A stretch of 35,076 nt of DNA from a virus. The translations under genes and the position numbers were made by a program. The stretch is from IMG/VR virus record IMGVR_UViG_3300050821_004856, positions 1 through 35,076 of that record. The stretch is one strand, 5' to 3'. Of the stretch, positions 1-35,076 are shown piece by piece (position 1 is the stretch's first letter; every line of letters begins with the position of its first letter). The notes below the pieces were generated by a model, which saw only the letters and a list, made by a program, of their open reading frames with translations, made no database searches and was not told the origin of the DNA.

Positions 1-165
1 GCGGACCTCAGCTCTGCGAACCTCCGCTATGCGGACCTCAGCTCTGCGAACCTCCGCTATGCGGACCTCAGCTCTGCGAACCTCAGCTATGCGGACCTCA
101 GCTATGCGAACCTCCGCTCTGCGAACCTCCGCTCTGCGAACCTCAGCTATGCGGACCTCAGCTCT
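1..165 (+). repeat. 15-base tandem repeat encoding pentapeptides
   Basis: There are eleven 15-base units, largely alternating as 30-base pairs. Bases 1-30 and 31-60 are identical and later units differ by one or two bases each. The identity at DNA level, including silent positions, points to recent unit duplication. The array reaches the window edge, so the copy number is a minimum. Confidence 0.95.
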
Positions 166-516
166 ATTAAAGATGATTTTTATTTAGTGCTCTCAGATGC
201 AAAGTTAGAAGTTGTTGGGCTTTATGATGCATTGATGAGAGGCAATGTTGATGGTTCAACTTATACAGGTGAATGTGCATGTCTGATGGGAACTATTGCA
301 AATGTGCGTCATGTTGCTGTTGACACTCTAACTAAAAACTCTGACCGCGCGGCCGAAAGATGGTTCTTAGCGATTCGAAAAGGTGACATTCCGCAATCAA
401 ATGTTGTGGCCATGATAACAAAAGAATGGATTGAGGAATTCGCCAAGACGAATGAGATTATTTTGCCCAACTATAGGCTAGTTTCGAGTATTGAGTTTCC
501 GGATGCCTTCAAATGA
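1..516 (+). CDS. Pentapeptide-repeat protein, 5'-truncated
   Basis: The reading frame is open from base 1, so the start lies upstream of the window. Residues 1-55 are eleven tandem pentapeptides of the A(D/N)Lxx type (ADLSS, ANLRY and variants), which in known members fold as a right-handed quadrilateral beta-helix. About 115 further residues follow with conserved-looking GSTYTGECACLMGT and RAAERWFLAIRKGD stretches, a C-terminal region I have seen on phage and bacterial pentapeptide proteins. The GTG at 187 is internal to this frame and is not the likely start. It overlaps the next gene by 4 bases (ATGA). Function is unknown; some pentapeptide proteins mimic DNA or bind topoisomerase, but nothing here shows that. 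Confidence 0.85.
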   Translation, partial: ADLSSANLRYADLSSANLRYADLSSANLSYADLSYANLRSANLRSANLSYADLSSIKDDFYLVLSDAKLEVVGLYDALMRGNVDGSTYTGECACLMGTIANVRHVAVDTLTKNSDRAAERWFLAIRKGDIPQSNVVAMITKEWIEEFAKTNEIILPNYRLVSSIEFPDAFK

Positions 517-884
517 ACATGAGCTTTTTTAAAGGACAAATGGAGCGTTTACAGCGAAGATTTGGGGAGAAACATTTTGACGCTGAATTTCAGAAGCTTG
601 CTCAATATGAGGTTGGCAAGATGTCTGAATCAGGATTCCAAAAGATTGTTGATATTTGGATAGGAAATAGAAAGCCTCATGACCCACCGCTTATGGCGAA
701 TTTTGTTGAGGCGAGGCTTGCTGAGGAGAAGAACAATTTGAGCAGAGTTACGAATGGGGCATTGAATGTTGTTAAGGCGCATGATGGGCTTAAGGGAATT
801 CTTAAAAATCAATTTAATGGTGTATTGTCTGTGAATGACGCCGTGGAATTACAGCGCATGAAAAATAAACTAAATGAAGGTTGA
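513..884 (+). CDS. Replication-type phage protein of unknown function
   Basis: The product has 123 residues, is largely helical and charged, and has the stretch KMSESGFQKIVDIWIGNRKP near residues 36-55, followed by PPLMANFVEARLAEE. This layout resembles the short helicase-loader or replisome-accessory proteins of phages, but I cannot assign a family. The ATG overlaps the preceding stop (ATGA), so it is probably translated by coupling. A second ATG two codons in is an alternative start. Its 3' end overlaps the next small gene by 11 bases. Its place before a nuclease and a winged-helix protein fits a replication module. Confidence 0.7.
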   Translation: MNMSFFKGQMERLQRRFGEKHFDAEFQKLAQYEVGKMSESGFQKIVDIWIGNRKPHDPPLMANFVEARLAEEKNNLSRVTNGALNVVKAHDGLKGILKNQFNGVLSVNDAVELQRMKNKLNEG

Positions 885-1038
885 AAAGAAAAAACCCAGA
901 ATTAGATTTTGCTGGGAATGCGGCAATAAGCTTTGGGGGAATCATTTTATTGAGCGTATGGTTGAAGGACACGAAAGAATTCTGCATAAGACATGCTCTA
1001 AGTTGATAGAGAAGGGCATTAGAAATGAAGCGAAATAA
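874..1038 (+). CDS. Small zinc-finger protein
   Basis: A 54-residue frame starts at ATG 874 inside the end of the previous gene and overlaps the nuclease gene by 14 bases. It fills the only gap in this part of the operon. It has CWEC near residue 13, a GNHF stretch and a later HKTC, giving a C-x2-C...H-x2-C set that could bind one zinc, and a very basic N-terminus (KVEKKKPRIR). The composition and the tiling of overlaps support a real gene. The role is unknown; small proteins like this in phage operons often bind nucleic acid or protein. Confidence 0.7.
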   Translation: MKVEKKKPRIRFCWECGNKLWGNHFIERMVEGHERILHKTCSKLIEKGIRNEAK

Positions 1039-1387
1039 ATACGGCGCAAAAGCCACCAAAGATCCTGAAGGCGGACAGGGTTATCCTTCAAAACTTGAGG
1101 CGGCTGTTGGCGCGTTCTTGGAGCTTAGACAAAAGAATGGGGAAATCTCAGAATTGAGACGCCAACACGTTGTCACGCTCCAAGATGGACCATCAAATCA
1201 AAAGATCACCTGGAAAATAGATTTTAGTTTTGTTGAGAATGGTGTTCTCATATTCGCTGAGGCAAAAGGGATGCCCGACGAGGTTTATAAAATTAAGCTA
1301 AAGTTGTTTCGTGGACAACGAAAAGAACCTTTAGAGATTTATATGGGCAGAGCAACTAATTTTGTAATGACTGAGAGGATTAGATGA
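1025..1387 (+). CDS. DUF1064-type phage endonuclease
   Basis: The product has 120 residues. It shows the DUF1064 pattern: an N-terminal NKYGAK, a PSKLEA helix with Glu25, a WKIDF strand with Asp66, an AEAKG motif with Glu79 and Lys81, then YKIKLKLF. These are the expected acidic and lysine positions of a restriction-endonuclease-like fold. Members occur in phage replication regions and are proposed to act as nucleases, possibly on branched DNA, though that role is inferred. The next gene starts inside its stop (ATGA at 1384). Confidence 0.8.
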   Translation: MKRNKYGAKATKDPEGGQGYPSKLEAAVGAFLELRQKNGEISELRRQHVVTLQDGPSNQKITWKIDFSFVENGVLIFAEAKGMPDEVYKIKLKLFRGQRKEPLEIYMGRATNFVMTERIR

Positions 1388-1752
1388 TTCGACAAACAAG
1401 CATTGATGTTTTTCATCAGATAAAAGCTGAAGGCTTACTTAGCAAAAGGAAGCTTGAGGCTTATGAGATTATCGTTTTCCATGGTCCAATAACTCAAATG
1501 GAAACGGCCAGAAGAGCTAATGCCAGGGGCGCCTTAGATCATTCTATCACGCCTAGATTTGCTGAATTAGAAAGAGAAGGCGTCATCAAAGAAATAGGCA
1601 AAAGAAAATGTTCAATCTCTGGAAGAGAAACTCACATTTGGGAAACCACGGGAAAAAAACCTTTAAAGTTAGAAAAGCCCCTGCGTGAGAAATGTAAACA
1701 TTGTCATGGGCGCGGATACATTGAAACTGTTCAAGCGAAGTTTGATATATGA
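1384..1752 (+). CDS. Winged-helix protein with C-terminal CxxCxGRGY motif
   Basis: The product has 122 residues. Residues 15-75 read as a winged helix: GLLSKRKLEAYEIIVFHGPIT, a recognition-like helix, then the ITPRFAELEREGVIKEIG wing typical of phage MarR-like domains. The end carries CKHCHGRGY at 104-112, half of a zinc ribbon or a DnaJ-like CxxCxGxG knuckle. It probably binds DNA as a regulator or replication accessory. It overlaps the nuclease gene by 4 bases and is followed by 27 bases before the string of small genes. Confidence 0.75.
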   Translation: MIRQTSIDVFHQIKAEGLLSKRKLEAYEIIVFHGPITQMETARRANARGALDHSITPRFAELEREGVIKEIGKRKCSISGRETHIWETTGKKPLKLEKPLREKCKHCHGRGYIETVQAKFDI

Positions 1753-1771
1753 GGCTAAAGACATCAAGAAA

Positions 1772-1783
1772 GAATCTAAATGA
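1772..1783 (+). repeat. Junction cassette copy 1 (3' half only)
   Basis: The 3' half of the junction cassette (GAATCTAAATGA) precedes the gene at 1780, but the left arm of the hairpin is missing. The same bases can also be read as the KKESK end of a 25-codon overlapping frame that starts at 1706, so remnant coding origin is possible. Confidence 0.7.
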
Positions 1784-1950
1784 GCCCATCAGAGATTGAT
1801 AAAATTATCTGTGAATGGTCGATGGAAAATGGCATTGCTTTGACCGAAGAGCAGCTGAACACTTTGGTTGACAAACTGGCAGACGTTCTTGAGCGCCGTG
1901 CGGAACGAGAGCGTGAAAGCAATAAATATTCTAGGAGAGAATCTAAATGA
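1780..1950 (+). CDS. Small acidic/helical protein ending in ESK
   Basis: The frame encodes 56 residues from the ATG in the first cassette half. It begins MSPSEIDKIICEW, continues with a helical segment rich in Leu and Glu (LTEEQLNTLVDKLADVLE), and ends RRESK. No family is recognised. Supporting evidence is the exact tiling (its stop overlaps the next start as ATGA) and the cassette on both sides. Confidence 0.7.
   Translation: MSPSEIDKIICEWSMENGIALTEEQLNTLVDKLADVLERRAERERESNKYSRRESK
1926..1950 (+). repeat. Junction hairpin cassette copy 2
   Basis: The left arm at 1926-1932 pairs with AGAATCT at 1938-1944 with one mismatch. The 5-base loop is AGGAG, so the Shine-Dalgarno bases sit in the loop. 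AAATGA then supplies both the stop of the upstream gene and the ATG at 1947. Confidence 0.8.
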
Positions 1951-2162
1951 GTGAAGACAAGTGCCCCAAGGGGCAAACAGTTACGGCAGTCTGGTTCCGA
2001 AATATCGGGCGCGGCCCAGAAGTTTTGCTCGAAATTGATCGCAAATGGGTAATGGTAGATATCTCAAACTCTCCCTGGCCAATGTCACATATTTTGGAGC
2101 TGCATAGTGACCGCAAAATGCCGCCGGACTGGGATGTAGATTCTAAAGGAGAATCTAAATGA
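1947..2162 (+). CDS. Small hypothetical protein ending in DSKGESK
   Basis: The product has 71 residues. Residues 13-40 look like a short beta-rich unit (VTAVWFRNIGRGPEVLLEID then WVMVDIS). No family or catalytic motif is visible. The last residues, DSKGESK, are encoded by the junction hairpin rather than by the body of the protein. It starts inside the stop of the gene before and ends inside the start of the next. Confidence 0.75.
   Translation: MSEDKCPKGQTVTAVWFRNIGRGPEVLLEIDRKWVMVDISNSPWPMSHILELHSDRKMPPDWDVDSKGESK
2138..2162 (+). repeat. Junction hairpin cassette copy 3
   Basis: AGATTCT (2138-2144) and AGAATCT (2150-2156) are perfect 7-base arms around the loop AAAGG. The ribosome-binding sequence AAAGGAG spans the loop and right arm, 7 bases before ATG 2159. 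This is the best-paired copy. Confidence 0.9.
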
Positions 2163-2389
2163 GCTGGATAATAGTTAAGCGGCGTCCACAAGATCAATTC
2201 ACATTTATTCTCAATGGAAGCATTTCTGTGGATTGCGCTAAAGAGGCCAAGGAATTCCCGGACGAAGATAAGGCTATTGCTGGAATGATGGAATTTGGTC
2301 TTTCCGCCGAAGCACATTTCATCACCGAACGATTTGGCTTTCCGGGCGGATGCTCAAAGCTAGATTCTACTGGGGAATCTATAAAATGA
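2159..2389 (+). CDS. Small hypothetical protein ending in DSTGESIK
   Basis: The product has 76 residues, with SWIIVKRRPQDQFTFILNG at the N-terminus and a helical middle (EFPDEDKAIAGMMEFGLSAEAHF). No family is recognised. The tail DSTGESIK is supplied by cassette copy 4, with a short insertion (ATA) relative to the other copies. Both ends overlap neighbours by 4 bases. Confidence 0.75.
   Translation: MSWIIVKRRPQDQFTFILNGSISVDCAKEAKEFPDEDKAIAGMMEFGLSAEAHFITERFGFPGGCSKLDSTGESIK
2362..2389 (+). repeat. Junction hairpin cassette copy 4
   Basis: AGATTCT (2362-2368) pairs with GGAATCT (2374-2380) as seven pairs, one of them U-G, around the loop ACTGG. Three extra bases separate the right arm from the ATGA overlap at 2386. 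Confidence 0.85.
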
Positions 2390-2565
2390 CACCACAAGAA
2401 AAGGCTGAATGGAAAATCAAACAATTGGATAAGCAGCTTTATTCAATTGAGCTTGATTCTACTGAACGACAGCTGCGTCTTATGACTGAAAAAATTGCCA
2501 TTTTAAAAGAGCTTCATGCGTCTCTTAAAGAAAAGCCTGAAGATTCTGAAGAGGAGTCTAAGTGA
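2386..2565 (+). CDS. Small coiled-coil protein, paralogue A
   Basis: The product has 59 residues and starts MTPQEKAEWKIKQLDKQLY. It is rich in Glu, Lys and Leu with heptad-like spacing, so a short coiled coil is likely. It is a clear paralogue of the next gene (shared TPQE, EWKIK, LD, STxRxLRL and KIAxLK positions). The preferred ATG at 2386 lies in the overlap with the upstream stop; an upstream in-frame ATG at 2350 would add 12 unrelated residues. The tail DSEEESK comes from cassette copy 5. Confidence 0.8.
   Translation: MTPQEKAEWKIKQLDKQLYSIELDSTERQLRLMTEKIAILKELHASLKEKPEDSEEESK
2541..2565 (+). repeat. Junction hairpin cassette copy 5
   Basis: AGATTCT (2541-2547) pairs with GGAGTCT (2553-2559) through seven pairs, two of them U-G, around the loop GAAGA. 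The overlap is GTGA instead of ATGA, so the downstream gene uses a GTG start at 2562. Confidence 0.85.
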
Positions 2566-2735
2566 CGCCACAAGAGACTATCGAATGGAAAATCAAAGAG
2601 TTGGACCGGCAATTCTATGTTTGCGAGCTTGAATCAACGGACCGCCGATTGCGTCTTGTTCAAGATAAAATTGCCCGTTTAAAGCAATTACAAACGATTC
2701 TCAAAGAGCCAGATTCCATGACGGAGTCTAAATGA
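2562..2735 (+). CDS. Small coiled-coil protein, paralogue B (GTG start)
   Basis: The product has 57 residues read from GTG 2562, which overlaps the upstream stop. It aligns end to end with the preceding protein: TPQE, EWKIK, a STDRRLRL segment and KIARLK occupy the same positions, at roughly half identity. That makes this a tandem gene duplication that has diverged. The tail DSMTESK comes from cassette copy 6. There is no recognised family; a helical, possibly self-associating protein is the most that can be said. Confidence 0.8.
   Translation: MTPQETIEWKIKELDRQFYVCELESTDRRLRLVQDKIARLKQLQTILKEPDSMTESK
2711..2735 (+). repeat. Junction hairpin cassette copy 6
   Basis: AGATTCC (2711-2717) pairs with GGAGTCT (2723-2729) through seven pairs, one of them U-G, around the loop ATGAC. 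Relative to copy 5 the last base of the left arm changed from T to C, turning a U-G pair into C-G. Confidence 0.85.
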
Positions 2736-3139
2736 TTGATGTTGCAGCAAGCTATGAAGACAGCCGTTCGCGCAATGCCAAGAATGAACATCAGGGCGCA
2801 TATAAACGCGTGCTTTGCGTCTGTTCCGCTGGCTTACTTCGTTCTCCGACTGCGGCCCTTGTATTGTCTCAAGAGCCTTTTGGATTCAATACCCGTTGTG
2901 CAGGACTTGTTCCGAGTTATGCGCTTATACAGGTGGATGAAGTTTTAATTCATTGGGCCGATGAAATTGTTTGCATGGAACGTGATCATGAAGAAAAGCT
3001 AAAGGCTATGATTGGAGAGCGTAACCGACCACTAGTCTGCTTAGACATCCAAGATTCTTATGCATATCGTGATGAAAAGCTTCAATGGCTCATCAAAGAA
3101 AAATATCAGACATACCTAAATTCCATGACGGGAAGCTAA
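2732..3139 (+). CDS. Low-molecular-weight protein tyrosine phosphatase-like protein
   Basis: The product has 135 residues. The P-loop VCSAGLLRSPTAA gives C-x5-R-S with Cys31 as nucleophile and Arg37 binding phosphate. A later LDIQDSYAYRDEKL (104-117) matches the conserved Asp-containing segment of small predicted tyrosine phosphatases of the COG4551 type. It should hydrolyse phosphotyrosine or a related cysteinyl-phosphate substrate in the cytoplasm. The first 25 residues are polar and variable. It starts in cassette copy 6 and ends with a degenerate cassette. A phage-borne phosphatase may alter host signalling, but no substrate can be inferred. Confidence 0.8.
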   Translation: MIDVAASYEDSRSRNAKNEHQGAYKRVLCVCSAGLLRSPTAALVLSQEPFGFNTRCAGLVPSYALIQVDEVLIHWADEIVCMERDHEEKLKAMIGERNRPLVCLDIQDSYAYRDEKLQWLIKEKYQTYLNSMTGS

Positions 3140-3142
3140 ATG
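3121..3142 (+). repeat. Junction cassette copy 7 (degenerate)
   Basis: The segment shares TTCCATGACGG and CTAAATGA with copy 6 but has shifted bases in the right arm. Only a short TTCC/GGAA pairing remains and the stop (TAA) abuts the ATG at 3140 instead of overlapping it. It looks like an eroded copy. Confidence 0.6.
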
Positions 3143-3322
3143 AGACGCTTTCTTTATCTCTTTTGTTCTCACTGGAAATGGGCGCGGCGCTTACTTGGCG
3201 GAAAATGGGTCCGCATGCGCTGTCCAGGCGCCCTTTGGATTCAATGGAATGAGTCAATCCTCAAAGATTATTTGGATTGGCCAATGGATGTGAAGCAATA
3301 TGAATGTGAGGAATATGAATAG
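3140..3322 (+). CDS. Small Trp-rich hypothetical protein
   Basis: The product has 60 residues, a basic N-terminal half (MRRFLYLFCSHWKWARRLLG) and an acidic end (KQYECEEYE), with seven tryptophans. It has no clear membrane segment and no recognised family. The ATG follows directly on the phosphatase stop and lies in the last, degenerate junction cassette. Confidence 0.65.
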   Translation: MRRFLYLFCSHWKWARRLLGGKWVRMRCPGALWIQWNESILKDYLDWPMDVKQYECEEYE

Positions 3323-3470
3323 CATCATGACGTGGTCAGAACGAGAATCTTTAAGAATCTTGGGAGGCATTCTTTCTATTAAAAGAGAGAGAAATGATTT
3401 TACGAATTCTTGGTATAGGACTACGCTTTATTTTTGTTGGATACCAATTTACCGTAAAGTGACTAAATAA
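3315..3470 (+). CDS. Small hypothetical protein
   Basis: A 51-residue frame starts at ATG 3315, preceded by a GAGG ribosome-binding site 5 bases upstream and overlapping the previous stop by 8 bases. A second ATG at 3327 is in the same frame. The product is basic with an aromatic C-terminal half (WYRTTLYFCWIPIYRK), perhaps amphipathic. No family is recognised. The tiling and ribosome-binding site support it. Confidence 0.55.
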   Translation: MNSIMTWSERESLRILGGILSIKRERNDFTNSWYRTTLYFCWIPIYRKVTK

Positions 3471-3766
3471 TACTTCAATATGCCTTCAACCTTCTTTTTG
3501 CAGTAGACACCTTCGCCAGCACAATCCTTGGCGGTGATCCAGACGACACAATCTCTGAACGCCTTGGCCGCGCATATTTGGCCAGAGCAGAGATGAGTTA
3601 TGCGCATGCGGCCGTTATTGTCACCGCACGAAACACCGTGGATGCGCTGGCATTGATTGTGACCCTTGGCCGCAACAAGAACCATTGTGTTTGGTCTCTG
3701 ACCGGCAATAGCCTGTGTCGAGAGTGCTGGAACTGGGGTGGGACACGCGTTCCAAAGACGATGTAA
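3470..3766 (+). CDS. Phage 'LGGDPDDTIS' family protein, no canonical start
   Basis: The frame is open from the stop at 3464 and reads LQYAFNLLFAVDTFASTILG then GDPDDTISERLGRA, ending with HC and a CRECW segment. Small phage proteins near lysis or structural genes share this pattern (a leucine-rich start with a D-x-x-x-N/S-x-x-LGGDPDETIS core), which supports this frame. There is no ATG, GTG or TTG before the core; the first standard start in frame is the TTG at 3578, which would remove it. An ATA start at 3467 or 3470, or a sequence error, must be assumed. The coordinates take ATA 3470. Its stop overlaps the next ATG (TAATG). Confidence 0.55.
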   Translation: MLQYAFNLLFAVDTFASTILGGDPDDTISERLGRAYLARAEMSYAHAAVIVTARNTVDALALIVTLGRNKNHCVWSLTGNSLCRECWNWGGTRVPKTM

Positions 3767-4008
3767 TGAATCCCCGCAAAGACCTTACCGGCCAACGGCA
3801 CTCCTTTCTTCTGGTTCTAGAATATCTCGGGAATGATAAATATAAGTGCCAATGTGATTGTGGAATCGTTAAAGTTATTCTTGGAAAAAACATTGGCCGT
3901 GGTAAAACTCGTAGTTGTGGATGTCTAAGCCGCCAAAAAAAGCCTGCTTGGCGTACAAACGAATGGAAGATTAACCCTTCGCGTAAGTTAGGGCCAGAAT
4001 CGGACTAG
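3766..4008 (+). CDS. Cys-rich small DNA-binding-like protein
   Basis: From ATG 3766 the product has 80 residues. It contains KCQCDCG (about residues 29-35) and RSCGCL (about 54-59), separated by a short KVILGKNIGRGKT strand and turn. This is the CxCDCG...SCGC unit seen in phage AP2-like or HNH-associated small proteins, where paired cysteines bind zinc and a basic strand contacts DNA. The longer frame from GTG 3715 overlaps the previous gene and is less likely. The start is coupled to the preceding stop (TAATG). No nuclease domain follows, so this is a stand-alone DNA-binding unit. Confidence 0.7.
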   Translation: MNPRKDLTGQRHSFLLVLEYLGNDKYKCQCDCGIVKVILGKNIGRGKTRSCGCLSRQKKPAWRTNEWKINPSRKLGPESD

Positions 4009-4059
4009 GTTTGTAAAAATTACTTCACTAGTCAAATTTCTGACCATACACTAGCGGCC

Positions 4060-4431
4060 ATGAAACAAATCATATTTTTGCTCATTGCGGTCTTTGCGTG
4101 TTTGCCACTTTATGCTGCCAATATGGTCGAACAGTTCCAGATTAATGCTGGAAGACAGTTCACATTTTCGGCCACCACTACAAGCACAGTGGCGATTTCA
4201 GCTAATCCAAATCGCGGTTACCTGATGATTCAGAATTCTTGTGCAAGCACGGACACAATAACCATTGTTCTTAGAAACATTGAATCAGGTAGCAATGGAA
4301 TTCAGCTAACGCCTTGTTCTACTTATGAATTTATTAAAGTTCCAACTAATTCCGTCTGGATTAAGGCTAATTCTGGGACTCAAACGGCCATCATCATTGA
4401 TGGGAATATTTCCTACGGGGAAACCACATGA
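4060..4431 (+). CDS. Secreted-type virion-associated protein
   Basis: The product has 123 residues. Residues 1-20 (MKQIIFLLIAVFACLPLYAA) form a textbook Sec signal peptide with Lys, a hydrophobic core and an A-x-A-type end. The mature part is beta-rich (NRGYLMIQNSCASTDTITIV), like small phage tail or decoration modules. The ATG has no visible ribosome-binding site. A weak promoter-like pair (TTCACT at 4024, TACACT at 4047, 17 apart) would start the RNA at or near the ATG. It overlaps the fibre gene by 4 bases. It begins the secreted/adhesin block. Confidence 0.7.
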   Translation: MKQIIFLLIAVFACLPLYAANMVEQFQINAGRQFTFSATTTSTVAISANPNRGYLMIQNSCASTDTITIVLRNIESGSNGIQLTPCSTYEFIKVPTNSVWIKANSGTQTAIIIDGNISYGETT

Positions 4432-6818
4432 AAATGCTTAGATTTTTAACGTTTGGTCTTTTTTTTTTGGTCACTGCCCACGCCAACGTAAGTAGTCCTC
4501 AGCTACCTTCACAGGTCGGCAATTCAGGTAAATTCTTAAGCACAAATGGCTCCATAACCTCCTGGCAAACGGCTGGAGGGGGTGGCGGCGGAACGCCTGG
4601 CGGCGCGACCACGTCTGTTCAATATAACAATGCAGGGGCGTTCGCGGGAGACGCAGGCTCGTTTTTTTGGAACGACACTCAAAAATTCCTAGGCATTGAC
4701 GCAGCGACTCCATTAACGGGAAAAATCACAATAGGAAACACGACGGCCGATAATACGACACCAGAAATATCAATGCGCCTTAGTGATAATCCGTCATTTG
4801 GATATGACTTCCAAAATGAAGGAAGTGCTACCGGAGACTTGATCTTAAGTGCAATTAGCAGTGGGACACCAACGATCACTCAAAGATGGAAACGCTCGGG
4901 CGCAATTGTTTTGCCCCATTACGCCGCAGGTTGTCTTCAAACAGATGCATCGGGCAACGTAACGTCGGTAAATGGCTCATGCTCTAGTTCGTCTGGAGCC
5001 AATCAGCAGCTCTCCAATCTATCCGGGACAGTGGCTGCGAATTTAAGTATAAGTCCTACTTCAACAACTGGAGTCCAAACGCTTGGAACTAATGCTAATT
5101 TTTGGGGAGCCAGTGCGATTTCTAGCCTTGTTGATGCCAATAACGTTAGCGCAGTATCCCTGTTCAATCGTGACCTAACCGATACTAGCGCAGTTATCTC
5201 AGTTGACTGGAATGGTCGAGTATTAAGAAACTCATCGAATACGACTGTGATCAATTGGAGCGCATTAACGGCCGGGACAAGCGGATTTGTGCTTCAAACA
5301 GATGGTGCTGGAAATGTAACATGGGTTTCTCCTACTGGAGGGACCACTCCGGCAGGCTCTACTGGAGACGTTCAATTCAATAATGCTGGGTCATTTGGTG
5401 CGGATAATACGAACTTCTTTTGGGACAATACAAACAAGCGCCTAGGTATTGGCACGAATACCCCTGGGCATGCCTTTCATGCAGTGGGTGGCGGCTCTCA
5501 AGTACTTTATTATGGATCATCTGCTTCGACGGCCGCAGGCTTTGAACTTGATTCGACCAATGGTGTTCAATTTGTCTTGTATGCGGATGGCCCAAACAAT
5601 CAAGGACTAATTGGACTTCAGTCGAATCATCCTTTGTCTTTTCGTACCAATAATGCGGCTAGGCTTTCTATTTCGGCGCCAGGAGCGATTCAATTCAACA
5701 CATATACCGCCGGATGTTTACAGGCTGATGCTTCAGGAAATCTTACCTCTGTAAATGGATCATGCGCTAGCGGGACGCCGTCACTTAGTAGCTTAAGCGC
5801 TGCAACGACTACGCATACTATCGATAACACTAACTTTGCCCAAGAGTGGGACTGGAACACGATCACGACTTCAAATGCCATGAAGCTTGCATCGTCCACA
5901 ATTACTAGTGGCTCATTGCTTAATTTAACAGCATCCGATGCTGCGGTGACTGGTCCCCTTCTCGAGGTTACGAGCTCTTCCGCGACCAGCAGTGCAACTG
6001 ACATTAATGTGGATTCATCTGGAACCAGTGGTACGGGCATTAACATTAACGCGAATACGGCCAGCAATAACGTTCTTGCATTCCATTCGCAGAATTCAGC
6101 TACAGGAGGCGCCACAGGTCTTCAAATCGACAATACGGGAACGACGGGAGCTGGCAAGGGTGTTGTGGTCAATCTCGCATCTAACAACGCAAATGCAGTG
6201 GGACTTAACATCACTTATTCGGCCGCGACAAATGCTGCTGATGCGATACAGGTCAATCATGATACTGGCTATGGCCTAGACATTAAAAACCACACACCCA
6301 ATGCGGTAGCTCAATCCATTTTCATTACGAACAATGACACTAGCGCTGCGGTTGGAAATGGCGCAGAGATGGTGTTTGGGACAAGCAATGGAAGCCCAAA
6401 CAAGCTTATTGCGGGGATTGCAGGCGTTGACGAGGACAACACGGCCACTTATGGCGGCGCAGTGGTTCTTTACACGACCAATAGTGGAGGCCCGACACCC
6501 ATAGAGCACTGGCGACTAGATCGTTGGGGCCACATTATCACTAAAGGCACAATTCCGGTATTATCCGGCACCAATTGCGGAACGATTCAATCTGGTTCAA
6601 ACGATGTAAACGGTAAAATCACGGTAGGAACAGGCGCAACGGCTTGCACAGTTACCTTTGCAAATGTTTATACGACCTCGCCAGGCTGTTACATCAATGA
6701 CGAGTCCACAGCTGCCGCAACAGTTCAGCCCTGGACGACGCCAAGCACGACCACAGTAGTTCTAAATGGGACTTTTGGCGCGGGTGACGTGGTTGATTAT
6801 CACTGCGAAGGGCATTGA
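4428..6818 (+). CDS. Large tail fibre-like protein with signal peptide
   Basis: The product has 796 residues. A signal peptide (MKMLRFLTFGLFFLVTAHA) is followed by a Gly-rich linker (51-60). Two copies of a fibre module follow at about 64-95 and 315-346 (VQ(Y/F)NNAGxF...FFW(N/D)(D/N)T), and a second shared element lies at about 165-187 and 427-448 (CLQ(T/A)DASGN(V/L)TSVNGSC). The rest is Ser/Thr/Asn/Gly-rich beta repeat with an ending like a fibre tip (cysteines near 719, 742, 757 and 793). It is probably a trimeric fibre or adhesin that binds the host surface. The T10 tract lies in the signal-peptide codons. It could instead be a secreted adhesin made during infection. Confidence 0.75.
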   Translation: MKMLRFLTFGLFFLVTAHANVSSPQLPSQVGNSGKFLSTNGSITSWQTAGGGGGGTPGGATTSVQYNNAGAFAGDAGSFFWNDTQKFLGIDAATPLTGKITIGNTTADNTTPEISMRLSDNPSFGYDFQNEGSATGDLILSAISSGTPTITQRWKRSGAIVLPHYAAGCLQTDASGNVTSVNGSCSSSSGANQQLSNLSGTVAANLSISPTSTTGVQTLGTNANFWGASAISSLVDANNVSAVSLFNRDLTDTSAVISVDWNGRVLRNSSNTTVINWSALTAGTSGFVLQTDGAGNVTWVSPTGGTTPAGSTGDVQFNNAGSFGADNTNFFWDNTNKRLGIGTNTPGHAFHAVGGGSQVLYYGSSASTAAGFELDSTNGVQFVLYADGPNNQGLIGLQSNHPLSFRTNNAARLSISAPGAIQFNTYTAGCLQADASGNLTSVNGSCASGTPSLSSLSAATTTHTIDNTNFAQEWDWNTITTSNAMKLASSTITSGSLLNLTASDAAVTGPLLEVTSSSATSSATDINVDSSGTSGTGININANTASNNVLAFHSQNSATGGATGLQIDNTGTTGAGKGVVVNLASNNANAVGLNITYSAATNAADAIQVNHDTGYGLDIKNHTPNAVAQSIFITNNDTSAAVGNGAEMVFGTSNGSPNKLIAGIAGVDEDNTATYGGAVVLYTTNSGGPTPIEHWRLDRWGHIITKGTIPVLSGTNCGTIQSGSNDVNGKITVGTGATACTVTFANVYTTSPGCYINDESTAAATVQPWTTPSTTTVVLNGTFGAGDVVDYHCEGH

Positions 6819-6821
6819 TGA

Positions 6822-7397
6822 ATGACTGCGGCGAAAGTCAAAAAGCGTCGCGGATTTAAAGAAGGAATGCCAGTGGGTAGGCCATCTAGCTTTGAAGATC
6901 GCCTTAGAAACATCATGGTGCGCCTCGCTCGAGAGGGCAAAACCGATGTAGAGATTGCTGAAATTTGTGGCATTGATGTAACAACGCTTTGTTTGTGGAA
7001 ATCACACGATGCATCATTTTACCAATCCATAAACCAATCTAAGAACATTCCCGACCAACTAGTTGAAATGTCTTTGTTTAAGAAAGCTCTTGGCTACAAG
7101 CGTAAAGTCACAAAGGTGTTCTGCTACGAGGGTCAAATCATAACTCATGAGCATGAAGAAGAGGTTCCACCTGATGCGACCTCGCAAATCTTCTGGCTCA
7201 AGAACAGACAACCTGGGCGCTGGAGAGACAAGCAGGACATTACGATTCATAATGAGGATGATCTTTTGACCGATGCTCAATTGAGGGCAAAGATTCTAGC
7301 GATGCTTAAGATGAGAAAGACGCCAGAAGAGAGGGAGGTTCAGGATGTTGAAGTCAGGCTACTCGAAAAAGACAATAAGCAAGAACATAGCGACTGA
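6822..7397 (+). CDS. terS: Terminase small subunit-like DNA-binding protein
   Basis: The product has 191 residues. The N-terminus is basic (KVKKRRGF) with GRPSSF at 19-24. A helix-turn-helix spans about 40-62 (KTDVEIAEICGIDVTTLCLW), followed by a helical stretch with FKKALGYKRKV. LKNRQPGRWRDK at 126-137 is a motif very common in phage small-terminase proteins. The protein would recognise packaging sites and recruit the large subunit. It is separated from the large subunit by about 4 kb of fibre genes, which is unusual. ATG 6822 follows the fibre stop by 3 bases. Confidence 0.75.
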   Translation: MTAAKVKKRRGFKEGMPVGRPSSFEDRLRNIMVRLAREGKTDVEIAEICGIDVTTLCLWKSHDASFYQSINQSKNIPDQLVEMSLFKKALGYKRKVTKVFCYEGQIITHEHEEEVPPDATSQIFWLKNRQPGRWRDKQDITIHNEDDLLTDAQLRAKILAMLKMRKTPEEREVQDVEVRLLEKDNKQEHSD

Positions 7398-7515
7398 AGT
7401 CAGGTCAGGAAAATCGGTTAGCCAGAGCGCGGCAATAGCTTACTCAGAAGCACGCAAAGCAGCCAAGGCTAAAGGAAAGGCTGGCATTGCAGCACTCAGA
7501 AAGCCATCTAAGTGA
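7345..7515 (+). CDS. Small basic Lys/Ala-rich phage protein
   Basis: A 56-residue frame starts at ATG 7345 inside the small-terminase gene (53-base overlap), with a strong GGGAGG site 7 bases upstream. It reads MLKSGYSKKTISKNIATEVR, then SGKSVSQSAAIAYSEARKAA and a Lys/Ala-rich tail. This pattern (S-x-K-T-I-S-x-N-I ... G-x-x-x-x-Q-A-x-A-I-A) recurs in small basic phage proteins encoded close to packaging or structural genes. The role is unknown; a nucleic-acid-associated function is plausible from the charge. The next gene starts inside its stop (GTGA). Confidence 0.75.
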   Translation: MLKSGYSKKTISKNIATEVRSGKSVSQSAAIAYSEARKAAKAKGKAGIAALRKPSK

Positions 7516-8831
7516 GACTATTCGCCCTCATCGCATTAATCTTATTGGGACACCTGGCCACGGCCCAGATAGCGCCTCAGCCTCAGTTTCTATCCAATGG
7601 TATTTACAATTTCGTCACGCCAACTCTCGCCAATGGCCAGATATTCCCTTTTCAATTGGATGTGAATGGCAGGCTTTTGGTCGCCTCAACCGCTAGCGTT
7701 ATTGGATCAGTGACAGCGACAATCACTAACTTTCCAGCGGTTCAGCCGGTTAGTCAGTTTGGAGTTTGGTCGGTGGGAAGAACCTGGTCACTTGGTCTAG
7801 CCACAGACTCGCTTATCGCTGGCGGGACATACAACACAACGCCGCCAACACTTATTAATGGGGAGAATTTTGGTCTTCAGCTTGATTCAAGTGGCAATCT
7901 CAAAGTCAATGCAACGGCGACAATTCCTGGGACCGTAACAGTTGTCCAGCCGACAGGAGCCAATCTCCACGCAGACATAGACAATTTCCCGGCCACCACA
8001 GCAGTGACTCAATCGACAAGTCCCTGGGTTGTCTCTGGGACAATTACGGCCAATCAGGGTGCACCTCCATGGTCGGTAAGCCAGTCCGGAGCTTGGACAA
8101 CGGGAAGAACCTGGACGCTCTCACATTCTACTGATTCCACGGCTTCCTGGACGTTTGATGGCTCTGGCAATTCGATAGGCTCGACGACGCTAAGTGCAGT
8201 CAATTATCTAGACGTTTGGTCTCCAAATATGACCCAAAACGGCGTAGCTCCTCCGACAAGAGCGGGGATGATAGCCGGAGATGATACCTTAGGTGCCGTT
8301 AGCCGGTATGTTGTTGTTAACACTCAGGGGCAGCTAGAGATTGATGGGGGCACAGCTTCAGGCGCTTCAGACTTGGGTTATCCGGTCAAGGTTGGCGGTG
8401 TTTATAATAGCACGCAACCCACGTTCTCAACTGGCCAGCGTGGAGACGCTCAGATTGATGCGAATGGAAACTTAAGAGTTGTTCTCAGCTCCGGAAACAA
8501 CGCTATAGGCTATCAAGCTGGACGCGGAGTCTTGAGCACATTCACTCAGAGCTATTCGTCGTCGAATTTGGCCACTGGAGCCTTTACCACGATCATAACC
8601 TCGACAGCCTCGACGATTAACGAGATGGACATTTTCGACACATCAGGCTTGGATTATTACCTAGCCTACGCAGCGACCTGCGGGGCCCTGTCAACTGCCA
8701 CAAATGCCATTATCGTAAGCCCTGGAGGCGGTGGTAAGGACTTTCAGATCCCAAGTGGGAATTGCGTAGGGTTTGAGGCAAAGACCGCTCTAATCAGCGC
8801 TGGGAGCGTCAATATGACGTTTTACAAGTGA
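7512..8831 (+). CDS. Secreted-type repeat protein of the fibre block
   Basis: The product has 439 residues and starts at GTG 7512 in a GTGA overlap. The signal peptide is MRLFALIALILLGHLATAQ. Three copies of a GxYNxxxPTxxxGQxxxxQxDxxGxLxV unit lie at about 29-57, 104-132 and 295-323. A repeated (S)GxWxxGRTWxL element is at 83-94 and 192-203. The C-terminus has paired cysteines (about 379 and 411) and is beta-rich. The repeat resembles units of phage virion proteins of uncertain function. No enzymatic motif is seen. It probably forms a fibre or decoration together with the flanking glycine-rich protein. Confidence 0.7.
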   Translation: MRLFALIALILLGHLATAQIAPQPQFLSNGIYNFVTPTLANGQIFPFQLDVNGRLLVASTASVIGSVTATITNFPAVQPVSQFGVWSVGRTWSLGLATDSLIAGGTYNTTPPTLINGENFGLQLDSSGNLKVNATATIPGTVTVVQPTGANLHADIDNFPATTAVTQSTSPWVVSGTITANQGAPPWSVSQSGAWTTGRTWTLSHSTDSTASWTFDGSGNSIGSTTLSAVNYLDVWSPNMTQNGVAPPTRAGMIAGDDTLGAVSRYVVVNTQGQLEIDGGTASGASDLGYPVKVGGVYNSTQPTFSTGQRGDAQIDANGNLRVVLSSGNNAIGYQAGRGVLSTFTQSYSSSNLATGAFTTIITSTASTINEMDIFDTSGLDYYLAYAATCGALSTATNAIIVSPGGGGKDFQIPSGNCVGFEAKTALISAGSVNMTFYK

Positions 8832-9955
8832 TTAAGATCTTATTTGCAACACTTCTATCTGCAAATGCCGCCATTGCCACATTTCCGCCAAATGGGCCTT
8901 TTTACATCGGCCCAAACACAGCTCAAGCGCTCCTCAACATCGTGAGTGCATTTCTTGGCAATGGCTACTCGCTCATGCCATCACAGAATCTCTTTGGCGA
9001 TTGCTCTGATGGGGATGTGATTATAAGTTCAGGAACGACAAGCCTTGCTCGAGATATGTTTTACAACAATCTCACGCTTAACGGCACCGGAATCATTTCT
9101 ATGCAGAATCAGCGTATTTTTGTGTGTGGGACGCTTGACCTAACAGCTGCAAACTCTGGTGCCATTGATGGAAGTGGCACAACTGGACAAAGTGGAACTG
9201 GTGCTGGTGCCGGGGGTACCGCTGGCGGAGTGACGGCTGCTGGAACAAATATTCCAAATCGCGCCGGAGGTGCTGGCGGCGCCGGAGGCACCACGACCGG
9301 AACGCAAGGTGCTGCTGGGACTGGTGGAAACGTCATAACCTCAAGCGCTGGTGGTGCTGGTGGTAAGGGTGGGAATGGTACCGGCGGAAATGGTGGGGCA
9401 TCTCGTGCGGCGGCGGCTGTTATTGCTTTCCCTATGCGTGATGTAATTTATACATGGTTCTTACCTCAAACTGGAGCTGGCGGCCAGGTTTACACTGGTG
9501 GATCTGGTCCCGGTGGAAGCGGTGGCGGAGGAGATACTGTTAATTCTGGCGGCGGCGGAGGCGGAGGTGGCTCAAGTGGAGCAACTGTTTATCTCGCGGC
9601 AAACATTATCAAAACAAGCGTTTCAACTGTTAGTGCCACCATTTCCGCTCGAGGTGGGCCTGGAGGCAATGGAGGTTCACCGGCCGCTGGAAATACCGGA
9701 GGTGGAGGCGGGGGAGGCGGCGGGGCTGGAGGTTGGATCGTTATAAAATATAATTCTCGAATTGGCCCCGTAGTTACAAATTTGGTTAACGCTCTCCCTG
9801 GTAATTTTGCTGGGCTTAATGGGTTTGGCGGCACAGGGCACGGAACTGGTACAAATGGCTCTCCCGGCGCAACTGGAAGCAATGGTCTCATTCAGCTTTT
9901 GAATGTTTCAACAGGTCAAAGCATTAGCAATACTACAGGATTGGCTAACCTATGA
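8828..9955 (+). CDS. Glycine-rich adhesin-like protein with signal peptide
   Basis: The product has 375 residues with a GTG start in a GTGA overlap. An N-terminal MIKILFATLLSANAAIA looks like a signal peptide. After a 90-residue head comes a long glycine-rich domain with several poly-Gly runs (GAGAGG, GGAGGAGG, SGGGGGGGGSS, TGGGGGGGGGAGGW), broken by short beta segments. In T4-like gp38 adhesins such runs form polyglycine-II sandwiches that display receptor-binding loops, so a receptor-binding role is plausible but inferred from composition. Strong codon bias to GGN explains the locally high GC. It overlaps the next gene by 4 bases. Confidence 0.7.
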   Translation: MIKILFATLLSANAAIATFPPNGPFYIGPNTAQALLNIVSAFLGNGYSLMPSQNLFGDCSDGDVIISSGTTSLARDMFYNNLTLNGTGIISMQNQRIFVCGTLDLTAANSGAIDGSGTTGQSGTGAGAGGTAGGVTAAGTNIPNRAGGAGGAGGTTTGTQGAAGTGGNVITSSAGGAGGKGGNGTGGNGGASRAAAAVIAFPMRDVIYTWFLPQTGAGGQVYTGGSGPGGSGGGGDTVNSGGGGGGGGSSGATVYLAANIIKTSVSTVSATISARGGPGGNGGSPAAGNTGGGGGGGGGAGGWIVIKYNSRIGPVVTNLVNALPGNFAGLNGFGGTGHGTGTNGSPGATGSNGLIQLLNVSTGQSISNTTGLANL

Positions 9956-10404
9956 TCACACAAGACGCTTATAACCATTCAGTCACAATGACCACAGATG
10001 GAACAACTGACAGCTATTTAGTTGGCGGTGCTATGAGCTATCAGTTCCCAGCAGGAACAAGTGACGCAGTTGTCGCAATCACTTTAGCCATTCAGGCTAA
10101 CCTCATTCTGTTCAATGCTGCGCTTACCGATATGGTCAACAATCACTATAGTTTAGAGCAGCGAGTGAGATGGATTCTGCTTTATTTAGAAGGCCAGTTC
10201 ATGGTGCTTCCGAATCGTTTGACCTATCTCAATCAGCTTCTCACCTGGGGAAACAGCATTTCAACCTATGCGGTGACCTATATCGCGACAGTTTCAGCGA
10301 TGACGAATCCAACTACAATCGCTGGTACACAACCAGATTTTAGTGCAATTGAGGCGGCGGACCCTAAGTTAACCCTTTTAGCTTGCATGCAGATTGTAGG
10401 CTGA
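9952..10404 (+). CDS. Hypothetical protein of the fibre block
   Basis: The product has 150 residues. The N-terminal 35 residues are beta-like (TTDGTTDSYLVGGAMSYQFP); the rest is helical (VVAITLAIQANLILFNAALT, then EQRVRWILLYLEGQ). It has no signal peptide, unlike the three genes before it, and I recognise no family. A chaperone or connector for the fibre proteins would fit the position, but nothing in the sequence proves it. It starts in an ATGA overlap with the glycine-rich gene. Confidence 0.65.
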   Translation: MITQDAYNHSVTMTTDGTTDSYLVGGAMSYQFPAGTSDAVVAITLAIQANLILFNAALTDMVNNHYSLEQRVRWILLYLEGQFMVLPNRLTYLNQLLTWGNSISTYAVTYIATVSAMTNPTTIAGTQPDFSAIEAADPKLTLLACMQIVG

Positions 10405-10405
10405 T

Positions 10406-10501
10406 GTGAATTATGACTGGTTTGAGATGGGAATCGTTATTGGAGTTTGCTTAATCCTCATTGTAATTTTTGGGAGTGATCAATGGCCAAAGTCGTCTTA
10501 A
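10406..10501 (+). CDS. Tiny membrane protein (GTG start)
   Basis: A 31-residue frame begins at GTG 10406, one base after the preceding stop. It encodes NYDWFEMGIVIGVCLILIVI then a short polar tail, i.e. a single transmembrane helix. It overlaps the next gene by 19 bases. The spacing and the clean hydrophobic stretch suggest a real gene, but the ribosome-binding site is poor and it is too short for certainty. Confidence 0.4.
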   Translation: MNYDWFEMGIVIGVCLILIVIFGSDQWPKSS

Positions 10502-11133
10502 TTAGACATGGGCATACGAAACTCAATGGAACAAGCGGCACGTCTGTTGACCGAATTCGTGGCTGGAAGGATGTTCCCCTTGATGAGCGAGGCATTAAGG
10601 ACGCTGAGAAGGCTAGTCTAGAGCTAAACAAGAAATATGATATTGATTGCATTTATTCTAGCGATCTTTCTAGGGCATTCGATACAGCGAAGATTTGCAA
10701 CATTCATGATTTGCCCATTACTGCTATGCTTGAGTTTCGTCCTTGGAACTTAGGGATTTATCAGGGAAAAGAAACTAAGGAAATTATCGAAGACCTAAAC
10801 AATATGGTGAGACATGAAGAGGTTGTGCCCAAAGACGGGGAAGCCTTCAAGGAGTTTCGGATGCGTTTCCTTGGAGCGCTTCAAGAAATCATTTACGAAG
10901 CAATTGACGAGGATGAGGAGATGGCGATATTTACTCACTTCAGGGACCTTAAATGCGCAGATGCCTGGATTAAGCGTGGGTGCCCTAGAGACTTCTCCAT
11001 TGACGCTAAGGTCATGATGAAAGATGATTTCGCACCTGGGACAATGCTTGAAATCCCGCTTGATTTGTTTGATCACGAGGAGGGAGAAGATATGGAAGAT
11101 GAAGACGAGGATATTTCGAGAGAAGAAGAGTAA
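10483..11133 (+). CDS. Histidine phosphatase family protein
   Basis: The product has 216 residues of the phosphoglycerate mutase-like branch. It has RHGHT at 8-12 (His9 nucleophile, Arg8), SSDLSRAFDTA with Arg64, Glu84 in LEFRPWNLG and a second His152 in THFRDLK. The catalytic set is complete, so it should hydrolyse a phosphomonoester by way of a phosphohistidine. The C-terminal 20 residues are extremely acidic (EDMEDEDEDISREEE). GGGAG lies 6 bases before the ATG. The substrate is unknown. It sits between fibre and packaging genes and is probably an auxiliary metabolic or signalling gene. Confidence 0.85.
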   Translation: MAKVVLIRHGHTKLNGTSGTSVDRIRGWKDVPLDERGIKDAEKASLELNKKYDIDCIYSSDLSRAFDTAKICNIHDLPITAMLEFRPWNLGIYQGKETKEIIEDLNNMVRHEEVVPKDGEAFKEFRMRFLGALQEIIYEAIDEDEEMAIFTHFRDLKCADAWIKRGCPRDFSIDAKVMMKDDFAPGTMLEIPLDLFDHEEGEDMEDEDEDISREEE

Positions 11134-11427
11134 ATGAAGCAAGTTTCTGGCCAAACCTTTTGCCCCTGTGGCGTTGACCTTCACTTCAAGATTGGCAAGC
11201 CAACTCGAATCACGCCTCAGACGACTAGTTTTAGGTGTCCCAAATGCTTGAGTACTTATCTCGCTAAAGCCGAGGTAGACGATAACCGCAAGGTTAAGAT
11301 AAGCTTTGGAGTTCAGCAGATAAGTCCAGCATGCGAAGCAATTATACAGAAAGCGATTGATGAACGCGGAAGAGGCAGTCGAGAAGCTAAGTCGGGAAGA
11401 GCTGATAAAGCTAGCCCAGACGCTTAA
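11134..11427 (+). CDS. Small zinc-ribbon protein
   Basis: The product has 97 residues. CPCG at about 10-13 and CPKC at about 35-38 make a two-knuckle zinc ribbon joined by a beta segment. The C-terminal third is basic (DERGRGSREAKSGRADK). It is read directly after the phosphatase stop and overlaps the TerL gene by 68 bases. No family is recognised; nucleic-acid binding linked to packaging is a guess from context. Confidence 0.65.
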   Translation: MKQVSGQTFCPCGVDLHFKIGKPTRITPQTTSFRCPKCLSTYLAKAEVDDNRKVKISFGVQQISPACEAIIQKAIDERGRGSREAKSGRADKASPDA

Positions 11428-12817
11428 GTACGAAAAGGTCAGAGAAAACACTCGAATCATTGATAGCCTTTATCCTGAGACTGGCCAGCTTTCCAGACAC
11501 AATTACATTAAGCACATGGAGTTTTTCGCTGCTGGGAAGACGCATATGGAGCGCGCAACCATAAGCGGCAATCGCTGTGGGAAAACTCACATGTCATGTT
11601 ACGAGTCTACGCTCCATCTCACTGGCGAATATCCTAGTTGGTGGGAAGGTAGACGCTTTGACCATGGCGTTGATTGGTGGAGCGCGAGCGTAACAGGTGA
11701 GACGACGCGGGACATTTTACAGCACAAGTTTCTTGGACAACCTGGACAATTCGGTACGGGACTCATTCCAAAGAAAGCAATCATTGGTGAACCAACAAGC
11801 AGACGAGGCTTAGCCGATGCCGTCGATACAATACAAATCAAGCATATCTCTGGCGACATTTCTACGCTTTCATTTAAGAGCTTCGATCAGGGCAGGGAAA
11901 AATTTCAGGGCACGAAAAAAGATGGAATTCAGCTAGATGAGGAGCCGCCTGCATCTGTTTACTTTGAGGCTTTGACTCGTCTTTCCGCCACTGAGCCTGG
12001 CCAAGAAGACGGCTTGATGCTTTGTACCTTTACCCCGCTCTCAGGAATGTCAGCGGTTGTGCTCATGTTTCTTAATGACGCCTCATCTGCGAGATTTGTC
12101 ATGACAATGGGCATGGACCACGCGCCGCACCTATCCTCAGCGACAAAGCAAAAGCTACTTAAGTCTTACCCTCCACACGAAAGAGAGGCGCGGATTAACG
12201 GAACGCCACAATTGGGCGCTGGAAAGATTTATCCAGTTGATGAAGTTGAGTTGATTGTTCCTGACTTCCAGATTCCGAAGCATTGGCCAAGAATTTACGG
12301 CTTCGACGTTGGCTGGAATAAGACTGCCTGTATTTGGGGAGCGATAGATAGGGAGACAGACATTGTCTATTTGTATTCAGAGCATTATCAAGGCGAGCAA
12401 TTGCCGGTTGTTCATGCTCAGGCGCTTAAGGCTCGAGGTCTTTGGATCCCTGGGTTGATTGATCCGGCAAGCAGGGGAAAGTCTCAAAGAGATGGTCAGC
12501 AATTGATGCAGGATTACGTGGAATTGGGTCTAAATCTCACGCCTGCATTTAACGGCGTAGAGTCTGGTCTTTATTCCTGTTGGGAACGAATGGCCGGTGG
12601 ACGCCTTAAAGTCTTCGCAAGCTTAAACAATTGGCGCGAGGAGTTCAGGCTTTATAGGAGAAACGAACAAGGCAAAGTCCACAAAGAGAAAGATCATCTC
12701 ATGGACGCAATGCGCTATATGATTATGGGATTAGACCAGGCGAAGGCAGAGCCGGTTAAGCAGAAGCCTAAAATCGAGATGCGCTCATTTCAAGGGAACG
12801 CCGATTGGATGGAGTAA
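11360..12817 (+). CDS. terL: Terminase large subunit
   Basis: The product has 485 residues from ATG 11360 (a TTG one codon earlier is also possible). The ATPase part has Walker A SGNRCGKT at 69-76, Walker B DGIQLDEE at 188-195 and a CTFTP coupling motif near 222. The RNase H-like nuclease part has Asp316 in GFDVGWN, Asp368 in GLIDPAS and the DHLMDA motif with Asp445 and Asp449. The enzyme drives DNA into the prohead and cuts concatemers. It starts inside the zinc-ribbon gene. A 59-base gap follows before the portal gene. Confidence 0.93.
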   Translation: MNAEEAVEKLSREELIKLAQTLKYEKVRENTRIIDSLYPETGQLSRHNYIKHMEFFAAGKTHMERATISGNRCGKTHMSCYESTLHLTGEYPSWWEGRRFDHGVDWWSASVTGETTRDILQHKFLGQPGQFGTGLIPKKAIIGEPTSRRGLADAVDTIQIKHISGDISTLSFKSFDQGREKFQGTKKDGIQLDEEPPASVYFEALTRLSATEPGQEDGLMLCTFTPLSGMSAVVLMFLNDASSARFVMTMGMDHAPHLSSATKQKLLKSYPPHEREARINGTPQLGAGKIYPVDEVELIVPDFQIPKHWPRIYGFDVGWNKTACIWGAIDRETDIVYLYSEHYQGEQLPVVHAQALKARGLWIPGLIDPASRGKSQRDGQQLMQDYVELGLNLTPAFNGVESGLYSCWERMAGGRLKVFASLNNWREEFRLYRRNEQGKVHKEKDHLMDAMRYMIMGLDQAKAEPVKQKPKIEMRSFQGNADWME

Positions 12818-12876
12818 AGTCCTGAATTTGTAAATCTTATAGACGCGCCCCACTAAATCCATTACATTTTTTCACT

Positions 12877-14988
12877 GTGAACCAAGACAGCTCAGACGTA
12901 CCTCAAGGTGAAACTGACCAGGACATTCTAGCGCGTGCCCGTGCCAGGTTCACTTTATGCGAAGAGGCTGAGGCAGAAATCCGCAAAGACGCGCTGGACG
13001 ACATCAAGTTCTGCTCTGGCGACCAATGGCCTGAAGACGTGAAGACCGCACGGGTCCTAGATAAGCGCCCATGCCTCACAATCAATCTTTTGCCTGAGCG
13101 CTTGAGAATAGTTCTCAATGAACAGCGCCAAAACAGGCCAGCGATTAAGGTAAATCCCGTTGATGACCAGGGAGATCCCGAGACTGCGGAAATGTTACAA
13201 GGTCTTATTCGTCACATTGAGTACTACTCAAACGCTGAGATTGCCTACGACACGGCATCAGATGGCCAGGTTAAGGGCGGCTTTGGCTACTTCAGAATGA
13301 TCACGGATTACTGTGACCCGAAGAGCTTTGACTTAGACATTCTCATTAAGCGGGTTCGCGACCCGTTTAGCGTTTATCTTGACCCTAATGCCACTGAGCC
13401 GGACGGCTCTGACACCGAGTATGGATTCGTCATCGACACCATGTCGAAGGAAACATACGAGCGCACCTGGCCGAATTCCTCTATGGGAACGGCAACAGAT
13501 TGGGCGTCCATTGGGTCATCGTCTGGCGGCTGGATGAATAAGGATGAGATTAGAATCGCTGAATATTATGAGAAGCGATTTACGCAAACTAAGATTTATC
13601 TTCTTAGCAACGGGCAAGTTATTCAAGGACCCAAGCCTTCTGATGAATTGCTTCAATCGCTTCGGCTCACGATCCTCGATGAGCGCGATACCGAAATCAC
13701 TGAAATCAAGTGGTACAAGATTAACGGAGTTGAGATTTTAGATCGCACGGAGGTTCATGGGTCTTACATTCCAATCTTTCCTGTTTATGGTGACGAGTAC
13801 TTCGTTAACGGCAAGCGCATAATTGAGAGCTTAGTCAGACACGCGAAAGACCCTCAGCGGATGTACAACTATTGGAAGACCGCTGCCACTGAGATGATAG
13901 CCTTAGCTCCAAAGGCTCCCTACATCGGTTATGAAGGGCAGTTCGAGGGTTTCGAAGACCAATGGAAGCAGGCGAATCTCAAGACCATGCCATTTCTCCA
14001 GCATAAGGTTGTCGTTCTTCCTGGTGGACAAGCGGCTCCTCCTCCTCAGCGTCAACAATATGAGGCTCCAGTTCAGGGCATCAATCAGCAGGCGATGACT
14101 TGTGTTGTGGACATCAAGGCTACAACTGGCGTTCAAGATGCAATGGTTGGGAATCAATCTCAGGAAGTGAGTGGCGTTGCGATTCAACGTCGGGTTAATC
14201 AATCAAATCTCACGAACTTCCATTTTAGCGACAACTTCAAGCGCACGCTCAGACATGCTGGCTGCGTTCTCTTAGAGTGGATTCCTAAAGTTTACAACAA
14301 GCCTCAGGCAATAAGGATTCTAGAGGCAGACGGTCAGCAACAGATTGTGAAGATTAACCAGATCTTCCAAAAGGGTGGACAGAACAAGTCCTATTACCTC
14401 GATAAGGGGAAATACGATGTCACGATTGACACAGGCCCAAGTTTTCAAACCAAGCGTCAAGAAGCTGTGGCTGACATGCTTGACCTTACTCGCTCAGTCC
14501 CTCAGTCCATGCAAAATGCGCTGGATTTACTTGTTAGAAAAATGGATTGGCCGGACGCTGACAAGATTGCTGACCGATTGGAAAAGCTACTTCCTCCTGG
14601 CCTGGCTGAGCCGAATGACGAGAACCAAGCGCCGGTACCACCTCAAGCACAAGCGCAAATCACGCAAGGCATGCAAATCATGCAAAAGCAGTCCCAGCTC
14701 ATTGCGCAACAAGATGAAGTCATTCGGACGAAAAAACTAGAGATTGAATCTAAAGAGCGGCTTGAGGCCCAAAAGCAGCGTAACGATTTGGTGCTTGAAT
14801 ATATGAAGCACGACCTGGCTGGCGCGAAGACTCTGTTAGAGGCAGAGCTTTCGCAGATTGATAGCCGCATGGCTCTTTTACACGAAAATATGCAGATTTT
14901 GAATCAACCTGGAGATGGGCAGCCTTCACCGGCCGCAGCTTCACCGGGACAAGTACAACCCACGGGTGGGTCATCGCCCGGCCAATAG
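12877..14988 (+). CDS. P22-like portal protein
   Basis: The product has 703 residues with a GTG start, close to the 725 of P22 gp1. The N-terminal region has the typical helical start with CSGDQWPEDVKTAR, CLTINLLPERLRIV and NQRQNRPAIKV-like segments, then the FGYFRM and VRDPFSVYLDPNA motifs of P22-type portals. The C-terminal 120 residues are Gln-rich coiled coil and then a Pro/Gly/Ser tail, matching the barrel extension. Twelve copies form the DNA channel. No ribosome-binding site precedes the GTG, and the gap upstream has a TTGTAA...CACTAA promoter-like pair only. Confidence 0.9.
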   Translation: MNQDSSDVPQGETDQDILARARARFTLCEEAEAEIRKDALDDIKFCSGDQWPEDVKTARVLDKRPCLTINLLPERLRIVLNEQRQNRPAIKVNPVDDQGDPETAEMLQGLIRHIEYYSNAEIAYDTASDGQVKGGFGYFRMITDYCDPKSFDLDILIKRVRDPFSVYLDPNATEPDGSDTEYGFVIDTMSKETYERTWPNSSMGTATDWASIGSSSGGWMNKDEIRIAEYYEKRFTQTKIYLLSNGQVIQGPKPSDELLQSLRLTILDERDTEITEIKWYKINGVEILDRTEVHGSYIPIFPVYGDEYFVNGKRIIESLVRHAKDPQRMYNYWKTAATEMIALAPKAPYIGYEGQFEGFEDQWKQANLKTMPFLQHKVVVLPGGQAAPPPQRQQYEAPVQGINQQAMTCVVDIKATTGVQDAMVGNQSQEVSGVAIQRRVNQSNLTNFHFSDNFKRTLRHAGCVLLEWIPKVYNKPQAIRILEADGQQQIVKINQIFQKGGQNKSYYLDKGKYDVTIDTGPSFQTKRQEAVADMLDLTRSVPQSMQNALDLLVRKMDWPDADKIADRLEKLLPPGLAEPNDENQAPVPPQAQAQITQGMQIMQKQSQLIAQQDEVIRTKKLEIESKERLEAQKQRNDLVLEYMKHDLAGAKTLLEAELSQIDSRMALLHENMQILNQPGDGQPSPAAASPGQVQPTGGSSPGQ

Positions 14989-14998
14989 GAGAGTAAGA

Positions 14999-15925
14999 AT
15001 GTCCATCGTTATCACATCCTCAACTGACTCTGATGCTGATGTGCAATCTGCACAGGGCAATCAACAGAAGATTGGGGATAAACCCGCGCCTCCTGAAGTT
15101 GTACTTCAAGAGACAAAATCACCCGCCACTGCTTCGGAAGCTGTGGAAGGCGAAGCTGAGGGTAAAGCTCCAGCAGAGCCGAAAAGTCCTGAAGAGAAAC
15201 CAACAACTAATCTCGACAAACGGTTTGCTAAGCTTACCCGGCAACGGGAAGAGGCTAAGGCCATTGCAGATGATGCAAAAAGGCAGGCGGCATATTGGGA
15301 GAACGAGGCTAAAAAGTATCGTGATTCCACTAAGCCCCCCGAAGCTAAAGTCGAGACTGTTCCTGCTGCTGTAACGCAAACAGGTGAACCAAAACAAGAG
15401 GACTTCGAAACGTATCAAAAGTATGTCGAGGCACGAATGGATTGGAAGTTCGAGCAAGCTGAGACGGCCCGTGAGCGTAAAGCAAACGAAGCTGCCACAA
15501 AAGCTGCAATCGATAACACCTGGAAGTCTTATCAGCAAAAGGAAGTAGCGTTCATCAAGGACAATCCTGACTATCAGGCTCGAGTCGATGCGATTAAGGA
15601 GGCTGGGATTAAGTTCTCACCAATCGTTGAAAGTCGAATCATTGAAGCGGGGAGTCCTGAGCTTGCTTATGAGCTGATGAAAGATGCCGACGAATTTAGA
15701 GCATTGAATCAGATGAATCCAAACGATGCGCTAGAGCATATCGGCGTTGTTAAGGCTCAGTTGAGGGCTAAATCTTCAGGCACAGCATCAAAAGTACCTG
15801 AAATTAAACAACCCAAACCAGTGTCTCCGGTTGGTTCCAAGGTCACAGCGATCAAGGACCCAGAAAAGATGTCGGTCAAAGAGTACGACGCTTGGCGGAG
15901 AGCGGGAAACAGCCCCACTGGCTAA
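14999..15925 (+). CDS. Scaffolding protein
   Basis: The product has 308 residues from ATG 14999, which has TAGGAGAG upstream. The longer frame from 14915 lies in the portal gene and is rejected. The protein is highly charged, Ala/Glu/Lys-rich and mainly helical, with a disordered acidic N-terminus and a basic, Pro-containing C-terminus (KQPKPVSPVGSKVTAIKD). Such composition and its place between portal and coat identify the internal scaffold that guides P22-type coat assembly. No protease motif is seen. Confidence 0.82.
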   Translation: MSIVITSSTDSDADVQSAQGNQQKIGDKPAPPEVVLQETKSPATASEAVEGEAEGKAPAEPKSPEEKPTTNLDKRFAKLTRQREEAKAIADDAKRQAAYWENEAKKYRDSTKPPEAKVETVPAAVTQTGEPKQEDFETYQKYVEARMDWKFEQAETARERKANEAATKAAIDNTWKSYQQKEVAFIKDNPDYQARVDAIKEAGIKFSPIVESRIIEAGSPELAYELMKDADEFRALNQMNPNDALEHIGVVKAQLRAKSSGTASKVPEIKQPKPVSPVGSKVTAIKDPEKMSVKEYDAWRRAGNSPTG

Positions 15926-15938
15926 ATAGGAGCATTAA

Positions 15939-17147
15939 ATGGCCAATCAAATTTTAACCATTAGCATGATTACTCGCGAAGCACTCCGCGTGCTCGTTAA
16001 TAATCTCTCGTTCACCAAGGGAGTTAATCGTCAATATGACGATCAATTCGCGGTCAAGGGCGCCAAGATCGGTAGCACTTTGAACATCCGCAAACCTGCT
16101 CGGTATGTTGGCCGCCTTGGTCCAACAATCAACATTGAGTCTCAGACTGAGACCTATGTGCCGGTAACCCTCTCCACTCAACGCGGTGTTGACGTTCAGT
16201 TTACGTCGGCTGATTTGCACTTGAGCATGGACGATTTCAGTGATCGTTATCTCAAGCCTGCAATGGCCAACGTAGCTAACTTCATCGACTTTGATGGTTT
16301 GGCTTTGACGAACCAAGTCTTCAACATGACGGGATTAGCCGGGACGCCCCCTGCATCTCTCTTGACGTTCTTGAATGCCAATAAGCTCTTGGCAGACAAC
16401 GCGACGCCACAAGATGATATGCGCTCGGCAATCTTAGGCCCTGCGGCTGAAGCGTCCATCGTCAACGCTCTAACCACGTTCTTCAATCCGACGAAAGCCA
16501 TCAGTGAGCAGTATGAGCAAGGCCGGATGGGTCGCGCGATTGGCCTCAAATGGTCAATGGATCAGAACATTAACATCCACACGAACGGCATTTATGCAGG
16601 ATCGACGCCACTTGTGAATGGTGCTGGTCAAACTGGCTCGAACCTCATCACTAACGGATGGGCTGCGACGACTGCTGTTCTTAATGTTGGTGACGTGTTC
16701 CAGGTCGCTGGAGTGTTTGCAGTTAACCCGCAAAGCCGCCAATCAACCGGTGCGCTTCAATGGTTTGTTGTGACTGCCCCAGTCGTGTCTGACGGTGCAG
16801 GAAACGCGACAATCCCGATAAGCCCTGCAATCATCACTTCTGGTCAATTCCAAAACGTGACTGTTTCGCCCGGATCTGGCGCAGCTCTTACGCTCTTTGG
16901 AACCACTGGCCAGACGTATCAGAACAACCTCGTTCACCACAGAGACGCCTTCGTCCTTTGCTCTGCTGATTTGCCCCTCCCACGAGGCGTTGACATGGCT
17001 GCACGAGTAGCTGATCCCGAGAGTGGTCTATCTGTCCGCATGGTACGCGCATACGACGTTGTGAACGATTTGTTCGTGACTCGTCTAGATGTGCTCTATG
17101 GATGGGCTCCGCTCTATCCACAGCTTGCATGTCGCGTGGCTGGATAA
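15939..17147 (+). CDS. Major capsid protein, P22 coat type
   Basis: The product has 402 residues with an AGGAG site before the ATG. It starts MANQILTISMITREALRVLV, followed by NRQYDDQFAVKGAKIGSTLN and IRKPARY, matching the N-arm and E-loop region of P22 gp5-type coats. DLPLPRGVDMAARVADPESG then VRMVRAYD near the end is another signature of this family. It has the HK97 fold with an inserted domain (about 215-320). It forms the icosahedral shell. A hairpin terminator follows 13 bases after the stop. Confidence 0.9.
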   Translation: MANQILTISMITREALRVLVNNLSFTKGVNRQYDDQFAVKGAKIGSTLNIRKPARYVGRLGPTINIESQTETYVPVTLSTQRGVDVQFTSADLHLSMDDFSDRYLKPAMANVANFIDFDGLALTNQVFNMTGLAGTPPASLLTFLNANKLLADNATPQDDMRSAILGPAAEASIVNALTTFFNPTKAISEQYEQGRMGRAIGLKWSMDQNINIHTNGIYAGSTPLVNGAGQTGSNLITNGWAATTAVLNVGDVFQVAGVFAVNPQSRQSTGALQWFVVTAPVVSDGAGNATIPISPAIITSGQFQNVTVSPGSGAALTLFGTTGQTYQNNLVHHRDAFVLCSADLPLPRGVDMAARVADPESGLSVRMVRAYDVVNDLFVTRLDVLYGWAPLYPQLACRVAG

Positions 17148-17160
17148 TCCATAACAACTC

Positions 17161-17192
17161 GGCCTGAGATGTAATGTCTCGGGCCTTTTCTT
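17161..17192 (+). terminator. Hairpin terminator after the coat gene
   Basis: GGCCTGAGA pairs with TCTCGGGCC (nine pairs, one U-G) around a 7-base loop at 17161-17185, followed by TTTTCTT. It lies just after the coat gene and before the next ribosome-binding site, so it probably reduces read-through to favour coat protein. Confidence 0.75.
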
Positions 17193-17221
17193 CGTCCACA
17201 ACTTTAACAAGGAGTTTTTAA

Positions 17222-17803
17222 GTGTTTAAAACTAAAGAAATGATTCTGGGCCTCTTGCCCATGTTCGCATTTGCCAATCCTGGCCCCTCTATCACCAATA
17301 CGCCAAGCCAAGATCAAGATGGCATGGAATTCGCGCCTAATGGCAATCTAATGCCTGGTGACGGAAAAATCGTCGGCAAGGCTCCTAACTCATTCGTGAG
17401 TTTTTGGGGCAATATGCCGGTTGTCCAGCCTGCGACCACGTCCGCTAACGTCCATACGCCTGCGGCTGGCTCTGTAACCTCAGTGTTTGTCAATACCACC
17501 TTCGATGGTGCGTTTGATGCTTACACTGCGACCATAGTTGCCGGGAGCAATCTGATTACCATGTCAAGCGTGACTGGCTTGTTTGTTGGTATGGCGATTG
17601 CTGGCGCTGGCATTCCAGTTGGTGCGGTTATCGGAAGCATCAACACAGTAAGCCTGGTTGTTTCCTTGGTTTCGACCTTGGGCCAACCGCTTCCTGCGAC
17701 CGTTTCTGGTGCAGGCGTTGCGCTGACTATCGGCGGCACAAAAGCGTATACGATTGGAGACATCGTAACTGCTTTGAAGCTTGCCGGTCTTTTGGCTGAT
17801 TAA
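17222..17803 (+). CDS. Head fibre/decoration-like protein
   Basis: The product has 193 residues with a GTG start (AAGGAG upstream). The N-terminus MFKTKEMILGLLPMFAFANP has a hydrophobic run ending AFA, like a signal peptide. The middle is a beta-rich Gly/Val unit (SGxxLITMSSVTGLFVGMAI, then GAGIPVGAVIGSI). The end, YTIGDIVTALKLAGLLAD, is the helical terminus shared by many phage head-fibre or decoration proteins encoded next to coat genes; NSFVSFWGNMPVVQPA fits the same family. It most likely binds the capsid. Terminators lie on both sides. Confidence 0.65.
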   Translation: MFKTKEMILGLLPMFAFANPGPSITNTPSQDQDGMEFAPNGNLMPGDGKIVGKAPNSFVSFWGNMPVVQPATTSANVHTPAAGSVTSVFVNTTFDGAFDAYTATIVAGSNLITMSSVTGLFVGMAIAGAGIPVGAVIGSINTVSLVVSLVSTLGQPLPATVSGAGVALTIGGTKAYTIGDIVTALKLAGLLAD

Positions 17804-17812
17804 TCATTAACT

Positions 17813-17848
17813 GCCTGGATGTTCTACGTGGAACATCTGGGCTTCTTT
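17813..17848 (+). terminator. Hairpin terminator after the head-fibre gene
   Basis: A 12-pair stem (two U-G pairs) at 17813-17842 with the loop TACGTG is followed by TTCTTT. It separates the capsid genes from the tail-adaptor genes. The downstream AAGGA site at 17854-17858 is outside the hairpin. Confidence 0.78.
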
Positions 17849-17864
17849 ACCAAAGGACAAGACA

Positions 17865-18140
17865 ATGCAAGAACAAGCTAAGAAGCCGCATGACCGCCAC
17901 TTCCCGAAGTGGAAGTATCACAAAAACGGCAAGTCTAAGATGATTCAATCTAAAGCCGCTGAAGACCTTCTGGGAGATGATTGGAAAGATTCGCCTGCTC
18001 TTCACGGCAATCATGCGCATCCTCATTCCGATGAGCAGTTGGCTGAAATGGCAGCTCTAGATGGTGATCAAAATGATGGCTTAGAGCCTCTTGAAGAAGA
18101 TAAGCCGAAGCGCGGAAGGCCTTTCAAAAAACTGGAGTGA
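17865..18140 (+). CDS. Small virion-region protein with AT-hook-like tail
   Basis: The product has 91 residues. It starts with HFPKWKYHKNGKSKMIQSKA then EDLLGDDWKDSP, a pattern (aromatic-rich strand, then 'xxLGxxWxDSP') common to small phage proteins encoded beside coat and head-tail adaptor genes. The end is acidic and then KPKRGRPFKK, like an AT-hook. The function is unknown; a minor head protein or adaptor helper is likely. An AAGGA site precedes the ATG. Confidence 0.65.
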   Translation: MQEQAKKPHDRHFPKWKYHKNGKSKMIQSKAAEDLLGDDWKDSPALHGNHAHPHSDEQLAEMAALDGDQNDGLEPLEEDKPKRGRPFKKLE

Positions 18141-18144
18141 GTAA

Positions 18145-18867
18145 ATGACTGTAAGGGAGTTGATCTTTAGCAGTCTTCGTTTGATTGGGGTCTTGGCCGC
18201 TGGCGAGACTCCATCGAATCAAGAGACAACGGACGCATTTAATGCGCTCAACATCATGCTTGATTCCTATAGCGCTCAAAATCTCATGATCCCTGCAATC
18301 GTTCCGGAGACGTTTACGGTTGTGGCAGGCCAGCAGAGCTATTCCATGGGACCGCTTGGTAACTTTAACACCACGAGGCCCACACGCATCGTAGATGCCC
18401 AGACAGTGGTCTTAGGCTCCAATCCTCGGCAAACGCTTCCTCTTAAGGTGATCAACATTGACCAGTTCTCAAACATCTTCGTTAAATCAGTTCAAAGCAC
18501 AATCCCGCTTTGGCTTTACAATGATAACGCTTTCCCGAGTGTTAACCTTAACTTATGGCCAGTACCTCAAGTAAATTCTCAGATAGACATTTGGTCACAA
18601 AAGAATCTCGCTCAATTCGCAACTCTTAATGACCTTGTTGCTTTGGCTCCGAGTGGAAACAGGATGCTTAAATATAACTTGGCCGTAGAGATTGCGCCCG
18701 AATACGGAAAGAACGATTTAGACTCAAAGATTATCGCCATAGCTGATGGCTCGATGATGGCATACAAGCGAGCAATCAATCAAAACAAGCCCTATTACAT
18801 GGGCACTGACGATGTTCTTATCGGGCCAAAGGGCTCCTTTAACTGGCTGACAGGAGATACTGTCTAA
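18145..18867 (+). CDS. P22 gp4-like head-tail adaptor
   Basis: The product has 240 residues. It starts TVRELIFSSLRLIGVLAAGE, then FNALNIMLDSYSAQNLMIPA, and has LKYNLAVEIAPEYGK later. These are hallmarks of the packaged-DNA stabilisation / tail accessory family (P22 gp4), which attaches under the portal and closes the head. The GGAG site is 7 bases before the ATG. It overlaps the next gene through TAATG. Confidence 0.8.
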   Translation: MTVRELIFSSLRLIGVLAAGETPSNQETTDAFNALNIMLDSYSAQNLMIPAIVPETFTVVAGQQSYSMGPLGNFNTTRPTRIVDAQTVVLGSNPRQTLPLKVINIDQFSNIFVKSVQSTIPLWLYNDNAFPSVNLNLWPVPQVNSQIDIWSQKNLAQFATLNDLVALAPSGNRMLKYNLAVEIAPEYGKNDLDSKIIAIADGSMMAYKRAINQNKPYYMGTDDVLIGPKGSFNWLTGDTV

Positions 18868-20321
18868 TGCGTTTTAAGGGCTTCATAGGACAGGCATATA
18901 CACTTAGGTCTGTTAACGTTGAGGCTCAGCGCTGTGTGAATCTATATCCAGAAATTGATGAACTAGGGACAATGAAGGATGGGGAAGTTGACTTTCTCGC
19001 TGGTGTTCCGGGAAAGCGCCTTTTGTGTACAGTCAGCTCACTCTCTGGCTACCGGTGCCAATATACCGCGACAAATGGAACGCTTTATGCTGTTGCTGAT
19101 GACAAATTATTTGAGATTAGTTCTGCCTTTGTTCCAACTCAGGTAGGGACTTTGGTCACTTCTTCTGGTCCGATTGACATGATTGATAACGGACTTTTCC
19201 TAATGATTGTTGATGGCGCCAATCTCTATTATCTGTCTCTTGCTGGCATCTCCCCCATTGTCCCGTTCACCGTATCAACAGATCCTAATTTCATTGGTTC
19301 AAATAGAATCGCGGTAGCAAACACAGCGTTCATCTTTGCGATAAGAAATCTGTTTTACGTTTCATATCCGGCAGCTAGCACGATTGCGCCCTCTTTTACG
19401 ATATTTCCAAATTCAACTCAAACAACAAATTCCATGCAGCCAATCATTGGATTCGTTTGGCAGCAAAGGAATCTATTCCTTATCTGTCAAAGTGTGACAG
19501 AGATTTGGTTTGATTCAGGCTCCAATTCCGCCAATCCATTTCAAATAGTTCAAGGCGGATATATGCAGATCGGCGGAAGCGCTCCTTTTGGGATAATAAA
19601 GGGAGCAAACGCATTCTACTGGATGGGCCAAGATCAAAACGGACAGGGTATAATATATAAAAACAATGGATATGCTCCTCAGAGAATCTCGACACATGCA
19701 ATTGAATTGGCGCTCACCTCTTATGGAAGCCTCTCTGGCACTACGACATGGGCTTACCAGGAAGAGGGTCACACTTTCATTGCGTTTAATGTGCCATCTG
19801 CTCCCACCACTTGGGTCTTTGATGATATAACTGGGATGTGGCATGAGCGGCAAAGGTTAGCTAATGGAGTATTTGATAGAGACAAAGCGCAGACGGCCTC
19901 TTTTGCTTATAATACCCGGATTGTTGGAGATTTCTCTAATGGGAATCTTTATGCTCTTGATTCTGATGTCGATGACGACGGCGGAGATCCTTTAGTAGCA
20001 ATTAGGGCGTCGCCGCACTTGTCAGACGACATGAACAGAATATTTCACCATAAGTTCCAATTAGACTTCGAGCCTGGTGTCGGTAGTTCTGTTGGCCAGG
20101 GAGAATTCCCGCAAGTAATGATGCAGTATTCAGATGATGGCGGACAGAGATGGTCTTCTGAGCTTTGGACAAGTCTCGGTGCTCAAGGGAATTTCAAGCA
20201 TCGTGCTATTTGGAGAAAACTTGGTCAGGCGAGGACGAGAGTTTATAGAATCATGATTTCAGATCCCGTGAAGCGTATCATCATAGGCGCCTCTCTTGAT
20301 TTGGAAGTAGGCACAAGTTAA
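18867..20321 (+). CDS. P22 gp10-like tail hub / DNA stabilisation protein
   Basis: The product has 484 residues, close to P22 gp10 (472). It opens MRFKGFIGQAYTLRSVNVEA followed by QRCVNLYPEID, a signature of the packaged-DNA stabilisation protein. A beta-propeller-like body follows, with TTWAYQEEGHTFIAFNVPSA then TTWVFDDITGMWHER. The late region RWSSELWTSLGAQGNFKHRA is conserved in this group. It forms the hexameric tail hub between adaptor and spikes. The ATG overlaps the stop of the adaptor gene. Confidence 0.82.
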   Translation: MRFKGFIGQAYTLRSVNVEAQRCVNLYPEIDELGTMKDGEVDFLAGVPGKRLLCTVSSLSGYRCQYTATNGTLYAVADDKLFEISSAFVPTQVGTLVTSSGPIDMIDNGLFLMIVDGANLYYLSLAGISPIVPFTVSTDPNFIGSNRIAVANTAFIFAIRNLFYVSYPAASTIAPSFTIFPNSTQTTNSMQPIIGFVWQQRNLFLICQSVTEIWFDSGSNSANPFQIVQGGYMQIGGSAPFGIIKGANAFYWMGQDQNGQGIIYKNNGYAPQRISTHAIELALTSYGSLSGTTTWAYQEEGHTFIAFNVPSAPTTWVFDDITGMWHERQRLANGVFDRDKAQTASFAYNTRIVGDFSNGNLYALDSDVDDDGGDPLVAIRASPHLSDDMNRIFHHKFQLDFEPGVGSSVGQGEFPQVMMQYSDDGGQRWSSELWTSLGAQGNFKHRAIWRKLGQARTRVYRIMISDPVKRIIIGASLDLEVGTS

Positions 20322-20935
20322 TGGCTAACCCATATTCAAATCTTGTTAAGGGTACTCCTGGGATTCAAACGCCTCAGCCGCTTCCTCCCATTGGTAACCC
20401 AACAAATCTGTCTTTTCCTCCAGTTAGCCAACAAATGGTTGATCCAAAAACTGGCGTTATGACAATCATCTGGCAACAATGGTTCCAGCAAGCTTATGTG
20501 AGAATCGGAGGCTCAACGCCTGTCAACCCTGCTGTCTTGAGTCAAACTCTTGGAGATGATTACCCCTATAACAACCTGACCAACTCTAGCGCTGTGGTTC
20601 AGTATTTGAATACAGTTCCTTTTTCTCCTGGCGCACTTTTCTATTTCTATATTTCGCAATTAGGTCAAACGACATTGATTGATAGTCTGACGTGCCAAAA
20701 CAACGCGTCACTTCCTGCATCAATTGACGTATTTTTCGCGCCCGTTAACACTTTGCCGCCAATAACTACACCAATAAACATACCAGCTAACTCTGGAGTC
20801 ATAAGTCTCACGCAATTCACTGGATTTCAGATGGGCTCGGCTTCTTACATGGGAATCTTAGTAAATCCTGCAAGCGCTCCACCTTTGGCGCAAGGGCAGG
20901 TTCACTTCATTTTGAAGGGGAGAACGATTTCATGA
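20321..20935 (+). CDS. Tail-region virion protein of unknown role
   Basis: The product has 204 residues. The N-terminus is Pro-rich (GIQTPQPLPPIGNPTNLSFP) and then VDPKTGVMTIIWQQWFQQAY, a segment seen in phage tail-region proteins. The C-terminal half is beta-rich. There is no helical trimer region to suggest a tail needle. Coupled starts and stops on both sides (TAATG before, ATGA after) place it in the tail operon. Confidence 0.65.
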   Translation: MANPYSNLVKGTPGIQTPQPLPPIGNPTNLSFPPVSQQMVDPKTGVMTIIWQQWFQQAYVRIGGSTPVNPAVLSQTLGDDYPYNNLTNSSAVVQYLNTVPFSPGALFYFYISQLGQTTLIDSLTCQNNASLPASIDVFFAPVNTLPPITTPINIPANSGVISLTQFTGFQMGSASYMGILVNPASAPPLAQGQVHFILKGRTIS

Positions 20936-21417
20936 CATTGCTTAACGAATCAGGCGCCATAACTCCAGCATACAAATTCGTTAAAGAAACTGCGCGGATT
21001 CTCATTTTTGAGCATGATGCCTTATATCAAAAGCACTGCGCTGAAGTTGGATATTTCAAGCAAGATAAGCCTGAAATGATGTGGATGGATTATTTTAAAA
21101 TTGAAGATGCGGGGATGCTCAGAATCTTTTGCGTGAGGGATGCTGGCTCTAAGCTTGTTGGCTATGCGATGTATTTTGTGAGGCAAAATCCTCATTATGC
21201 GTCTACCTATGGCGCTCAATGTGACATGATTTATATTTTGCCTGAGCATCGAGGCGGAACTGGTGAGAAATTCATTGAATGGATAGACCAAAGTCTTAAG
21301 GCTGAGGGTGTAAATGTAGTTAGTCATCATGCCAAAGTGTATTATGATTTTGGCAATATGCTTAAGCGCCTGAATTACGAGCATGTTGAGAATATTTATC
21401 TCAAGCGTTTGAACTAG
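20932..21417 (+). CDS. GNAT-family acetyltransferase
   Basis: The product has 161 residues. It has VGYAMYFV (beta4) followed by CDMIYILPEHRGGTGEKFIE, in which the R-G-G-T-G loop (107-111) is the acetyl-CoA pyrophosphate-binding motif A. The C-terminal beta segment (NVVSHHAKVYYDFGNMLKRL) fits the fold. The substrate is unknown: a small molecule, a host protein or a virion protein. It lies between tail and ejection-protein genes and has a GGGGAG ribosome-binding site 8-9 bases upstream. Confidence 0.82.
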   Translation: MTLLNESGAITPAYKFVKETARILIFEHDALYQKHCAEVGYFKQDKPEMMWMDYFKIEDAGMLRIFCVRDAGSKLVGYAMYFVRQNPHYASTYGAQCDMIYILPEHRGGTGEKFIEWIDQSLKAEGVNVVSHHAKVYYDFGNMLKRLNYEHVENIYLKRLN

Positions 21418-21429
21418 GAGAATGGACTT

Positions 21430-22134
21430 ATGGCTTCATTATTAATTGGCGGAGGCATTGTTGGCGGGGCCTTAGTTTCTGGCATTGCTGGCATTATGGG
21501 CGCAAACACTATGGCCAGCGCCCAAAACAACGCCACGGCTGTTCAACAAGGGATTTACAATCAACAGCAAGCCAACTTAGCACCGTACAATGCGGCCGGT
21601 GTTCAGGCTTTAGGGCAAATCCAAGCCAACATGCCAACTTACAATAAACCTTTCTCAATGACTGATTTTACTCAGAATGATCCGGGCTATCAGTTTAGGC
21701 TAGAGCAAGGTCAGAATGCGACGGACAGGGCCGCAGCGAATTCCGGGGGTGTGGGTGGCGCAAGTTACCTTCGTGACCTTGGCTCTTATTCTCAAGGGTT
21801 TGCCTCAAACGAATATCAAAATGCATTCCAAAGATATCAAGAGCAGATACAGAATTCCTATAGTCGCTTGGCCGGAGTCGCTGGAATTGGTCAATCTGGC
21901 GCACAGACTCAGGCGCAGACCGGAACGACGGCCGGTCAGGGAATCGGTGCCTCGACTGCTGCAACGGGTGCCGCTCAGGCCGCAGGTCCTATCGGTGTGG
22001 GGACCGCAATAAATCAGGGAGTCGGGACAGGCATTAACGCTTATCAGAGTCAGCAGTTAATAAACGCACTTGCTGCCAAAAATGGCGTTGCTAGTATTGG
22101 ACGAAATCCAGCGGGAACAGATAGTCCGCTTTAA
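21430..22134 (+). CDS. Ejection protein (DNA transfer type)
   Basis: The product has 234 residues. The N-terminus has a Gly/Ala-rich hydrophobic segment (LIGGGIVGGALVSGIAGIMG). The body has Gln/Asn-rich helices and NDPGYQFRLEQGQNATDRAA, then SYSQGFASNEYQNAFQRYQE and RLAGVAGIGQSGA. This pattern is diagnostic of P22 gp7-like DNA-transfer proteins, packed in the head and released into the cell envelope at infection. The tail is Ala/Gly/Thr-rich. AGGAG is 8 bases before the ATG. Confidence 0.8.
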   Translation: MASLLIGGGIVGGALVSGIAGIMGANTMASAQNNATAVQQGIYNQQQANLAPYNAAGVQALGQIQANMPTYNKPFSMTDFTQNDPGYQFRLEQGQNATDRAAANSGGVGGASYLRDLGSYSQGFASNEYQNAFQRYQEQIQNSYSRLAGVAGIGQSGAQTQAQTGTTAGQGIGASTAATGAAQAAGPIGVGTAINQGVGTGINAYQSQQLINALAAKNGVASIGRNPAGTDSPL

Positions 22135-22151
22135 ACTTTTAGAGGTAGAAA

Positions 22152-23603
22152 ATGCCAATTGATCCAGGCCTGATAGTTCCCGGTCCACAGATAAAGACTC
22201 CTCTCGACATTGCTGTTCAGGGCGCTCAGCTTCAAGCTCTGACGGCTACTGCTGAGCAAAGACAAATGGAGACGGCTCAGCTTCAAAGGCAATACGACCA
22301 AGAGTCTGTAATCAATCAGGCCGCAAGAGACAGCCAAGTTCCTGACCCTGGAAATCCTGGCCAAATGATGACTGACCACAAAGCGATGCTGGCAAAGCTA
22401 AGCGCCTCCGCTTATCCGACACTTGCCGCGAAATATGAACAGATCTTTCAAGGTCAAAGCCTTGATGCGCAAATGAAGCAAATGGAGTTTAAGAACAATA
22501 TTTATCACGGCGCCGTTGATGAGCCATCATATCAGCAAAACATGGATACGCTGGCTAATGCTGGTTATGCAGACCCTAGAAAGCTTGGGATGCCTGATTT
22601 TCAGACTGCTGTTAAGTCTGGCTTCTTGGCAAAAGCTCAAAGAGCAACGCTTAGCCAAAAGCAAGATGTAGAAAAGCAGATTGCTGAATCAAACATTTAT
22701 AAGACTTATGGAGAGACGCAAGCGATTGGCAGAAATGCTGGCGCTATTCGGCCGGGCACGTATAATTTTGGCCAAGGTGGTTCTGTGGGACAACCTCCGG
22801 GGCAGCCGATAAATCAGCCGGTTCCACAGGGGCAATCGGGAAGACAGCCGCAGAGCATACCTCAACCTGCTGCTCAGCCAAGCCGGGCGCCTCAAAGTAT
22901 GCCTCTGGCTCAAGGCGCATCGCCTCAGGGCGTTGAAACAAAGACGCTTCCCAATGGATTGTCTCCAAGCGCCATAGTTGATACGCCTTTTGGCAAGATG
23001 CAAGCTGCCCAACTTTGGAAGATGAATCCGGCTGATTTGATCGATGGACTTCCTAAGGACCAAAGAGCTGAGGCTGGAAAAGAGCTTGATTTGAGTCAGC
23101 GAGTTACTAAAGTGGCTCCTAAGATTCTTGGGGCCTTCAGAGACTCTTACGACAATCAGAAGCACGGATTTATTGGCTCTGTTGCCTCAGCGCTTGTGCC
23201 TAATTATAAAAACGCTGACATGCAGGCGTTTGATAATTTAACCGGCACAACGATTCAACCAATTGAGAACAGCGTCAGAGCAGGTCTTTTTCAATCCATG
23301 CATGATAATGCTTCTCCTCAACCCCTCAAAGACCTTGTGGAAACGAATTCCAAAGAAACTAAAGATAGGAATCTTCAGAATTATGCGATGCAAGCCGGTG
23401 ATTCCATGCTTCTTCGCGGTCTTAAGATTGACCCAAATTGGTTTCAGGCTACAAATGTAAAAGCTGCATTGAATTCAGTTCCTAAAGAGCCGTATCAGGC
23501 ACAGAAGAGAGCCTTTGCCGAGAGCCCTGAGGGGACGGTTTTAAAGAAAAACGATGGCAGTGAAGTAATTAGAAAGGGCGGAGCATGGCTGGCGAAGCCT
23601 TAA
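22152..23603 (+). CDS. Internal virion / ejection protein 2
   Basis: The product has 483 residues, Gln-rich with long helical stretches (QLQALTATAEQRQMETAQLQ). The centre, about 210-260, is a Pro/Gln/Gly/Ser-rich linker. The C-terminal 160 residues are more globular (DSYDNQKHGFIGSVASALVP). This matches the layout of P22-type ejection proteins (gp20 or gp16 position). There is no enzymatic motif such as a lysozyme. It overlaps the next gene by 19 bases. Confidence 0.65.
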   Translation: MPIDPGLIVPGPQIKTPLDIAVQGAQLQALTATAEQRQMETAQLQRQYDQESVINQAARDSQVPDPGNPGQMMTDHKAMLAKLSASAYPTLAAKYEQIFQGQSLDAQMKQMEFKNNIYHGAVDEPSYQQNMDTLANAGYADPRKLGMPDFQTAVKSGFLAKAQRATLSQKQDVEKQIAESNIYKTYGETQAIGRNAGAIRPGTYNFGQGGSVGQPPGQPINQPVPQGQSGRQPQSIPQPAAQPSRAPQSMPLAQGASPQGVETKTLPNGLSPSAIVDTPFGKMQAAQLWKMNPADLIDGLPKDQRAEAGKELDLSQRVTKVAPKILGAFRDSYDNQKHGFIGSVASALVPNYKNADMQAFDNLTGTTIQPIENSVRAGLFQSMHDNASPQPLKDLVETNSKETKDRNLQNYAMQAGDSMLLRGLKIDPNWFQATNVKAALNSVPKEPYQAQKRAFAESPEGTVLKKNDGSEVIRKGGAWLAKP

Positions 23604-25852
23604 ACCCCGAAGATCTTGATTACACGGCACTGCCTCCGGCTCAATCTCAGCCATCGGGCACGAGTGTTCAGCTAAAGCCTGAAGATCTTGATTACACTTC
23701 TTTGCCTGTGACTTCTGGCCAACCTTCTCAGCCAGAATCTTTTGAGACAAAACATGGCAATATGCTGCCTAGCAAAGAGGATAGTGCATCACTAAAGAAT
23801 ATTTTTCGAGAAACGGTCAATCAGGGATTACCGGCCGCAATGGGCTATGGTGCTTCAGCGTTAACCACGGCGGCGGCTTTGGGTATGGCTCCTGAAACTG
23901 GGGGTCTTTCCTTTGTTGCTTTGCCAGGCGCTTCGACTGCTGCTGGCATCGGAGGCTTCACAGCCGGCCATCAGCTGGCACGGATCATAAATCATGCGGT
24001 TCTTGGCGACATGCTTCCTAGCAACATTAGCCAATTGCCGACTGACTTAATGAAGAGCACTTATGGGCAAATTTTGGGAGAAAACATTGGCGGAATTCCC
24101 GAGGGGGTTTCTGATTTAGGAAAATTGGGCGTTTCCGTTGGTGCAAAAGTCATAGGTGGTTCGCCTTTGGCGGTAGAGCCAAAACCAAATGCCGTACAAA
24201 TTCAGGAAGCTGGAGAAAATGTCCTTCCCGAAGGAACACAAATACCAAAAGCCGTAATTTCATCTAATCCTCAATATCAAAAAACTGAGCGAGGATTATC
24301 CGAGAGCGGCACTCTTCCTGCTTATAAATTTGCTAAAGCATATAGGTCTTTCTGGGATGGCATGAAAGCTGCCAACAATGACATTGAAGATATAAACACC
24401 GGTGCAGACCAATATAGAACCGGAGATGCGCTTAAAAAAGATTTGATTGATGAAATCACAACGCGAAAAAATGCCGTTAATGCCCTCTATAAGGGAGTAT
24501 CTCCTCAGCTCAGGCGGACTCCAGTCGATGCGAAAACCATAAATGACAATTTTGATACGTTAAAGGGTGGTGATCTTTTTGGAACCGATGAGAGGCAAGC
24601 TTATCTCGAAAAATGGCGAACTAATGCTTTAGCTAAAAAAGATTTGAATTCTCTTAATGAACTTAAGAAGTCGGTTCCAGAAGAGGTCCCCGGCAATGCT
24701 CCTCAGATAGATAAAAAACTTGCTGGCCAGGTTTACAATGCTCTTGATTCATCGGTAAAATCCTCGGCTACCGCTAGTGGTAATCCTGATTTGGCGGCTA
24801 AGCTTCAAGAGGCTAATGATCTTCACTCTTCTCATTTGGAAGATTACAACTCTATCAAGAATCTCTTTGGCAATAATGACATAAATTCTCCTGGCGCTCT
24901 TTTAGATAAACTCCAAAAGACTACGCCAGAGAAAGTCTTTCAAAGAGCATCTAATCTTGACGCTGATTCTCTTCAGGCTGTTAAGGATAGATTCCCTTAT
25001 CCAATCTTAGACAAAGTAAAGACCGCCAAGCTTAACGACCTTGTACAGGGGAGTTCTCCCAATGGGGAATTCAGTTTTGATAGATTCATAAAGAAGTACA
25101 GTTCGCCAGACTTCTCGCAGGCTGAAAAGAACATGCTTTTTAATCCTGATCTTCAGGCGCATATAAATGATTTAGATTTACTAAATAAGAATAAACCAGA
25201 AAATCCAAATCCATCAAAAACGACAACTCTTCAAATGCTAATGGGCGCAGCTAGTCCCACGAGAAATGCTCTAGATCTTGCTCTGCGCTTAGGGATGGCC
25301 GCTAGCAATCAAACGAATAAGCTTCCTGTAGGCTATCTGAGCCAAGGACAACCGTCTTTGTTCGGAGCAATAAAGTCCGCTGTTCCGGCCCTTGCTTCTC
25401 CCCTTCTTCAGGGACCTTTATTGCCAAAGGCTCTTACTGTTCCTTTGGTGCCTCCAGATTTCTCAGGTGCCAAGTCAGGCCCTAAAAAATGGGCCTTTGA
25501 TGGATACAACAATCTCCTCCAGCACGGAGCAGATGCTTCGCTACTTCCTCAAGCGTTTGCTGATGAAAAAGGCAAAGATCTTCTGATTAGAGCCTCAGAC
25601 GCAAAGCCTGGAACTAAGGCTATGGACAACATTCAACAGCGGCTTGAAAGGCTCATGCCTGGGACTGGATATGGTCAATCAAAACAAGAGCCTCCTTTGA
25701 AGCTTTTTGAACCTTTAAATGGAAATGATCTTTTGGGGGCAGCTAAACCTCTTCCTCCTCCTAGAACGGAAATGAAGCCTCAGGACAATACACTTTTGAA
25801 TAACAACCAATTGAGAACCGAACGAATCAAAAGAACTTTGGAGAATAGATAA
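23585..25852 (+). CDS. Large internal virion / ejection protein 3
   Basis: The product has 755 residues. Residues 8-40 hold two copies of a (N/K)PEDLDYT(A/S)LP peptide. A hydrophobic Gly/Ala-rich stretch at about 80-125 could insert in a membrane. A long helical region follows, with Lys/Asn/Asp-rich segments and loose heptads (DLAAKLQEANDLHSSHLEDY), then a Pro-rich end. Size and position fit the largest ejected protein of P22-like phages (gp16 position), but sequence similarity is not obvious. No peptidoglycan-hydrolase motif is seen. Confidence 0.65.
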   Translation: MAGEALNPEDLDYTALPPAQSQPSGTSVQLKPEDLDYTSLPVTSGQPSQPESFETKHGNMLPSKEDSASLKNIFRETVNQGLPAAMGYGASALTTAAALGMAPETGGLSFVALPGASTAAGIGGFTAGHQLARIINHAVLGDMLPSNISQLPTDLMKSTYGQILGENIGGIPEGVSDLGKLGVSVGAKVIGGSPLAVEPKPNAVQIQEAGENVLPEGTQIPKAVISSNPQYQKTERGLSESGTLPAYKFAKAYRSFWDGMKAANNDIEDINTGADQYRTGDALKKDLIDEITTRKNAVNALYKGVSPQLRRTPVDAKTINDNFDTLKGGDLFGTDERQAYLEKWRTNALAKKDLNSLNELKKSVPEEVPGNAPQIDKKLAGQVYNALDSSVKSSATASGNPDLAAKLQEANDLHSSHLEDYNSIKNLFGNNDINSPGALLDKLQKTTPEKVFQRASNLDADSLQAVKDRFPYPILDKVKTAKLNDLVQGSSPNGEFSFDRFIKKYSSPDFSQAEKNMLFNPDLQAHINDLDLLNKNKPENPNPSKTTTLQMLMGAASPTRNALDLALRLGMAASNQTNKLPVGYLSQGQPSLFGAIKSAVPALASPLLQGPLLPKALTVPLVPPDFSGAKSGPKKWAFDGYNNLLQHGADASLLPQAFADEKGKDLLIRASDAKPGTKAMDNIQQRLERLMPGTGYGQSKQEPPLKLFEPLNGNDLLGAAKPLPPPRTEMKPQDNTLLNNNQLRTERIKRTLENR

Positions 25853-27448
25853 ATGCCAAATACTCAGCTTTCACCAGTTTTTAGACAGCGGTTCTTTGAC
25901 AATAACGGAATTCCTTTGAATGGCGGCCAGGTCTCTTTCTTCATAGCTGGAACGAGCACACCAAAAGCGACTTACACTGATTTTACTGGGACTGTCCCAA
26001 ACTCGAATCCAGTGATTCTCGATTCCAATGGCTATGCAGACATTTGGCTCTCAGAAGATAACATAGGCTATAAAGTGATGCTTCAGACGTCTGTTGCGTC
26101 CGGTAGCAATCTTTTATGGACAGTTGACGATGTTTTCTCCTCTGCTGGTCAAGCCTTTTTGGCTCCATGGTCTTCAACGTTCACTTACTCAAAAGGTAAT
26201 ATCGTTAGCGAAGGTGGAAGAATCTTCGTTTCTGTTCAGAACACGAATCTTAATCATGATCCTGCCCTCGACGCTGCTCAGACTTTTTGGACTGAGTATG
26301 GAGGCGCAATAAGGACGGTCACGGCGTTTACGACAATAGTTGAGGCTGATGACACGATACTTTTTAACACAACTGCTGGACAAATTACCCAGCCGCTTCC
26401 TGATTTAACGGGGCTTCCTACAGGAACAAGGTTCACACTTAAGAACGTTGGAACGGCTCAGAATAGGCTTGTAATCACTTGTTTTGGCGGTCAGCTCATT
26501 GATGGGCAATCAAGCTATATCTGTGAGTCTTCCAACAGTTTCCTGGAGAGTGTAACTGTTGAAAGCAATGGAACCAACTGGGAAATTGTTGATGGGTTTA
26601 CAATTCCACTCGCAAGCATTGGGAACAGCAAACTAGCGGCTCAAGCGGTGCAGGCTTCAAACATTCAAAATGGTGCTGTTGTTGAAAAGTATTCTCATTT
26701 CAATTCGCCAGGAACTTCTTCATTCGTAGTTCCGACCAATGTTGTTGCCATGAGAATGTATTTAGTTGGCGGCGGTGGCGGTGGAGGATGCGGTGGGGTC
26801 CAGACTGGAGGCGGTGCCGGTGGTGGTGGAGGCGGCGGCGGTAGCGGAGTTGTTCCGACAATCTGTGCCGATTTTACTACTGTGCCGGGTGAAAGTCTCG
26901 TCATCACGGTTGGCGGTGGTGGTGCCGGTGGGGTTGTCGGTTTAACGAGTCCTCAGTCTGGTGTGCAAACGAGCGTTCAGGGGACCAATGGTTATAGAGT
27001 TAGCCCTGGTGCGGCTCCTGGAGCGAACGCTGCTGCCTCTAGCGCTGGTACTGGCGGCGCCGCTGTCTTTACTTTTGATTCGGCTCAAACTGCTGGTGGA
27101 AATGGCGGCAACGGTGGTGGAGGCGGTGGAGCTGGGGGAGCGACAGGCCAGCCTTCTGGGCTTTATTCCCAGCCCGGAGGTAGTGGCGGTGGTGCTGGTG
27201 CCGGTAACGGAGGTGGTGGAGGTGGCGGAGGTGCAGGCGTTGGTCCCTACAATGGCCCTCCCTTTGGAGGCGCTGGGGGTAATGGAGGCAGTTCTGGAAA
27301 CGCTTCAACTCCTGGCTCTATGGGCACAGGTTCGGGCGCTGGGGGCGGCGGTGGAGCTGGTTCTAAAAACAATGGCGCTGGCGCTACAAATGGCGGAAAC
27401 GGCGCAACTGGCGCTGTGATCTTATTTTGGGTTGGAACAGGGCCTTGA
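25853..27448 (+). CDS. Tailspike/fibre with P22-like head-binding domain and glycine-rich tip
   Basis: The product has 531 residues. Residues 1-110 follow the head-binding domain pattern of P22-like tailspikes: FRQRFFDNNGIPLNGGQVSF, AGTSTPKATYTD, NPVILDSNGYADIWL and YKVMLQ. Residues 110-270 are beta-rich. From about 275 (YSHFNSPGTSSFVVPTNVVA then MRMYLVGGGGGGG) the rest is a glycine-rich domain of the kind with a 'tFxxPG...vPxGVxxvxVxxxGGGGGG' start. The N-terminus docks on the tail hub and the C-terminus probably binds the receptor. No endorhamnosidase motif is seen. Confidence 0.82.
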   Translation: MPNTQLSPVFRQRFFDNNGIPLNGGQVSFFIAGTSTPKATYTDFTGTVPNSNPVILDSNGYADIWLSEDNIGYKVMLQTSVASGSNLLWTVDDVFSSAGQAFLAPWSSTFTYSKGNIVSEGGRIFVSVQNTNLNHDPALDAAQTFWTEYGGAIRTVTAFTTIVEADDTILFNTTAGQITQPLPDLTGLPTGTRFTLKNVGTAQNRLVITCFGGQLIDGQSSYICESSNSFLESVTVESNGTNWEIVDGFTIPLASIGNSKLAAQAVQASNIQNGAVVEKYSHFNSPGTSSFVVPTNVVAMRMYLVGGGGGGGCGGVQTGGGAGGGGGGGGSGVVPTICADFTTVPGESLVITVGGGGAGGVVGLTSPQSGVQTSVQGTNGYRVSPGAAPGANAAASSAGTGGAAVFTFDSAQTAGGNGGNGGGGGGAGGATGQPSGLYSQPGGSGGGAGAGNGGGGGGGGAGVGPYNGPPFGGAGGNGGSSGNASTPGSMGTGSGAGGGGGAGSKNNGAGATNGGNGATGAVILFWVGTGP

Positions 27449-27460
27449 TAGGAGGGCTTC

Positions 27461-27643
27461 ATGGATAATGAGAAGTTCGAGTATTTCATGGAGCAGACTG
27501 AAAAGGATCTGGACCATATAAAAACAAGGCTTGATAAGCTTTGGGACTTTAGGATTATGCTCTTAGGTGGTTCGATATTGGTGTCAGCGGTTTGTTCAGT
27601 GGCTTTAAGCCTAGCTACGGTGTGGCTAGCATCGAAAGGATGA
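27461..27643 (+). CDS. Holin-like / XhlA-like membrane protein
   Basis: The product has 60 residues. The first 30 are charged and helical (FEYFMEQTEKDLDHIKTRLD, KLWDF); the last 30 form one membrane helix (IMLLGGSILVSAVCSVALSL). This is the layout of haemolysin XhlA-type phage proteins, which anchor lysis functions in the membrane. AGGAGG lies 6 bases before the ATG. It is the first of three genes in the lysis cassette. Confidence 0.7.
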   Translation: MDNEKFEYFMEQTEKDLDHIKTRLDKLWDFRIMLLGGSILVSAVCSVALSLATVWLASKG

Positions 27644-27647
27644 ATAT

Positions 27648-27809
27648 ATGCAAGCAATAATGCCCTGGATTCAGGCAAATTGGACCTGGCTTGGTCCTTT
27701 GGTCCCGGTTCTCATTAACGAGATTGTGGCAGCGTCTCCGCTCAAAGCTAATTCCTTGGGTCAACTGTTGATTTCTATTTGCCAATGGATGACGCCGAAG
27801 AAAGTGTAA
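27648..27809 (+). CDS. Small lysis-cassette protein
   Basis: A 53-residue frame begins at ATG 27648 (AAGGA upstream), 4 bases after the previous stop. It reads MQAIMPWIQANWTWLGPLVP then VLINEIVAASPLKANSLGQL. This type is found next to holin genes in many phages: an aromatic/hydrophobic start and an 'E-I-x-x-x-x-P-x-K-A-N-x-x-x-Q-L' pattern. It may associate with the membrane. The role is unknown, possibly a holin partner. Confidence 0.65.
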   Translation: MQAIMPWIQANWTWLGPLVPVLINEIVAASPLKANSLGQLLISICQWMTPKKV

Positions 27810-27843
27810 TTTCCCAGCATTTTGTAGGGAAAAAGGATGAATC

Positions 27844-28320
27844 ATGAAGTGTAAGACGTTTGAAGAAGCAGAGCAGCGCTATGGGAAAGTTGACGTAACA
27901 ACGTGTCATTGGCTAGACGGGGCTAAGTGGCTCAAGCTTTTCCCCATCCCCGATGGCTTTGACTCCTGGAAGCTATTAGAGACGCCACAGCCTGTCAGGC
28001 ACATCATGCTCAACATTGACGCCCATGAGCCGCTAACGCAAGCCCTTGAGGCTATTAAGGCCCAAGGATTGGCTCACCTACTTCAGACGTTCGATGGGTG
28101 TTTTAACATTCGTTTGGTTCGTGGTTCTGAGACCCTTGTGTCCGCCCATGCCTATGCGCTGGCGATAGATATTAACGCAGGCGGCAATAAGCTAGGTCAG
28201 ACTTCTGGCGGGAATTTTGATCATCCGGAGCTAATCAAATGTTTCACAGATCAGGGCTGGGATTTTGGGGGAAAGTTCGCTAGGCCCGATCCGATGCATT
28301 TTTCGTATTGCTGGGAATAG
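27844..28320 (+). CDS. M15-family peptidase endolysin
   Basis: The product has 158 residues. Zinc ligands are visible: SAHAYALAIDIN gives His102 and Asp109 (H-x6-D) and DPMHF gives His152. W139-D140 precedes the last motif as in L-Ala-D-Glu or D-Ala-D-Ala peptidases. It should cut the peptide part of peptidoglycan at the end of infection. There is no signal peptide, so release depends on the membrane protein upstream. Its stop codon directly abuts the stop of the opposing gene. Confidence 0.88.
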   Translation: MKCKTFEEAEQRYGKVDVTTCHWLDGAKWLKLFPIPDGFDSWKLLETPQPVRHIMLNIDAHEPLTQALEAIKAQGLAHLLQTFDGCFNIRLVRGSETLVSAHAYALAIDINAGGNKLGQTSGGNFDHPELIKCFTDQGWDFGGKFARPDPMHFSYCWE

Positions 28321-28584
28321 CTAATCCATCAATCTTACTCTTTCGAGCAAGCGTGTCAGAGTCAGCTCTATGCGCTCTAGCAATTCGATTATCTGTTCAT
28401 CGCGCATATTGGCCTTAGTTTCTTTGGCCACATTCTTAAACTCTTGTTCAGCCGCAATTTCCATAGCTGTTTTCGGCACACATCTGCAAAATCCTGCTGC
28501 TGTGGTTTGTTGTCCCAAATAGCTGAGGATTGGAAGACCACACCAGATGCATTGTTGTGGTGACTGATTGCCGCCTTGGTTCAT
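28321..28584 (-). CDS. Small protein with Cys knuckle and coiled-coil end
   Basis: The product has 87 residues. CIWCG (about 12-16) and CRC (about 33-35) suggest a zinc site, and the C-terminal 40 residues form a charged helix (EQIIELLERIELTLTRLLER). No family is recognised. It is the last gene of the leftward operon and overlaps the gene upstream by 4 bases (ATGA). Confidence 0.65.
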   Translation of the reverse strand: MNQGGNQSPQQCIWCGLPILSYLGQQTTAAGFCRCVPKTAMEIAAEQEFKNVAKETKANMRDEQIIELLERIELTLTRLLERVRLMD

Positions 28585-29135
28585 TCAATGGCCTTCATCA
28601 AGGCTTCAAAATCAGCTTCCATAGAAGCCGCTACCGCACGTTTACTGCTAGCATGGCGGCGCAGCTTGTCTGCATAGGTGCGAACCAGTTTTTTTAAGCT
28701 GTAGTTCTCCTTGAAAAGGATTTTGCAATGATTCCTCAATAAGCTCAGTTCAACAGCTTTATCTATTTCTGGAGGCTCATTTTGTTCTCTAGGGGTAAGT
28801 TCAATAATCCGTTTATGTTGCGCCTCAATCGTCTCAACTTGCGTCCTGATCAATTCCTGATGGTCATGATTCATGTCTTGAAGATATGCAATATCACGCG
28901 CCTTAGCTGTGCTTTCAGACTCAAGTCTCACAATCTTCTCGTCATGCGTTTTGTGAATCGTGAGCGCATTTTGTTGCCAGGATTCTAGCTGTTGTATTCT
29001 CTTGGCCTGCTCCTCGATTATCGTCTCTGAGGCGGCTAGGGCTTTCTCGACTTCATGAGCACAGACGGCAAACTCACCACCATTAGTCACGCCAACTACT
29101 TGGAGTCTATATTTATCGCATAATTCAAACGGCAT
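28581..29135 (-). CDS. Coiled-coil hypothetical protein
   Basis: The product has 184 residues from ATG 29135 (a TTG start at 29144 would add three). From about 30 to 140 it is one long charged helix (EVEKALAASETIIEEQAKRI, QQLES) with heptad spacing. The N-terminus is a short globular piece (CDKYRLQVVGVTNGGEFAVC). Nothing identifies its function. It is the first leftward gene after the rightward island. Confidence 0.65.
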   Translation of the reverse strand: MPFELCDKYRLQVVGVTNGGEFAVCAHEVEKALAASETIIEEQAKRIQQLESWQQNALTIHKTHDEKIVRLESESTAKARDIAYLQDMNHDHQELIRTQVETIEAQHKRIIELTPREQNEPPEIDKAVELSLLRNHCKILFKENYSLKKLVRTYADKLRRHASSKRAVAASMEADFEALMKAIE

Positions 29136-29222
29136 TAAAATCAAATCCCATAATGGTTATTTAAAGTCCAGTCCAAACAAGATTCATTTGCAGAGTTGTA
29201 ATAATTGTCGGGCAATAAAGGG

Positions 29223-29414
29223 ATGAAAGACACCGATGAGCTAAAGTTTGATTTCAAGTCTTCTAAGGATAAGAAGATGTTTGTCCTCAAGGTCGAGGCA
29301 CCTCACGAGATGAATGTCCAGGATTTAATTTGGTGTTTGGCATGGTACAGCGAAGAATTACAGCGGGAAGAGGATGCCAGATATAACCGGACGATGGCAG
29401 CACAGGGTAATTGA
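29223..29414 (+). CDS. Small acidic/helical protein on the rightward island
   Basis: The product has 63 residues from ATG 29223; a TTG at 29205 would add six. It reads MKDTDELKFDFKSSKDKKMF then VLKVEAPHEMNVQDLIWCLA, a strand followed by a helix. The sequence before the ATG has AAAGGG too close to be a good site. It runs against the surrounding leftward genes. A hairpin terminator follows at 29448. Confidence 0.55.
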   Translation: MKDTDELKFDFKSSKDKKMFVLKVEAPHEMNVQDLIWCLAWYSEELQREEDARYNRTMAAQGN

Positions 29415-29889
29415 AAGTTTGACACTGCATGTTTTACAAAAGGAAAAGCCCACGGGATTTGACTCCGGTGGGCCTTGGATGCAGAATTGTCGGCACTACA
29501 CAACAATTTGGATCAAATTAAATCAATCAAATCCAAATTGCAAGTAGCCAAGAGAATTAAGGCTAAATCTTGTAAAAAAGAGTCTTACGGTGAGCCGAAA
29601 TCCTATGCATTCCAGGGGCGAGAGCGTTCCTGAAACTGGAGCCTAAGAAACTCCATACCTACATGCTACCAAGGCGTTAAACCCGAAGGAGACCTAGGTT
29701 GTGGCCACATAGGGGGAATACGCAAGTCAATGCGTATGGTCTGATGAGTGGCTCTCTACACACCGTTAATGGGTAAGCGCCGGATTCGAGCACTTATTCA
29801 ATAGTAGGGTTTACTCATTCTAGGGGTCAGTCGGGACACTCAGGGTTGATGACAATCAGCTCTCTCTACTCTCTGTAGCGCAATCGCTA
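29415..29889. other. 475-base non-coding stretch, possibly structured RNA
   Basis: No convincing gene lies here. Visible inverted repeats, in plus coordinates: TCCAG/CTGGA (29611-29640), GCCT/AGGC (29641-29675), ATACGC/GCGTAT (29718-29737, 8-base loop), GTTGAT/ATCAGC (29845-29860), CTAC/GTAG (29867-29879) and AGCG/CGCT (29877-29888). Two long-range matches cross like a pseudoknot: GTG(A)GCC at 29590 with GGCCAC at 29703, and AGACC at 29690 with GGTCT at 29738. A weak 52-codon frame from TTG 29475 to 29633 has no ribosome-binding site. An untranslated leader of the HNH gene or a separate RNA are both possible. Confidence 0.4.
29448..29473. terminator. Bidirectional hairpin terminator, better leftward
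   Basis: GCCCAC (29448-29453) pairs with GTGGGC (29468-29473), with a mismatch and further inner pairs. Rightward it follows the small gene by 33 bases, but the downstream bases are only CTTGG. Leftward, the RNA would read TTTTCCTTTTG after the hairpin, a good U tract, so it may mainly end a leftward transcript from 29474-29889. Confidence 0.6.
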
Positions 29890-30621
29890 ATGGGGGGTAG
29901 GGGGGCATTTCCGCTAAAGTATCGTCGAACGCCTTGGGTTGATGTTGGGGGAGATTTGAACAAGGTAATCATTATAAAGTGCGCCGAGTGTGGTGTGAGC
30001 GCGAATAGCGAGACAAGCTTAGCTTCTGGCTTTCCTGGATTTTTTTCAAGCGATTGCAAAAAAGCGTTTTGGAATACGCGACATATAACAGTTACTCCTC
30101 AAATTAAGTCTAAGCCTAAACCAAGTCCGCAACCTCAAACTAAAGTTATCCCTAGAACTGAGAGAAAATTGGTTCAATCGGTAACTCACGAATATCCGCC
30201 AGGATGCATAACCAAAAAGCAAAAGAAAAGTTGGCGAAAAAAACAAAACAAAAAAAGTCGGCCACCTCGCGTGAAAGTTCGCCAAATCCGCAATCAAGAA
30301 CGAAGACTGTCAAAAGAAGAGTACAAACAGAAAAGTCAGGAATTTTTAAATTCGCGTGAATGGCAAGAACTGAGATATAGAGCCTTAGTTATGTATGGAA
30401 GAGTCTGTCAGTGCTGTGGAGCTAAGCCGCCTCAGGTAGTTATTCACGTGGACCATATTAAACCGAGGTATTATTATCCAGAATTATCACTGAGCATCGA
30501 CAATCTCCAGATACTTTGTGCGGCTTGCAATCAAGGAAAAGGCGCTAAATATGAAAATGACTTTAGGCCGGAAAAGAAAGAGCCATATTTTCTTACAGAA
30601 GCCGCCGCCAAAAATCCCTAG
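29890..30621 (+). CDS. HNH endonuclease, probable homing type
   Basis: The product has 243 residues from ATG 29890; a TTG at 29956 after GGGGGAG is an alternative. A KCAECG knuckle lies near 32-37. The middle is extremely Lys/Arg/Gln/Pro-rich and probably disordered (about 75-150). The C-terminal HNH domain has NSREWQELRYRALVMYGRVC, CQCCG, HVDHIKPRY with the catalytic His, DNLQILCAACNQGKG and so a CxxC/CxxC zinc pair. Such enzymes nick or cut DNA. The gene opposes the leftward operon, typical of a mobile insertion. Its stop overlaps the stop of the opposing small gene. Confidence 0.82.
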   Translation: MGGRGAFPLKYRRTPWVDVGGDLNKVIIIKCAECGVSANSETSLASGFPGFFSSDCKKAFWNTRHITVTPQIKSKPKPSPQPQTKVIPRTERKLVQSVTHEYPPGCITKKQKKSWRKKQNKKSRPPRVKVRQIRNQERRLSKEEYKQKSQEFLNSREWQELRYRALVMYGRVCQCCGAKPPQVVIHVDHIKPRYYYPELSLSIDNLQILCAACNQGKGAKYENDFRPEKKEPYFLTEAAAKNP

Positions 30622-30731
30622 CCACCCATCAACTTCAAAAGCACAAGACCAACCACAAAAATCAACAAAAGCGGCACCCAGACAACGGGACCTAGCCAAA
30701 AGATGACGCCGAGGACGATTATGGCTTCCAT
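30618..30731 (-). CDS. Tiny transmembrane protein
   Basis: A 37-residue frame reads MEAIIVLGVIFWLGPVVWVP then a leucine/valine-rich run to a Lys-containing end, i.e. one or two membrane helices. Its ATG overlaps the stop of the gene upstream (TAATG), and its stop shares bases with the HNH stop (CTAG). The coupling supports it as a real gene. The role is unknown. Confidence 0.6.
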   Translation of the reverse strand: MEAIIVLGVIFWLGPVVWVPLLLIFVVGLVLLKLMGG

Positions 30732-30937
30732 TATGGGAGCTTCTCCCCAGAATACCAAACCCTGAAAACCAAAACTTGCTTAATCTCTCCGGGATGATTT
30801 GCAGGCAAGCCATCTCCCTGGAAACGCTTTTGCTGAAACTCAGATTCTCTAGTTTCGATGCAAATGATTTTGGCGTTAGTTTGCATGAATCTGTTCTGAA
30901 GGCTTTCTAAGCCCCGGTGGTCTTCAAAGTGAATCAT
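30731..30937 (-). CDS. Small hypothetical protein
   Basis: The product has 68 residues from the ATG at 30937, which has a strong GGAGGAG site 7 bases upstream; the longer frame from 30967 is rejected. It reads MIHFEDHRGLESLQNRFMQT and ends VLVFRVWYSGEKLP. The motif set is not known to me. It is mixed strand and helix, without membrane segments. Confidence 0.65.
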   Translation of the reverse strand: MIHFEDHRGLESLQNRFMQTNAKIICIETRESEFQQKRFQGDGLPANHPGEIKQVLVFRVWYSGEKLP

Positions 30938-31175
30938 TTGTTTTCTCCTCCAAGTTGTTCGCCACAAGAAATGCTCGCGCTATCTCTTCACAGTGAGTAG
31001 CCATAAAAAACCAATTTATTGGTCCGTCGCCTTCCGGAGGTCCTAGCGCGATTTCCTTTAAGCACAAAACAGCCTTCTCCAGATTCCCATTGCGATACGC
31101 ACAAGCAGCGTTCCAGCCATCTTGCCAGGCTTCATCGGCGTCTGAGATGCGGTTAGGATTGATTTCAATCTTCAT
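30924..31175 (-). CDS. Small helical hypothetical protein
   Basis: From ATG 31175 the product has 83 residues, beginning MKIEINPNRISDADEAWQDG. Repeated Ala-rich helices (AWQDGWNAACAYRNGNLEKA, EEIARAFLVANNLEE) resemble a single tetratricopeptide-like hairpin pair, but this is weak. It overlaps both neighbours by 11-14 bases. The function is unknown. Confidence 0.6.
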   Translation of the reverse strand: MKIEINPNRISDADEAWQDGWNAACAYRNGNLEKAVLCLKEIALGPPEGDGPINWFFMATHCEEIARAFLVANNLEEKTNDSL

Positions 31176-31401
31176 TAGTCTTTTTCTTTGCCCATGGCGA
31201 CAATCTTTGAGGATCAACTTCCTTCATCGCAGCCTTGGCGATTTCAAAAATCTCATCGCCTCTATCATCTCCAAGAGTGCAGGAGTGCTCACGCTCAAGC
31301 TTGATGATTTTATCTAACGCCTCGCAAGCAATCCCGAGTTTTTTGACTGACAGCACTGCGAATTTAATTACATCCATGCCGTCGTGGTCCTTATCTTTCA
31401 T
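31165..31401 (-). CDS. Small hypothetical protein
   Basis: The product has 78 residues, starts MKDKDHDGMDVIKFAVLSVK and is mostly helical, with CTLGDDRGDEIFEIAKAAMK in the second half and a basic tail. No family is recognised. It starts in an ATGA overlap with the small basic gene upstream. Confidence 0.65.
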   Translation of the reverse strand: MKDKDHDGMDVIKFAVLSVKKLGIACEALDKIIKLEREHSCTLGDDRGDEIFEIAKAAMKEVDPQRLSPWAKKKTNED

Positions 31402-31553
31402 TTTCCCAGCCTCACTCTTCCGCCATGCTCTTTAGCCTTCTTACCCGCCTTGATCTTAGCCTTACCGCTCAAAACCTCACTACGGGCCTTTGGCTGCTTT
31501 AAATGAAAGGCTAGTTGGGCGTCTAGGAGGGCGATTAGATCTTTTTTGTTCAT
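31398..31553 (-). CDS. Small basic Lys/Gly-rich protein
   Basis: A 51-residue frame fills the gap between two clear genes with ATGA overlaps at both ends. It reads MNKKDLIALLDAQLAFHLKQ and then a Lys/Ala/Gly-rich tail (GKAKIKAGKKAKEHGGRVRL). The basic tail may bind nucleic acid. Confidence 0.6.
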   Translation of the reverse strand: MNKKDLIALLDAQLAFHLKQPKARSEVLSGKAKIKAGKKAKEHGGRVRLGK

Positions 31554-31885
31554 GGCTTGATCTTTTCGAGAGCCTTGAGCACAATTGCTTCATTCCAAAC
31601 ATCATTTTTGCATGCAACTTTAATGCGCTGCAAAGCTTCGACAGCTATCTCGAGTTTGTTATTTGCTCTATCCCTCTCTGAACGTAAAATTGGCAAATAT
31701 TCTTCCGCAGTCATTGGGGCCATTAAGTCATCGTCACGCTTTTCTTGAGTTTCCTGCTTAAGAAAATGAAACACCCACTCAACCCCTAGCATGAAGTCAT
31801 CGACAATGGGTTGGGCTTTATGGTCGCATGCCGCGCCTAGGGCTGCTTTGTAGATTTCTTTAGGGATGGTCATCGTCTTATCCAT
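31550..31885 (-). CDS. Hypothetical phage protein with C-terminal helical pair
   Basis: The product has 111 residues. The N-terminal part has TIPKEIYKAALGAACDHKAQ. The C-terminal part is a pair of charged helices (LRSERDRANNKLEIAVEALQ, RIKVACKNDVWNEAI), related in style to several small genes of this operon that end in 'ALxxIxxxA' helices. An ATG at 31873 in the same frame is an alternative start. It overlaps the upstream gene by 16 bases. Confidence 0.65.
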   Translation of the reverse strand: MDKTMTIPKEIYKAALGAACDHKAQPIVDDFMLGVEWVFHFLKQETQEKRDDDLMAPMTAEEYLPILRSERDRANNKLEIAVEALQRIKVACKNDVWNEAIVLKALEKIKP

Positions 31886-32103
31886 TCCAATGTCTCATTG
31901 GCTAAACCAATATCAAGCGGGTCAATGGATTTTTTTGCAATGCGCTCTAAGGTTTGAATGGCCCGTAAAAGTTTCGCCTGCTCTTTGCCAAGATCAATAC
32001 AGGTTTGTTGCCATGAATGGACATCTTTAGCATGCTGAGATTTAAGCTCCAAATAAACTTGTTTATCAACAAACCAGCCTTGTGGTTCTTTTTCATCGCT
32101 CAT
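31870..32103 (-). CDS. Small helical hypothetical protein
   Basis: The product has 77 residues: MSDEKEPQGWFVDKQVYLEL followed by a helix with coiled-coil character (CIDLGKEQAKLLRAIQTLER). No family is recognised. It starts in an ATGA overlap with the Cys-containing gene upstream. Confidence 0.65.
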   Translation of the reverse strand: MSDEKEPQGWFVDKQVYLELKSQHAKDVHSWQQTCIDLGKEQAKLLRAIQTLERIAKKSIDPLDIGLANETLEWIRR

Positions 32104-32315
32104 TTGAAAAGTTCCGGTACGCTGTTATTTTCATAGCATGAGAAATCAAAATGCATATCATCGGCGCGACAAGCCGCAATTCCTTCAAATCTGCCTGACT
32201 GGGCAAAAACTCTCACTGGGCGCCAATGTTTGCAATGCTTGCAGGGTGGTTCCGCAATTGGCAGAATCTCGTCTGTTTGATCTTTTCTAAAGATAATCCA
32301 CGGTTCCCATTTCAT
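32100..32315 (-). CDS. Small Cys-containing protein
   Basis: The product has 71 residues. CKHCKHW at about 25-31, a later CRADD and a final SCYEN give four to five cysteines, enough for one zinc. It starts MKWEPWIIFRKDQTDEILPI. The function is unknown. It overlaps genes on both sides by 4 bases. Confidence 0.65.
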   Translation of the reverse strand: MKWEPWIIFRKDQTDEILPIAEPPCKHCKHWRPVRVFAQSGRFEGIAACRADDMHFDFSCYENNSVPELFK

Positions 32316-32662
32316 AGCGCTTTACTCGGCTCAGCTTCATAAACTTTAGCCCAAGCATCAGAAGCCGCGTCTTTGAGATATTTTTTGAGAAAAGGATTAT
32401 AAATTGTCAGTTCAGATGCCCAGTCGAGTTTGCGCGCGGCGACCTTGAGGGCTTCTAGGGTTTCTGGAGATTTAGCGATAAGCAAAGCATTGGCGCGCAT
32501 TTCATCTTCATGGCAAGAAACATCAATATCCAAGATATGATCTGATTCCCCACCTCGGGAATGAATCTTACCGCCAATAGTTAACGTCTTTGGTTTAGAC
32601 AAGTTCCAAACAAAAGGACCGAACCAAGGTCCCGGCGTATGTCCTGTGATATTCTTATTCAT
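32312..32662 (-). CDS. Ea22-like phage accessory protein
   Basis: From ATG 32662, with GGAG 8 bases upstream, the product has 116 residues; the GTG at 32692 is less likely. HTPGPWFGPFVW at the start and a RANALLIAKSPETLEALKVA helix form the 'HTPGPW...NAxLIAxAPexLEALK' pattern common in phage accessory operons, sometimes called ead/Ea22-like. The function is not known. It is the first gene of the leftward operon, just after the divergent promoter. Confidence 0.75.
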   Translation of the reverse strand: MNKNITGHTPGPWFGPFVWNLSKPKTLTIGGKIHSRGGESDHILDIDVSCHEDEMRANALLIAKSPETLEALKVAARKLDWASELTIYNPFLKKYLKDAASDAWAKVYEAEPSKAL

Positions 32663-32690
32663 CTCATTCACTCCTGGTTGGGTTGAAAGC

Positions 32691-32736
32691 ACAATAAATC
32701 AATCAATTTTGACTATCAAGAAATATTAAATAAAAT
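32691..32736. promoter_or_regulatory. Overlapping divergent promoters with operator-like repeat
   Basis: Rightward: TTGACT (32709-32714), 16-base spacer, TAAAAT (32731-32736). Leftward: TTGATA, read from TATCAA at 32714-32719, a 17-base spacer, then TATTGT (plus-strand ACAATA at 32691-32696). The two -35 boxes share base 32714, so the polymerases would compete. TTGA-CTA-TCAA at 32709-32719 is a short inverted repeat across both -35 boxes and a candidate operator. The region is AT-rich and has no gene between 32663 and 32785. Confidence 0.55.
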
Positions 32737-32785
32737 AAACATAGCGCTTGATGTTTGAATTATTTTCTGTTTTAACTTGAATCCA

Positions 32786-32983
32786 ATGGACAAAGAAAAA
32801 TTGAAAAAGAAGATCTTTGAATGGTCTGAAAGCATTGGCCGTGCAGATGCTCAGCGAATTTTAATTAATAAAGGGTTAAGCTTTTCGCTGGCATACCAAT
32901 TGAGCACACATGCCTATCATTCAGAGCCAAAAGAAAGAGTGGTTATGATTTTAGAAGAGATTTTGATTGGACATTATAAATGA
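32786..32983 (+). CDS. Small HTH-like regulator candidate
   Basis: From ATG 32786 the product has 65 residues: KLKKKIFEWSESIGRADAQR then ILINKGLSFSLAYQLSTHAY. The 'A-x-x-x-L...S-x-x-x-A-x-x-L' run resembles a short helix-turn-helix of Cro-like or similar phage regulators, but the match is weak. Being first behind the rightward promoter fits an early regulator. It overlaps the next gene by 4 bases (ATGA). Confidence 0.55.
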   Translation: MDKEKLKKKIFEWSESIGRADAQRILINKGLSFSLAYQLSTHAYHSEPKERVVMILEEILIGHYK

Positions 32984-33171
32984 TATGGCTTTTATCTAAA
33001 CTATTTAGCGCTCAAACCCTAGCCAAGGCCTTATCGCGCAAGTCACACGTTTATAGCGTGGACGTCACCACCCATGAAGACGTGAGCCGAATGGCTGAGT
33101 ATTTGAGCAATTTTCATGACTGGAATCCTCAACCAAAGGATGGAAGTTACCATGCTCCCGGCATCCACTAA
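32980..33171 (+). CDS. Small hypothetical protein
   Basis: The product has 63 residues. The N-terminus MIWLLSKLFSAQTLAKALSR is amphipathic; the rest (VTTHEDVSRMAEYLSNFHDW) is polar. No family is recognised. It starts in an ATGA overlap and ends 20 bases inside the exonuclease gene. Confidence 0.6.
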   Translation: MIWLLSKLFSAQTLAKALSRKSHVYSVDVTTHEDVSRMAEYLSNFHDWNPQPKDGSYHAPGIH

Positions 33172-33880
33172 TTTCATACACGGCAAAGAGTTAACCTTTG
33201 ACGAAAAGAAGCATGCCTACAGATGGGGTGAAGACCTGGTCCCCGGCGTGACATCAATCCTGAGCTGCATTGGAAAGCCTGCTCTGGTTCCTTGGGCTGC
33301 TGGAATGGCGGCTGACCATTTCTTAAAAGCTGTAAAGTCCGGACGCGAAGACTTGGATGCAGTCCACAAAGAAAGCAAATCAGCGCATCGGAAAGCCGCT
33401 CAAGTCGCCGCCGACATTGGCCACAACGTTCACAATTACGCTGAACAATGGTTTAAGAAAAACCCGCTTCCTGAACTTATGAGTGACCAGGCCAAGAGAG
33501 GCGTTGAAGCGTTCCACAAATGGATTGATGCGCACAATATCGAAGTCATTGCCAGCGAAAGGCGCGTTTTCTCGAAAGACTATTATTACGCTGGAACCTG
33601 TGACTTCGTGGCCAAGATTGACGGGGTATTTGGCGTGGGAGACATTAAGACATCTTCTGGCATTTATCCAGAGATGCGCTTTCAGACGGCGGCTTATCAA
33701 CATGCTCTTGAGGAAGAAAAGAGAATCAAGTTCCCAGTTCGCTGGATTATCAGATTCGACAAAAAGACAGGCGAATTCGAGGCCAAATCATACTATGGAT
33801 TTGATCTTGATTTTGCTGGATTCACAGCCGCACTGACTTTACACAAAACACTTCAAACCATTGAACGAGAGGAAAAGTAA
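33152..33880 (+). CDS. PD-(D/E)XK exonuclease, RecB/Cas4-like
   Basis: From ATG 33152 (GGAAG five bases upstream) the product has 242 residues; frames from 33116 or 33140 are longer alternatives. It has HNVHNYAEQW (helical His motif) at about 91-100, AGTCDF with Asp151, GVGDIKTSSG with Asp164 and Lys166, and Q178-TAAY, the motif order of RecB/Cas4-like and phage exonucleases. It has no Cys cluster, so probably no iron-sulphur site. It probably makes single-stranded ends for recombination. The SSB-like gene follows directly. Confidence 0.83.
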   Translation: MLPASTNFIHGKELTFDEKKHAYRWGEDLVPGVTSILSCIGKPALVPWAAGMAADHFLKAVKSGREDLDAVHKESKSAHRKAAQVAADIGHNVHNYAEQWFKKNPLPELMSDQAKRGVEAFHKWIDAHNIEVIASERRVFSKDYYYAGTCDFVAKIDGVFGVGDIKTSSGIYPEMRFQTAAYQHALEEEKRIKFPVRWIIRFDKKTGEFEAKSYYGFDLDFAGFTAALTLHKTLQTIEREEK

Positions 33881-34393
33881 ATGCGTTTTAAAGATGAAAG
33901 CCAAATTCCACAGGGTGGCTCTGAGAACTTCATTAAACTCAAAGACAAAGAGTCAATCACGGGCGTTTTCGTCGGCGAGCCTTATGACTTTTCGGTTCTT
34001 TGGGGCAACAAGAAATCCGAAGTTGTTCCAGAAGGAACGCCAAATGCTAAGTTCAGATTCAGGATCAACTTTGTTGTGAAAGCTAACACTGGTTATGTTG
34101 CCAAAATCTTTGAACAAGGTCCCGGCATTTACAAGCGCCTGATCAAGCTTAACAGCGAATTTCAGGGCTTAGACACGGTAGTGGTCAAGATTTCAAGGCT
34201 TGGAAGCACGATGAATGATACTGAATACTTCATTGATCCGGTTATGGACCCAAAGAATCCGCGCCAGCTCATGGCTGTTCCCGAAGCGGCCAAGACCGTA
34301 AAGCATCTTGATCTTGGTCACATAGAGAAGGCGCCGGATGAAAATGGCGATCCTGGTCCCTGGAAGGATGAGAGCGATGAAATTCCGTTCTAG
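33881..34393 (+). CDS. Single-stranded DNA-binding protein-like
   Basis: The product has 170 residues. A beta-rich body (ESITGVFVGEPYDFSVLWGN, FRFRINFVVKANTGYVAKIF) fits an OB fold. The last residues, KDESDEIPF, are an acidic tail ending in a Pro-Phe, like the DDIPF tail of bacterial SSB that recruits partner proteins. It sits right after the exonuclease, the usual order for phage recombination genes. No other function is suggested. The ATG follows the exonuclease TAA directly. Confidence 0.75.
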   Translation: MRFKDESQIPQGGSENFIKLKDKESITGVFVGEPYDFSVLWGNKKSEVVPEGTPNAKFRFRINFVVKANTGYVAKIFEQGPGIYKRLIKLNSEFQGLDTVVVKISRLGSTMNDTEYFIDPVMDPKNPRQLMAVPEAAKTVKHLDLGHIEKAPDENGDPGPWKDESDEIPF

Positions 34394-34736
34394 CCTAGAT
34401 CTTATGGACCCTGGGCTCAAAAGCCATCTCGCAAACGCTGAGACCCAAATTGAGGCGCTCTATAAAGCCGAGGAAGATTACCTCACTTTGAAAGCGGCCC
34501 GAGACACCAAATGGGCCATTCTTTATGGAAAGATGGCCAAGGGCACGGTTGAAGACAAAAAGTCTTGGGTTAACTCCCATCCTGAATGGGAGCAGTTTGC
34601 AAAAGGCCTTGCGCTGGCAGAGGCTTCATTTCATCGCGAGAAGCATCGTTATGAAATTAGAATTAAATATTGCGACGCCGCACATCTTTCTCTCAAAGTT
34701 GAGAAGCTAGCCATTGAGCGCGGAGTAGGTTCATGA
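34377..34736 (+). CDS. Recombination-module small helical protein
   Basis: From ATG 34377 (GGA upstream, 17-base overlap with the SSB-like gene) the product has 119 residues. It reads LMDPGLKSHLANAETQIEAL, YLTLKAARDTKWAILYGKMA and EWEQFAKGLALAEASFHREK. These helical segments, with a 'LxLxAxRDTxxAxLxxxAxG' pattern, recur in small phage proteins beside exonuclease or annealing-protein genes. No activity is known to me. Starts at 34338, 34368 or 34401 are alternatives. Confidence 0.7.
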   Translation: MKFRSSLDLMDPGLKSHLANAETQIEALYKAEEDYLTLKAARDTKWAILYGKMAKGTVEDKKSWVNSHPEWEQFAKGLALAEASFHREKHRYEIRIKYCDAAHLSLKVEKLAIERGVGS

Positions 34737-34816
34737 AAATTGTCATGGGAGTGTGGGAACTATCGTTGCTCTTATCAATTATGATTTTCATTTGGCTAGT
34801 GGTGCAGGTGATTTAA
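34733..34816 (+). CDS. Tiny membrane protein
   Basis: A 27-residue frame starts in an ATGA overlap and ends in TAATG. It encodes MKIVMGVWELSLLLSIMIFI then WLVVQVI, one membrane helix. Overlap at both ends supports it despite its size. Confidence 0.5.
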   Translation: MKIVMGVWELSLLLSIMIFIWLVVQVI

Positions 34817-35076
34817 TGAAGAACGAAAATGATAAAATGCAGGAACGCTTAGAGGCGCTTTATCGGACATTCCCTAGGAAGATGGGAAAGAGTCAGGGAA
34901 TGAGAACTGCGCGCTCTCAATGTCGGACCGATGCGAAGCTTGATGAGCTAGAGAAGGCTATAAACAATTATATTGAGTTTATAGCGCGAATGAATACTAA
35001 GGCGCCTTATGTGCTTTACTTTTCTACATTCATGAATCAATGGCGAGATTGGCTTGATTCTGAGCAAGGGAAGGTT
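34816..35076 (+). CDS. Replication protein N-terminus, 3'-truncated
   Basis: The 87 residues present run to the window edge. LYRTFPRKMGKSQGMRTARS and YVLYFSTFMNQWRDWL form the 'Y-P-R-K-x-G-K ... F-x-x-W-x-D-W' pattern common in the N-termini of phage replication and helicase-loader proteins. It follows the recombination genes and should be completed upstream of, or joined to, the left-end replication-type genes if the genome is circular or continues. Confidence 0.6.
   Translation, partial: MKNENDKMQERLEALYRTFPRKMGKSQGMRTARSQCRTDAKLDELEKAINNYIEFIARMNTKAPYVLYFSTFMNQWRDWLDSEQGKV

Follow-up and report, generated by a model that had tools for sequence, protein, structure and literature searches.

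Tailed-phage particles are thought to be completed in the cytoplasm, and exported proteins encoded by phages are already known: Llp and Cor, Lom, PblB with its putative signal peptide (SP), and the spanins, which are known exported phage proteins. In phage T5, the gene of Llp, a periplasmic lipoprotein of superinfection exclusion, lies beside that of the receptor-binding protein pb5, which blocks T5 infection when added in free form (PMC9586334). The Dec protein of phage L binds P22 capsids in vitro (PMC6449081). Among fibre-like proteins, a missing SP was counted as support for phage origin (PMC6199706). In the open literature that we searched (most subscription journals lie outside it), we found no description of SPs on several fibre, tip or capsid-adjacent proteins per tailed phage across unrelated phages.

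We analysed a window of 35,076 bases, which is an entire IMG/VR virus record. Its + strand carries a P22-type morphogenesis module, in which the portal, scaffold, coat, head-closure and ejection genes follow one another in order. The window phage is a P22-type podovirus, and its TerL places it closest to EBPR podovirus 1 among named relatives (50% identity). Five N-termini encoded in this window look like cleavable Sec signal peptides. The genes are as follows, with the predicted SP and cleavage site where present:

4060..4431, + strand: SP gene 1, small protein of 123 aa with two mature cysteines; SP MKQIIFLLIAVFACLPLYA, followed by A (cleavage between LYA and A)
4428..6818, + strand: SP gene 2, fibre-like protein of 796 aa; SP MKMLRFLTFGLFFLVTAHA, followed by N (cleavage between AHA and N)
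6822..7397, + strand: terS (terminase small subunit), phrog_309 E 8e-37, without SP
7512..8831, + strand: SP gene 3, fibre/tip-like protein of 439 aa; SP MRLFALIALILLGHLATA, followed by Q (cleavage between ATA and Q)
8828..9955, + strand: SP gene 4, glycine-rich adhesin-like protein of 375 aa with two mature cysteines; SP MIKILFATLLSANA, followed by A (cleavage between ANA and A or, three residues further, between AIA and T)
9952..10404, + strand: gene of 150 aa, ATGA-coupled to 8828, without SP
10483..11133, + strand: histidine phosphatase (branch 1), PF00300 E 3e-27, without SP
11357..12817, + strand: terL, phrog_2 E 1e-27, without SP
12877..14988, + strand: P22-type portal, PF16510 E 7e-178, without SP
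14915..15925, + strand: scaffold, phrog_8865 E 2e-33, without SP
15939..17147, + strand: P22-type major capsid protein (coat), PF11651 E 4e-38, without SP
17222..17803, + strand: SP gene 5, capsid-adjacent protein of 193 aa; SP MFKTKEMILGLLPMFAFA, followed by N (cleavage between AFA and N)
starts 18145 and 18867, + strand: head-tail genes
20932-21417: GNAT-type acetyltransferase, phrog_1249
start 21430, + strand: gp7-like ejection gene
25853..27448, + strand: conventional spike/fibre candidate, phrog_863 E 8e-8, without SP (score -5.9)
start 27844: M15 peptidase-type endolysin

Four of the SP genes are near each other, as the sequence-only reading had it, but they do not form the single block that it described, since terS (6822-7397) parts them into two pairs. 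The gene at 17222 stands apart from the other four, directly 3' of the major capsid gene and between two strong terminator-like hairpins (17161-17185 and 17813-17842, with 11 and 13 pairs), the first of which directly follows the coat gene. The conventional spike/fibre candidate at 25853 is located downstream of the ejection genes, a P22-like placement; its C-terminal half is glycine-rich, with a Gly_rich_2 match slightly under the cut-off. Other genes of the window are less usual. The histidine-phosphatase-superfamily gene (10483-11133), located between the SP cassette and terL, is odd company for packaging genes, and the GNAT-type acetyltransferase occupies the place of P22 gene 14, directly ahead of the gp7-like ejection gene. 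A protein with a CVCSAGLLRSP motif (2732-3139) resembles low-molecular-weight tyrosine phosphatases and has no Pfam match. At the left end (1-187), tandem ADLSSANLRY-type pentapeptide-like repeats run past the record edge.

SPs were scored with a scanner of our own, based on n-region charge, hydrophobic core, c-region and the residues at -3/-1 with hand-set weights, and calibrated on E. coli K-12 proteins with controls that we picked ourselves. The 30 exported E. coli K-12 proteins score 8.33-11.73, and 1 of 110 cytosolic proteins exceeds 8.3 (carB, 9.07). The genes at 4060, 4428, 7512, 8828 and 17222, for which SP-type starts had been proposed, are present as ORFs as stated and score 10.24, 10.61, 11.50, 10.07 and 9.12, respectively, whereas the maximum of the other 38 window genes is 7.03 (the gp7-like ejection gene at 21430, whose n-region has no positive charge); the sequence-only observation is thus confirmed. 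When the first 25 residues encoded by each gene are shuffled 400 times, the real score is reached once at most. Five matches among 43 genes have P ~4e-5 at the cytosolic false-positive rate, and P ~0.0014 at the rate of other viruses, where 2.6% of 755 genes (at least 100 aa, from 69 other viral loci) pass the threshold. In P22, for which 17 virion and lysis genes were scored with the same scanner, high scores are confined to Rz and Rz1, both lysis genes, and none of the virion genes attains the threshold.

These probabilities, and the recurrence of the pattern in other phages, argue against chance or mis-called starts, by which some of the five hydrophobic ends would be untranslated or accidental; we regard this as very unlikely. 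What speaks for it is found at two genes. The start at 4060 is the weakest of the five because it lacks a Shine-Dalgarno site and a crude start caller favours an internal start at 4102, and for 8828 the same caller favours an internal start at 8942. Against it, three starts overlap a stop by 4 nt (4428 with the stop of gene 1, ATGA; 7512 with the preceding stop, GTGA; 8828 with the stop of gene 3, GTGA), and 17222 is preceded by a strong ribosome site, AAGGAG.

The anatomy of the five N-termini is that of type I Sec SPs: a basic n-region, a core within 7-16 residues and small residues at -3/-1. Their hydrophobic runs comprise 7-15 residues (E. coli SPs: 7-16, median 11), and polar residues are found immediately past the predicted cleavage sites; high-scoring N-terminal membrane anchors, with a median run of 17.5, are a poorer fit. 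All five lack a lipobox with a +1 Cys, and a lipoprotein identity was therefore dropped. The sequence-only reading had also raised a virion role for the hydrophobic ends. Left uncleaved, they would hold the proteins at the inner membrane or on the virion, or act in genome ejection. The longest runs (15 in 4060, the least clear of the five as an SP, and 13 in 7512) would suit such ends, as would the passing of 10 of 40 tested E. coli inner-membrane proteins through the scanner and the membrane-active nature of the P22 ejection proteins. This role is disfavoured, and we consider it unlikely, given the short runs, the small -3/-1 residues, the polar residues just past the site, the pairing of cysteines and the absence of SPs from the P22 virion genes.

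For the cysteines, we set 26 SP-less fibre homologues against 20 SP proteins, taken from the window together with six more contigs. In this hand-picked, non-random sample, in which some proteins are related, 17 of the 20 SP proteins contain mature cysteines, in even number in 15 of the 17, whereas cysteines are present in 20 of the 26 SP-less homologues and even in number in 6 of those 20. The median cysteine content is 1.04% in the SP proteins vs 0.24% in the SP-less homologues (p = 0.0013). More numerous and even-numbered cysteines are as expected of disulfide-bonded exported proteins, and this pattern, which depends little on the SP prediction, speaks for folding in an oxidising compartment.

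Looking at each protein separately, the fibre-like protein 4428 has a shaft with repeated fibre motifs, which come straight after the SP, and a Cys-containing C-terminal domain (window 6474-6815; poor AlphaFold model, pLDDT 59.5). This domain is common to SP fibres of two other phages, and four cysteines are kept in the three phages. It is also found in 11 of 380 small-genome bacteria, all of one phylum, where it several times ends SP-bearing proteins (L103-L110); Bacteroidota, the phylum of Chitinophaga, was rejected as its origin (0 of 296 genomes vs 11 of 380). The C-terminal domain of 7512 is modelled as a beta-sandwich (AlphaFold pLDDT 80.8) with weak matches only, to phage proteins and C1q-like beta-sandwiches, and contains a Cys pair, both members of which are missing from two homologous domains. 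No relatives were found for 4060 in IMG/VR or INPHARED, or for 4428 in INPHARED. The five SP proteins have no direct match to tail-fibre families, although fibre homologues exist in phages, and no virion-binding domain was found in the mature N-termini. In type, the five resemble fibre, tip and head-decoration proteins of phages rather than products of host genes. We set aside host morons, or host-derived secreted genes, as the main reading because coupling ties the genes to the packaging/head run and phage fibres are their best relatives.

The bacterial occurrences of the 4428 domain bear on another explanation, namely that the exported proteins are adhesins which alter the stickiness or biofilm behaviour of the infected or lysogenic host, as secreted fibre-like proteins do in bacteria. 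Bdellovibrio secretes the phage-fibre-like MAT proteins (PMC10769870), and PblB of a pneumococcal prophage, with a putative SP, mediates adhesion (PMC4508584). No integrase or repressor was recognised among the window genes scanned, and any benefit to the host may therefore have little time to arise; nor was an S74 domain found in 4428 (no match in a Pfam search). We therefore think a role as host adhesins improbable.

IMG/VR was scanned with 4428 and, separately, with its C-terminal domain. L036, part of a 46-kb contig, encodes a 1438-aa SP-bearing fibre that is 70% identical to 4428 in the latter's C-terminal part (matched residues 275-796). This contig is a myophage, with no match to the P22 portal and with its own genes for terminase, portal, head, tape measure and baseplate. 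Five of its genes have SPs (scores 8.7-11.7), and one of these five encodes a Phage Tail Collar domain (PF07484 E 2e-13). In L100, found with the C-terminal domain, the four genes immediately ahead of terL all have SPs, and one of them matches a PHROG tail-spike family (E 3e-19). More fibre-like SP proteins are found in L063, L064, L075, L076 and their parent contigs. Another uncultured virus (L094, 7512-9524) encodes a spike-like protein of 670 aa, which has an SP and, in its mature part, 12 cysteines. The idea of a secreted-adhesin cassette thus stands in part: the fibre, tip-like and glycine-rich domains of 4428, 7512 and 8828 and the four-gene cassette of L100 agree with it, whereas 17222 fits less.

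SP-bearing fibres are a minority pattern, since the majority of the 42 fibre relatives lack an SP. In the close TerL relatives L019-L023, the stretch from terL to gp10 is free of SP genes within the reach of their contigs, so the cassette is dispensable for the virion type of the window phage; we rejected the idea that P22-type morphogenesis always includes an SP cassette, as it is missing in these relatives and in P22. Reverse-strand genes are inserted between terL and portal in two of them (L020, 11653-13340; L021, 11430-12191), which is another cargo position.

Homologues without SPs are found for two of the five proteins. In L002, L020 and L021, a homologue of 17222 is the next gene after coat, and its N-terminus has no hydrophobic segment. 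The homologue of 7512 in L101 (85% identity over a 46-residue stretch) has neither SP nor cysteine and is located between genes which, by size and order only, are taken as portal-sized (715 aa) and coat-sized (423 aa). Since these homologues hold virion-gene positions elsewhere, the SPs of 7512 and 17222 look like additions. Likewise, 17222 looks like a decoration-type protein with an acquired SP, because its capsid-adjacent family lacks one elsewhere.

Export of the five proteins late in infection is, in our judgement, probable. Export itself is well supported by the SP anatomy, the recurrence in unrelated phages and the paired and enriched cysteines, and late expression is suggested by the position of the SP genes amid packaging and head genes, where promoter-like sites are no commoner than chance and strong ones are absent. 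In the course of events that we propose, proteins of the phage fibre, tip and head-decoration type would have acquired functional Sec signal peptides. The five genes, which are in a same-strand run with the terminase and capsid genes, would be expressed late; the host Sec machinery would export the products and signal peptidase would cleave them, as the SP anatomy suggests. Folding with disulfide bonds, to which the paired cysteines point, would take place in the periplasm or outside. Lysis would then mix the cell contents and the envelope, and the exported proteins would bind mature virions, as decoration proteins can on P22-type particles. We hold export followed by such post-lysis loading only tentatively, at somewhat short of an even chance.

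A close rival is that the exported fibres sit on the receptors that the phage itself uses, or cover the cell surface, and never join virions. They would stop superinfection, or keep progeny from adsorbing again to the dying host and to debris. We judge this possible but doubtful. The SP proteins and their relatives carry receptor-binding-type domains, T5 offers a precedent with Llp and free pb5 (PMC9586334), and the SP-less spike candidate at 25853 would be left for the virion. The same candidate counts against loading, as the window phage already has a spike without it, and so does the absence of the cassette from L019-L023. Against receptor blocking, the genes are in the head/packaging run and apparently expressed late, in contrast to T5 Llp, which the title of a study cited in PMC9586334 calls early; five different proteins, one of a capsid-adjacent family, exceed such a need; and there is no lipobox. 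A destination on the particle is slightly favoured over receptor blocking because the domains are of virion type (collar, tail-spike, capsid-adjacent family) and because Dec binds P22 capsids in vitro.

The recurrence in unrelated viruses suggests that some may finish particle parts, or coat the host, outside the cell interior. If Sec-tagged fibre and decoration proteins of several unrelated phages do join particles, virions can be completed outside the cytoplasm with oxidised parts; alternatively, phages would deploy soluble copies of receptor-binding parts. Either outcome would alter the annotation of such genes. That there is a widespread, unrecognised class of tailed phages, with Sec-exported fibre, tip or decoration proteins, periplasmic disulfides and virions completed outside the cytoplasm at or after lysis, is conceivable, with the balance clearly against it.

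Among the known systems, lambda Lom is likewise an exported protein encoded within a tail gene region (PMC12309495), but it is an outer-membrane beta-barrel and neither a fibre nor a decoration protein. The MAT fibres of Bdellovibrio are secreted and combine an SP with phage-fibre architecture (PMC10769870); they differ in being bacterial genes with a ~130-aa (beta-rich) domain after the SP and often S74, which was not found in 4428. Streptococcal PblA and PblB are phage tail proteins that act at the host surface, and in one pneumococcal strain a putative SP is present on PblB (PMC4508584); these are one or two proteins of Gram-positive siphophages, and they resemble the window proteins by description rather than by any demonstrated sequence relation. 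T5 Llp and T1 Cor are phage-encoded and exported, their gene may adjoin that of a receptor-binding tail protein, and the family has a disulfide (PMC9586334). They are small lipid-anchored lipoproteins, the T5 one described as early, whereas the window proteins reach 796 aa, have no lipobox, are fibre-like and are encoded amid head genes. For phage L Dec no SP is described, and 17222 has no sequence match to any named decoration family; Dec nevertheless belongs to a P22-type phage and binds finished capsids from outside, the property that post-lysis loading requires (PMC6449081).
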